From positions 14,190,501 through 14,254,500 of the forward strand of contig OX637399.1 of NCBI GenBank assembly GCA_951799425.1: a stretch of DNA of 64,000 bases. The letters run 5' to 3'. Positions within the stretch are counted from its first letter, which is position 1. Each line of letters starts with the position of its first letter. The stretch is from Ilex aquifolium (lineage: Eukaryota; Streptophyta; Magnoliopsida; Aquifoliales; Aquifoliaceae). Below, one piece after another: positions 1 through 64,000 of the stretch. Made by a program: the position numbers and the translations under genes. The notes under the pieces are model-generated. The model was given only the letters and a program-made list of their open reading frames with translations, was not told the DNA's origin and did no database searches.

Positions 1-942
1 TACATATAGAAGTTTGTATTTTTGCATTTTCCTCTCCATTTCAGTTGTAGTTAGCTTTAAATATCTTGTAATCTTTAATTCTTGTACGTTAATCTTATTT
101 ATTTCAAGTTTAGTTCCATGTTCTTGAATCTACCATTAATGCATTTAAGTTTTCTTCACTTCAAGTTTTAAAATGGGTTTTGAATATTTTTCTTCATAGT
201 TCAAGTTTTCTTGCATTAGTTCAAGTTCCATGTTTCATTTCTCCATTATGTCTCTTTACATGATGCGTGTCTTTCCTTTTACCATGAGTAGCTAGATTTT
301 TAAGTTGGCTAATCCAAGGGAGTCCTCCTCTTGAGTGTGCCATTTCAACTCATTTTCTTTCCTTATCTCAGAGTATGATGGTTCGATTTGACTGGGTTGA
401 GAGTGGATGCGGTTGTGAGTCTTTGATATCCTGTAGGCCTGGTCACGGGTTATGCTTGGATCCTCACCTCCATTTCATCCCTAGCTTCCCACGAATCAAT
501 CGTTCATATAAGCTCTATTCGAGGAATGCTTCGAGTTGATTTGGGATTCCCATTGGAATGAACCCTTTGGATTAGCCAACACTTGTTTTATTTCATTTTC
601 ATCAAGAACACAAAATCACAAAAACTCAAACCAACTACAAGATTTTACACTTTTTCCTTTTTACAAAATCACCTTCACACAATTCCCTTCCTTCCCTGAG
701 GAGACGACCTTGGAATACTCATTCCAAGTAAAACACGACAAGCAAAAGACTCCTTGCGCTTGGGGAGCACTTTTGTTCATTTCCCACATTTCCCATTTCA
801 TACATTTCATTTCCACCAACATTTCGTTGCCCCATTTCCCACATCATTCCGAGGGAGAGTGACACTCCCTTCGCACCTACATCATATACACATTGAGGGA
901 TGATTTTAGGAGGTTAGGAACAACAACGATTTTGATCAAGCA
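1..942 (+). repeat. Athila-type LTR (F family), 3' part, plus orientation
   Basis: This is the downstream part of an F-family LTR that starts before the window. It shares long stretches, in the same order, with 6430-7416 and 44280-45159, and in reverse complement with 31591-32650, 38678-39740 and 52813-53800. Landmarks are the block around GGATTAGCCAACACTTG, the CTGAGGAGACGACCTTGG block and GAGGGAGAGTGACACTCC. It ends in ATCAAGCA, the same terminus as the LTRs ending at 7416 and 45159. The next bases (GAAGA, then minus-orientation LTR sequence) suggest it inserted into another F LTR. No coding capacity is seen. Confidence 0.75.
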
Positions 943-1560
943 GAAGACATTATCAAGAATTGAAGATTGTAGCTAAGCTAATGCAAGAAAACATAAACTA
1001 AAAGAGAATGCATTTAATACCCATTTCAAGCTAAGAAATTGAAGAACATAGAAGCATTAATGGTGAAAGCTTTAATGGAAGGCTAAACTTGAAAACAACT
1101 TGAGATAAATGGCATTAAAGGCATTAGAGGAAGCTTAGAAAGATCTTACATGAAATTACAATGCAATGTATGGAAGGAAAATGGAAAAACATTAACTTCT
1201 CTCTCTAACACTATTCATCTTCTTCCTTGACTCCCTCTCTCTATATTACAATATATATTCTCTAATGCAGAATAATGGGGTCTTTTCACTCTAAAAATTT
1301 CCATGGAGTCATGCCATAGCTGTGTGATGTGATCTCCTTCCCTAGGGCTGCAAAAGAGTGGGCTGGACAAGGTAGGTGCAGACCTTGTCTGCACACCCAA
1401 CATCTCTTCTCTTTTCTCTCCTCATTGATCACCAAGGCTCCAAAAGTCTAACAAGAGGTGCAAGAGGGATGTCCATGGTGTTGGGAGTGTCAGAGGCATT
1501 ATATTCTGTCCAGGAAATCCGACATCTCTCAACAAATCTCAAAGATTTCAAACAATAGGT
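943..1560 (-). repeat. Athila-type LTR (F family), minus orientation, inner part
   Basis: Read on the minus strand this matches the middle of F LTRs such as 32390-32870. It includes the AATACCCATTT(T/C)AAGCTAAG block, the CACTATTCATCTTCTTCC block and the AGCTGTGTG block. It is probably the same LTR as 2483-2933, split by the foreign insert at about 1561-2482. The left boundary is the end of the plus-oriented LTR at 942. The right boundary is approximate. Confidence 0.6.
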
Positions 1561-2482
1561 CTCCACCACTGCTTATCTCAAAAATACCAACAAAAGTTCC
1601 ATGTGGATTCGACTCCGGACTCAAACCGGATTATTACTATAGCTTGACCGCCTACACTTAGGTGTACACATTTCGGATCAAGTCAACTTACTCCCTTGCC
1701 TTTTTGCTTGTCCAGTTCCTTTGTACCTGGTTACCCAACGTGACATGATCATGGAGCATGTGGGTCAACGGAGGCGAGCGAGGAGTTCTGATCCTTTGGT
1801 TAAGAGGGCTAGGCTGGGGGAGAGTAGCTTAGACCCAGCCTTAGGCATAGGTGCTGAAACCGAGGTTCCTCTTATCGTTGGCGAGGCTTTGCCAAAGCCG
1901 AGCTCCACTCTTGCACCTGAGGCATTGTCTGCTGCTGCTGTGGTGCCGGTGTCTGAGCCTGTGCCTACGGCTGAGGAGGTGTAGGTGTCAGAACAGGAAA
2001 CTGGTGTCGGGGAAGCCATAGTGGGCACGGTTGTGGTTAACCCGGTGGGAGGGCCACTTCGGCGGGGTTCCTCTTCTGTTGGAGTTGTGGGGCCCAGCTC
2101 AGGTCATTCCCCCTCAACCTCGGTTGTCGACCTCGAGGGAAGCTTGCTCAGAGAAGTGGGCCTGAGTAGCCGCGCGCTAATGGACTTGATCCCACAGGCT
2201 GACCTGCGGAGTTCTGTTGACCTTCCTTTCCGAGCTCGGAGCCGAGAAGCGCTCCACGCCCTTCTTGAGGCAGGACCTGCCCTTCCCTTTACTTCTCCTT
2301 GTTTTTACTTTGTGAGGTTGTGATTTTTATTTTTTTCCTCAGACGGCGACGCACGTTTGTGCTCTCGGGAAGGAGATTTATTACCTGAGGTATGACGCTC
2401 ATTAGAGGGCAGCCGAGCTTCGGGAGGTTCACTGACAGAATACCGATCTCCTGAACTGGGGTCTAGCCACTGAGAACGAGAT
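1561..2482 (+). mobile_element. Inserted Tat/Athila-like retroelement fragment
   Basis: Positions 1590-1685 look like the U5 end typical of plant Ty3/gypsy LTRs (GTGGATTCGACTCCGGACT, then a block ending GGATCAAGTCA). Two adjacent reading frames follow, from ATG 1745 to 1984 and on to about 2323. They are rich in Ser, Pro, Ala and Val with a short basic patch (KRARLGES), a composition like the N-terminal gag region of Tat-lineage elements and like the minus-strand ORF at 52477-52791. No catalytic motif is visible. Both edges are inferred from where the surrounding F LTR similarity stops. Confidence 0.4.
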
Positions 2483-2933
2483 GGGGCAATCTGGGCAAAA
2501 CCTTCCAGAAAGTTGATGCAAACCTTCCGGAAGGTTTGTGCAAGAACAGTTGAAAAAGCATTCTAGTAAGTAGAACCTTCTGGAAGGTCGATGCAAACCT
2601 TCCGCAAAGTTCATTCCAGTAGACAAAACCTTCCGGAAGGTTTTGGCAGTGAATAGACAGACCAAGTGCAAACCTTCCGGGAGGTTTTCATCCAATTTGC
2701 CTTTTTTTTGGTTTCTTCACCTTCCAATCCTTCCTTTAAGCTATCCCCTCATTTCATTGATTTCAAACACTTCAATGGGGGCTTAACTCAAGCCATTTAC
2801 ATCTTTTCACCTACATTTACACAAAACTCCATGAAAAGAGAAGATTAAACGCATTTCTCCCCAAATTCACAACAAAAGCAATATAAAAAGGGCATAACAA
2901 CATACAATATATGCAATGTTTTGTGCTAATCAC
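2483..2933 (-). repeat. F-family LTR U3 end with palindrome array
   Basis: This is the U3 end of a minus-oriented F LTR, closing with TTGTGCTAATCA at 2933. Positions 2496-2688 hold about six copies of the 16-bp palindrome AACCTTCCGGAAGGTT, perfect or with one or two changes (perfect at 2521 and about 2627). The spacers resemble those in the array at 43637-43848. The rest of U3 (2700-2900) matches 43440-43610 in reverse complement. It belongs with 943-1560. Confidence 0.75.
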
Positions 2934-3369
2934 ACCCCCCAACTTGAGCTTTGCTAGTCCCTAGCAAACATTAGTTCAAACCACAAGCTATAAACTAAAA
3001 CAGAATCCATTCATACAAGTAAATGTCCTAACACTCAAAATTCAAAAAACACATTGCAATTAAAAATAGACTTGGGCAATGATAAAATGTAACAACTGTG
3101 GCATTTTCATTGATCATTCTCAAAAATTCATTACAATGGGTTTGAGTTTCAAAACAAAATGGCCCAAAACCTAAAGATACTTCTACTGGCCGACAAAAGT
3201 AACCCTAGCTATGTATAATCTGAACTCAAAAGAAAACAAAATACAGAAGTCATCCTAATCACCCCTCCATCACTGTCATCATGAAAGGCGTCCACCTTTC
3301 CTCCCTATCTTGGCTACTAGGGCCCTCCCCGCCCTTTTTGCGGGAGCTCGTGCCTGTAGGTGGTGGGGA
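2934..3369 (-). mobile_element. Athila-like internal 3' end (polypurine tract, hairpin), truncated
   Basis: Directly after the LTR edge, the minus strand has a polypurine tract (TTGGGGGGTG, 2934-2943) and a hairpin at 2950-2968 (TTTGCTAG, loop TCC, CTAGCAAA). Both also lie at the 3' LTR of E3 (33262-33297). Beyond this the sequence is AT-rich non-coding internal DNA until it breaks abruptly into Tekay coding sequence at about 3340-3370. The rest of this element is missing. Confidence 0.6.
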
Positions 3370-3483
3370 CTCGTGAAGGTGCTGTGGCAGAACCGGGGAG
3401 TGGAAGAGGCGACATGGGAGCGCGAGGACACCGTACGTGCCAATTATCCTTTCTTGTTTGAGGATAGAGGTACATTTTTATAG
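3370..3483 (+). pseudogene. Tekay polyprotein, C-terminal chromodomain fragment
   Basis: The last 37 codons of a Tekay-type polyprotein are present, ending in TAG at 3481-3483. Frame +1 from 3370 reads LVKVLWQNRG, then [10 protein letters not shown], and ends EDRGTFL. This is nearly identical to the C terminus of the intact polyprotein at 23088-27710 and belongs to the C-terminal chromodomain typical of Tekay/Del chromoviruses. Everything upstream has been lost, so this is a truncated 3' end, still attached to its own polypurine tract and LTR. Confidence 0.85.
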
Positions 3484-3565
3484 TCATTTCCTATTACATG
3501 ACTGTAGCATATGCATGGGATTGCATGTATGTGTGTGTGTGAATTTCGGGGACGAAATTCTTTTT

Positions 3566-3578
3566 AAGGGGGGAAGAA
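3566..3578 (+). other. Polypurine tract of truncated Tekay element
   Basis: AAGGGGGGAAGAA lies directly before the LTR start TGTAAAACCC. It is identical to the tract on the minus strand at 22995-23007 in element E. It is the expected primer for plus-strand DNA synthesis. Confidence 0.85.
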
Positions 3579-3968
3579 TGTAAAACCCGAGTAAATTTAA
3601 ACTTTTTTGTGAATAAGGGAAAAAGGTCATTTGCCATCCTAATGCGTATTTGAGATACTCATGTTCTAGACCTCGGATGAGGAAATGGAGTTCACCGTTG
3701 GATTCGTATCACGAAATCGAGTCACCCTGTCAAATTTCGTCGAATTATGAGATAGTCGAATTTTTGCATGTCGTTCGAGACGACTGCGTGGCGAATGACA
3801 TTTTAAAGGTCCCCATAAATATATTTTATATAATTTCCTTATAATTGGATTAAATTTCAAATAAAATTAATTTGAACTTAAACCGGGATGTAATGAATCG
3901 TTTCGGGGCGAAAAACGGACCCAAAAGTAGTAAACGAGCGGTGCGATGTGGACCGCACAATCTAAGGC

Positions 3969-3976
3969 TATAAATA
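3969..3976 (+). promoter_or_regulatory. Putative TATA box of the Tekay LTR
   Basis: TATAAATA in the context GGCTATAAATATCG lies 390 bp into the LTR. The same distance and context hold in E (minus strand, 30210-30219 and 22596-22605), which supports it as the LTR promoter. Confidence 0.6.
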
Positions 3977-4360
3977 TCGAAAAATATCTGATTTTTTCAG
4001 ATATTCTTCAGCTGAAACCAGTGGGTTTGTTGGCTGAAAAACGTGGGAAGGAGGAGAGAAAAAAAAGAGAGAAATCCAAACTTGTTTCTCAGATCTACGG
4101 AGTTCCGTCGGTCGGAATTCTTCGAACCAAGAATCAAAGTCGATCTCCTCGACGAGGGCTACGTCTACGTACCAAGAACGAGGGATTTCACTGAAGATTC
4201 CAAGGGGATATTTTGAAGAAATCAAGTTCTTGGGCTTTGGTTGGTAATTTTGGAAGTTCTATCACTTCCTCCACGCTACAAGAGGTAGGGTTCTTCCTAC
4301 TTTGGTTTATTCCTATCCTTTTGGGCTGTTTTAAGGGGTGGTTATGTGCTTGCATGTGGG

Positions 4361-4740
4361 CTGTCCAAGGGTTGTCCAAATGGACTGAAAATGGACTATT
4401 TTTAGTGGGTGAATGTGTCTTGCATGTGGGCTGTCCAAGGGTTGTCCAAATGGACTGAAAATGGAATGTTTTTAGTGGGTAAATGTGTCTTGTATGTGGG
4501 CTGTCCAATGGTTGTCCAAATGGACTATAAATGGACTTTTTTTGGTGCCCAAATGTGGACTATTTTTGTGTCCAAATGTGGACTGTTTTTGTGCCCAAAT
4601 GTGGACTGTTTTGTGCACTAATAAGGGGCTGTTTTTGGACTGTTTTATGGCCTATATAGGGGTTGGTTTTATGGCCTATATAGGGGCTGTTTTGGTGGCT
4701 TATATAGGAGCTATTTTGTGGCTTATATAAGGGTCGTTAT
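4361..4740 (+). repeat. Composite tandem repeat inside the Tekay LTR
   Basis: Three copies of a 70-bp unit start at 4361, 4431 and 4501 (each begins CTGTCCAAGG or CTGTCCAATG). Then come about three copies of a roughly 25-bp unit built on CAAATGTGGACT (4548-4612), and four copies of a roughly 32-bp unit built on GGCCTATATAGGGG (4649-4735). The three blocks share GTGGGCTGT/GTGGACTGT words, so the shorter units may derive from the 70-bp unit. The open frames across this stretch are repeat artefacts. Confidence 0.85.
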
Positions 4741-6063
4741 GTGGGCTATTACATGGGTTGTTTTGTGTTATATTGTGCCTTTGTGATCAAGTGTGTTAAT
4801 TGCATGTGGTTATACTATAACATGCTTGAATGATGTGGTTAAATGAAATCATATGCATATGATATAAATTGCCATGGTAGACTTGGATATGTAGAAATTG
4901 TTCATTTGGCATGCATTGCAGTATGGACATGGAATTGGCATCACATTCATGGGCATGAGTCATGAGTGTGGGTGTGTGAATACATGGTTAATCAAACACC
5001 ATTATTGGTGATTGATATGTGGAATCGGTAAAGTCGGATCGAAGATCCCATTGAGCCGCATGTTGCATGGAAAACTTGTGTCGGGTATAGCAAGAAGGGG
5101 TAGATCCCCCCCTCGGGTGCAAGACCCGACGACTTGGTTATACACTCCCCTGTGGTGAAATTCCGGAAAAGTGTAGTATGGTATATGGAACCGGCGGTAT
5201 AAAAATCCGTTGCCTAACAAGACACAAGATTTTAATTTATAAAGTACTCATTCAATGAGTAACACCCATCAATGATTGGTTTTATAATGAAACAACTTTT
5301 ATTCCAAACGATCATTGGATGAATTTTTCGTCAAATGACGGTTCATTTCACAAGTGCATTGCATTGTGTTGTGGGAGTCGGTGAGGACTCGGGTTGAAGT
5401 TGCATGAGTGAGTCTCATCTCATTTCATGGCATGACATTATGATTTTTCAACATGGAATTGCACGTTCTTGTTGAAATGGATATAGAGTGTTATCGTTTG
5501 CATGTAAACATTACATATGCACATAGGTGGGGAGTAGCCTCTGTAGGAAATACTCTACTGGGCGTGGCTCACCCTATACGGGAAAACATTTCAAGTGCGG
5601 GATTCACTCCGGTGGATGGCTCTCATACGGGGCCGCAAGAGTGAAGAAAACCGATTTGTGGCTTTATAACCCCCTTTTGTAAAACTTTTGGAGCAAACTA
5701 TGTTTTTGGGCATGTATATGTAAAAGAATTGTAATCGAACTGTTATGGACTATTTTTGATACAACATTGCATGTTTTGATAATGGTATGGATAGTTGGAC
5801 CCGGTGTGGCCAATGTTTACTTATAAATGGACCCAGTGCGGTCATTGTTTTATATTGGACCTCGGATGGGTCATGTGAAGTTATATTGCACAGGTTGGGT
5901 TTTGGGTAGAGCTCCCTGTACAAAGGAGACTCTGCCCGAATTTCTTTAAGTTGTGGACCCCGGTAAATGGGGCATAACAGTGTGATATTGAGTTACTCGG
6001 TATCTACAGGTATTCCACGGGTTGATGGGTAATCAACGGACCCCCGAATTTTGGGGTGTCACA

Positions 6064-7416
6064 GGTAGGTTCTGCCCATAAGTGCCAGAACGCCTGCAAC
6101 TCATGCTCCACTTGCTTCGGGGTCCCACCTATGATTCTCTCACTTGTCCCCTGACATATTCTACATACATACATGTCTCCTACACCCCAAAGTCAGCCTT
6201 GGAAGATGGAGGATAGGAAAGGGGGAGAGAGAAGGATAGAGGCATGGTGGGTGCAAGCTAGGCTTGTCCTAGCCTGTCCAAAGCCAATCAACTCACCTCC
6301 CATTGATGGGAGGCCTGCACACAGGCTATGGGGAGCCTCATGGACGAAAATGCATAATCTCTACACCATATATTCAGCATTCACACAAGCTTTGAAAGAG
6401 GGAGGCTATCTAAGCTTATGAGTAGTTTAAGAGAGATAAGTTAGATTTTTTGCATTTCCTTTACCCATTTTCACTTGTAATCTTCTGTAAGACTCTTGTA
6501 AGCTTCATCTATTGCACTTAATGTCATTATTTCCAGAGTATTGCAAGTTTAGTTATGCATTCTAGATTCTACCATTGTTGTATTGAGTTGTTCTTGCACT
6601 TCAATATTTACAGCTGGGTTTTCTCTGCAACTTTTTCATTTTGGTGTGAAATGAATTTCCCTTTGTAGTTTACTTCTTCCTAGCTTTAATATATGTTCTA
6701 AGTTTCATTCTCAACTCATTTTCATTTCCATTTCTTCTACATGTCTCTTTACATTATGCATGTCTTTCCTTTTATTATGAGTAGTTAGATTTTAAGTTGG
6801 CTAATTCAAGGGAGAACTCCTCTTGGGTATGTTAAATCAACTCATTTTTCATTCCTCCTTGTAGTGTACGTTGATTTGGTTTGACTAGGTTGAGTGTGGA
6901 CATGGTTGTGAGTTCTTGATACACCGTAGACTTGTCACGGTGTATGCCTGAATCCTCACCTCCATTTTAGTCTCACGCTTCCTATGAATCAATCAAACAT
7001 CTAGACACCATTGGAGGAAGGTCTTGAGTTGATTTGGCATTCCCATTGGAATGACCTCTTCGGATTAGCCAACACTTGTTTCCATTTCATTTTCTATCAC
7101 AAACTTCACTCACCAAAACAGAAACCCAAAGATTTTACACTTTACCATTTTCACAAAATCACCTTCACACAATTCACCTTCCTTCCCTGAGTAGATAACC
7201 TTGGAATTCCCATTCCAAGTAAAACACGACATTGGAAGATTCTCTCTACGCTTGGGAAGCAACTTTGCACACACACACATTTTGTTCATTCCACACACCC
7301 GTTTTCCCATTTCTTGCATCGAACCCGAGTGAGAGTGACACTCATCCACACACATAAGCCATATACACATTGAGGGTTCATGTTCGAAAATTAGGAACGT
7401 TGGAAAACATCAAGCA
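6064..7416 (+). repeat. F-family LTR, 5'-truncated, plus orientation
   Basis: This matches 43880-45159 and 1-942 in the same orientation. It includes GGGGTCCCACC near its start, the TAAGTTGGCTAAT block, GAGTGAGAGTGACACTC and the ATCAAGCA terminus at 7416. The U3 and palindrome array are missing on the left, where the Tekay LTR abuts. The next bases, GAAGG, continue into another F palindrome array, suggesting that this LTR landed inside a palindrome. Confidence 0.75.
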
Positions 7417-7845
7417 GAAGGTCGATCAAAACCTTCCGGAAGGCTTTGCTTACTGTTGGGCACCACTGTCTAGTAAGGAAAACCTTCCGAAAGGTATTAC
7501 CTTTGCTGCAAAACCATTCATTTGCTCCAAAACTCACATCCACTCCAACTTTCCTCAATTCCAAAACATTTTAACATCCTAACTATGAAATCTAACCTAT
7601 CAAAAACTTGAACTACACATATGAACCACAATTGATTGATCATGCCTAAAGTCTTTTTCGAAATTGCAACATGATTTAAGATTTTGACGTTTTTAAAGTA
7701 CAAGACATGAATTTCTAATTTACACTACCAAAATGAATACCCAAAATGTAACACATAGATTCAAAAGCAAGGGCATTCCTAAATCATATCGAATATCGAA
7801 AGTTGAGTCATATTCCCCTATCCTTTAAGCATAGGGCTATGAAAC
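7417..7845. repeat. F-like palindrome remnant and unresolved internal DNA
   Basis: 7430-7495 holds two AACCTTCCGGAAGG-type palindromes, as in the F U3 array in minus orientation. The rest (7500-7845) is AT-rich with no coding potential that I can support. It could be the U3 and 3' internal end of the old element E0, because E0-like internal sequence resumes at 10120 after the solo LTR. That assignment is uncertain. Confidence 0.35.
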
Positions 7846-10119
7846 TGTAACGCCCCAAATACCACCCTGGACGGCATTACATTCTAAAACCATTTATACC
7901 ATGAGAGCAACTAATAAAAATCCATAAATAACCGGGGGTCCTTAATTTAACGAAATTTGGGCATAGTCTCTTTTGTTCGGGGAGCTCCACCCAAAACACC
8001 ACCTGTGCAATTATACTACATTGACCACACCGGGTCCATTGATTCATAAAAAAAATACTTACAACATTATCCAAAAGAATATGCCAAACAATGGCATCTA
8101 CATCCCAAAAGAATTAAATTACATTTGGCAGCGGAAACCTAAAAATAATGTTAGACTTTACATTGCCTCAAAAGGAACTTCCTAGTTTATCACAAAAGAA
8201 AATAGAACACTAAGCGTCTCCCTCGGGATCTACGTTCCCTTCTATGGGAGCTTCCCAATGTCCCGGCTCATCAGTTCTGAGCTCCTCCTCTAGACAAAGA
8301 CCTGAAATATGTTGTTTGTAGGGGGTGAGCACTAAGCTCTGTAGCAACATTCCTCCCAAATTCGAACAAGGTTTATAAAAGTATATAAAATGGTCGGTCT
8401 CATTTCACAAATAACATATATAACATTTGAAGTAAAACGAGGACATTTAAACAGATCTCAAGTTTAGATAGCAACAGTAATTGAAATTGATAAATAAACA
8501 CAATATACCATTGGTAATCCATTCTACCATAAACCGTTTCCAACAAGTTCTCGCGGAATCTCATACTTCCCGAAACTCTTGTCGAAACCATTTTTGGTAC
8601 AATGCACGATAACTCACACTGAATGTCCGACACAACCCACGTTACTAATCCGTGATCATTAGTGATAGGAAAAGTTCATATCCACACGGCGTATAAAGGC
8701 GTCTACCCACTCCATGTGGTAGGAAAAGTTCATACCCGCGTGGCATACAAAGACGTCTACCCACTACATGATACCCGGTCAATAGTAATCCATGTTCGTA
8801 TCATACAACCACGCAAGAGATAAAATACCAACAAATATCTCACATAACCAACAATACCATAAACCCCCAATTTTTCAAGCAAATTCCATAAAATCCACAA
8901 ATCCATCATGAGACAATTTCAAATAAACAATGAAGAAAAATACAAGAGATCATGCACAATAGCATTTCAATACTCGACACAAAGCACTATAGTTTTCAAA
9001 GCCAAATTTGAGTGAAGATAGAGAGAGAAATCCATGTTTCTCACAGACTAAGGTTTTTATGGCTCTCTACCCATAACTTTTCTCAAAACATAATAAAGTT
9101 TGCAATAATACCAAGAGACAAGGAACCCATAGCAAATAGATATGATTAGAAGTCGAAATCATACATATATAATAACCCTAGCCTCAATGTAAGTGAATGG
9201 AAGGAAACCTCTACCTTTTTAATCCAAAGCTCCAAGCAAGACCCAAGCTTTAAGGACTCCCTTAGTCCCTTTTCTTGCTCCCTTGTTACTTTCTCCTAGG
9301 GTTCTAAGAGTTTTGAGTGAGAGTGAAGTGAAAGTATAGAAGAGAGAATGGGTGGAGAAGTGGGTTCTTGAAAAACTAGGGTTTGATTTTCTTGGAAGTG
9401 TAAAACCCTCTTGATCTTGTGTTTTTCTCCTCTTAGGGTTCTAAAGTGTTTAGGATGAGAGTGGAGTGAGGAATGGGGCAAATGAGGGCTTGAGGTGGTG
9501 TTTTAAACCCAAAAATCTCGACTTTTTAACTGTTCGGCGAGTGTCAGAGAAAGCGTACCGGTACCGCGTACCGGTACGGTTATGCTACTGGAGTTGGGCG
9601 TACCGGTACGGTTTGACTGACAGATTTTTGCTCCGACTTCCAGTGCAGTTTTGACCCATTTAGAGGTCGAATTGGAAAATTTTCATGATATACACTTTTG
9701 TAGCCCTAGATGTCTACCATCTACTGTCCAAATTTCAGATCCATTGGAGATCATAATAAAAAGTTATGACCTAAATACTAGAAGGTGTCCCAACTCCTTT
9801 TTACCCAAATTCTCTCTAAGTGTGTTTTCACTCCGGAATACTTCCTAACTTCCAATACACCGCATATTACCTCTCCCAATGTTTTTCGAACTTCCGGATC
9901 CAATGGAGAACTTATTTTGACCTAAATTCATTTAGAAACTTACATAATCCCTCTTCTCAAGCTTACACACCTTCGAAACTTAAACGTTACAATCCATTTG
10001 TCTCCCAAGTATTTATTCCTACTATTACAATCTATTTAGTTTATTCTTACATCATTGCTTATATTAGAATTACTAGAAAATTATATTACTAGATTAATCT
10101 AAACATGTGGGGGTTTACA
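7846..10119 (-). repeat. Solo LTR G1, target duplication GAAAC
   Basis: This 2274-bp solo LTR starts TGTAACGCCCC and ends GGGTTTACA on the plus strand, flanked by GAAAC at 7841-7845 and 10120-10124. It shares blocks with the three other G solo LTRs: CACCCTGGACGGCATTACATTC, GGGGTGAGCACTAAGCTCTGTAG, and the block around CAATGCAGTTTTGACCC. It carries one double and one single CGTACCGGTACG palindrome (9554-9578, 9599-9610). Orientation follows that of G2 and G4, whose TATA boxes lie on the minus strand. Confidence 0.9.
9554..9610. repeat. Palindrome array in G1
   Basis: Two CGTACCGGTACG units are joined with one extra C (9554-9578). A single unit follows at 9599-9610, 45 bp after the first. The spacer contains CTACTGGAG, like the spacers of G2, G4 and E. 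Confidence 0.9.
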
Positions 10120-10286
10120 GAAACACATCGTTCAAATGCCCGAACCAAGCACACATGAGCAACACCATGGCTTTAAATGCTAGTCTAGAGTATGCACCTA
10201 CACATTCATTTTCAAACTCGTGTGTGTGTGCAATGGACATGTAATTTAAGCAGTTACACAATGGAATTCACATTCACTTTGGCTAT
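10120..10286 (-). mobile_element. Element E0 internal DNA between insertions
   Basis: This non-coding stretch matches the E3 internal region around 33510-33680 (CTCGTGTGTGTGTG, ATGTAATTTAA, TTACACAATGGA). It continues, after removal of E2, at 31551 (CCAAATTAAGG, matching 33683 on). It shows that G1 and E2 inserted into the 3' internal part of one old Athila-type element. Confidence 0.7.
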
Positions 10287-12342
10287 TGCTTCAACTTTAA
10301 TATTGTAAACCCAAGCGCAGGTTGAGCGAAGTAATATATTTCTCGAAAGACCGATGTTGAACCCTTAGGGAATTGTGAAATAGCAGCAATCACACAAATA
10401 CTATAACAAACTTGTGAAGACAATTTATTTAAAAGATTGTTGAGTTGAGAATATTGATTGAAGTAATTAAAACAGTATAACAAAATACTAGAGTATCAGG
10501 TACTCCCTCTCAATTCCATACAATAATGATTAAAGACTTAAATCATAATTTTAGACAAGAATCAAATGTCGGTTGATTCAAGTCACCGAATTAAGCAAGA
10601 AAATCACAATTTATAATCAAAGGACTATTCAGGAACTTGAATAATCATCAAATTATATTATTCTATGAAATAATTGTAACGCCCCAAATACCACCCTGGA
10701 CGGCATTACATTCTAAAACATTCACATCATGAGAGCACTAATATCATCCATCAATAAATTAAACTTCATTCATCATTCATAAAATATTTACATCATTATC
10801 CAAAAGAATATGCCCAACCATGACATTTACATCTCAAAAATTTAACTATTATAGCGCAGCAGAATTACAAAAGGAAACTAGACTATACAATGTTTGTACA
10901 TGCTGGTTCCTAGTCTAGTACAAAAGTAAAAGGCATCTCTAAATGTCCCACTCGGGATCCAGGTACCCCTCTAATGAGGCTTCCCCGAGGCCCTGCTCAT
11001 TAGCGCCAAGCTCCTCCTCTATAGCATAATCTGAAAAATGTTAATTGTAGGGGATGAGCACGAAGCTCTGTAGCAAAATCTTCCCAAACTCAAACAAGGT
11101 TTAGGAAAGCATATAAAACGGTTGGTCTAATTTTCACAAATAGCATATATAACATTTTGAAGGAAAAGCAGGACATTTTAAATAGATCTCAAGTTTAAGG
11201 AATCACGGTAATTAAAAGAATAAATAAACACAAGATACCAATAAGAATCAATTCCCAAAACATAATCCATCCCACCATACACCATTTCCACAAGTTCTTG
11301 TGGCATCCCATACTACCCCAAAACTCTTGCAGAAATCGTATTTGGTACAATGAACGATAACTCACACTTGAACATTTCCGGCAATATATGTACATGTATC
11401 TCAACAATGATGTAAGGCATCCACATGAATCGACACATTGAGTAACGTCTTGCCCACACCCACACACACATCTTATCAAAAATATCCAACCTTTAGGAAG
11501 GGCGTGTACCATACCAATGGCAGTGACGAAATCCAACCCAGGCATTAGTATACTAACCCTCTTACACGGCACCACGTGAGCGATAGTGGTTTAGTCTTAC
11601 CAAAGCACTAATCCCACTACGAATGGATTAGTCTTACCAAAGCACTAACCCATTCTACGACATCTCGTCAAAGGACACCCATGGTCATCCCACACCCATT
11701 AGAGATACGACATCAAACCAATTTACCCAATTTATAAGCATATCTCAAAAATCCCCAAATTGAGCATTTGACATTTTCAATAACCAACCAAGAAAAATGC
11801 AAGAGATCACAACAATATCATTGTATTACTCAACACAAAACACTATGATTTTGAAATCAAGAATAAAGGAAAAGTTCAAGAGGAAAACCCATCACTCTTG
11901 AAAACTAGGGTTTTTCAAATCAAAAGAGGGATTTGTGTAAAACATGTTAACAATTGAACAAGAATCAAGAAACAATGGAGCCATAGCAAATAAATATCAT
12001 TAAGAATCAAAACATACATATTTATTAACCCTAACATCAATGTAAGAGAAAGAGAAGAAATCCCCTACCTCAACCAAGTATCTCTAGCAACCCAAGCTTT
12101 AAAGACTCCCTTTTCCCCTTTTTCTTGCTCCCTTGCTATTTTCTCTTTTGGTTCTAAGAGGTTTGAGTGAGGGTGAAGTGAAATTATAGAAGAGGGAATG
12201 GATGGAGAAGTGAAATCTTGAAAACTAGGGCTTTGATCTTGTAAATCTCTCCCAATTTTTGTGTTTTTCTCTCCCTCTTTTGCTCTCTAAGGGTGCTTAG
12301 GGTTTGGATGGGTGAAATGAGGCTCAAATAGTCGGCCTTAAG

Positions 12343-12350
12343 TATTTATA
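12343..12350 (-). promoter_or_regulatory. Putative TATA box of G2
   Basis: The minus strand reads TATAAATA after CCAC. The homologous box in G4 is 37319-37326, and a weaker form in G3 is 16034-16039. In all three, the nearest palindrome base lies 53 positions from the last plus-strand base of the box, so the palindromes are just upstream of the promoter on the element strand. Confidence 0.55.
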
Positions 12351-12402
12351 GTGGAAGAAATGGAGAAAGACCCGCATTCGGATCGGGCTGGTTTCTATCG
12401 GG

Positions 12403-12514
12403 CGTACCGGTACGCGTACCGGTACGGTTGAGCTTCTGGAGTCCAGCGTACCGGTACGCGTACCGGTACGATCTAGCTTCTGGAGTTCAGCGTACCGGTA
12501 CGCGTACCGGTACG
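12403..12514. repeat. Three 24-bp palindromes with 44-bp period (G2)
   Basis: Each unit is CGTACCGGTACG twice in tandem, which is itself a perfect 24-bp palindrome. Units lie at 12403-12426, 12447-12470 and 12491-12514. The two 20-bp spacers are similar to each other, both with AGCTTCTGGAGT, and unlike the palindromes. Confidence 0.95.
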
Positions 12515-13971
12515 ATTTGACTTCCAGATTTTTGTTTCAACTTCCAATGCAGTTTTGACCCATTTAGAGGTCGAATTGGAAAATTTTCATGAGACATACT
12601 TTTGTAGCCCTAGATGTCTACTATCTACTGTAAAAATTTCAGATCAATTGGACTTAAGGATAAAAATTTATGGCCAAAACACTAAGTAGTGTTCAATACC
12701 CATTTTTACCCAAATTCTCGCTAAAGTGTATTTTAACTCCGAGACACTTCCTAACTTCCAATACATCCATATTACCACTCCCAATGTTTTTCGACCTTCT
12801 GGATTCAATGGAATCATTATTTTGACCTTCAAACTTTTAGAAACTTGTCTAATCACCCTTTCCAAGTTTAGACATCTTCGACACGTAACTTCCCAATAAA
12901 ATTGTCTCCATAGCATTTATTCCTACGGTTTATTCTTATGTCACTACATATATCTACATCTTTACAAATATTATTTACTATATATATATTTCTATAAATA
13001 TATAAAAGAAAATTCGGGGTGTTACAATAATGATAATCAACTTAAGCGTGGAATAACCAGTTATTTACTCGCAGGGAAATTCAAGCAATCAATGTACATG
13101 ACACAATGACTCAAGGATTTTTACAGAGCAAAAACTTTGCTAATAAATCAAAAGCTGAATTAACATAATATCTCATATCATTAAGCTCAATAACATTACC
13201 GTACTTCATTGAGAGGTCCTCCCATAGCTCTAGCTTAACCCTCTAGCCAGACATGATAAACTAAAACCAAAAATAATATATGAAAAGAATAATAATACTA
13301 ATCCTAATTCTAATTATTTACCTCAATAGATGAGAGCCTTTTTTTACACCAAAATAAATCTTAAGTACAGGTAGAAGATATAAGGTGGTTTGGGAGAAAT
13401 TCTTTTCCAAACATAAGTCTTTTAAAGTTAAATCCCGTGTATAAAATCTTGGGGCCCGCAGGTACACAATCTGTCCAGATTTCGATCTTGAATTTCACAT
13501 ATTTAGAGGCTGAATCACGAAATGTTCGTGAAATACACTTTTGTAGCCCTTGAAGTCTTCTTTCCAGCCCTACAAAAATAAGGTTAATAGGATATCAGAA
13601 TCAAAAGTTATGGCCAAAATACTGAAAATGTGTCAAATCCTTATCTTCTAGAAAACTTTCCTAATCCAACTTTAAATGAGTTTTCTTCTAACTTGAACTC
13701 TTATAAGGATTAAATTGCTGCTTTATCTTCAAATCTTCCTATCTCAACCTTGACTCTTCAGTCCTTATCAGTTATGATTCTTCCTCTAGTGATTGTTTCT
13801 CTTGCATTATTCATTATTACTTTAAATCAATCAATTTACTTGCAAAATAAACCAAACAACTGGAAAAAGTATCAAACTAGAAAATCAAGCAATTTAACAC
13901 ATTTAATCACAAATAATATGCAATTAACCAATCATTAAATATAATAAAATAGCAATTTTTATGGTTAATCA

Positions 13972-13983
13972 CACCCCCCAACC
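13972..13983 (-). other. Polypurine tract of E2
   Basis: The minus strand reads GGTTGGGGGGTG directly before the 3' LTR. It is the expected plus-strand primer. A hairpin (13988-14008) lies four bases further in. Confidence 0.8.
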
Positions 13984-13987
13984 TGAA

Positions 13988-14008
13988 TATTGCTAGTCCC
14001 TAGTAATA
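13988..14008 (-). other. Hairpin next to the E2 polypurine tract
   Basis: On the plus strand TATTGCTAG, loop TCC, CTAGTAATA form a 9-bp stem with one G-T pair. It corresponds in position and core (GCTAGTCCCTAG) to perfect hairpins at 2950-2968 and 33279-33297. Confidence 0.6.
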
Positions 14009-14108
14009 CATGGATCCCAAAATCTAAAAACTAAAAAAAATAAAACCTAATAAAATAAAACACAAATCCAGTTTTGTAGGACTCATGATTGCATTTAGCA
14101 TATGCAAC
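14009..14108 (-). mobile_element. E2 internal DNA between hairpin and G3
   Basis: This is AT-rich and non-coding. The last bases (GCATTTAGCATATGCAAC) continue after G3 with AAGCCTTTAAACCCCTAGG, matching the uninterrupted E3 sequence at 33352-33383. Confidence 0.7.
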
Positions 14109-16733
14109 TGTAGCACCCCAAAACACACCCTGGACGGCATTACATTATAAAACCATTCATATCATGAGAGCACTAAAATAAACCTTTCATAAGTAAGACT
14201 TCATAAAAATCATTCATAACACTTACATCATTATCCCAAATGAATATGCCATCTTTGGCCTTTACATTTCAAAAATCAACTAATGTAGCGCAGCGGAAAT
14301 AACAAAAGAAAACTAGACTTCACAAGGTTCAAAATGAATACCCTAGTCTAGAACAAAAGTAAGCTACATCTCTAGATGTCCCACTCGGGATCCAAGTATT
14401 CCTCTAGTGAAGCCTCTCCATGGCCCGGCTCATTAGCACCGAGCTCCTCCTCTAGCACCAAATCTGAAAAAGGTTCAACTGTAGGGGGTGAGCACGAAGC
14501 TCTGTAGAAAAATCCTCCCAAACCCAAACAAGGTTTAGAAAAGTATATAAAACGGTAGGTTTCATTTCACAATTAACATATATAATTTTTGAAGTAAAAC
14601 CAGGACATTTAAATAGATCTCAAGTTTAAGGAACATTAGTAATTGAATGATTAAGTAGAACCACTATACAGTTAACAAACCATATCCGAATATAATCCAA
14701 TCCACCATACACTGTTTCCACAAGTTCTCGCGGAATCCCATACTTCTCCAAGACTCTTGTAGAAACCGTCTATGGTAGAATGAACAATGACCATTTCCAA
14801 CTTTAAGTCATTTAGGAAGGGCGCCTTCCAATGCATTGTCCCATACCAATACATCGGCCAAGACGATCCAACCCATCATCCCATGTATATTGGTTCATCC
14901 CCGTACCATGTATGTTGATTGCTTCTCATGAATCCACCCAACGATTATACCTAGTCCACCAATTACAATCACAATCACAAGCACTTTAGGAAAGGGCATC
15001 TACCATCTCACTGGCAGTGACGAGTCCCTTCCCAGGAAAAGTATATCATCCCTTGTTCGAACTCCAGTGAACGATAGTGGTCGCATTACCACATGACAAC
15101 CCACTACAAGTGTTAGGAAACCATCACCCCCACTGGGATAGACTAACCTCTAACACTCTACGGCATCTCTCGAAGGCAATCCAAGTCCCACAACAACCAT
15201 ACAAATGAGGAAACCAAAATATTCTCAAAAACCTCCAATTTTCTCAGGTAGTTGTACAAAGAGCAATATAAGAAAATGTACAAGAGATCATCCTAAATAC
15301 CATTTTTGTTGTTCAATCTGAAACACTAAAGTTTTGAAATCAAGCACCTATAAGTAATCAAACTTTGGAATCATTACAAATGAATATTAAGCTTGGAGTA
15401 TAAAGAATAAAGGCGCACCAAGCTTGAACATCACGGACAAAGGAGGAATTAAGATTTAACGGAACAATTATGTATGGCAATAAATAACAAAGGACTATCA
15501 AGGTGTGAAATCAAGAACAAATGATTATGAAGCTTAGAGAACAAGACCAAAAGAAAACTCAAGTCTTGGAACCAAGGATAAAGAATATCAAGTATTGAAT
15601 ATCAAGCTTAGAAGTCAAAAGAAAGGAACAATCATATATTGAAATCAATAACAAAGGAGAAGTCAAGAGAAAAACACATCTCCCTTGAAGACTAGGGTTT
15701 GGCAAGAATCAAGGAGATTCAAGGGTTACCCAACAATCACAATATTTTCCACATGGCATCAATTGCAAGAATAGCAAGAATTAAGGATTGGATAGCATAC
15801 ATATAACATTTAGAGTGAAAAGATACATATAAATAAACCTAGCCTCAATGTAAGAGAATGGAAGAAAACCCCTACCTTTCTTCTTCCTAGGTGTTCTTGA
15901 AAACTTGAAGTTTTGATCTTCTTCAAAGTGCAAATCCTCCCTTGATCTTGTGTTTCCCCCTTTATCTCTTGTTTCTCAAAGCTTTCTAGGGTTGTAAATG
16001 GTGTATGGAGGCTAAAGGAGGCGTCCTTATGTCTTTATAGGGTGAAAATTGGCCTCTTGTGCACGATTCTGCAACCCAGAGTTCGTAAGTCACGTTCGAA
16101 CGTCATTGGCGTTCGAACGTTCGTCACTCCCAGTACTTTTGTTTTTCCATCAGACAAAGAGTACTGGAACGCACTTACATTCGAACGTTATTCACGTTCG
16201 AACGTCGATTCACGTTCGAACGTCATTTCACGTTCGAACGGAATTCCTGTTTTTGCTGAAACTTCCAATGCAATTTTGGCCTATTTAGAGATTGATTTGG
16301 AAATGTTTCATGAGATATAATTTTGTAGCCCTAGATGTCTATTATCTACTGTCCAAATTTCAGATCAATTGGATATAAGGATAAAAAGTTATGACCAAAT
16401 ACTAGAAGGTGTCCCAACTCATTTTTACCCAAATTCTCTCTAAGTGTGTCTTTACTCCAAAATACATCCTAACTTCCAATACACCTCATATTACCTCTCC
16501 CAAGGTTGTTCGACCTTCCGGATTCAATGGAGAACTTATTTTGACCTAACAATATTTAGAAACTTCCATCATCCCTCTTCTCAAGTTTACACATTCGAAA
16601 CTTAACTTCCCAATCAATTTGTATCTCTAGTTTTTGTTTTTATTCCTACCATCACTCCACATATCTACATTTTTACAACAATCATTTACTATATATCTAT
16701 ATACATATATAAAAGAAAATGTGGGGTGTTACA
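14109..16733 (-). repeat. Solo LTR G3, target duplication GCAAC
   Basis: This 2625-bp LTR starts TGTAGCACCCC and ends GGGGTGTTACA, between perfect GCAAC copies (14104-14108, 16734-16738). The empty site is visible in E3 at about 33360-33375. It matches the other G LTRs along most of its length and has an extra AAG-rich segment at about 15340-15690. The palindrome slot carries CGTTCGAACG instead of CGTACCGGTACG. Confidence 0.92.
16092..16240. repeat. CGTTCGAACG palindrome array in G3
   Basis: Six copies of the palindrome CGTTCGAACG (four extended to ACGTTCGAACGT or nearly so) lie at about 16092, 16110, 16179, 16194, 16212 and 16230. The one near 16180 has a changed first base. The flanks on the far side (ACTTCCAATGCA block, then CCTATTTAGAG) are those that flank the CGTACCGGTACG arrays in G1, G2 and G4. 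Confidence 0.93.
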
Positions 16734-18496
16734 GCAACAAGCCTTTAAACCCCTAGGTTTCCCCTAGTGGACGAGTATAGTCTCGTGAGGGTTTCTAGAG
16801 ATGATACCCACAAACATCAACCTGCAATCAAATATCTGAATAATAATTTTATAACACAAATTACTACCACAATATAAGAATTCTAAGATGCAAACTTTTT
16901 TATAAGCTCATGCAAAGCAAAATATAGAATTTTACGCTATATAAATGTATGCACTTATCATGTTCCCATATAAAATCGTGTGTAGTGTGAATTAACTATA
17001 CCAAGTCAATAAATTATCCGATAATTACCTCCATAACTATCAACTATTCGTCTCAATGCCAAATCTCACTGGATAATTCATTCATAAAAGATTCTCTCAG
17101 ATTATAGTGACTATTCCCTCAAATCACATGTGATAAGAAGATATTTAAGTCAAAACAAAATAATGCTCACATGTCTATTAAAATAATTGTAATTCAAAAG
17201 AAAAGGATTTGACATAATCTCATGAAAGGAAATCAACACACAATAAATAAATAATCACCATTCTTTTTCTTATTCACACAAGTCATGCATCCACCAATAC
17301 ACTCTTGAGATCAGATAAGTCTTTATTTAAGGTTGTAATGGAGATTAGGGTTTTGAAACGAAAGATATTCAAGAATTCAAAAGACTATCCCGAGAGAACA
17401 TGTACATTACACAACCAAACTTCTTTCCATAACCTTTCACTCTTCACCCTTTAGACACTTGCTCATATTTTTTTTCAAAACTCATGCTTTTTATTTTTTC
17501 CTCTTTTTTTTTTTCACAGCTAGACATATTGTCTTTTTTTTTTTTTCAGTAAGACAACTGAATATATATATTCACAAGTATGCAAAACCTTTTTTTTTTA
17601 TCATCTTTTCTCAACCAACATCTCTCAAATTACATAAGCAATAAAAACTCAATCTCGGGATAACCAAGGGTAAAGGATATTATTTTTTTCTCATTGGCTT
17701 GGTTATTATATGTTTGGTATAAGAAATAAATTTTTTCTTCAAATGCTCAATCATGACTTCTAGGGATAATAATATTCAAAAAATAAGGCTTAGGCTCAAA
17801 TAATATAAAAGATTGCCTAAAAGCATATCTCAAGAGCTATTGATAACACACTTCCCATGCAAATAATTTAAAGTCAAGCAATCATTCACAATATTGGTGT
17901 TGGCAAAAACAAAAATAATGAGACTATTGAAGGAGATTAATTGAATAAAAATATTCTTTATTGAGTAAATGTAAATAACCCTCCAAGAAAGATTGGATCA
18001 AAACTCACCAGGGTTTTTATGCATCTCCACTATATGTTTTAAGTTCTCAAGGAAAAATACGTAACAAATTTTCAACTTGGTAAAGTCTAAAGTGCACAAA
18101 TTGTGAGTTTTTATAAGAACATGATATGAGATACAAAAATATAGAATACAGTTCTATGGGATGCTTAAACAATTGCAAATTTAAAGTTAAGCAAATTATT
18201 TATATATTGTGGTGTCAAATTATGCATAAAAATGTTATTTAGATATTTAATAACCAAAAATATTTTTTTTTATTTTATATTTTTTTTAGACTAAAATTTA
18301 AATAAACTAGAAATTGTCACCACACAAAATACATCCACACCCCCAACCTAAATTCAACATTGTCCTCAATGTAAAAATAAGTACCTCAACGCTCAATAAA
18401 AATAATGAATAAAGATCAAAGGGATAGAAATACCTGGTATCGCAACAACTCTAAAACCTAAAAATAAAAACTCAACAAAAAAAACTATAAATTAAA
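16734..18496 (-). mobile_element. E2 internal non-coding region
   Basis: This AT-rich stretch has no coding potential that I can support. It shares order with 33370-35000 of E3: the CTAGTGGACGAG block, the GGTATAAGAAATAAATT-like block, a T/C-rich zone (17465-17600, purine-rich on the element strand), and a polypurine tract with a hairpin (18337-18372). Confidence 0.7.
18337..18372 (-). other. Internal polypurine tract with adjoining hairpin (E2)
   Basis: On the element strand the hairpin ACATTG-AGGA-CAATGT (18357-18372) is followed by a purine run GGTTGGGGGTGTG (18336-18348). The same pair lies in E3 (34959-34994) and E0 (41687-41723), where the stem closes with G-C instead of A-T. Role unknown. 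A central polypurine tract or an RNA structure is possible. Confidence 0.6.
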
Positions 18497-19045
18497 GGGT
18501 TAATTGCACTAGAGGTCCCCAAAGTATGGGGTTTGTCTCATTTTGGTCCCCAATGTTTCAATTGCATCATTTTGGTCCCTGAAATATTGAATATGTTTCT
18601 ATATGGTCCTTTAAGCAAACAACGTCCAAATTGCTAATGATTTTTTATCATAAACTTGTCAGTAATAGCTAAATATGGATAAAAAATAATTTTGATAGCT
18701 ATTAAACAAAATTTGGGTAGCTCTTAACAAAAAAATGTGTAATATGGGTAGCTTTTGACCAAAATTTGGATAGCTCGTGATCAAAACTATGCAATTTAGG
18801 TAGGTATTTAACCAAATTTTGAGTAAAAATTTGATCAAGAGTTATCCAAATTATTTTTTTATCCATATTTAAGTATCGTGTGACAACTTTATGATAAAAA
18901 ATCATTAGCAATTTAGACACTGTCTGCATGAGGGACCATATAGAAACATATTGAATACTTCATGGACCAAAATGATGCAATTGAAACATTGGGGACCAAA
19001 ATGAGACAAACTCCACACTTTAGGGACTTTCAGTGCAATTAACCC
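18497..19045. mobile_element. MITE 1 (Mutator-like), 549 bp
   Basis: The ends GGGTTAATTGC and GCAATTAACCC are the tips of inverted repeats of roughly 120 bp carrying TCATTTTGGTCCCCAATG and its complement. Flanks TAAATTAAA (18488-18496) and TAAAATAAA (19046-19054) form a 9-bp target duplication with one mismatch, as expected for Mutator-like elements. The interior has short repeats of GGTAGCT(C/T)TT-type words and no transposase. A diverged relative lies at 55369-55920. Confidence 0.85.
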
Positions 19046-19136
19046 TAAAATAAAACAAATAGAAATGAAACTAAAATTAAAAATAAAATAAAATAAAATC
19101 TAACTACTATGTACAAATAAAAATAAAAACTCACAC

Positions 19137-19913
19137 TCAATCCAGCTTAAAGTCATATTTGAATATGCGACCATTCAATTTTATTGGCATAAAAATGTGG
19201 TGTCGGAGCAACTCCTTTAATCGAATTATCCACTCATATATCCAATATATCTTTTAAACATGCAAGAAAAGGGAGATATATACATTTCTATGCAAATCTA
19301 ATAATGAGATAGAAAATAGATCTTTATCAATTATAGCACACAACTCAACTTTCATACCCTCACCAAGATTAGATATGTGAATCTCATTACTACTCTTTGA
19401 TAATGAAAAGTCTTTGAGCTCATTAACCTCTTGTGGAATAATAATTTCACTTAATTCTTCACTATCAAGAGTATTAATGGATTCATCATCAGTTTGTAGT
19501 TCAGGAAAAGAATCACTCTCACTATATGGACTATTTTCAACCTCTTATTCTTGTATCAATATATTGAGTATATCTTTTATCTCTTTAATATCTTGGCTTG
19601 TTTGGGCATTGAAAGCTAGTTGGCTTTGCATAAATTCGTTAATAATATTCTCCAAATTCTCTTCTTGTGGGTCATGGTAGGGTAGATATTGGGGAGGGTC
19701 TTGTGGTGATGTGGCATATATAGGTAACTGATAATGTTCATTCCCCCAACCAAAATTGGGATAAAAAATTTCAAAACAATGGTCGGGATAAGGTTGAGAA
19801 GAATTAGGTAATACAATTGTCCCATTCCTCAAAAATTGTCGAGCAGATGGAATTAAAGGACACACATCAGTGGGATGCCCAAACACATCACAAATCACAC
19901 ACCATTCCTCCAT
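19137..19913 (-). pseudogene. E2 gag-like protein (zinc knuckle plus conserved C-terminal module), broken
   Basis: The minus-strand frame from ATG 19913 to TGA 19137 is about 259 codons with two in-frame stops (one at 19545-19547, one about 130 codons further). It starts MEEWCVICDVFGHPTDVC, a CX2CX4HX4C zinc knuckle. A Tyr/Pro/Asn-rich segment follows (PYPDHCFEIFYPNFGWGNEH), then an acidic stretch, then EIHISNLGEG, and it ends IKLNGR...DFKLD. The same architecture is found in E3 (35310-38535). It lies just downstream of the primer site on the element strand, where gag belongs. The full capsid domain of E0 gag is absent. The frame stays open a little upstream of the chosen ATG, so the original start may differ. 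Confidence 0.7.
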
Positions 19914-20096
19914 AGGGGAAAAACTTGACACCACATTAAAAAAAAATATAAAAATAAAAATTAAGAAATATCTAATCTAAGGAAAAATAAAACAAATAAA
20001 TAGTAAAAAAAATGACGAGATTACCGGATCTGTAACAAATCTCAAATCTAGCAAACCTCAATAGATGTGATGGCGACTCCTTGTCTTCAAACAACT

Positions 20097-20113
20097 CCCC
20101 GGCAACGGCGCCA
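20097..20113 (-). other. Primer-binding site of E2 (tRNA-Asp)
   Basis: The minus strand reads TGGCGCCGTTGCCGGGG, complementary to the 3' end of plant tRNA-Asp. It begins six bases from the 5' LTR edge at 20120. tRNA-Asp priming is typical of Athila-type elements. Confidence 0.9.
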
Positions 20114-20520
20114 AAAACTTGATTCAACTTTAATATTGTAAACTCAAGCACAGGTTGAGCGAAGTAATACATTTGTCACAAGGCCGAGGTCGAACCCTTA
20201 GGGAATTGTGAAATAGCAGCAATCACACAAATACTATAACAAACTTGTGAAGACAATTTATTTAAAATATTGTTGAGTTGAGAATATTGATTGAAGTAAT
20301 TAAAACAATATAACAAAATACTAGAGCATCAGGTACTCCCTCTCAATTCCATACAATAATGATTAAAGACTTAAATCATAATTTTAGACAAGAATCAAAT
20401 GTCGGTTGATTCAAGTCACCGAATTAAGCAAGAAAATCACAATTTATAATCAAAGGACTATTCAGGAACCTGAATAATCATCAAATTATATTATTCTATG
20501 AAATAATGATAATCAACTTA

Positions 20521-22994
20521 TGTGACGCCCCATTTTCCGGGGTCCTGTATTAACCGTTGACAACCCATCAACCCGCGGAAATACCCGTGGATGTCGCTTA
20601 ACCCGACACCACATCGATAACATCCTTAAACCGAGGTTATAAATCCAAAATGAAAATTCGGTTCAGCATTCATTCGATCCAACCCCAGTCCAACTCCCCA
20701 TGATTCATACCCCATTAGGGTCCAATTTGATCATTGGAGGGAAGGAAAAACATAGCCCAAAGGCTTGGCAAAGAAAACAAAAATAAAAAAAAAATTCTGA
20801 GTTTTGATGGGCGTACCGGTACGCGTACCGGTACACTGAACCCACTGGACATCTGCGTACCGGTACGCGTACCGGTACGCTCTGCCTTCTGTCTGTCTAC
20901 GTACCGGTACGCATACCGGTACGATTTTGCCAGTTTTGCCTTTTTCCTTTGTTTTTCACTTCCAATCCATTCTAATACATTCCTAACTCATCCAACACAT
21001 GTATAATACGATTTTTCATATAATACACAACTTATACAAGTTCCATTACATTTAATTCCATAATTTACACATCAAAATGGAATTTATACAAAAGTTTTTA
21101 CAAAACTCTAACTAAGGCCACAAGCCGGCCCCCTTCATTCTTGATGCTCTCCAAGTGAGCCATCCGCCGGTGCAAACCCCACACCTGAAATGTTTCCCGT
21201 ATAGGGTGAGCCAACGCCCAGTAAAGTAAACCCTACCAGGGCTACTCTTCCCCTAGATGCTCATGCTCATGCAACATTCATTTACAAACAATCATTTATC
21301 GAAAGGACATGCATTCTAAGTTGGAATGCAACATACCATGCCATGAAATGAGATGTCACTCACTCATGCATTTTAACCCGAGTTCTCACCGACTCATACA
21401 ACACGATGCAATGCCAAAGTGTTTCATTTCATCATTTATGTTTACATCAAATGATATTTTGAAAACTAGGGTCTTTCTTGGGATCGGACTTCTTTATGGA
21501 CTTAACCAATGGTCTTCCACACCCGTACACTTTATGGGCTCTTATACCAACGGAGTGCACCCCCCAAACACCGGGTCTTTCACCCGAGAGGTCGTCATGC
21601 CTCTTCTTGCTCATCCCGACCCAATTTATCATGAAATCAAGTGGCTTAGCTAGGTCTTCGACCCAACTTTTTCCCAAGCCATATTGTCAATCCCCAAGTG
21701 TGGTATTGACATCAACCAGGCACACACACCCATCTAATGAGATGCATATGCAATGCCATGTTCCATTGCATACAACATAATGCTCAATATGCTCATGACA
21801 AACATATAAACATTTCCAATACATCAATGGCAATTATATCAAAAGCACATAACTACCATATCTCATTATGTTCAATATATCATTTCATGCATATATCAAC
21901 AACACTCATTATCCAACAACCATATCCTAAGCATATGATTTCACAATCACCCAAGCATGTTATAACATAGCATCATGCAAATAACACACACAATTTCACC
22001 TAGGCATTTTATCAAACACCTAGTATTCATTAAAGTCATGTTTTCACATAACACATTCCAAGCAACCATATAGCTCAAATGTCACCAAGTTATAAGAGAA
22101 ACCACATGGAACTCCTATGTAATAACATCAAGCTAGAAGTTAGCCTAGGCCAACTCTATGCTCCCTTTTCCATTACCATAACTATAGACATATATATATT
22201 TCAATACATATGCATATATAACTTTTAACCCTTAGTCTACTAACACCTAAGGTAAAAATAGTCCCAAGTAGGAGAAACCCTACCTCTTGAAGCGTAATTC
22301 TCTCGAAGGAAGCTTCAAGAACACTTTCCAAGCCCAAGTCTAGATTTCCCCCAAATCTCCTCTCTTGGATCTTCGGTGAAATCCCTTGCTCTTGGTGTGG
22401 TTGCGTAGCCCTCGTCGATGTGATCGACTTTAGCTCTTGGTTCGACGGAATCCGAGCGACGGAACTCCGGGAATCGACGGAGGAAGCTTGAAGATCAAGG
22501 TTTTCTCTCTTTTCTCTCTTCTCTCTTCTCTCTCTCTTGGCCGGCCAAACAAGAACACAAGGGGCAAAATAATCTGATTTTCTAGATATTTACCCCTATT
22601 TATAGTTTTAAATACTCGGCCTACGTCGTGCCACGTGTCCCTCGCTTAATCGGGTTCGATTTCGTCCCGAAACGATTTATTTGGTCCCGGTTTAAGTTCA
22701 AATTAATTTTATTTAAACTTAAACTTAATTTTAAGGAAATTTTATAAAACTCATTTATGGGGACGTTCGTGAGGTCATTCGCCACGCAGTCGCCTCGAAC
22801 GACGTGCAAAATCTGACTATCTCAGAATTCGACGAAATTTGACAAGGTGACTCGTTTTCGCGATACGAATTCAACAGCGAACTCTGTTTCCTCATCCGAG
22901 GTCTAAAACATGAGTATTTTAAATACGCATTATAATGGCAAATTACTATTTTGCCCTTTAAAAAAAAAAAAATCCAAATTTCCCGGGTTTTACA
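20521..22994 (-). repeat. E 3' LTR
   Basis: 2474 bp with termini TGTGACGCCCC and GGGTTTTACA on the plus strand. The first base pair group differs from the 5' LTR (TGTGAC against TGTAAC). It has a palindrome array at 20812-20923 and a TATA box on the minus strand at 22596-22605. Frames of about 100 codons inside it also occur at the same place in the 5' LTR and are not supported as genes. Confidence 0.95.
20812..20923. repeat. Three 24-bp palindromes with 44-bp period (E 3' LTR)
   Basis: Doubled CGTACCGGTACG units start at 20812, 20856 and 20900. The first ends in A instead of G and the third has one internal change. The first spacer has CTGGA at bases 10-14, the same offset as in the G family. 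Confidence 0.95.
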
Positions 22995-23007
22995 TTCTTC
23001 CCCCCTT
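22995..23007 (-). other. Polypurine tract of E
   Basis: The minus strand reads AAGGGGGGAAGAA directly before the 3' LTR. It is identical to the tract at 3566-3578. Confidence 0.9.
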
Positions 23008-23087
23008 AAAAAGAATTTCGTCCCCGAAATTCACGTACACATACATGCAATCTCATGCATATGCTACAGTCATGTAATGGTAAATGA

Positions 23088-26000
23088 CTATAAAAACGTA
23101 CCTCTATCCTCAAACAAGAAAGGATAATTGGCACGTACGGTGTCCTCGCGCTCCCATGTTGCCTCTTCCACTCCCCGGTGCTGCCACAGCACCTTCACTA
23201 GCCTCACAGTCTTGCCTCGTAAAACCTGATCCCGGCTATCCATGATACGCACCGGTCCCTCCTCGAAGGTCCCATCTGCATCAACAACAAGCTCGCCCCA
23301 ATCCACCACATGAGTCGGATCTGGAGTATACTTCCGGAGCATAGAGACATGAAACACCGCGTGAACACCCGATAAATTTGGCGGCAACGCCAACCGATAA
23401 GCAACTGTACCCACCCTCTCGAGTACCTCGAAGGGCCCGATGTATCTCGGCGACAGTTTTTCCCGCTTACCAAACCGGACCACTCCTCTTTTAGGCATAA
23501 CCTTCAAGAAGACATGATCTCTCACCTCAAACTCTAGAGGTCGCCGTCGTCTATCGGCGTAGCTCTTCTGCCGGCTCTGAGCCGTGAGAAGACGCTTCCG
23601 TATCAAGTCCACCTTCTCTGAGGTGTCTCTAACTAAATCCGGACCCGTAGCAGGTCTCTCCCCAACCTCTGTCCAACAAACTGGAGATCGACATGGCCTC
23701 CCATATAGTGCCTCGTAGGGTGCCATCTGTATGCTCGCCTGATAACTATTGTTATAGGCGAACTCCACCAAGGGTAAGTGATCTTCCCAGCTACCCTTGA
23801 GATCTAGGACACATGCCCGCAACATGTCCTCTAATGTCTGGATAGTCCTCTCCGACTGACCATCCGTCTGGGGATGAAAAGCAGTGCTCATCATCAACTG
23901 AGTCCCCATGGCTCGCTGGAAACTCTCCCAAAAATGAGATGTGAATCTGGGATCCCGATCCGATACTATAGATACGGGCACCCCATGCAATCGGACAATC
24001 TCACGTATATATAACTTGCAGAATTCCTCCAATGTGAAGGTCATCCGCACAGCCAAAAAGTGTGCCGACTTGGTAAGCCGGTCCACTATCACCCATACCG
24101 CATCATGTCCCCGCGATGTCCGTGGCAAATGAGTCACAAAATCCATCGTGACATGCTCCCACTTCCACTCAGCTACCCCCAAAGGCTGGAGCAATCCCGC
24201 TGGTCTCTGGTGTTCAGCCTTCACTTGCTGACATGTGAGACATCTACCAACAAATTCACCAACTTGTCCCTTCATCCCACTCCAATAATACTGACGACGA
24301 AGATCATGATACATCTTCGTGCCCCCTGGATGAACCGCAAAACGAGAACAATGAAATTCCCTAAGAATCTCCTCCCTTAGATCCGGAGATTGGGGAACCA
24401 CAATCCTTCCCCTATACCGAAGACTACCATCCGAATGAATGGCCCAGCCCTCGTCACCTGTACCCGACCGTACCCGGTCCTTAATGGACGCTATCTCTAG
24501 GTCTTGCCCTTGAGACTCAATCACTCTGCTCAGTAGGGAAGGCGTAGCCACCAAACTTCCCAAGGTACCCTGAGCCTGCCCCATGTAATGTAGCCCAAAC
24601 TGTCCCACAGTCTCGAGCATTTCCCACTCTCGGGAAGCTACACTAGCCAAGACTCCCCGTGACTTCCGGCTAAGTGCATCAGCCACCACATTTGCCTTAC
24701 CGGGGTGGTAATGCAAAGTGAAGTCATAGTCTTCCAGAAACTCCATCCACCTGCGTTGCCTCATGTTGAGGTCCCGCTGTGTAAAGATGTACTTCAGACT
24801 CTTGTGGTCCGAAAACACTTCAAACTGCTCACCGTATAGGTAGTGGCGCCAAGCCTTCAAGGCAAAGACAATGGCCGCCAACTCCATGTCGTGTGTAGGG
24901 TAATTCTGCTCGTGGTTCTTTAACTGTCGAGAACCATAAGCCACGACCCTCCTGGACTGCATCAACACACATCCGAGCCCGTCCTTAGAGGCATCACAAT
25001 AGACTGTGTACCTCTGTCCCCTTTCTGGGACTATCAATATAGGAGCTGAAGTAAGCCTCCTCTTCAACTCCTGGAATGCATTCTCGCAAGAATCATTCCA
25101 CTCGAACTTGACCTCCTTCCGAGTCAACTTCGTCATAGGCGCAGCTAACCTAGAGAAGTCCTCGATAAACCGCCGATAATACCCAGCCAATCCCAAGAAA
25201 CTACGTATCTCAAAAACTGACTTCGACCTCTCCCAATTCATGACTGACTCAACCTTCTCCGGGTCTACGGATACACCCGAAGCCGACACCACATGTCCCA
25301 AAAATTTCACCTCAGTAAGCCAAAATTCACACTTGCTGAACTTGGCATACAACTGATGGTCTCTCAAGATCTGAAGAACGACCCTCAAGTGACCCTCATG
25401 CTCCTCCTCAGACCTGGAGTAGATCAAAATGTTGTCAACGAAAACCACGACGAATTGATCAAGGTAGGGTTGGAACACCCTATGCATGAGATTCATGAAT
25501 GCCGCTGGGGCGTTCGTCAATCCGAAAGGCATGACAGTGAACTCGAAATGCCCATATCGCGTTCGAAACGCCGTCTTAGGGATATCTGTCTCCCTAACTC
25601 TCAACTGATGGTAACCGGTGCGGAGATCTATCTTGGAGTAGACCCGCGCCCCTCTCAGCTGATCAAACAAGTCATTAATCCTCGGCAAAGGGTACCTATT
25701 CTTGATAGTAACCCTATTCAACTGCCGGTAGTCTATACATAGTCGAAGGGTTTTGTCCTTCTTCTTTGCAAATAACACCGGAGCGCCCCAAGGTGAGGTA
25801 CTCGGTCTAATGAAACCCCGGTCCAACAATTCCTGCAATTGGACCTTGAGTTCTTGCAACTCAGCAGGCGCCATCCTATGTGGAGTCATAGAAATGGGTG
25901 ATGTACCAGGATGCAACTCTATATTAAAATCTACATCCCTATGTGGAGGTAATCCCGGAAGTTCACCCGGAAAAACATCCTCATAATCACACACAACCCG

Positions 26001-27710
26001 AGGCAGACCAAACTCCTGTCTCGCCTCGTCCTCCAGGGTAAGGCTTGCTAGCCAACCCATCAACTGTCCGTGCCATCTAGAGTCGTACACGGCTTGAGGT
26101 AAAGCATCGTGCTTATCCCCCTGAAACCTGAAACAAACCCCATCCGATGTGTAAGCAGTAACCCGCTTCCGGTCACAATCAATGACGACTCGGTGTGCCG
26201 CCAACCAATCCATTCCCAGGATTACATCGAACTCCGACATGTCCATGACCCGAAGGTCCACAGTGAGTAGAATCCCTGAGATCTCTAGCTCACAACCCCG
26301 ACATATCTGATCAATTCTCACCCTAGCACCTAGGGGAGAACTCACATGTAATGGTTCTTCTAAAGTCTCAACCTCTAAACCCAAGTCTTTCACACAAGAT
26401 GCAGAAATGAATGAATGCGATGCACCAGAGTTAAATAATACTCTTGCCCATAAACGAGAGAGTAGAAATGTACCCTGTATCACCGACTGATCTGCCGGCT
26501 CAGTCTGTGGCATAATGGCGTAGACACGCCCCTGGGTCCCTGAAGTCCCGGCCTGTGAACCCTGGCCTCGCCCTCTACCCATGCCTTGGCCCATCTGGCC
26601 AGCTTGCGGTGTTCCCGCTCGGAAAGTAGTAGGGCCTTGTGCAGCACCCTGTGATTGGTACTGGCTCCTTTGACCCATGGAGGGGTAAGGAGGAACAAAC
26701 TGTGTCTGCGGCTGTCCCACAGAAGACTGGGATTGAGATGTCCCATAGCTCTGGGATCCCTGCAGTCGAGGACACTCCTTCTTTATGTGACCCGGCTGGT
26801 GACAAAAATAACAAGTCTTCTGACCCGTCTGGAAGGCGGTCCTGAAGTTTCCCCCGTCTTGGAAGAATCGACCCCGGCCTTGGCCTTGATAGCCGCGGCT
26901 CCGCCCTTGAACTCCCTGCGGAACATAAGTCCTTTGTTTCTTTCCCGCACTAGAAGAAGAGGATTGACCCTCCTTCTTTTTGTCCTTAACACCCGCTTCT
27001 CGGATGTTGCGCGCATCCTCCACCTCTCTCTCGATAGCCATTGCAGTCTTGACCATCGAATCGAGGTCTTGCAGGAGAAGTCCCACAATCTTGCCTCGAA
27101 TGGACAACTTCAGTCCATCTTCGAACTTACGTACCTTGGCCACGTCTGAGGCCACATAGTCATCAGCAAAACGGGCCAACTCCGTGAATTTGGCCACGTA
27201 TTCTAGCACATTCATATTTCCCTGCTTCAATTCTAGGAACTCCTTGGCCTTAGCATGTCGAGCAGTTGCTGGGAAATATTTTCCCATATAGAGCTCTCGG
27301 AACTCTGCCCAAGTCATGGCCTCCAAATTTCTGGAGTCCTTCACCCAATCCCACCATAGCTGGGACTCTCCCTCCAGCTGAAAAGTTGCCAGAGTTATCT
27401 TGGTGGCATCGGAAGTGATCTCCATAGCCCTCAAGATCTTCTCCACTTGCCGAATCCAACGATCTGCTACCATTGGATCCGCACCTCCCAGAAAAACCAG
27501 AGGATGATGGGCTTTGAACTTCTGGAGGTTACTCGAGCCTCCTTGTCCCATGTTTGCACCCGTCTGTGCAATGGTAGCGGCTGTAGCACTAGCCTGTGCA
27601 ATAGTCGCCGCCGCCTCACCAATAGCCTCTGCAAAGGCTTGGTGATCAAAGGCCGGAGGTGGTTGGTTATTCCACCTACCGCCTCGGCGTCCACGCCCTC
27701 TATATGCCAT
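23088..27710 (-). CDS. gag-pol: Tekay gag-pol polyprotein, 1540 aa, open but active sites altered
   Basis: One uninterrupted minus-strand frame encodes all retrotransposition proteins. In order: gag (capsid about residues 65-185), zinc knuckle [14 protein letters not shown] (300-313), aspartic protease with [11 protein letters not shown], reverse transcriptase (about 640-800), RNase H (CDAS, DMELA, SDHKS, VADALS), integrase (HHCC zinc finger; [24 protein letters not shown] carrying the D, D and E), and a C-terminal chromodomain ([10 protein letters not shown]) that targets insertion to heterochromatin. The length is normal for Tekay. Two key residues are changed: the protease Asp is Asn427, and the second Asp of the RT catalytic pair is Asn760 (VDNILIYS). 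Both fit single G-to-A changes. The element therefore looks intact but is probably unable to mature proteins or copy RNA by itself. The ATG at 27710 is the first in frame after the leader. Confidence 0.95.
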
Positions 27711-28127
27711 CTACATAAGTCAAATAGCAATATAGTTTTACAAGGCATCCCAAAAATAGGAATCAATACTCACACATAAAGAGTTTCCGAATCGTCTCAC
27801 TAGGGAAGCATATTCCTCTCCTTAGTAGACATTTATACCATGAACCCTCCCGTTCATTTGTTTTCCCACTCCCAAGGTTATGTTTCCTAACCCTAGTGTG
27901 TTCATTTCCATATACATTCTACGATGTATATTATCCACATAGCACATAGTACATAACATGTAGCATTTAAACACATAAGATGAAATGCACAATGCATGCA
28001 ATGGTCTAGACCCAATGCCCATCAAGCTTAGGTTTTCGAATTAGCTAGGGCTCTAAACCTCGTTCTCCCTTGCAATGGAAGATGGTAGACTCATTTCCCA
28101 CAAGACCACATATGATCTATGGCCTAT
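27711..28127 (-). other. E leader between primer site and gag
   Basis: This is 417 bp of non-coding leader on the element strand. I see no ORF or strong structure in it, and it is AT-rich compared with the polyprotein. Confidence 0.7.
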
Positions 28128-28139
28128 GCTCTGATACCA
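28128..28139 (-). other. Primer-binding site of E (initiator tRNA-Met)
   Basis: The minus strand reads TGGTATCAGAGC, the standard complement of the 3' end of plant initiator tRNA-Met, three bases from the LTR edge at 28143. Confidence 0.95.
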
Positions 28140-28432
28140 AGCTGTAACGCCCCATTTTCCGGGGTCCTGTATTAACCGTTGACAACCCATCAACCCGCGG
28201 AAATACCCGTGGATGTCGCTTAACCAGACACCACATCGATAACATCCTTAAACCGAGGTTATAAATCCAAAATGAAAATTCGGTTCAGCATTCATTCGAT
28301 CCAACCCTAGTCCAACTCCCCATGATTCATACCCCATTAGGGTCCAATTTGATCATTGGAGGGAAGGAAAAACATAGCCCAAAGGCTTGGCAAAGAAAAC
28401 AAAAATAAAAAAAAAATTCTGAGTTTTGATGG

Positions 28433-28544
28433 CGTACCGGTACGCGTACCGGTACACTGAACCCACTGGACATCTGCGTACCGGTACGCGTACCGGTACG
28501 CTCTGCCTTCTGTCTGTCTACGTACCGGTACGCATACCGGTACG
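28433..28544. repeat. Three 24-bp palindromes with 44-bp period (E 5' LTR)
   Basis: Doubled CGTACCGGTACG units start at 28433, 28477 and 28521, matching the copies in the 3' LTR. Confidence 0.95.
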
Positions 28545-30209
28545 ATTTTGCCAGTTTTGTCTTTTTCCTTTGTTTTTCACTTCCAATCCATTCTAATACA
28601 TTCCTAACTCATCCAACACATGTATAATACGATTTTTCATATAATACACAACTTATACAAGTTCCATTACATTTAATTCCATAATTTACACATCAAAATG
28701 GAATTTATACAAAAGTTTTTACAAAACTCTAACTAAGGCCACAAGCCGGCCCCCTTCATTCTTGATGCTCTCCAAGTGAGCCATCCGCCGGTGCAAACCC
28801 CACACCTGAAATGTTTCCCGTATAGGGTGAGCCAACGCCCAGTAAAGTAAACCCTACCAGGGCTACTCTTCCCCTAGATGCTCATGCTCATGCAACATTC
28901 ATTTACAAACAATCATTTATCGAAAGGACATGCATTCTAAGTTGGAATGCAACATACCATGCCATGAAATGAGATGTCACTCACTCATGCATTTTAACCC
29001 GAGTTCTCACCGACTCATACAACACGATGCAATGCCAAAGTGTTTCATTTCATCATTTATGTTTACATCAAATGATATTTTGAAAACTAGGGTCTTTCTT
29101 GGGATCGGACTTCTTTATGGACTTAACCAATGGTCTTCCACACCCGTACACTTTATGGGCTCTTATACCAACGGAGTGCACCCCCCAAACACCGGGTCTT
29201 TCACCCGAGAGGTCGTCATGCCTCTTCTTGCTCATCCCGACCCAATTTATCATGAAATCAAGTGGCTTAGCTAGGTCTTCGACCCAACTTTTTCCCAAGC
29301 CATATTGTCAATCCCCAAGTGTGGTATTGACATCAACCAGGCACACACACCCATGTAATGAGATGCATATGCAATGCCATGTTCCATTGCATACAACATA
29401 ATGCTCAATATGCTCATGACAAACATATAAACATTTCCAATACATCAATGGCAATTATATCAAAAGCACATAACTACCATATCTCATTATGTTCAATATA
29501 TCATTTCATGCATATATCAACAACACTCATTATCCAACAACCATATCCTAAGCATATGATTTCACAATCACCCAAGCATGTTATAACATAGCATCATGCA
29601 AATAACACACACAATTTCACCTAGGCATTTTATCAAACACCTAGTATTCATTAAAGTCATGTTTTCACATAACACATTCCAAGCAACCATATAGCTCAAA
29701 TGTCACCAAGTTATAAGAGAAACCACATGGAACTCCTATGTAATAACATCAAGCTAGAAGTTAGCCTAGGCCAACTCTATGCTCCCTTTTTCATTACCAT
29801 AACTATAGACATATATATATTTCAATACATATGCATATATAACTTTTAACCCTTAGTCTACTAACACCTAAGGTAAAAATAGTCCCAAGTAGGAGAAACC
29901 CTACCTCTTGAAGCGTAATTCTCTCGAAGGAAGCTTCAAGAACACTTTCCAAGCCCAAGTCTAGATTTCCCCCAAATCTCCTCTCTTGGATCTTCGGTGA
30001 AATCCCTTGCTCTTGGTGTGGTTGCGTAGCCCTCGTCGATGTGATCGACTTTAGCTCTTGGTTCGACGGAATCCGAGCGACGGAACTCCGGGAATCGACG
30101 GAGGAAGCTTGAAGATCAAGGTTTTCTCTCTTTTCTCTCTTCTCTCTCTCTTGGCCGGCCAAACAAGAACACAAGGGGCAAAATAATCTGATTTTCTAGA
30201 TATTTACCC

Positions 30210-30219
30210 CTATTTATAG
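30210..30219 (-). promoter_or_regulatory. Putative TATA box of E
   Basis: The minus strand reads CTATAAATAG, about 390 bp into the LTR. The same box is at 22596-22605 in the other LTR and 3969-3976 in the related Tekay LTR. Confidence 0.6.
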
Positions 30220-31590
30220 TTTTAAATACTCGGCCTACGTCGTGCCACGTGTCCCTCGCTTAATCGGGTTCGATTTCGTCCCGAAACAATTTATTTGGTC
30301 CCGGTTTAAGTTCAAATTAATTTTATTTAAACTTAAACTTAATTTTAAGGAAATTTTATAAAACTCATTTATGGGGACGTTCGTGAGGTCATTCGCCACG
30401 CAGTCGCCTCGAACGACGTGCAAAATCCGACTATCTCGGAATTCGATGAAATTTGACAAGGTGACTCGTTTTCGCGATACGAATTCAACAGCGAACTCTG
30501 TTTCCTCATCCGAGGTCTAAAACATGAGTATTTTAAATACGCATTATAGTGGCAAATTACTATTTTGCCCTTTAAAAAAAAAAATCCAAATTTCCCGGGT
30601 TTTACAACTTAAGCGTGGAATAACCAGTTATTTACTCGCAGGGAAATTCAAGCAATCAATGTACATGGCACAATGACTCAAGGATTTTTATAGAGCAAAA
30701 ACTTTGCTAATAAATCAAAAGCTGAATTAACATAATATCTCATATCATTAAGCTCAGAGTCAATAACATTACCGTATTTCATTGAGAGGTCCTCCCCTAG
30801 CTCTAGCTTAACCCTCTAACCAGACATGATAAACTAAAACCAAAAATAATATATGAAAAGAATAATAATGCTAATCCTAATTCTAATTATTTCTCTCAAT
30901 AGATGAGAGCTTTTTTTTATACTAAAATAAATCCTAGGTACAGGTAGAAGATATAAGGTTGGTTTGGGAGAAATTATTTTCCAAAAAGAAGTATTTTAAA
31001 GTTAAATCCCGTGCATAAAATCTGGGGGCCCGCAGGTACACAATTTGTCCAGACTTCGATCTTAAATTTCGCATATTTATAGGCTGAATCACGAAATTCT
31101 CGTGAAATACACTTTTGTAGCCATTGAAGTCTTCTTTCCAGCCCCACAAAAATCAGGTCAATAGGATATCAGAATCAGAAGTTATGACCAACATACTGAA
31201 GAGATGTCAAATCCTTATCTTCTAAGAAACTTTCTCAATCCAAGTTTAAATAAGTTTTCTTCTAACTTGAACTCTTATAAGGATTAAATTGCTACTTTAT
31301 CTTCAAATCTTCCTATCTCAACATTGACTCTTCAGTACTTATCAGTTATGATTCTTCCTCTAGTGATTGCTTCTCTTGCATTATTCATTATTACTTTAAA
31401 TCAACCAATTTACTTGCAAAATAAACCAAACAACTAGAAAAAGTATCAAACTAGAAAATTAAGCAATTTAACACATTTAATCACAAATAATATGCAATTA
31501 ACCAATCATTAAATATAATAAAATAGCAATTTTTATGGTTAATCAGCAATCCAAATTAAGGTTCGATGCAACCTCACCAAGGGTGTCTCT

Positions 31591-33261
31591 TGATTGATTG
31601 GAAAACGTTGTTGTATCCTAACCTCTAAACATCACCCTCACCCTCAATGTGTGTATGTGGCTTATAGTGATGGGGGAGTGTCACTCTCCCTCCGGATAAT
31701 GCAAGAGATATAGGAGCAACAACAAATGTGAATGGAAATGTGGAATGAACAAAATGTATGGAATGAAATGTGGAATGGAATGCGTGTGAACAAAAGTACT
31801 CCCCAATCGTAAGGAGTCTCTTGTTGTCGGTGTTTTACTTGGAAAAATATTCCAAGGTCGTCTCCTCAGGGAAGGAAAGGGAGTTTTGTGAAAGTGATTT
31901 TGCAAAAAGAGAAAAGAAAGTGTAAAATCTTGTATTTGTGTTTTGTTGAGTTTTGTTCAAAATGAAAATGCAAGAAAGCAAGTGTTGGCTAATCCAAGAG
32001 GTTCATTCCAATGGGAATATCAAGCCAACTCAAAGCCTTCCTCCAATGGTGCCTAGAAGTACGATTGATTCATGGGAAGCTAGGGATAAAATGGTGAGTA
32101 TCTAAGCATAAACCGTGACTAGGCCTACGGAATATCAAAGGCTCACCAACTCATCCACTCTCAACCCCGTCAAACCGAACCATTTGACTCTAAAGGGAGG
32201 AATGAAGAAGAGTTGAAAATGGTATTCCCAAGAGGAATTTTCCTTTGGATTAACCAACTTAAATCCTAGCTACTCATATTAAAAATGCATAAAGGAAAGA
32301 CAAGCATAATGTAAATGAAAGACATTGTATAGAAATGAAGCTTTAAAGCATGAAACTAAACTTGAAGCAAGAAATCTAAAGCTATGAACAAAAACATTCA
32401 ATACCCATTTTAAGCTAAAAATGAAGAACTTGAAAGCATAAATGGTGAAATGAAGAACATGTAATTAACTTGCAATATACTTGAAATAAAGGAGATTACA
32501 ATGTAAGAAATGAAGATTACAAGAGGAATGTAGCTTACAGCAATGACATGGATGAAGAAAATGCAAAAACGAAATTACTTTACACTATTCATCTTCTTCC
32601 TCAATGGAGCAAAAACTAAGCTTAGGTAGCCAACCCAATACCAGCTTGTAATGTTGAATATAATGGTGTGTGGGAGACTTCCAATTTCGTGCATGAGGCT
32701 CCCCCTTAGCTGTGTGCAGACCTCCCATCATAGGGGGCTGGTGATGGCTTGGACAGGGCATGGCAGGGCACTCCTCAAGACCCAGCAGCTCAACTTCTCA
32801 CTCCTCTCATTAATGCTCTCTTGCAATCAATAGTCCAAAAGAGGTGTGAACACAATGAATAGTGTTGTGGGCTTGCAGGAGGCAGGCGGGAGAAGACATG
32901 GTGGGGGCCACAAAAATCGGCTGAGACAAGTTCGCAGAATTTGGACAAAATTCCTTCGGGCGTACCGGTACGCGTACCGGTACGCAGCACGCCAGTAGGG
33001 TCATCGTACCGGTACGCTAGCCTTTTTTTCCTGAATTTCTTCCTGTCCTCCCCTGTTGAGCTTGCCTTTGGTTTTCCTTCACCCTTATTCATCTTGACGT
33101 ATTTGAGAAGCCTCAAGATGGTTATGTTGCACACTTTTACCCTGCAATCATCAAATGCTAAATTGAGAAATTATGAAGTAAAACTCCATCTTTTAATTAT
33201 AAAAACCATTCAATTAACATTGATTTGCACATGTGAATCATACAATATATTGTGCTAATCA
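31591..33261 (-). repeat. E3 3' LTR
   Basis: 1671 bp, TGATTGATTGG to TTGTGCTAATCA. It is nearly identical to 38678-40360 apart from about ten substitutions noticed by eye and a 12-bp length difference in the palindrome array (32961-33016). It belongs to the F family by shared blocks with 1-942, 43390-45159 and 52813-54667. Confidence 0.95.
32961..33016. repeat. Palindrome array of the E3 3' LTR
   Basis: A doubled CGTACCGGTACG lies at 32961-32984 and a single unit at 33005-33016, starts 44 bp apart. The other LTR has a doubled second unit. Confidence 0.95.
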
Positions 33262-33297
33262 CACCCCCAAATCTAAGCTTTGCTAGTCCCTAGCAAA
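33262..33297 (-). other. E3 polypurine tract and adjoining hairpin
   Basis: The minus strand reads TTTGGGGGTG directly before the 3' LTR (33262-33271). The hairpin TTTGCTAG-TCC-CTAGCAAA is at 33279-33297 with an 8-bp perfect stem. It is identical to the hairpin at 2950-2968. Confidence 0.75.
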
Positions 33298-35309
33298 CAA
33301 AATGTAAAAAGCAAGAAAACAAAAAATAAAACTATACTAATTCCGATATTGCATTTAGCACATGCAACAAGCCTTTAAACCCCTAGGTGATCCCTAGTGG
33401 ACGAGTTTTGTCTCGTGAAGGTTTCCAGTGAAGGTACCTACAAACTTCTTTTCATAGTATCCAATATTTAAAATATATTCCCTTATCTTAATTTGCAATG
33501 GGATACTAAAAACAACTTGGTTCAAACACCCGAACAAATCACACATGAGACATATCATAGCCGTAAATGCTATTCTAGAGTATCCACATACACATTTCCT
33601 TTCAAAACTCGTGTGTGTGTGAAATGAACATGTAATTTAAACATTTACACAATGGAGTTCACATTTACTTTGGCCATCCACATTAAGCTTCGATGCAAAA
33701 ACTCACCAAGGGTGTTCTCTCAAAATGAATAACACTATGATTATCCGGGCATGCTCTCCATGTGTATATGTGAGATGGAATCTTGTGCACAAAACAAAGT
33801 ATGCTCACATATATTCCAAAAATGAAGTATGCATAAAAATGAAACAACCTTGGCATAATCTCATGAAAGGAATGCTAGGGCATTAGATAGCAAAATCAAC
33901 TTCTCTTGTTCTTTTAAACGTATGCATCCCCCATGCTTCTCTAGATCTTTTAGGACTTTCATGGGTTGTAATGAGGCCTTGGGGTGATAATGAGGTAAGT
34001 GAAATGAAGGATATAGGATAACAAAGAGGGTAGTTCCGAGTGAATGACCTTTATTTCAAAAAGATCTCCCTTTTTATGGGATTTCTCAGCCAACACCATC
34101 ACCACACTCTTTTTTTTCTTTTCTTTCTTTTCCTTAACATTTTCCTTTTTTTTTTATGATTGTTCTTTCTTCTTTCACCCCTTTCTCTTCCTTTTCTTGA
34201 GTTTTCATTCTTTTTCATTCAACATTTAAACTCCACAACATCCATCCCTTTTGTTTGAATTTCCACACCATACTTCCTTCACTTTAACGATCACTCAAAT
34301 TTAGCTCTAGGAACAACCAAGGTAAGGTAAGTATTTATCATTTTGCATTGGCTTGGTCAAATGTATGGCATAGAAACGAATTCAATTAAGGCTCAATCAT
34401 GGCACTAGGGATAAATTTCACAAGAAAAAGGCTAAGGCTCAAAGCATTCAAAAATGGCCTAAGATCATCTCTAGATAAGCATATGAGAGCATTGTACAAT
34501 CAAGACAAAGTCAATCAACTACCCAAATACACCTAACCAAAACAAGCATAATGAGATTATTGAACAAATGTGGAATTTGAAAAATTGTTCCTTGAGTAAA
34601 TGTAAGTTCCCTCCAAACAAGAATTGGCACTAAAGCTCACACGGGTACTTACTCATCTCCACTATTCATGTCAAGCACTCAAATGTGAACTCAATCCGTA
34701 AATTGCAAAAATTACAAGTTCATGGTGCACTTATGGTTGAGTTCAAAAGCAAACAAGTATGTGATACTCTTAACAATAGGATAAACTTCTATAATGTGCT
34801 CATGTATTCAAAGTTCAAAATGAAGATCAAGTAATCACAAATCCCATAACCATTAGGATAGGGGAATATAGTTCAGTATTGGAACCAAAATTTTTCAAAA
34901 TTTTCACATTTTCCATTATTCTATACAAAAAATGGTGGAACATGTGAATGGTGCACCTCACCCCCCAACTTGAACCAAGCATTGTCCTCAATGCACAAAG
35001 AATCATGCAATGAGAAAAATGAAAGTAAAAATGGGGAATGAGATACTCCTTTTTTTTTTTTTCATATATATATGTACATTAACGGAACAAAGAAAACACA
35101 AAAGCTTGTTTACACCCCCCAACTTAGACTAGAACATGATACCCAATAAGATTTGCTACAATGATGCTCAAAGTGAAATGAGTCCAAATTAGGAAGAGGT
35201 AAACAATCTTCATGCTAAAATCTACACTATAACATTTATGAAAATAAAACTATAACAATAAATGAACTCTAACTATTATGTACATGGAAACAAAACAAAA
35301 GGGCTCATG
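33298..35309 (-). mobile_element. E3 internal non-coding region
   Basis: No gene is seen. From right to left on the plus strand it contains two C-rich tracts (35115-35121; 34959-34968, the latter with a hairpin at 34979-34994), long blocks shared with E0 (40380-41720) and E2 (16740-18370), and a T/C-rich zone at 34108-34215 that is purine-rich on the element strand. Confidence 0.75.
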
Positions 35310-37378
35310 TCAATCCGGCTTCAATTCGGATATGAGCTTACGCCCATTTATTTTTTTGGTTTTAACATTTTTTTGGTGTATGAATGCCCTTCTTAAACCA
35401 TCGATCCAAACATAGAAAGGATGTTGACTCAAAATTCTCAACCGAACCGAGGTATAGGCAAGTTTATGCAATTCCAACAATGGAGTATAAAATTTGTCTT
35501 GAAAACTTTCTACACTTAACTCCATTGCAATGCCCTCCCCAAGTTGAGAAATGTGAATCTCAACACCACTCTTAGATGGAAAAATGACCTTGGGCTCATT
35601 AGCCTCTTGTGAGATAATAACTTTATCAAATTTTTCACAATCAAGAGTGGTGGGAGATTCAACATCAATATGCATTCCATTGGGATGATCAACCTCAATA
35701 CATTGACTATGCTCCAAATGTTGTTCTTCATCCATAGCTGTAACGCCCCAAAACACCCCCTGGACGGCATTACATTCTAAGACCATTCACAACATGAGAG
35801 CACTAATATAATTTCATCAATAAGAAAATTCTCCATTCATCATCCATAAAATTTACATCATTATCCCAAAAGAATAGACCCATTTTGGCCTTTACATTTC
35901 AAAAATCAACTAATGTAGCGCAGCGGAAATAACAAAAGAAAACTAAACTTTACAAGGTTTACAATGAATATCCTAGTCTAGAGCAGAAGTAAGCGACATC
36001 TCTAGATGTCCCACTCGGGATCCAAGTATCCCTCTAGTGAAGCCTCTCCATGGCCCGGCATTTGAGCACCGAGCTCATCCTCTGGCACAGAATCTGAAAA
36101 AAAATATTCAACGGTAGGGGGTGAGCATGAAGCTCTGTAGAAAAATCCTCCCAAACCCAAACAAGGTTTAGAAAAGTATATAAAACGGTCGGTCTCATTT
36201 CACAAATAACATATATAACATTTGAAGTAAAATGAGGACATTTAACAGATCTCAAGTTTAGATAGCAACAATAATTGAAATGAATAAATAAACAAAATAT
36301 ACCATTGATAATCCATTCTACCATAAACCGTTTCCAACAAGTTCTCGCGGAATCCCATACTTCCCGAAACTCTTGTCGAAACCATTTTTGGTACAATGCA
36401 CGATAACCCACACTGTATGTCCGACACAACCCACGTTACTACACCGTTATCATTAGTGCTAGGAAATGTTCGTACCCACACGGCGTACAAAGACGTCTAC
36501 CCACACCCTGTGGTAGGAAAAGTTCATACCCGCGTGGCATACAAAGCCGTCTACCCACTACATGACACCCGGTCAATAGTAAACCATGGTAGTATAGTAC
36601 AACTACGCAAGAGATAACATATCAACAAACATCTCACATTACCAACAATACCATAAATCCCCAATTTCTCAAGCAAGTTTTCATAAAATTTCACACATCC
36701 AACATGAGGCCATTTCCATAGAACAATGAAGGAAAATACAAGAGATCATCATAAATACCATTTTGTTGTTCAATATGAAACACTAAAGTTTTTAAATCAA
36801 GAATAGAGGAAGAGTTCAAAAAGGAAAACCCATCACTCTTGAAAACTAGGGTTTTTCAAACAAGAGAGGAATTTCATGGGAATACAACCCTAACTTTGTG
36901 TAAACATAAAATCTTTGTCAAAAAGCCCAAGAGAAGATGATTTCCTAGCATATATCTACCATTGATAGCCAAAACATACATACATAAATACCCTAGCCTC
37001 AATGTAAGAAAGTGAGAGGAAACCCCTACCTTTTAAGCCAAGCTATAAATCCAAGACTCAACCTTCAAAACCTTCTTGTTCTCCTTCCTTTTCCTCTTAA
37101 TTTCCTCCTCCTAGGGTTTCAAGAGATTTGGGTGAGATTGGGTGAAGAAGGGAAGAAAAGAGAATGAGTAGAGAAGTGAAATCTTAGAAATCTAGGGTTT
37201 TAATCTTCTAAAATGGTGTATCTCTCCTTATCTTTGATGTTCTTCTCTCCCTCTGTTGCTCTCTAATGGTGCCTAGGGTTTGGATGGGTGAAATGAGGCT
37301 TAAGGAGGCGGCATTAAGTATTTATAGTGGAAGAAATGGAGAAAGACCCGAAGTCGGATCGGGCTGGGATTTATCGGG

Positions 37379-37446
37379 CGTACCGGTACGCGTACCGGTA
37401 CGATCCAGCTTCTGGAGTTCTGCGTACCGGTACGCGTACCGGTACG
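37379..37446. repeat. Two 24-bp palindromes with 44-bp period (G4)
   Basis: Doubled CGTACCGGTACG units start at 37379 and 37423. The 20-bp spacer contains AGCTTCTGGAGTTC, as in G2. Confidence 0.95.
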
Positions 37447-37904
37447 ATTTGACTTCCAGATTTTTGTTTCAACTTCCAATGCAGTTTTGACACCTTTAGA
37501 GGTCGAATTGGAAAATTTTCATGAGATACACTTTTGTAGCCCTAGATGTCTACTATCTACTGTCAAAATTTCAGATCAATTGGAGATCACAATAAAAAGT
37601 TATGACCTAAATACTAGAAGTATTCAATACCCATTTTTCCCAAAATTCTCGCTAAAGTGTATTTTAACTCCAGGACACTTCCTAACTTCCAATACATCCA
37701 TATTACCACTCCCAATGTTTTTCGACCTTCCGGATTCAATGGAATCATTATTTTGACCTACAAACTTTTAGAAACTTGTCTAATCACCCTTTCCAAGTTT
37801 AAACATCTTCGACACGTAACTTCCCAATCAAAATGTCCCCATAGCATTTATTCCTACGGTTTATTCATGTCACTACATATATCTACATCTTTACAAATAT
37901 TATT

Positions 37905-37907
<3 letters not shown>

Positions 37908-37960
<53 letters not shown>
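37908..37960. repeat. TA microsatellite in G4
   Basis: About 26 TA units. The homologous place in G2 and G3 has only short TATATA runs, so it expanded in this copy. Confidence 0.9.
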
Positions 37961-37962
<2 letters not shown>

Positions 37963-38657
37963 ATATATATAAAAGAAAAGTCGGGGTGTTACAATAGCAA
38001 TTATAGCATTAGTCAATGTATTAAGTTGTTGGGTTATTTGGGTATTGAATTCCATTTGGTATTGCATAAACTCGTAAAATGTATTTTCCAATTCTTGTTC
38101 AGTTGAGTCCTCATACGTTGGATGATGGCAAAATTCATTTGGTGGTGTGAGATTGGATGAAAAATCATGAGGTTCATTCTCCCAACCATAACTCGGATAA
38201 CTCGGTGTAACATAATGATTGGGGTAAAAATTTTCGGAGGCCAAAAATGAATTTGAACCTTCGCATGCAAAGTCTTGAACCGGATAATTTCTTGGGCATT
38301 CATTAGTGAGGTGTCCATACTCACCACAAATTTCGCAAACGTTTTCAAAATAAGGGGCATTTATTGGTCACTCACTAGTGAAGTGTCCATACTCACCACA
38401 AATCTCGCAAACGTTTTCAAAATAAGAGGTCATTCTTGGGCACTCACTAGTAACATGCCCATACTCATCACAAATCTCACACACATTTTGAAAACTTTGG
38501 GCATTATATACATTTTCATGAAAATTATAAGACATAATACAAAACACAAACTAAAACAAAATATTTACAAAAGAAACGACATACCTTGGCCCGTGATAAA
38601 AATCACGAGACTTACCATGCCGCCCAAAATCACCCTTTGAACTCAACGCTTTACCTT

Positions 38658-38674
38658 CCCCGGCAACGGCGCCA
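38658..38674 (-). other. Primer-binding site of E3 (tRNA-Asp)
   Basis: The minus strand reads TGGCGCCGTTGCCGGGG, three bases from the 5' LTR edge at 38678. Identical to the E2 site. Confidence 0.92.
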
Positions 38675-38677
38675 AAA

Positions 38678-40360
38678 TGATTGATTGGAAAACGTTGTTG
38701 TATCCTAACCTCTAAACATCACCCTCACCCTCAATGTGTGTATGTGGCTTATAGTGATGGGGGAGTGTCACTCTCCCTCCGGATAATGCAAGAGATATAG
38801 GAGCAACAACAAATGTGAATGGAAATGTGGAATGAACAAAATGTATGGAATGAAATGTGGAATGGAATGCGTGTGAACAAAAGTGCTCCTCAATCATAAG
38901 GAGTCTCTTGTTGTCGGTGTTTTACTTGGAAAAGTATTCCAAGGTCGTCTCCTCAGGGAAGGAAAGGGAGTTTTGTGAAAGTGATTTTGCAAAAAGAGAA
39001 AAGAAAGTGTAAAATCTTGTATTTGTGTTTTGTTGAGTTTTGTTCAAAATGAAAATGCAAGAAAGCAAGTGTTGGCTAATCCAAGAGATTCATTCCAATG
39101 GGAATATCAAGCCAACTCAAAGCCTTCCTCCAATGGTGCCTAGAAGTACGATTGATTCATGGGAAGCTAGGGATAAAATGGTGAGTATCTAAGCATAAAC
39201 CGTGACTAGGCCTACGGAATATCAAAGGCTCACCAACTCATCCACTCTCAACCCCGTCAAACCGAACCATTTGACTCTAAAGGGAGGAATGAAGAAGAGT
39301 TGAAAATGGTATTCCCAAGAGGAATTTTCCTTTGGATTAACCAACTTAAATCCTAGCTACTCATATTAAAAATGCATAAAGGAAAGACAAGCATAATGTA
39401 AATGAAAGACATTGTATAGAAATGAAGCTTTAAAGCATGAAACTAAACTTGAAGCAAGAAATCTAAAGCTATGAACAAAAACATTCAATACCCATTTTAA
39501 GCTAAAAATGAAGAACTTGAAAGCATAAATGGTGAAATGAAGAACATGTAATTAACTTGCAATATACTTGAAATAAAGGAGATTACAATGTAAGAAATGA
39601 AGATTACAAGAGGAATGTAGCTTACAGCAATGACATGGATGAAGAAAATGCAAAAACGAAATTACTTTACACTATTCATCTTCTTCCTCAATGGAGCAAA
39701 AACTAAGCTTAGGTAGCCAACCCAATACCAGCTTGTAATGTTGAATATAATGGTGTGTGGGAGACTTCCAATTTCGTGCATGAGGCTCCCCCTTAGCTGT
39801 GTGCAGACCTCCCATCATAGGGGGCTGGTGATGGCTTGGACAGGGCATGGCAGGGCACTCCTCAAGACCCAGCAGCTCAACTTCTCACTCCTCTCATTAA
39901 TGCTCTCTTGCAATCAATAGTCCAAAAGAGGTGTGAACACAATGAATAGTGTTGTGGGCTTGCAGGAGGCAGGCGGGAGAAGACATGGTGGGGGCCACAA
40001 AAATCGGCTGAGACAAGTTCGCAGAATTTGGGCAAAATTCCTTCGGGCGTACCGGTATGCGTACCGGTACGCAGCACGCCAGTAGGGTCATCGTACCGGT
40101 ACGCGTACCGGTACGCTAGCCTTTTTTTCCTGAATTTCTTCCTGTCCTCCCCTGTTGAGCTTGCCTTTGGTTTTCCTTCACCCTTATTCATCTTGACGTA
40201 TTTGAGAAGCCTCAAGATGGTTATGTTGCGCACTTTTACCCTGCAATCATCAAATGCTAAATTGAGAAATTATGAAGTAAAACTCCATCTTTTAATTATA
40301 AAAACCATTCAATTAACATTGATTTGCACATGTGAATCATACAATATATTGTGCTAATCA
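38678..40360 (-). repeat. E3 5' LTR
   Basis: 1683 bp with the same termini as the 3' LTR. It is 12 bp longer because the second palindrome is doubled (40092-40115). Confidence 0.95.
40048..40115. repeat. Two 24-bp palindromes with 44-bp period (E3 5' LTR)
   Basis: Doubled units start at 40048 (one base changed, TATG for TACG) and 40092. The 20-bp spacer is unrelated to the G spacers. Confidence 0.95.
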
Positions 40361-40365
40361 TCTCT

Positions 40366-41985
40366 CAATAATGAATCACACTCTAGTTATCTGGCATGCT
40401 CTCTACGTGTATATGTGAGATAGAATCTTGTGCACAAAATGAAGTATGTTCACATATAATTCAAAAATGAAGTTCATGCATGAAAATGAAACAACCTTGG
40501 CATAATCTCATGAAAGGAATGCTAGGGCACTATATAGCAAAACAACTTCTCTTTTTCTTTTAAAAGTATGCATCTCCTATGCTTCTCTAGATCAATTAGG
40601 ACTTTCAAGGGTTATAATGGGGCCTTTGGGTGATACTGAGGCAAATGAAAAGAATGATATAGGATAACAAAGAGGGTTGTTTCGAGTAGATGACTTTTAT
40701 TTCAAAAACATCTCCCTTTTCATGGGATTTTCAGTCCGACACCATCACCACACTCTTTGTTTCTTTTCTTTCTTTTGCTTAACACTTTCCTTTTTCTTTT
40801 GTCATTCTTTTCTTCTTCTCACTCCCCTTTTCTCCTTTTCTTGGATTTTCATTCCTTTTTCATTCAACTCTTTGAGTTTCAACATCATTCATCCCTTTTG
40901 TTTGAGTTTTCACACCATAATTCCTTCTCTTTTATGATCACTCATATTTAGCTCTAGGAACAACCAAGGTGAGGTAGATTTTTATCATTTTGCACTCGCT
41001 TGGTCAAATGTGTAATATGGAAACGAATTTACAATTAAGGCTCAATCACGGCACTAGCGATAAAATTTTCACAAGAAAAAGGCTAAGGCTCAAAGCATTC
41101 AAAAATGGCCTAAGATCACCTGTAGATAAGCATGGGGGAGCATTATGTATTTCAAGACAGGTCAATCAACTACACAGATGCACCTAAACAAAACAAGCAT
41201 GATGAGATTATTGAACAAATTTGAATTTTGAAGAATTGTTCTTTGAGTAAATGTAAGTTCCCTCCAACAAGGATTGACACTAAAACTCTCATGGGTACTT
41301 ACTCATCTGCACTATTCATGTCAAGCTCTAAAATGTGAACTCAATCCGTAAATTGACGAAATTAAAAATTCAAGGTGTACATATCGGTGAGTTCAAAAGA
41401 AAACACATATGTGATACTCAAGCATATGATGAAATTCTTTAATGTGCTGATATATTCACAATTCAACACAAATATCAACATATCAACAACCCATAACACT
41501 CTTAATACGGGAATACAAATTAACATTCAGATATTTTCTCAAAAATTTTCAAAATTTTCACATAATTTGCAACTATTGTGAACAAAAATCTATATGATAT
41601 GTGAAAATGTGATTTTTCACCCCAAAAATTGGTATTATCAACAAAAATTTGCACAAATATTGGTGTATCATACAAATGGTGCACCTCACCCCCCAACTTG
41701 ATTCATGCATTGTCCTCAATGCAACAAAAAAGATATGATATGCAATTAAGGACTGTAAACAGATGAGAAGGGTTAGAAACACCTCGCACTTGAGCTTGAC
41801 AAAAAACACCAATATCTGCAACTAAGAAAAGCAACACTATATGCAAAGATAAAGTAAGTAAACATAAACAGATAATGTAAGTAAAAACGACTGTACACTA
41901 AAGATCCTATGAACAGTTATTACTCCAACAAGTCCGGGTAAACCGGATTAGTCAAATCTTCCTCCACTCCTTGTCTTTCAAAACC
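40366..41985 (-). mobile_element. E0 3' non-coding internal region
   Basis: No gene is seen. It aligns with 33700-35000 of E3: the block around ATGCTCTCTACGTG, a T/C-rich zone at 40745-40925, CTAGGAACAACCAAGG, and the polypurine tract with hairpin at 41687-41723 (TGCATTG-AGGA-CAATGCA on the element strand). It follows directly on the integrase C-terminal end. Confidence 0.75.
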
Positions 41986-43389
41986 CTAGAAAAATGGCTT
42001 AAGTCTTTGGCCATTGACCTTGAATGTCTTGCCATCTTCGGGGTTTGTGACTTCCACAGCTCCATTGGGGTAGGCCACCTTGACAAGATAGGGGTCATCC
42101 CAACGGGATTGGAGTTTCCCTTGAAAGATCGAGAGACGAGAATTGTATAAGAGCACTTTTTGTTCAGGCTCAAATGATTTCCTTACAATGGATTTATCAT
42201 GAAAGATCTTAGCCCTTTCTTTTAAAATTTTAGAGCTCTCATACGCATCTCTTCGAATCTCTTCTAATTCATTCATTTCAAGCTTCCTATTTTATCCGGC
42301 CATTCTCATGTTGAAGTTCAAGGTCTTTATGGCCCACTAGGCCTTATGTTCCATTTCAATTGAAAAATGGCAAGTCTTTCCATAGACGAGCCAATAGGCG
42401 GACATGCCTAGAACTGTCTTATAAGCTGTGCGATAAGCTCAAAGGGCATCGGTCAACCTAAATGACCAATTCTTCCTATTGGGATTCACCATTTTCTCTA
42501 GGATATTTCTGATCTCCCTATTGGCCAACTCGACTTGGCTATTGGTTTGTGGGTGATATGCAGTGGACACCTTGTGTGTGACACCATACTTATGCATCAA
42601 AGATGCAAATGACCTATTACAGAAATGCGAACCACCGTCGCTTATCATTGTACGAGGCATCCCAAACCTCGAAAATATGTTCTCCTTGAGAAAATTGATT
42701 ACGACCCGGTGGTGATTGGTCTTGATCGGGATAGCCTCCACTCATTTGGACACATAGTCTACTGCCAACAGAATGTATAGGTAGCCAAATGACACGGGGA
42801 AGGGGCCCATGAAGTCGATGCTCCAACAATCAAATATCTCGATAACAAGTACATGGGAGAGGAGCATCATGTTCCTTCGGGTTACACTACCCAAACGTTG
42901 GCACCTATCACATTCTTTATAGAAAGAGATACCATCTTTTATCAAAGAAGGCCAATAAAAACCTGATTATAGAATCTTCGCCGAAGTCTTCTCTGAAGAG
43001 AAATGGCCATCGCACGCCTCATAATGGCAAAATGCAAGGACTTCCCATTGTTTATTTTCTGGTACGCATCTCCGCATGACTTGGTCAGGGCAGTACTTGA
43101 ACAGGTACGAGTTGTCGAAGTAAAAGTACTTCACATCCGCCATGAATCTCCATCTATCCTCCGGGCTCCAGTGCGATGGTATTTGTCCTGTAGCAAGATA
43201 ATTACATATGTCAGCATACCAGGGACAAACAGAATGAATCGAAAGTAAATACTCGTCAGAAAAAGATTCAGGGATAGGAATGTGCTCATCAGCATCTTGC
43301 ACCACAAGTTGGGATAAATGGTCCGCCACCACGTTCTCAACTCTTTTTTTATCTTTGATCGTCAAGTTGAATTCTTGTAGGAGGAGTAT

Positions 43390-45159
43390 TGATTAGCACA
43401 AAAACATGACATATATTTTATGCTAATATGCCCATTTATACTTGCTTTAGTTGTAAAATTAGGGAGAGATGCGTTTAATCTTCGTTTTGATGGAGTTTTG
43501 TGCAAATGCAGGTAAAATGATGTAAATGAGTTGAGTTAAGCCCCCATTGAAGTGTTTGAAGTCAATGAAGATGAGGGGGTAGCTTAAAAGAAGGCTTGGA
43601 GGGTGAAGAAACCAAGAAAAATTCAAGTTGGTTGAAAACCTTTCGGAAGGTTTGGTTAAAAACCTTTCGATAGGTTTTGCCTTGGACTGCCTATTTACTG
43701 CCAAGACCTTTCGGAAGGTTTTGTCTACTGGAATGAAACCTTCCGGAAGGTTTGAAAAACCTTCCAAAAGGTTTTGCTCACTAGAATACTCATTTAACTG
43801 TTCCTGCACAAACCTTCAGGAAGGTTTTTGTCGACCTTCCAGAAGGTTTTGCCCAGATTGCCCAGATTCTGCATATCAAGCTCTACAACTTTGGGGGTCC
43901 CACCAAGCACTCTCCCACTCATTCCTGACATGCCTTACACATAGACATCCCCTCATACACTCATGCTTGGACTTTTGGAGCTTTGGGCATTAATGAGGAG
44001 GGAGGAGAGATAAGATGTTGGGTGTGCAGGCTATGCCTACACTAGCCTGCCCAACCCATCCCTTGGCAGCCCCTATTGATGTGGATCACATCACACAGGC
44101 TTGGGACACTCCATGGACATTTTTGAAGGCTTCATTCATAATTATTGATTATTCTTCCATATACATTGTAATATAGAGAGAGTCCATGGAAGAAGATGAA
44201 TAGTGCTAGAGAGAGAAGTGAATATTTTTGCATTTTCTTCCATACATTGCCTTGTAATCTATTGTAAGACTTGTTTAAGCTTTGTTTAGTGTCTTTAATG
44301 TCATTTATTACAAGCATATTTCAAGTTTAGTCTTGTACTTTGGATTTCACCATTAATGCATTCAAGTTCTTCATTTTCAAGCTTTCAAATTGGACTTAAA
44401 TGCTCTCTCCTATAGTTTATGTTTTCTTGCATTAACTTCACTCAAACCTTCATTCCTTTACAATGTCTTTCCATTTCATTATTGTCTTTGTTTTAAGTAT
44501 GAGTAGCTAAGCTTTTAAGTTGCCTAATCCAAGGGAGACCTCCTGTTTGGGTATGCCATTTCAACTCATTTTCTTTCCCCCTCGCAGTGTACGTTGGTTC
44601 GGTTTGACTGGGTTGAGTGTGGACGTGGTTGTGATTTCTTGATACACCGTGGGTATTGTGACGGGGTATGCTTGAATCCTCACTTCCACATTAGTCACAA
44701 GCTTCCCACGAATCAATCGAACATCTAAACACCATTGGGTGAAGGTCTCGAGTTGAGTTGGCATTCCCATTGGAATGAATCTTACGGATTAGCCAACACT
44801 TTTCTCATTTTATTTTTTTTTATCAAGACACACATCACAAACCAAACTTCAAACAACAAAAGATTTTTACACTTTACCCTTTTTACCAAAATCACCTTCA
44901 ACACGATTCACCTCCTTCATTGAGGAGATGACATTTGAATACGATTCTAAGTAAAACACGACACTCAAAAGACCCCCTACGCTTGGGGAGCACTTTTGTT
45001 CACACACACAATTTTTGTGCATTTCATTCATCCACCATTCCGTTGCCCTTTCTTTTGACATCATTCCGAGGGAGAGTGACACTCCTCTCCACACATACAC
45101 CATACACTCATTGAGGGTGATGTCCGGAGATTAGGGTATACAACAGAAACTATCAAGCA
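43390..45159 (+). repeat. F-family solo LTR in E0 pol, target duplication AGTAT
   Basis: 1770 bp from TGATTAGCACAA to ATCAAGCA, with AGTAT at 43385-43389 and 45160-45164. It lies between RNase H and integrase codons, and removing it restores the frame. U3 carries about seven AACCTTCCGGAAGGTT-type palindromes (43637-43848). It is opposite in orientation to E0. Confidence 0.93.
43637..43848. repeat. AACCTTCCGGAAGGTT palindrome array (F solo LTR)
   Basis: Centres are at about 43644, 43668, 43712, 43744, 43765, 43818 and 43840. Several are in pairs 21-24 bp apart. One is a perfect 16-bp palindrome (43737-43752); the others have one or two changes. The core TTC-CG-GAA fits the TTCnnGAA form of a heat-shock element. 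Confidence 0.9.
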
Positions 45160-48100
45160 AGTATCCACCTAATGAGTCTTGATTTGGCATCCTGCTTAGA
45201 CAACAAATACTTCAAAGCAGAGTGATTGGTAAAGACTATTATAAGTGAACCTATGATGTAAGACCGAAATTTATCTAATGCAAATACTACAGTTAGCAAC
45301 TCTTTTTCAGTAGTAGTGCAATTCATTTGTGCCTCATTAAGAGTCTTACTAGCATAGTATATTGCATAGGGTCTCTTATCTTCCCTTTGATCGAGCACAG
45401 CGCTGACCGCGTAGTCACTCGTGTCGCCCATAAGCTCAAATGGTGAGTCCCACTTGGGTGGTCACATAATCGGAGGTGAAATGAGCATGTTCTTTAATTT
45501 TTTTAAAGGATACCTCACAATCATCCGTCCAAACAAATGGGACATCTTTTGCAAGCAAATTGGTCAAAGGACGGGCCAATGTACTAAAATCCTTAATAAA
45601 ATGACGATACAAGCCGACATGGCCAAGAAACGACCTAATATCCTTAATAAAATGACCTTTGGCGTAGGGAGGTTGGAAATGGCCTCAACCTTTGATTTGT
45701 CAACTTCGATCCCCTTTGTCGAGACAAGGTGCCAAAGCACAATTCCTCGTGTCACCATGAAGTGGCACTTCTCCCAGTTGAGGACCAAGTTCTTCTCTTC
45801 ACATCTTTCAAGAACTTTCTCCAAGTTCTCCAAACATCCATCGAATGAATCCCCAAACACTGAGAAGTCATCCATAAACACTTCCACGATCTTCTCCACC
45901 ATATCACTAAAAATCCCTATCATGCAACGTTAAAAAGTCCCTGGAGCATTACACAACCCGAAAGGCATGCGTCGGTAGGCAAAAGTACTGTAGGGGCAAG
46001 TGAAGGTAGTCTTTTCTTGATCCTCCAAAGGGATCTCAATCTGGTTGTACCTGGAGTAGCCATCCAAGAAGCAGTAAAATAGATGCCCAGCTACTCTTTC
46101 CAACACTTGGTCGAGAAATGGCAATGAGAAGTGGTCTTTTCTCGTGCATAAGTCGAGCTTTCGGTAATCAATACACTCTCCATCCGGTGATTATCCTTGT
46201 TGGAATAAGTTCGTTCTCCTCATTTGCAACAACTGTGACTCCCGACTTCTTGGGTACTACTTGCGTGGGGCTAACCCACTTATTATCAGCAATCAAAAAA
46301 ATGATGCCCACGTCAAGTAGCTTTAATACCTCGTCTCTCACCACATCCTTCATGATTGGATTCAACCTTCTTTGTGGTTGTCGAGACAGCTTGGAGTCCT
46401 CTTCAAGGTAGATGCGGTGTGTGCAAATGAGGGGACTTATCCCCTTGATGTCGGCAATTGTCCAACCAATCGCTCCCTTATGCCTCATCAACACTTTCAA
46501 GAGATCCTCTTCTTGCTTCGCCTCTAAAGTTGAGCTAATCACCACCGAAAAGGTCTTGTCATCCCCAAGGTATGTATACTTGAGATTGGATGGCAATGGC
46601 TTTAATTCCAAGATGGGTTTTTGCATATCCGAAGGAAAGATCTTCTTGTCTTGATGTGGAAGCTTCTCAAATGTAAGGGTCCATTTTTCTCCCCTTTTCA
46701 AGCTCTCCGAATTCTCTTGCTCATCAACCTCCTCTTTATCAACAATCTCCTCCTCCCCCAACTTTAAGGTGCTCATTAGTCCCAAATGATCCTCCACCAA
46801 TGTCTCGATCCGTTTGATCTCATGTGCCTCTTCATCATCCCCCGACTGTTTAGACAAGTTGAAAACATTGAGGTCCATAGTCATGTTCCCAAATACAAGC
46901 TTTATAAGACCGTTCCTACAATTAATCACAGCATTAGAAGTGGCAAGAAAAGGTCTACCAAGTATGACAGGAATTTGGGAACTAAGATTTGTAACCGGGT
47001 GATTTTCAAGTACGATAAAATCAACAGGGAAGTAAAATTTATCGACTTGTACTAAAACATCTTCTACTATTCCCCTCAGTGTTTTGACGCTACGATCCGC
47101 CAATTGAAGAGTGATTGGAGTTGGTTTCAACTCTTCCAGTTGGAGTTGTTGGTACACCGAGAACGGTAGGAGATTGACACTCGCTCCCAAATCAATAAGA
47201 GCTTTCTCCACCCGGTAATTCTCTATGGTGATGGAAATGGTAAGGCATCCGGGGTCCTTGAACTTTGGTGGAGTGTTGGTCCTCAAGATTGAGCTCACTT
47301 GCTCAGTGAGGAATGCCTTCTTGTGCACATTTAGCCTCCTCTTCATAGTACATAAATTCTTCAAAATCTTGGCACATGAAGAGATTTGCTTTATGGCATC
47401 GAGGAGTGGGATTTGATCTTAACCTAACTTAAACATTTCAATTATATCAGAATAGTTAGCGACCTTGACGGGTGGCTTCAAACAATTAGGAAAAGGGGCA
47501 GGAATGGGGGATGCATGCACACTTTCATCAACCAATTTTTCTTTCACACTCACCTCACCCCCCTCCTCGGAATCATCCTTAGTCTCTTTCTCTATTGGCA
47601 ATGTGGCATTGGATGAGACTTTTGGTACAATGGTCTTATCAATTTGTTTGCCACTTCGAAGGGTGGTGACCGCTTTGAGTTGCTCACAACTCTCATTAGA
47701 GGGTTCGGACGACTCAATGACATGTTGGCCTCTAGGGTTTTCTTGTGGTTGAGCGGGGAATTTCCCCTTCTCTTGTTGTGATGTCCCCATGGAATTGGTC
47801 AACTTTGTGAGTTGGGCCCGAATGTTATTAAAAGCTGCGGCATTTTGATTGTTGATGGTAGTCTGGCTTTGGATGCAGGAATGAACCACATCCTCCAAAC
47901 TCCTATTGTGGGGAGGATGATATGTGGATGGGTTGGATGGTCCTTGTTGACCAAAATTTTGTGGAGGTGGACCTTGGGAGAAATTATGTGGAGACGGATT
48001 TTGTGAATACCCTTGCAGATTAGACCGGGAGTATTGAGGGCTAGAAACTTGCCCTTGACCTTGGTATTGACTCTACTTGGGAGGTATATGAGGTGTATAG

Positions 48101-49332
48101 GCATTAGACCCATGAGGAATAGGATTCTCATTTCTCTAACTAAAGTTTGGGTGATTGCTCCAACCCGCATTGTATGTATTAGAGTGTGGGGAGAATGATT
48201 GCCTTGTTTGGTTAAAGGCGTTGACTTGCTCGTGGTACACTTCCTTAAGTGCCAAAATGTTAGGGCAATCCGATATGGAATGCTCCACACTCTTACAAAT
48301 TGAGCAACCCTCCTCGATCTTTGAAATATTGGACACCTCGTGTCTCCTATTGACTTCTTAACTCTCCACCTTCTTGGAAAACTTGGTGATTTTAGAGAGC
48401 AAATATTCCCGATCCCTCAAGTCATAAATCCCTCCCCTATGTGCTTGATTACTACCTGGAGAAGACCTCGGTACATCGGTGGGATCCGTGATATCCCAAG
48501 ATTGGGCATTTTGCGCCGATGTACTAAAGTATTCCAGGGCCTCATCAACGTCCTTGTTTAAAAACTCTCATTTGCACATCATGTCAATGAATTGTCTATG
48601 GCCCGGTGTGATCCCTTCGTAGAAGAAACTCACCAATTGCCATGATTCAAAACCATGATATGGAATGGATTGTAGCAATTCCTTGTAGCGATCCCAACAG
48701 TGATAAAATTGCTCATTGGGCTTTTCCGAGAGGTTTTAGATTTGCTTTTTAAGAGCAGTGGTTTTAGGCACCGGAAAAAATTTGTTCAAAAACTCGAAAA
48801 ACATTTGTGCCCAAGAGGTTATGGATCGAGGCTGCAAGGAATTCAACCACGTTTTGGCTTTATCCTTAAGGGAAAAGGGAAACAATTTTAAGCGAGCTAT
48901 GACTTCCATAGCATGATTAGTGTTGAATGTTGCAACTATATCCTCGAATTCCGTAATATGTAAATAAGGATTCTCACTTTCAATTCCATGGAATGCAGGA
49001 AGTAGTTGCAACATTCACGGCTTAACTAGGAAGGCATGAGCTTGGACTGGTAAGAGAATGCATGACGGAGTGGTGCTACGAGTCGGTTGAAGATAATCCC
49101 GCATTGACCTCGTCGGAGGATCAATGGGGATATTGTTCCCTTCATTCCTAGGAGGGAAGTGCATTCTAGGGTTTGGAATTCTAGGGTCTTGCACTCCCAC
49201 CCATGGGACATTAGCATTAGCACCCAACTCCTCAAACTTGTCACCGGCATCCTCGGGTGGTTCTTGGTCAATATTCATGTTGGGGCCTAAGGGTTGTCTA
49301 ACTAATTGATTTTGGTCATCCCATCTCCACAT

Positions 49333-49436
49333 ACAAAACAATATCTACAATTGAAAAACAATTAAACAAAATTATATACAAGGAGCCACGTACCTCAACC
49401 CGTGATGAGAATTCACGGGAAGACTTGCTTGCAAAA
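49333..49436 (-). mobile_element. E0 leader, truncated before the primer site
   Basis: 49390-49436 matches the E3 leader near its primer site (CCCGTGATGAGAATTCACG against CCCGTGATAAAAATCACG). The tRNA-Asp site and 5' LTR are missing, and the sequence runs directly into an oppositely oriented gag fragment. Confidence 0.6.
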
Positions 49437-50930
49437 ATCACCAAATTGTCTTGGAAAGTGGAGAGTCTAGGGGTTAATAGGAGACATGAGGTGTCTAACA
49501 TAACTGAGACTGAGGAGTTTTCCTTTATTTGTGAAAGTGTTGAGCATTCCATATCGGAGTGCCCCGACATTCTGGCACTTAAAGAGGTTTACCATGAGCA
49601 AGTTAATGCCTTCAATCAAAGTAGGCAATCATTCTCCCCACACTCTAATACATATAATCCAGGTTGAAGTAATCACCCAAACTTTAGTTGGAAGAATGAG
49701 AATCTCATTCCTCACAGGTCTAGTTCTTTTTCACCTCTCATGCCTCCCAAGCAAAACCAATACCTTGGGCAAGGTCCCTTGTTTAGCTCCCAATACCCCT
49801 GGTCCAATCCATAAGGGTTTTCACAAACCCGCCTCCACAAGGGTTTAGTCAACAAGCAGCATCCAACCCACCCACCTACCAACATCCCTATAAAAGAAAT
49901 TTGGAGGATGTCGTGATCCAATTAATCCAAAGCCAAACCACCATAACCGCCGCTGATTTTAATGACATTCATACTCAAATCACAAAATTGACCAATGTCA
50001 TAGGGTTGTCCCAACAAGAGAAGGGGAAATTTCCCACTCAACCCCAAGAGAACCCTAGAGGTCAACACGTGATAGAGTCATCCGAATCTACCAAAGAGAG
50101 TTGTGAGCAACTCAAGGCGGTCACCACCCTTAGGAGTGGCAACCAAATTGACAAGACTATTTTGCCAAAGTCCCACCAAAGGCCACATTGACAAAAGAGA
50201 AAAAGACTAAGGGCAACTATGTGGGGGTGAGACAAGTGAAAAAGAATTTTGTTTTTGATTTAAATGTGCATGCATGTCCTATTCCGGCCCCTTTTCCTCA
50301 ACGTATGAAGCCACCGGAGAAGGTGGCTAATTATTCTGACATCATTGAAATGTTTAAGCAGGTGAAGATCAACATCCCACTCCTTGATGCCATCAAGAAA
50401 ATCCCTTCATGTGCCAAGATTTTGAAAGATTTGTGTACCGTAAAGAGAAAGTTGAATGTGCATAAGAAGACGTTCCTCACCGAGCAAGTGAGCTCCATTT
50501 TGAGGACCAACACACCACCAAAGTTCAAAGACCCCCGCTGCCTAACCATTGCCATCACAATAGGGAATTGCCGGGTGGAACAAGCACTTCTTGACTTGGG
50601 GGCAAGTGTCAACCTCCTACCCTATTTGGCGTATCAACAACTTCAACTTGAAGAGTTGAAGCCAACTGCAATCACTCTTTAATTGGCGGACCAAAGCGTT
50701 AGAACACCGAGGGGAGTAGTTGAGGATGTCTTATTTCAAGTCGATAATTTCTATTTATATGTTGATTTTATTGTACTTGATACCCATCTCGTTGCTAACC
50801 CTAGCTCACAAATTCTTATCATACTAGGTAGCCCGTTCCTTGCTACGTCTAATGCCGTGATTAATTATAGGAATGGACTAATGGAGCTTGCATTTGGGAA
50901 TATGAAAATGGACCTCAACGTGTTTAACTT
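49437..50930 (+). pseudogene. Athila gag-protease fragment, inverted relative to E0
   Basis: The plus strand encodes the same segment as E0 46850-48395: ALKEVYHEQVNAFNQSRQSF, then the PR region with ALLDLGASVNLLP (about 50590). The zinc knuckle has lost its first Cys (SFICESVEHSISEC). In-frame stops and frame changes occur near 49665, 49820, 50190 and 50680. It ends at NVFNLY (50930), where similarity stops. Together with E0 it forms a long imperfect inverted repeat. Confidence 0.8.
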
Positions 50931-51441
50931 GTATATTTTGATATATATATACATACATATACATGCACCTTTCCTAGCATATACATATATATAAATTTCA
51001 TATATATCCACCTACACCTTTCTTAACTTATACATATGTATACAATATATATATATATCCAAAATATTGATATCTCATTAAATTCGTATTAGACCCTTAA
51101 TCCAGTCCTTGTATACACTAACACATTTTATTTTAATAACAATAAATTAATCTCACATGCTTGCCACCCAATTGATTTCACATGCGCTAATATACATAAA
51201 ATAATAAAATCATATCACATGTCAATATTTATATTTAATTTTCCACTCTTAAATGAAACAATTCCCCATATAATCATTATTTACACTATATATGTGAATA
51301 TTAAAATATTCATCATCCAGGTTTAGGTCTCATATCATTTCTCATAATTAAATATTAGTTGTTAATCATACGCATGCATATCACATGTGAATATACTTAT
51401 TACAAATATTATATGTTTGTCATGTGTGTTTGGGTCCTACA
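50931..51441. repeat. AT-rich stretch, possible LTR remnant
   Basis: No gene is seen. It opens with TA-rich sequence repeated loosely (CATATACATGCACCTTTCCTA-like words twice) and closes with TTTGGGTCCTACA, which resembles the end of a Tekay-like LTR. No partner LTR or target duplication was found. Confidence 0.3.
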
Positions 51442-52165
51442 GCCACGATACTAATGACTGCTTTGATCTTAAAAGCCAGATCGAGGAGCTTATGCAACGT
51501 GGTCAGTTGCTGGCATAGGACAAGCCTCGCCGCCTAATAGAAACCAAGAGGACAGAGAGTGCCAGCAGCCCCTCAGAGAAATTCAGATGATCTCCGGAGG
51601 ATTAGGAAGAGGAGATGACTCTAACTCCGCCAGGAAGGTGCATGCTAGGAAGGCCAAACAGGCGGAGCCAAGTGGTCCTCACTCGATGAAGAAACCCCGA
51701 CATGGGGAAGAAGAGGTCATCTCCTTCTTAGAGAGGGACCTCGAGGGGATCCAAGTCCCTCATGATGACCTTCTGGTCTTAACCATGATGGTAGCCAACT
51801 ACTAGGTTAAGAGAATTCTGGTGGACAGCGGCAGCTCAGTCGACATCCTATTCGCACCAACCTATAACAGCCTCCACCTCGGCAGGGAGAGATTACAGCC
51901 CATCAGAACACCCCTCATTGGATTCTCGGGGGAAAAAGTTTATCCCTTCGGTACCATCACCTTGCTAGTCACAGCAGGAACAACGCCAAGAAGCTCTACC
52001 ATCATAGTGAACTTCATAGTGCTGGACTATCCTCCTGCCTACAACATCTTCCTTAGACGCTCTGCACTCAACATCTGCCTACAACACCTTGTTCTTCGTT
52101 TCCTAACCCTCTCTAGGATTGGAGAAATTAGAGGAGACCAAGTCGCTGCTCTCGTGAGCTAGCCT
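51442..52165 (+). pseudogene. Tat-lineage gag-protease fragment
   Basis: Frames spell a gag tail with DLKSQIEELMQRGQLL, then MISGGLGRGDDSNSARK, an FLERDLEGIQVPHDD motif, and a protease starting RILVDSGSSVDILF (about 51815). These motifs are typical of Tat/Ogre/Retand elements and differ from the DLGAS protease of Athila. Stops and a frame change interrupt it, and reverse transcriptase is missing. Confidence 0.65.
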
Positions 52166-52476
52166 CAACTGCTTCTCGACAACCTCTCATGCCTGCCTCT
52201 CTAGTCTCAACTACTCCTCAGCAGCCTCTCGTGTCTGCCTTTCTTTTGCCAGATCTCTGAATGCCTCTCCAATCTTGATCGTCCTTGAAAAAAGGCAGAG
52301 AAAAGTAACAACCACTTACAAGCATTCAAAAAGCAACGATATGAAGGGAAGGAGGCAGTACAAAATCAAGGTTGAGTAGAAAGGCATACCATGGAAAATC
52401 CCTCCATCGTGATATTGATAATACCCTCTGGACCTCGAGAGCCAACCTCTCTGATATCCCAAGGAGTCACAAACCT

Positions 52477-52791
52477 CTAAAGACACTCATTGACCAAATT
52501 AACGTCCTGCAACATTGACACTGAGCTGCTACTAGAAGTAGGACAGCTATGTGGAGCCCCAGTCCCCGTAGAAGAGAACACCAGAGTCTCAACTCCTATA
52601 GCGGAACTAGGGCTGACTCTAGTACACACAAGAGTTGTAGCTTGGGAAGGAGTGGGGGCACCACCAGATCCTGTCTCCCGAGAACCAACTTGACCATCGG
52701 ACCTCGACCGAGAAGTACTGGAAGCATCAGGCTTCGCTCTCTTAGGAGGAGGGGAAGACGTCACCTTAAAAGCATATAGAGCCTGCACCAC
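52477..52791 (-). pseudogene. Ser/Pro-rich retroelement-like ORF
   Basis: This 104-codon minus-strand frame has a basic patch (PPPKRAKPDASSTSRSRSD) and long Ser/Thr/Gly/Pro-rich segments. It resembles in composition the ORF at 1745-1984. Past its stop the frame continues with FVTPWDIREVGSRG-like sequence. It may be the N-terminal gag region of a Tat-like element whose primer site is near 54766. I do not recognise a domain. Confidence 0.35.
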
Positions 52792-52812
52792 CGCTCTATC
52801 AACAGTGGTACC

Positions 52813-54667
52813 TGATTGGTTGGAAATGCGGTGTTGTTTCCTAACCTCTAAACATCACCCTCACCCTCAATGTGTGTATGTGGCTTATAGTGATGGGGGA
52901 GTGTCACTCTCCCTCCGGATAATGCAAGAGATATAGGAGCAACAACAAATGTGAATGGAAATGTGGAATGAACAAAATGTATGGAATGAAATGTGGAATG
53001 GAATGCGTGTGAACAAAAGTGTTCCCCAATCGTAAGGAGTCTCTTGTTGTCAGTGTTTTACTTGGAAAAGTATTCCAAGGTCGTCTCCTCAGGGAAGGAA
53101 ATGGAGTTTTGTGAAAGTGATTTTGCAAAAAGAGAAAAGAAAGTGTAAAATCTTGTATTTGTGTTTTGTTGAGTTTTGTTCAAAATGAAAATGCAAGAAA
53201 GCAAGTGTTGGCTAATCCAAGAGGTTCATTCCAATGGGAATATCAAGCCAACTCAAAGCCTTCCTCCAATGGTGCCTAGAAGTACGATTGATTCATGGGA
53301 AGCTAGGGGTAAAATGGTGAGTATCCAAGCATAAACCGTGACTAGGCCTACGGAATATCAAAGACTCACCAATTTATCCACCCTCAACCCAATCAAACCG
53401 AGCCAACATACACCGAGAGAAGGAATGAAAGAGAGTTGGAATGGAATCCCCAAATGGAATTCACCCTTGGACTAACCAACTTAAAAGCTAGCTACTTATG
53501 CATAAATGAAAGACAAGCATAATGTAAATAGACATATAAAGGAAATGGAGATTAAAGCATGAAACTTAACTTGAAGCAATAAATCTAAAACTATGAAGAA
53601 AAACATTCAATACCCATTTTAAGAAAGCTTGAAGTGGAAAGACTCATACAACAATGGTGAAAGCTAGAACATGTAACTAAAGTTGCAATGTACTTGAAAG
53701 GAATGGGATTAAAGACAATAAATTAAACTTAGAAGATCCTTACAAGAGATTAAAAAAGATTTCTACAACTTGAATGGAGAAGAAAATGCAAAAACGTCAC
53801 TATTCATCATCTTCCTCCTTGGAGCTCCAAAAAACTAATCCTAAGCTTAGGTAGCCACACACTTTACATTGTGTGTTGAATGTTGAATATATTAAGTGTG
53901 GAGACTTGCCAAAACGTCCAAGAGGCTCCCCCCTAGCTGTGTGAACGAGCTCCCATCAAGAGAGGGCTGAATGGATGGCTTTGACAGGCTAGGAGATCAT
54001 AGCCTGGGCAGCCCACTTCCCCCCATTCATCCTTTAATGCATTGGCCTTTAAAGTCTTCCACTTGAGTGTAGGAGGCCTGTAAATGTGTAAGGAAATATT
54101 GGGATAGGCGTGGGAGAAGTGTAGGTGGGACCCCCAAGCCTCAAAGTTGAGTTACAAGCTGTTTTCGCGACCAGAAGGTCCGGAGTACCGGTACCGAGTA
54201 CCGGTACTGTTTTTCTACACTGGACCACCTTCGGTAGAATCGGAATAACTCTTGATCTAACCGTTGGATTGGGCTGAAATTTTGACACCAAACAGAAGAC
54301 ACCCATATCTACAACTTTCATGTTTTGAACTTTTCCAAATTCTGAGTAGATCATGGTCAAAATGTAGGAATTCCGAGGCAGTGCTTTCAATTGTTGCTGC
54401 AGCTGGTGCCCTTGTTCCCAAGCACCAATGCCTTCTTGATTTCTTCACTTTTAAGCCTCCAATTCTTCATGTATTGTGTCCATGCCTTCACCACACATCC
54501 AACATAGTTGCAATGTCCTAAAATACATGATTTAAGCAATAAAAACTTGCAACATCAAAATATCAACATTATTCATAATTTCGGCTAACTCTAAGTACTT
54601 AAATGCAAAAATTGAGTTAAAATGCATGTAATGAGCCCTTCAAATATGCAATATTATGTGCTCATCA
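52813..54667 (-). repeat. F-family solo LTR, target duplication GTACC
   Basis: 1855 bp from TGATTGGTTGG to TATGTGCTCATCA, between GTACC copies (52808-52812, 54668-54672). It aligns with the E3 LTR over its first 550 bp and more loosely after that. The palindrome slot (54184-54208) has two diverged units AGTACCGGTAC(C/T) and no second pair. Confidence 0.92.
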
Positions 54668-55368
54668 GTACCTACAGAACTTATATGACAAAAAGAATCT
54701 ACAAAATTGAAGTCATCAAAGTTTATTGGAACAATTAAGTAACTTTCCTCTTTGATCTAGGGGAGGCTCTGATATGACCCGCCACATCATGACGAAAAGT
54801 AGATACGTGTAAAATCTATTTTTTTCATTAATTTGTGGTTAAAATTCAAATTCAGTGAGAAGCAAGCGTTTTTTTTTGGGAAAATTTGGTGTCCAAACCG
54901 TCTTTGGTAATTTGACACTGGTAGATCTCAAAAAAATACTTAGATTCAAAACTTTTTTTACCTCAAACAGACAATTGAACGTAAAATTATGACTGTTTAA
55001 AATTTTGTCATTTTTTTATCATTTTGTAAGGCGCCAGTACACCAGCGCCCAAGTTAAAGTTATTGTTTTTTTTTTTTTATCAAAAGTTAAAGTTATTGTT
55101 AAAAGTGTATAATTGGGAGGAGTTATTGTTAGAAGTTAAAGTTATTTACAAAAAATGTGGATGGAATTTATCCAGATAAACCCAGCTCAGAAAAATACAA
55201 AAAAGAATCGAACTGTAAAAAGAGGTTTCCAAATTCCAAAGGAGAACAACTTCCAGATGTCGGCAATCTCTTTGAAAATCTTGGGCCCAAAATTGTAGCC
55301 GTTACCGCTCCACTCCAATTTGCCAAACGCCTTTACATCGACAATTTCTATGCGTTCGTATTTTTTAA
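54668..55368. other. Region before MITE 2; possible weak primer site
   Basis: No gene is seen. The plus strand has GCTCTGATATGA (54766-54777), which differs by two bases from the complement of a minus-strand tRNA-Met primer site and is followed by TGACCC, so an old LTR edge is possible. 55040-55150 has short repeats of GTTAAAGTTATTGTT. Confidence 0.3.
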
Positions 55369-55920
55369 GATTAATTATATTAGAGGTCTTTAAAATATGA
55401 GATTTATTTTATTTTAATTTTTAATATTTTAATTATACTATTTTGGTCCATAAAATATGAAATATGTTCCTGTATGACCCCTCATGTTTACAGCGTCGAG
55501 AATGCTAATGATTTTTTATTATAAACTTGTATCGTCATACTTAAATATAGGAAAAAAATAATTTGAGTAGTTCTTGACCAAATTTTTATCCAAATTTTGA
55601 TTAAAGAGCTACCAAAATTAAATAGTTTTGGTCATAAGCTATCCAAATTTTTGTCAAGAGCTATCAAAATTATACATTTTTGGTCAAAAGTTATCTAATT
55701 ATTGATCATTAACTATCCAAATTATTTTTTTACCCATATTTAAATATCACATGACAACTTTATGATAAAAAAATTATTAGTAATTTGCATGTTATCTACT
55801 TTTTTTGATCAGAAAAAAAAAACATATTTAATATTTCAAAGACCAAAATGATGCAACTAAATATTGAGAACCCAAATAAGACAAACTCTATATTTTGGGG
55901 ACCTCTTATATAATTAATTA
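55369..55920. mobile_element. MITE 2 (Mutator-like), 552 bp, upstream of the glucanase gene
   Basis: Terminal inverted repeats (ATTAATTATATTAGAGGTC; GACCTCTTATATAATTAAT) and an interior like MITE 1 (AATGCTAATGATTTTTTAT, GACCAAAATGATGCAA). The flanks TATTTTTTAA (55359-55368, 55921-55930) form a 10-bp duplication. It is more diverged than MITE 1. It ends about 1 kb before the start codon of the GH17 gene. Confidence 0.75.
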
Positions 55921-55930
55921 TATTTTTTAA

Positions 55931-56915
55931 TATATAATTAGATATATTTTAATAAATTCATGTGACGATCTCAAATAAATTCATCTAACAGATACTAACA
56001 CCTCTCTCTCAAAACTATTTATATATAATTTTACTTTTCTCTCGTACCTTTTACCACGAGTTATACAAGTATATATGTACGCAAGCAGGCACACTGCTCC
56101 CTTCCCTTAGTAGATAACTTTATTTCCTTGAGCAAAACCCAGCTTTGGAAACACGTTGATTCTTTCCGTATTGTGGCGTTTCCCCTCTCTTTCTCTCTGT
56201 CTCTCTCTCTCTCTCTATGGGCTTTTGGGATACGAGATAACGCATCCCAAGTCCCGTCACCTGTTCTTCCGTCATTGTTCATCCATTAAAACGATATAAT
56301 TTGGTTTATATTCAGCCCTTCACTCTGATTCTCGCCATACGGTTTGTTTATTTTTCTGGCTATTTTTCGGGTATTCCCTTCTTTTCTGGCCTTCTTCCTA
56401 AACCGTCTTCATCAACCCCTAACACCTTGGTCTCTCTCTGCCTCTCTCTTGCAATACCGTTTTCCCCCCTTTTTGCTCAAAAGACTGTGCGGTTCCATAT
56501 CCGTTCGGCGCAGTTCGTATAGTGGAGGCCTCCTTGGGTTCCACTGACACTTCATACGAGTATATACATTGAAGTATATATTCTCCTGTTTTGATAAATT
56601 TTTTGATTCTCTTACGTTTCTACTTATTTGGGAGTTTTCTCCCACCACAACCAGTTTCAACGTAATTTTATTTTCACGATCTCAGCTTTCCTAGGAGGAA
56701 TATCGCTGGATTTTCGCTGATCCCTCGTACCCACCTCCCAAAAACCGTTGCTTTTCCCACACTTTTTTTTTTCTCTTTTTAATACACCCCCAAAAAGAAA
56801 AAGAAAAGTAACATACTCATAATACAGCTTTTTGCTTGAAAACCCATTCTTTTCTCGGAAAGTCTTTCCCACCATCATATAAAAGATCATTTTTTTTTCT
56901 TCTAACACATTGGGT
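55931..56915 (+). promoter_or_regulatory. Promoter and 5' leader of the glucanase gene
   Basis: A TATA-like run (TATTTATATATAA, 56016-56028) is followed by pyrimidine-rich DNA (TTTTACTTTTCTCTCG) and a CT microsatellite (56183-56216). Both are common around plant transcription starts. If this TATA box is used the leader is about 850 nt, or is shortened by an intron that I cannot define. Short ORFs in this stretch are not supported. Confidence 0.4.
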
Positions 56916-59900
56916 ATGTATCTTCCAGTTAATTTTTGCCGGAAGATGTTAAATGTGTGGGTTTTGTTCTTCGTGTGGCTATTGGGTAATACATGTGTTG
57001 AAGGTCTTGGTGTGAACTGGGGTACAATGGCCACCCACAAGCTGCCACCCAAGGTAGTGGTTCAGATGTTGAAAGACAATGGAATTCAGAAGGTGAAGCT
57101 GTTTGATGCTGATCGGTCCACCATGTCTGCTCTTGCTGGATCTGGAATTGAAGTTATGGTGGCCATTCCCAATGATCAGCTCGCCGCAATGAACAGTTAT
57201 GATCGGGCTAAGGAGTGGGTGCGGCGCAATGTCACTGTTTACAATTTCAATGGAGGTGTTAACATCAAGTAAGAAAGATTTTTCTGTTATTTCATTCTCT
57301 GTATTCTTGTGTTTATCTGTCAAGTACATTGTTTGTCTTGTCGTGCTCTCTTTACCCGGTTTAAGTTAATTGGGTTGTATCGCTTTGCTTGGATGAAGAT
57401 TTTTAATTATCCTAGTTGTGCATTTTTGGGTGATTTTTGTATGCAAAATCATGATTAATATTTAATGCATAATTGCCAAGTTGCTTCTGGAATTGTTGGC
57501 CCGTAATTGGATATGAAAAATGCTATTTGAATTTAAAATGTGTACTTGATAATCACAACCATAAAATAGATAGTGAGGCGCAATAAAAGTTGGGATCTAC
57601 AGGGAAATCAATAGCTGGGATTATCAATAACACATTTTAAGTCTACTTATCATTGCTCAATTGGATATATATGGATACTGATATTGAATTACATACCGTT
57701 GCTTGGATGAAGGATTTTAATTGTGCTAGTTGTTTATTTTTCAGCGATTTTTGTATGCAAAATCGTGATTAATATTTAATGAATAAATGCCAAGGTTCTT
57801 CAGGAATTGTTAGCGTACTTACTGCTATTGAATATATATAGATCTGTGCTGGAGCTAGGACTTGTTTATTGGTTGCCTTAATCTTGATTTCCACCTTCTG
57901 CTGTGAATTTAATGCTTTGCGTCAGATTTGGGCAATACCCAAGTAGCTTTATAATACTTGTGCCTGCAACAATTATTTTACCTCATTTTGAATTTTCTTT
58001 TGTTTAATCCCTGAGTGGCAATGTGAACTCCCTAATGCCTAGAAGTTTGTAGGCGGAAAAAAAAAAGCATAGCTTTGTACAGCACAACCACGACCAAACC
58101 TCAGCCTGTTGAAGCACTCCAATATTTTTCTTCTTTTACTCATGTAATTGCTTATGTTTAACTCTTTCCCATTCAATTTTGATCTTCACATGGGATAAAA
58201 ATTGGACAGTTTTACGAATTATTTTGCCTTAGCGTTTCAGGTTTCTGATTCTTCCATTGCTATTGTAGAGGAATAGAGCACACTAAATATAATTTCAATT
58301 TGCAAAATCCCATAGAAATTCTCCCTTCATTTGTTTTTTTTTTTTATCTGAATGAAATGTCATATATTTTTGGTTTATAGGTGAATTATCCTCTGCCTAT
58401 TCTCATATTTTGTCTTGTATTTAGGAGACTGCTAGAATTAGGACTAGACTCTTTATGAGGTTTGGTTACTGCTATTTTTTCCTTCACCAGGAAGTTTTGG
58501 GGGCAGTTTGTGAACAGATTCTAAGTAGAATCCTTTCTGCTTAGATGAAGTTATAAACTCTTTCAATAATGGCTTAGATAAAAGTCATAAACAGGAAAGG
58601 GTCAGAATTTCAAGTCTTATCTTCTTGAGAAGTGCATCACTCAAAGGCAGTCTCTTCTTGTCTCTGTTGTAACTAATACCGTGTTTTAGCATATAAGTGT
58701 TTCTGCTGCAGAAACACTTAGGAAATAATCCTTCGGTGGTCAAGTATTATTTCCTGTCTTAACTGTGTCGGTTGGACTTATGGCATGTTTGTTAAACTGC
58801 AGAGTTAGAGTTGTTTTTAATTTTTTTTTTTCAATTCTGGCTATGTGCAGATATGTGGCAGTTGGTAATGAGCCTTTCCTCGCATCCTACAACAACTCTT
58901 TTGTGAATCTAACCTTTCCAGCCCTTCAGAACATCCAGAATGCCCTCAATGAAGCTGGAGTTGGGGACTCCGTAAAGGCAACGGTGCCTCTAAATGCTGA
59001 TGTCTACAATTCGCCAGACAGCAATCCTGTCCCCTCTGCTGGACGGTTCCGGCAAGATATCAGTGGACAAATGACCCAGATTGTTCAGTTCCTAAACCAG
59101 AACAAGGCTCCTTTCACTGTAAATATTTACCCTTTCCTTAGTCTCTATGGCAATGATAACTTCCCAGTCGATTATGCATTTTTCGATGGGGTAAGCAATC
59201 CCATTGCTGATAATGGAATTCAATACCAAAATGTTTTTGATGCCAACTTTGATACATTGGTTTCGGCCTTGAAAGCAGCGGGATTTGGTGACCTAACCAT
59301 TTTGGTGGGTGAGGTGGGGTGGCCTACAGATGGGGACAAGAATGCAAATGCAAACTTGGCTTATAGATTCTATAATGGGCTTTTACCAAGACTTGCTGCC
59401 AATCAAGGCACCCCACTTCGGCCTGGATACATAGAAGTATACTTGTTTGGGCTCATTGACGAGGATGCCAAGAGCATAGATCCTGGAAACTTTGAGCGTC
59501 ATTGGGGCATTTTTAGGTATGATGGACAACCGAAGTTTCCTATTGATCTTTCGGGTCAGCGGCAGAACAAGTATCTTGTGCCTGCACAGAATGTGCAGTA
59601 TCTACCTACCAAATGGTGCCAGTTTAATCCAAATGCTAAGGATTTGAGCAAGCTTGCGGATAATATCAATTTTGCTTGCACTTTTGCAGATTGCACAGCG
59701 CTCGAGTATGGGTCGTCTTGTAATGGCATGGATACTAATGGAAACGCTTCCTATGCATTTAATGCGTACTTCCAGGTCCAGAATCAGGCAGCTATGAGCT
59801 GTAACTTCCAAGGTCTGGCCATGGTCACTACACAGAACATATCACAAGGGAATTGCAATTTTACAATTCAGATAGCTGCTTCCCATTCTTCTTCTACCCG

Positions 59901-59952
59901 GGCCTCACTGGTGGCTTTGGCATTTTTAACCGTACTTACATTTCTGCTGTAG
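56916..59952 (+). CDS. GPI-anchored glucan endo-1,3-beta-glucosidase (GH17 + X8), two exons
   Basis: Exon 1 is 56916-57268 and exon 2 is 58851-59952, giving 484 aa. The enzyme cleaves beta-1,3-glucan such as callose at the cell surface, at plasmodesmata or in the wall. Residues 1-30 are a signal peptide ([13 protein letters not shown] core). GH17 opens [16 protein letters not shown]. The proton donor is Glu125 in VAVGNEPF and the nucleophile is Glu272 in [11 protein letters not shown]. An X8/CBM43 domain (about 373-459) carries [10 protein letters not shown] and six Cys. The tail ends in a hydrophobic stretch ([15 protein letters not shown]), a GPI signal. The layout and intron match the Arabidopsis At5g58090/At4g31140 group (endo-1,3-beta-glucosidase 5/6-like). 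ATG 56946 is an alternative start, still before the signal peptide core. All key residues are present and no break is seen, so it is probably functional. Confidence 0.95.
57269..58850 (+). other. Intron of the glucanase gene
   Basis: A 1582-bp GT-AG intron: donor AA|GTAAGAAAG, acceptor after a T-rich tract, GTGCAG|ATATGTG. The join creates a Lys codon just before YVAVGNEP, six codons upstream of the catalytic Glu. An ORF starting at 58765 reads through the intron end and is not a separate gene. Two diverged repeats of about 110 bp (57390-57480 and 57700-57790, with GGATGAAG(A/G)ATTTTAATT and TTTTTGTATGCAAAATC) lie inside. Confidence 0.95.
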
Positions 59953-60950
59953 ATTTCTTTTCAGAGATACCTCAAAGTATTGCTCATTAATTATTTTTAC
60001 GCTAATATACACTTTCAATCTTAGAGCACAAAATTTATTTATCACTTAGCTTATTTTTTGAGTTCGACCAGTTGTTGGTATCGATAATCCTTGATTCGAT
60101 TAAATTTTCCTCCCAAAATTAAAGTGTAAATGCTTAACTATCTACTTGATAGGTTGCGCAACTTGTTAGGGTACCGCTAACCCCTAGTCTTTTTCTTTTT
60201 AGCTTCATTTACAGTCCAATATGGTCTCTCTCAACCAGAAAGGAGCACTTTTTGGACTGCGGATGAAGCAAAAATGGCTTTTAATTTGTGCTGTTCTTTA
60301 TTTGATTTTATAATTGATATGGATTATTGTGCATGCTGCATATGTCAGCCTGTTGATGCCCTGAAAATTTTCTATACTTACCTTAAGATTTTCTGAAGTT
60401 AATTTCAGTAATTCCCAAGCCTCATTAGAATGATTGCTCACTATTTATCACTGACTCATAGTATTACCAATTAATAATAAAATATTATATAAGTGGATCC
60501 ACTAGTTCCCATTATTCCGAGGTGTTAGTTTTTGAGTAGAGTGGTTATGGGTAGTTATAAAATGCCATACAAGATAAGTAAATGCTATTGTTCCCCTCTA
60601 TTCTGAAGTGTTTGTTATGGTGACTATGAGTAGTTATTGAAATAGTGAGATCCACTACGTACACATGATCTTTCATAATAGGTTGATGATAGCGCGTGTC
60701 AATTATAACATGGTATTACCGTTACATTATTGAGTGAGAGGGGGCATGGGACATATCCTCAACTTATCAAGGCCCGAAGAACCAGTTCTTGCCCCGTGGC
60801 GTGAATCCATTCTATAGCAGATGTGGTCTCTGTGAAAGCCTTGATTTCTGGACTCAGTTTGTGAAGTGAACTTCTGATCAAAAGGGGATTTAAAAACCAG
60901 TGGCAATAATAAGAGAGGTTGGTTACTTAGAACCAATATATCAGTGCCTA
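59953..60950 (+). other. 3' flank of the glucanase gene
   Basis: The 3' untranslated region starts at 59953. Possible polyadenylation signals are AT-rich, for example AATAATAAAA near 60473. No further gene is seen. Confidence 0.4.
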
Positions 60951-60959
60951 TGTTGGGCA

Positions 60960-61740
60960 GCGGCAGCAGCAGTTTGAAATGAAGCTAAAAAGATTAGGGA
61001 GTTAGCAATTTCTTCAATTGTGTAGTTTGATTTCTCGAAGGATTTCAGTACTAGGTCAAATTTGGATAATATTGATGATGCATAAAATGTGATTATGTAC
61101 CACCTGTCAAGTATTTAATGCAATACTTAGGAAGCAGACACAACACAAGCAAACACAAAGATTATGTGGTTTGGTCTGGGTGACATACTCCATTGTGAAT
61201 GGCTACAGTGGCCGGAGAATCTTATTATTCAAGAGGTGTAGTGTACTGAGATGTGGGTGATACCCTCCATGTGTAGGCGAGACTTACAATTTATAGGCAA
61301 GTGAAGTTGGCTCCTAGGGGCTCTGATTGAGGCGCTATCCTTGTAACTGATTCCATGAAACTCGCCTTATACTTATAACAGGCGAGGTGATACCGGGGTG
61401 ATTCCGTGAAGCTCGCCTTATCTCATAACGGGTGAGGTGATCTTGCAAGACTAGCGATGTGCCCCCGATGACTGCGTCTCCATGGATTCCCTCTCCTCGA
61501 ATGGAGATTCCCACATATGCTGATGATGGGCTAGGTCTCTCAGGAAGGTGGGCTTGGCCCAACTAGAATTGTGACTGAACTTTTGTTGGTTTGCATCTGT
61601 GATCTGGGTCTGGTTTGAGCCGGAGCCGTCAAATATAACTGTAGTTTTTCCAAGAGGATATATGGCCTCCATCCTTCTTTTTTTTTTTTCCATATATATG
61701 GCCTCCATCCATTGGACGGTCACTAGAATGATGGAAACAG
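60960..61740. repeat. Decayed LTR-like sequence with tandem hairpins
   Basis: ATTATGTGGTTTGGTCTGGG and the following GGAGAATCTTATTATTCAAGAGG resemble blocks commonly seen in copia LTRs. 61361-61440 holds two tandem hairpins, CTCGCC...GGCGAG and CTCGCC...GGTGAG, each in a unit that opens GATTCC(A/G)TGAA(A/G)CTCGCC. No partner LTR is in the window. Confidence 0.35.
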
Positions 61741-63040
61741 ATACTTGCGAAACATTATCGTAGTTGGTGCTATGTTTACTTAATGAACTACATGGATCCT
61801 ACTCATCCTTACAAGCAAATTGTTAGTAATATGCGCAAAGATCAATCACACAGATGATATTAAGGTTGTACTTACAACATTCATTAATTAATTAAATACA
61901 AAGACAAGTAAATTTATCATGTTTCTGACTAAATTCCTTTTAACATGCATGATAAAGTCTATATAGTAGAAGTTAAAAAGATAGTTTCTCAAAATGTTGA
62001 GAAGACTAGATCTATACTTTTTAGTACTTAACTTTTAAATGTTCCTAGTCATAGGTTACTATGCAGGCACTATATAATCTAGATATTTGATATGAGGTGA
62101 CTCGCCCAAGTCACTAGTGTAGTGACACTAAAGCATTTGTGTGGGTGCTTGTTAGAGAGCAAATACACTGAACGTGACCATTAACTAATAGATGATTTTT
62201 CATATGGAGTTTTACATACTTGTCAATGTTAAATCATAAAGTTACAGTTATATAACTAGTACTTCAACTTGAGACACCATAGTTGTCTTGTGAATGGACT
62301 TATATGCTTTAACTATACAACATATTCATATACTAATTATGTAATTTTGATATGTATTGTTCAACATAGTTAGACATACATGGAGACTTATGAATGTACA
62401 ACATGTAATCTATCATCCTTAGTAAATAAATAAAGAATGTCATATGTGATCTTTTAGGATATAACTCAAGAAGTCCTTGGCCAAGGTAGAATGACAATTA
62501 AAAAAAATAGTTTTTAATTGATCATTAGGAGTCATAGTCCTAAGATTGAACACATAAGATTGAATTAGGGGGTTTGACAATAATTCCATACCCTAGTAAT
62601 TCAATTAGGACATTATGTGATAGAAGGATTGAATTGCACGACAATTGTAGACTGAATGAGTTTTTTACCTGTTTTGTGCTATTCATATGTTGATCATGAT
62701 ATGTTGCTAGGTGTCACTAATGATTAGGAGATGTCTGAAGAACAAAATTAATATAAATATATTAATTATTCTTCATAAAGGGAGAAATATAACAATTATA
62801 GTTCAAGCTAAATTAAAAAGAGTTCTAATTTGAAATGATACTTTTAGTTAGTATCAAATGCCTACAACCAGGTATACTTGAATCTATATGGTCACAGACA
62901 ATAGATATGATTGGAAACTAAAGCATAAAAGGGAGAAAATCCATTAAGAGTTAATTGGAGTAAAAACCTAATTAAGAGTTAATTAGGAAATTTATTATAA
63001 TTAATGGTTAATAAAGGGTTATATATAGTAATGATATAAT
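61741..63040. other. Intergenic, AT-rich
   Basis: I see no gene, RNA or recognisable mobile element in this stretch. Confidence 0.5.
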
Positions 63041-63203
63041 TGCAACTTGGTCTAGTAGGGTACCAGCAGAACTTTTCACCCTGAGATTGGAGATTCGAAT
63101 CTTGGAATCTACATTAAGACTTAGTAGTTGACCACTATCGGGGTGGTCTCTGGGCGCTTTCCGTTGCCCCTACCCTTCTTTTTCAAAATTAAAAAAAAAA
63201 AAC
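63041..63203 (+). mobile_element. Candidate tRNA-derived SINE
   Basis: An A-box-like TTGGTCTAGTAGGGTA (63047-63062) and a B-box-like GATTCGAATC (63092-63101) are about 35 bp apart, as in a tRNA-type internal RNA polymerase III promoter. A GC-richer body follows and the end is an A-rich tail (TTTCAAAATT plus A12). No clear flanking target duplication was found. Confidence 0.45.
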
Positions 63204-63239
63204 ATTAGAATACTCTAATCATAGTTAGGATCAAGTTGT

Positions 63240-64000
63240 GATTATCTCGTTACTCCATATACAAATATCTTCTAAGCCTCTTGCTTGACCTCAAAAGTGG
63301 GTAGATAATAAATGGTTCCTAAGTGTAGGAATGTATCATTCAGTAATTCGGTCGATTACCAAGGTTATCTCCTCAGGAAAAACGAAGAACAAATTCAAAT
63401 GGTGATATAAAAATAAAAATAAAAAAAATTTAATTCAAAAGTAGTGGTGATGATTAATAAAAATTAAATGACAATATTAAAAAGAATCTGCTAATCATCA
63501 AAGTTCATCTTACCATGAATAGGAAATTTGACTTAATTTATAACTCATTCAAGATTGTAATTAAACGCCCTTGAACAAAAGATATTCAACTTAAAATCAA
63601 GAAAACGACTGATGTATATTTAAATTGATTGAATATTTTGAAAGAATTACATTCACGTTGATTGTAGTGATTCCAAGAATTACCCATGCCAAGTCAATGC
63701 CATAACTTCATGCTTTCGCCATTACAAATCTGAAACTTGATAATAGCATTAGCCACCCCAGTAGCTCAAGACAGAATAGTTGTATTAGATTGTAGCTATC
63801 TTCTTTCTCCTCTATCCCATTAGCATCCCACTACTCCAAGGGGAGCTCGTTAGGTTAGCTTGTCGGTAAGAACTATTAGATGGGCGATTCGTGGAAGGAA
63901 CTGCATTGTCTACGGATAAGCAATAAGATATACATCTCACTCGTGTTTTCATCATTAATTATTCAATCAAACAAAATAACTCATTCTTTAAAAAAATCCT
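63240..64000. repeat. Degraded gypsy LTR-like sequence, runs off the window
   Basis: TACCAAGGTTATCTCCTCAGG (63358-63378) resembles TTCCAAGGTCGTCTCCTCAGG in the F LTRs. The surrounding AT-rich DNA, with GGGAGCTCGTTAGG near 63842, has no coding sequence. It is probably an old LTR of a related family, cut by the window edge. Confidence 0.35.

Follow-up and report, generated by a model that had tools for sequence, protein, structure and literature searches.

Palindromic repeated-motif (RM) boxes of Sireviruses are the closest known kind of element to the arrays described here. As reported by Bousios et al. 2010 (PMC2829016), many copies of a palindrome lie in one CpG-rich region of the LTR, with the TATA box on average 37 bp after the island. 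The same report gives these boxes a CGG-CCG core and a CpG island, counts at least 8 RM motifs per element, finds that the box sequence mostly differs from element to element, and calls the boxes Sirevirus-specific within the Ty1/copia set (PMC2829016). A first-pass annotation of the present DNA, whose author knew of no described element of this kind, is corrected by this account of palindromic boxes upstream of TATA (PMC2829016). In Del/Tekay elements, the absence of LTR CpG islands is described as predominant in the cluster that contained all eudicot copies of that study (PMC4029996). The targets of VANC proteins are described as short motifs in fast-turnover tandem repeats, located in non-coding parts and differing between related copies (PMC5735166; PMC10398659).

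The window analyzed here (64,000 bp; C9:14190501-14254500) lies in a genome of 800,232,872 bp in 103 contigs. The host is holly, with a GH17/X8 gene at 58729-59952 showing 99% identity over 90% of the length to an Ilex paraguariensis protein. Nested LTR elements occupy much of the window, including the following:

20521..22994, minus strand: 3′ LTR of element E (Tekay type; TSD ACTTA), forming an LTR pair with 28143-30606
28143..30606, minus strand: 5′ LTR of E, adjoined on the minus strand by the primer-binding-like TTGGTATCAGAGC
23088..27710, minus strand: gag-pol ORF of E, 1540 aa (gag, protease, RT, RNase H, integrase)
31591-33261, minus strand: 3′ LTR of element F, paired with the F 5′ LTR at 38678-40360
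38678-40360, minus strand: 5′ LTR of F (element TSD TCTCT), with the primer-binding site adjoining
7846-10119, minus strand: solo LTR G1 (TSD GAAAC)
10675..13026, minus strand: solo LTR G2 (TSD ATAAT)
14109-16733: solo LTR G3 (TSD GCAAC)
35739-37993, minus strand: solo LTR G4 (TSD ATAGC)
43390-45159: H43, an F-related solo LTR (TSD AGTAT)

E is a young element on the minus strand, with 12 substitutions over 2465 aligned bases between its LTRs (one of them an included boundary base), a Ty3/gypsy gag-pol in a single ORF (RT before integrase) and a 5-bp TSD. We take its lineage to be Tekay and its primer-binding site to be of the Met type. The LTRs of F differ at 9 of 1672 positions (one being a boundary base); its primer site is presumably of the Asp type and the element itself presumably Athila-like. 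F is fragmentary, and the Pfam search on its internal ORF pieces returned a CCHC zinc knuckle alone. It may also sit inside an older related element, with part of its interior (33716-34850) 86% identical to sequence outside the 5′ LTR (40361-41497). The minus orientation of the G LTRs was assigned from the TATA-like CTATAAATA in G2 and G4 and from the similarity between E and G. We also noted, at 10286-13971 and 20119-31545, that the G2 solo LTR and the full E element are inserted ~13 bp apart in two copies of a host repeat that are 94–96% identical. This placement may reflect an insertion hot spot or coincidence; non-random nesting has been reported (PMC6911290).

The first of three palindromes in these LTRs, type A, is the 12-mer CGTACCGGTACG. 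At ≤2 mismatches it has 34 matches in the window, compared to a mean of 0.27 and a maximum of 3 across 100 dinucleotide shuffles, and all 34 fall in LTRs (12 in E, 3 in G1, 6 in G2, 4 in G4, 7 in F, and 2 in an F-related LTR at 54.2 kb). Genome-wide, the exact 12-mer occurs at 14,692 sites versus 14 for a reversed-pattern control, a control that says nothing on the register of the box described below. The array coordinates first assigned in E (20812/20856/20900 and 28433/28477/28521) and F (32961/33005 and 40048/40092) are all right, as is the 44-bp period, which is composed of a 24-bp double palindrome and a 20-bp spacer. The A arrays of the window are:

20812..20923, minus strand: E 3′ LTR, three 24-bp double palindromes and two 20-bp spacers
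28433..28544, minus strand: E 5′ LTR, identical in layout to 20812-20923
12403..12514, minus strand: G2 solo LTR, ~52 bp upstream of the TATA-like CTATAAATA
9554..9610, minus strand: G1 solo LTR, a reduced array
37379..37446, minus strand: G4 solo LTR
32961..33016, minus strand: F 3′ LTR, one 12-mer fewer than in the F 5′ LTR
40048..40115, minus strand: F 5′ LTR
54184..54208, minus strand: F-related LTR, the variant AGTACCGGTACC/AGTACCGGTACT with a minus-strand box in register

A search for repeated imperfect palindromes (pairs within 120 bp) returned 110 pairs in the window versus 0–1 in 10 shuffles. Except for a tandem repeat at 4.4–4.7 kb and one pair at 38.3 kb, these correspond to the A arrays and to two further palindromes, types B and C. 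A second E-type LTR (~3.58–6.06 kb, plus strand) is without an A array and has a long 23/46/70-bp tandem array at 4344-4767.

Beyond the window, we analyzed 20 regions, each of 10 kb, that surround the A sites listed first (50 in all), a non-random sample that lies wholly on contig C1, was located by exact A sites, contains LTR pairs of single elements and includes one region (L030) that is 39% masked. These regions hold 22 arrays, and every one of the 69 gaps between neighbouring palindromes (12-mers with ≤2 mismatches, within 150 bp) measures 0, 1, 4, 19 or 20 bp, with 25 gaps of 20 bp and 4 of 19 bp. Overall, window included, arrays of 2 to 12 units were seen, plus one single unit. Using 300-bp flanks, all 22 sampled arrays cluster with the families of the window (11 E-type, 10 G-type and 1 F-type); three clusters were obtained with these flanks and side consistency, while 1,200-bp flanks placed all 30 arrays in one cluster, probably via neighbouring repeats. 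No array was found outside LTRs in the sampled regions (one contig). Since every one of the 34 window matches falls in an LTR and all 22 sampled arrays belong to three LTR families, a background satellite was rejected for the window and the sample. The proposal that the array is a discrete module common to otherwise unrelated LTRs is upheld by this distribution across the E, G and F families. Two findings had been named in advance as counting against a module exchanged between families or kept by convergent selection, namely a background tandem repeat and an LTR ancestor shared across the array region, and neither emerged in the window or in the sample from C1. The exact A 24-mer gave 0 matches in viral and prokaryote contig collections, and the E polyprotein gave no confirmed match against viral contigs.

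The spacers carry a second conserved component. Once oriented, the 20-bp spacers have in common a CTWCTGG box, with CTGG at offset 10–13. The F spacer had been reported to lack the CTGGA of the E and G spacers; this was due to reading it on the wrong strand, as the minus strand reads ATGACCCTACTGGCGTGCTG, with CTGG (without the following A) at offset 10–13. The idea of an unrelated F spacer was thereby rejected; 13 of its 20 positions agree with a spacer of E, and 13 of 20 with one of G (permutation p 0.0008 and 0.0013). Within E, CTGG is confined to the first spacer, the second having CTGT. The sampled loci played no part in defining the box and are homologous copies within three families (including LTR pairs of single elements); of their 29 spacers, 24 have CTGG at offset 10.

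Type B (CCTTCCGGAAGG) is found at 2.5, 7.4 and 43.6–43.8 kb of the window and type C (ACGTTCGAACGT) at 16.1–16.2 kb, in the following arrays:

43639..43846, plus strand: B array of CCTTCCGGAAGG and variants, in H43
2501..2684, minus strand: B array in H2, an LTR copy homologous to H43
7432..7494, no strand assigned: two B palindromes with the in-register box remnants CTGT and CTAG
16092..16240, minus strand: C array in G3, with neighbours 17–18 bp apart save for one 68-bp gap

The A and B palindromes agree at 8 of 12 positions and have the CCGG centre in common. A by-eye similarity that would have placed the 7.4-kb B array in an E-type LTR was unsupported (z 0.5).

The box keeps its phase with either of these palindromes. 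The window has just three exact copies of the sequence CTACTGGA, all of them in array spacers, one with type A (G1) and two with type B (H2 and H43). Of the 68 YWCTGG sites in the window, 11 are accompanied at a single register by a 12-mer that is symmetric in ≥5 of 6 pairs, where 0.56 were expected, and all 11 are in arrays, across 5 LTR lineages including the B-type H. The other 40 registers tried gave 0–2 each, save −6 and −12 (6 each), which represent the palindrome pair itself. In the sampled loci, 27 of 228 YWCTGG sites are at the register (23 A, 3 B and 1 other), compared to 0–9 at the other 24 registers tried. Genome-wide, B followed by YWCTGG within 0–20 nt has 6,355 matches, with 5,537 of them at a gap of 7, one register of 21. 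The equivalent search with A has 6,849 matches; the 100 at the head of the list divide into 64 with a gap of 7, 32 with 19–20 (behind the second palindrome of a pair) and 4 elsewhere. Similarity across lineages over the whole spacer is beyond chance (star test p 0.0005) and is weaker outside the box (p 0.0017, for spacers oriented beforehand by the box), while the best A-versus-B spacer pair is by itself not beyond shuffles (13 versus a mean of 11.5).

Differing palindromes occupy homologous LTR sites. In the Athila-like LTRs, the A array of F and the B array of H43 both begin 246–250 bp into the LTR. Among the G LTRs, G2 and G4 carry A and G3 carries C at the same LTR position (513–624 in G2, 494–642 in G3). 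The decisive case, on which the A/B replacement in E-type LTRs is based, comes from one sampled region (L018). Here a solo LTR of E type (5978-8598, TSD CCCAG) has inserted into an E-type element, and the LTRs of that element are 98.7% identical and carry A. At the A-array site, this solo LTR instead has a 12-unit B array (7968-8359), with 6 of its 11 spacings at 31–32 bp and with both flanks homologous to E (78–80% over ~500 bp; 3′ flank z 40). Taken with F and H43, this region places A and B each in both Tekay-type and Athila-like LTRs, interchanged as blocks at one site. In 12 more H-type copies (of 40 scored, from 2,089 candidates), B is present in 12 of 12 and A in 0 of 12; the box follows a B-like 12-mer in register in 10 of 12 (with CTGG or CTAG accepted) and does not in 2 of 12. 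The C array differs in its 17–18 bp spacing, and its box-like CCAGTAC is inverted and ~2 nt off register. Given that 32 and 44 bp are near whole helical turns and 17–18 bp are not, same-face helical phasing was rejected, by this arithmetic, as a general rule.

Further observations concern the C and B palindromes. Within the G3 array, an inverted repeat at 16130-16167 (CCAGTACTTTTGT / ACAAAGAGTACTGG) has CCAGTAC in either arm, at a distance of 17 bp from the centre of a C palindrome in both cases. Contig C1 has, close to its start (60646-192048), eleven copies of one B array pattern in 132 kb, with two boxes 168–169 bp apart and often paired 7.6–7.8 kb apart. A facing B pair ~222 bp apart (AACCTACTGG / AGCCCACTGG) was noted at seven places among the first 100 listed, including C1:560628-560874, a layout absent from the window.

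The arrays differ in their position relative to TATA-like sequences and in CpG content. It had been stated that the array is upstream of TATA in G and far downstream in E, and this holds in the sense of the element. All six TATA-like matches of the E LTR precede the array, and the best by eye (CTATAAATAGGGG, at ~391) is 1.7 kb upstream of it (~2072–2183). In G2, CTATAAATA follows the array at 513–624 of the LTR by ~52 bp, and likewise by ~52 bp in G4; the F LTR has no TATAWAW or TATATA match. Given the arrangement in E, a simple promoter-proximal enhancer misfits some families, and in E the module would need to act at a distance, or E-type LTRs would have an unseen second promoter. Three A arrays have 14–18 CpG per 100 bp, versus 2.1 in the window, and type A, with its CCGG centre, shows a CpG observed/expected ratio of 1.6–1.8 over 68–112 bp. 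The B array of H43 is CpG-poor (2.4 per 100 bp; observed/expected 0.54), and a high CpG content is thus no general property of the arrays. Inside A, CpG sites show C-to-T and G-to-A changes that fit methylation at some time.

Palindromes and spacers have diverged to different extents. In the E array, the palindromes are 94% identical versus 10 of 20 positions between the two spacers; the contrast is smaller in G2, where the palindromes are 100% identical and the spacers agree at 16 of 20. In the 20 sampled loci, 70 further 12-mers (beyond the one by which each array was found) are 93% identical to A, with an acceptance of ≤4 mismatches that favours high identity, and the flanks of nine E-type copies match E at 68–93%. 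The two F LTRs differ by one complete 12-mer, through gain or loss, indicating that the unit number changes quickly.

The sequences show the architecture, its genome-wide phase, the LTR families of the sample and the differing palindrome blocks at homologous sites; protein binding, activation and the identity of any factor are inferred. With moderate confidence, we read the array as a composite cis-regulatory LTR module with an exchangeable palindromic factor site. Each unit would comprise a 12-bp palindrome, often as a head-to-head pair, and a 20-bp spacer with the CTWCTGG box at fixed phase. The palindrome is proposed as the site of a dimeric host DNA-binding factor and the box as that of a second factor, fixed relative to the first; several units together may recruit transcription to the LTR or hold it open against silencing. 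The palindrome would be the exchangeable part, in that related LTRs carry an A, B or C block at the same site and the change between A and B keeps the box and its spacing. A phased pair of protein sites would look like this combination of a symmetric palindrome that can be replaced and a second box held at constant distance. Possible resemblances to NAC and CAMTA sites were left out of the argument. No single known factor among those considered fits A, B and C together, and SBP proteins suit A only, through its GTAC cores. SBP-box (SPL/CRR1) factors are described as using GTAC sites (PMC4158090). Each A 12-mer has two GTAC cores; the B and C palindromes are without GTAC, which leaves SBP proteins unable to account for all three types.

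An alternative that we regard as unlikely is an RNA hairpin signal, with the palindromes acting as stems after transcription, either for small-RNA silencing or for the element RNA (dimerisation or export). Strong stems are predicted in 5 of 5 arrays folded (z −6.5 to −8.9), but these follow trivially from palindromic symmetry, and several B variants break a pair with no compensation. The E array, downstream of its TATA-like matches, would be transcribed, while that of G is upstream of its TATA-like box and, if this box is used, outside the 5′ leader. Small RNAs are reported to be attracted by the palindrome clusters of maize Sireviruses (PMC10760457). A hairpin requires neither the 20-bp spacing nor a CTGG box kept in constant phase, ~17 bp away from the centre of the palindrome.

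Quite unlikely, in our estimation, is that the arrays are the target of an anti-silencing or other DNA-binding protein encoded by a transposable element, like VANC of Arabidopsis VANDAL. The change of palindromes in blocks matches the target pattern described for VANC (PMC5735166), and under this reading the sharing across families would imply one trans factor serving several. Nonetheless, the single long ORF found in E yields no domains other than those of gag-pol, G is present here as solo LTRs only and F is fragmentary, and the VANC21 motifs as described (YAGTATTAC/T; PMC5735166) are not palindromes with a phased second box.

We give less credence still to passive spread, in which a functionless mobile minisatellite or recombination hot spot among LTRs would be kept uniform via slippage and conversion. 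The number of units does vary, with a whole 12-mer differing between the F LTRs, and palindromes promote template switching, which would favour such spread. Homogenisation of units would nevertheless produce the opposite of what is seen in E, where the palindromes are near-identical and spacers of the same array drift to 50%. The phase of the box is also kept between A and B despite the changed palindrome, and the sampled arrays (one contig) are in three LTR families only.

The descent of the E, G and F LTRs from one ancestral LTR that retained the array is highly improbable, and already so for F: E and G both have TGTAA...TTACA-like termini and a weakly similar stretch, and may thus be distant relatives, but E/F and G/F are without significant homology outside the array, the primer-binding-like sites of E and F differ, and the array is at different LTR positions. 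The earlier judgement that these LTRs are unrelated stands for the E/F comparison (z −0.8) and for that of G with F, whose z of 2.6 does not exceed the range seen in 25 shuffles, and is qualified for E/G by the weak stretch, which is away from the arrays (z 4.8).

Returning to the composite module, we consider its spread by recombination between co-packaged or neighbouring elements the somewhat more probable route to its present distribution. An independent origin in each family is a weighty but less probable route; one protein geometry could impose the spacing and the box on independent arrays. Tentatively, we suggest a shared pool of "palindrome plus phased box" cassettes that have been moved or re-invented across the Tekay and Athila lineages, with palindromes exchanged block by block, as though elements remained active by turning from one to another of a few host factors, and with each cassette having a history of its own, apart from that of its host element.

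Little is understood of LTR promoters in plant retrotransposons, and the means by which young elements evade silencing are an open question. The holly genome offers a defined unit with ~20,000 natural palindrome sites (14,692 exact A, and 5,537 exact B accompanied by the box). Its palindromes, of which two and perhaps three are interchangeable, have a fixed phase and occur in sister LTRs that differ in the palindrome at one site. These provide a ready-made experimental design, and tests on such LTRs would show whether the evolution of a retrotransposon's control module is independent of that of the element itself.

Compared to known systems, a cross-family module of this kind was not described in the open-licence PubMed Central literature that we searched, and the motif strings likewise returned no paper there that concerns the motif by its title. 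As in the LTR CpG islands described for Del/Tekay (PMC4029996), variable-length CpG-rich segments are found at characteristic places in the LTR; these islands, as described there, are without palindromes, spacing or cross-family sharing. Like VANC targets, the holly motifs are in non-coding tandem repeats and are changed in blocks between related copies, but VANDALs are DNA transposons with an encoded VANC protein, and the domains in the long ORF of E are those of gag-pol alone. The likeness to RM boxes is that the holly palindromes are multicopy in one LTR region; CpG richness is seen in type A and not in the B array of H43, and a place ~52 bp upstream of a TATA-like box in G2 and G4 and not in E. 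Unlike the Ty1/copia hosts of RM boxes, E is of Ty3/gypsy type by the domains and order of its ORF (F and G being without pol here), and its array is far downstream of TATA. Identical holly palindromes also occur across unrelated LTR families, and the fixed 12 + 20 geometry and conserved non-palindromic box set them apart from RM boxes as these are described (PMC2829016). What is new relative to RM boxes is the cross-family identity, the fixed spacer, the conserved box and the Ty3/gypsy-type host E.
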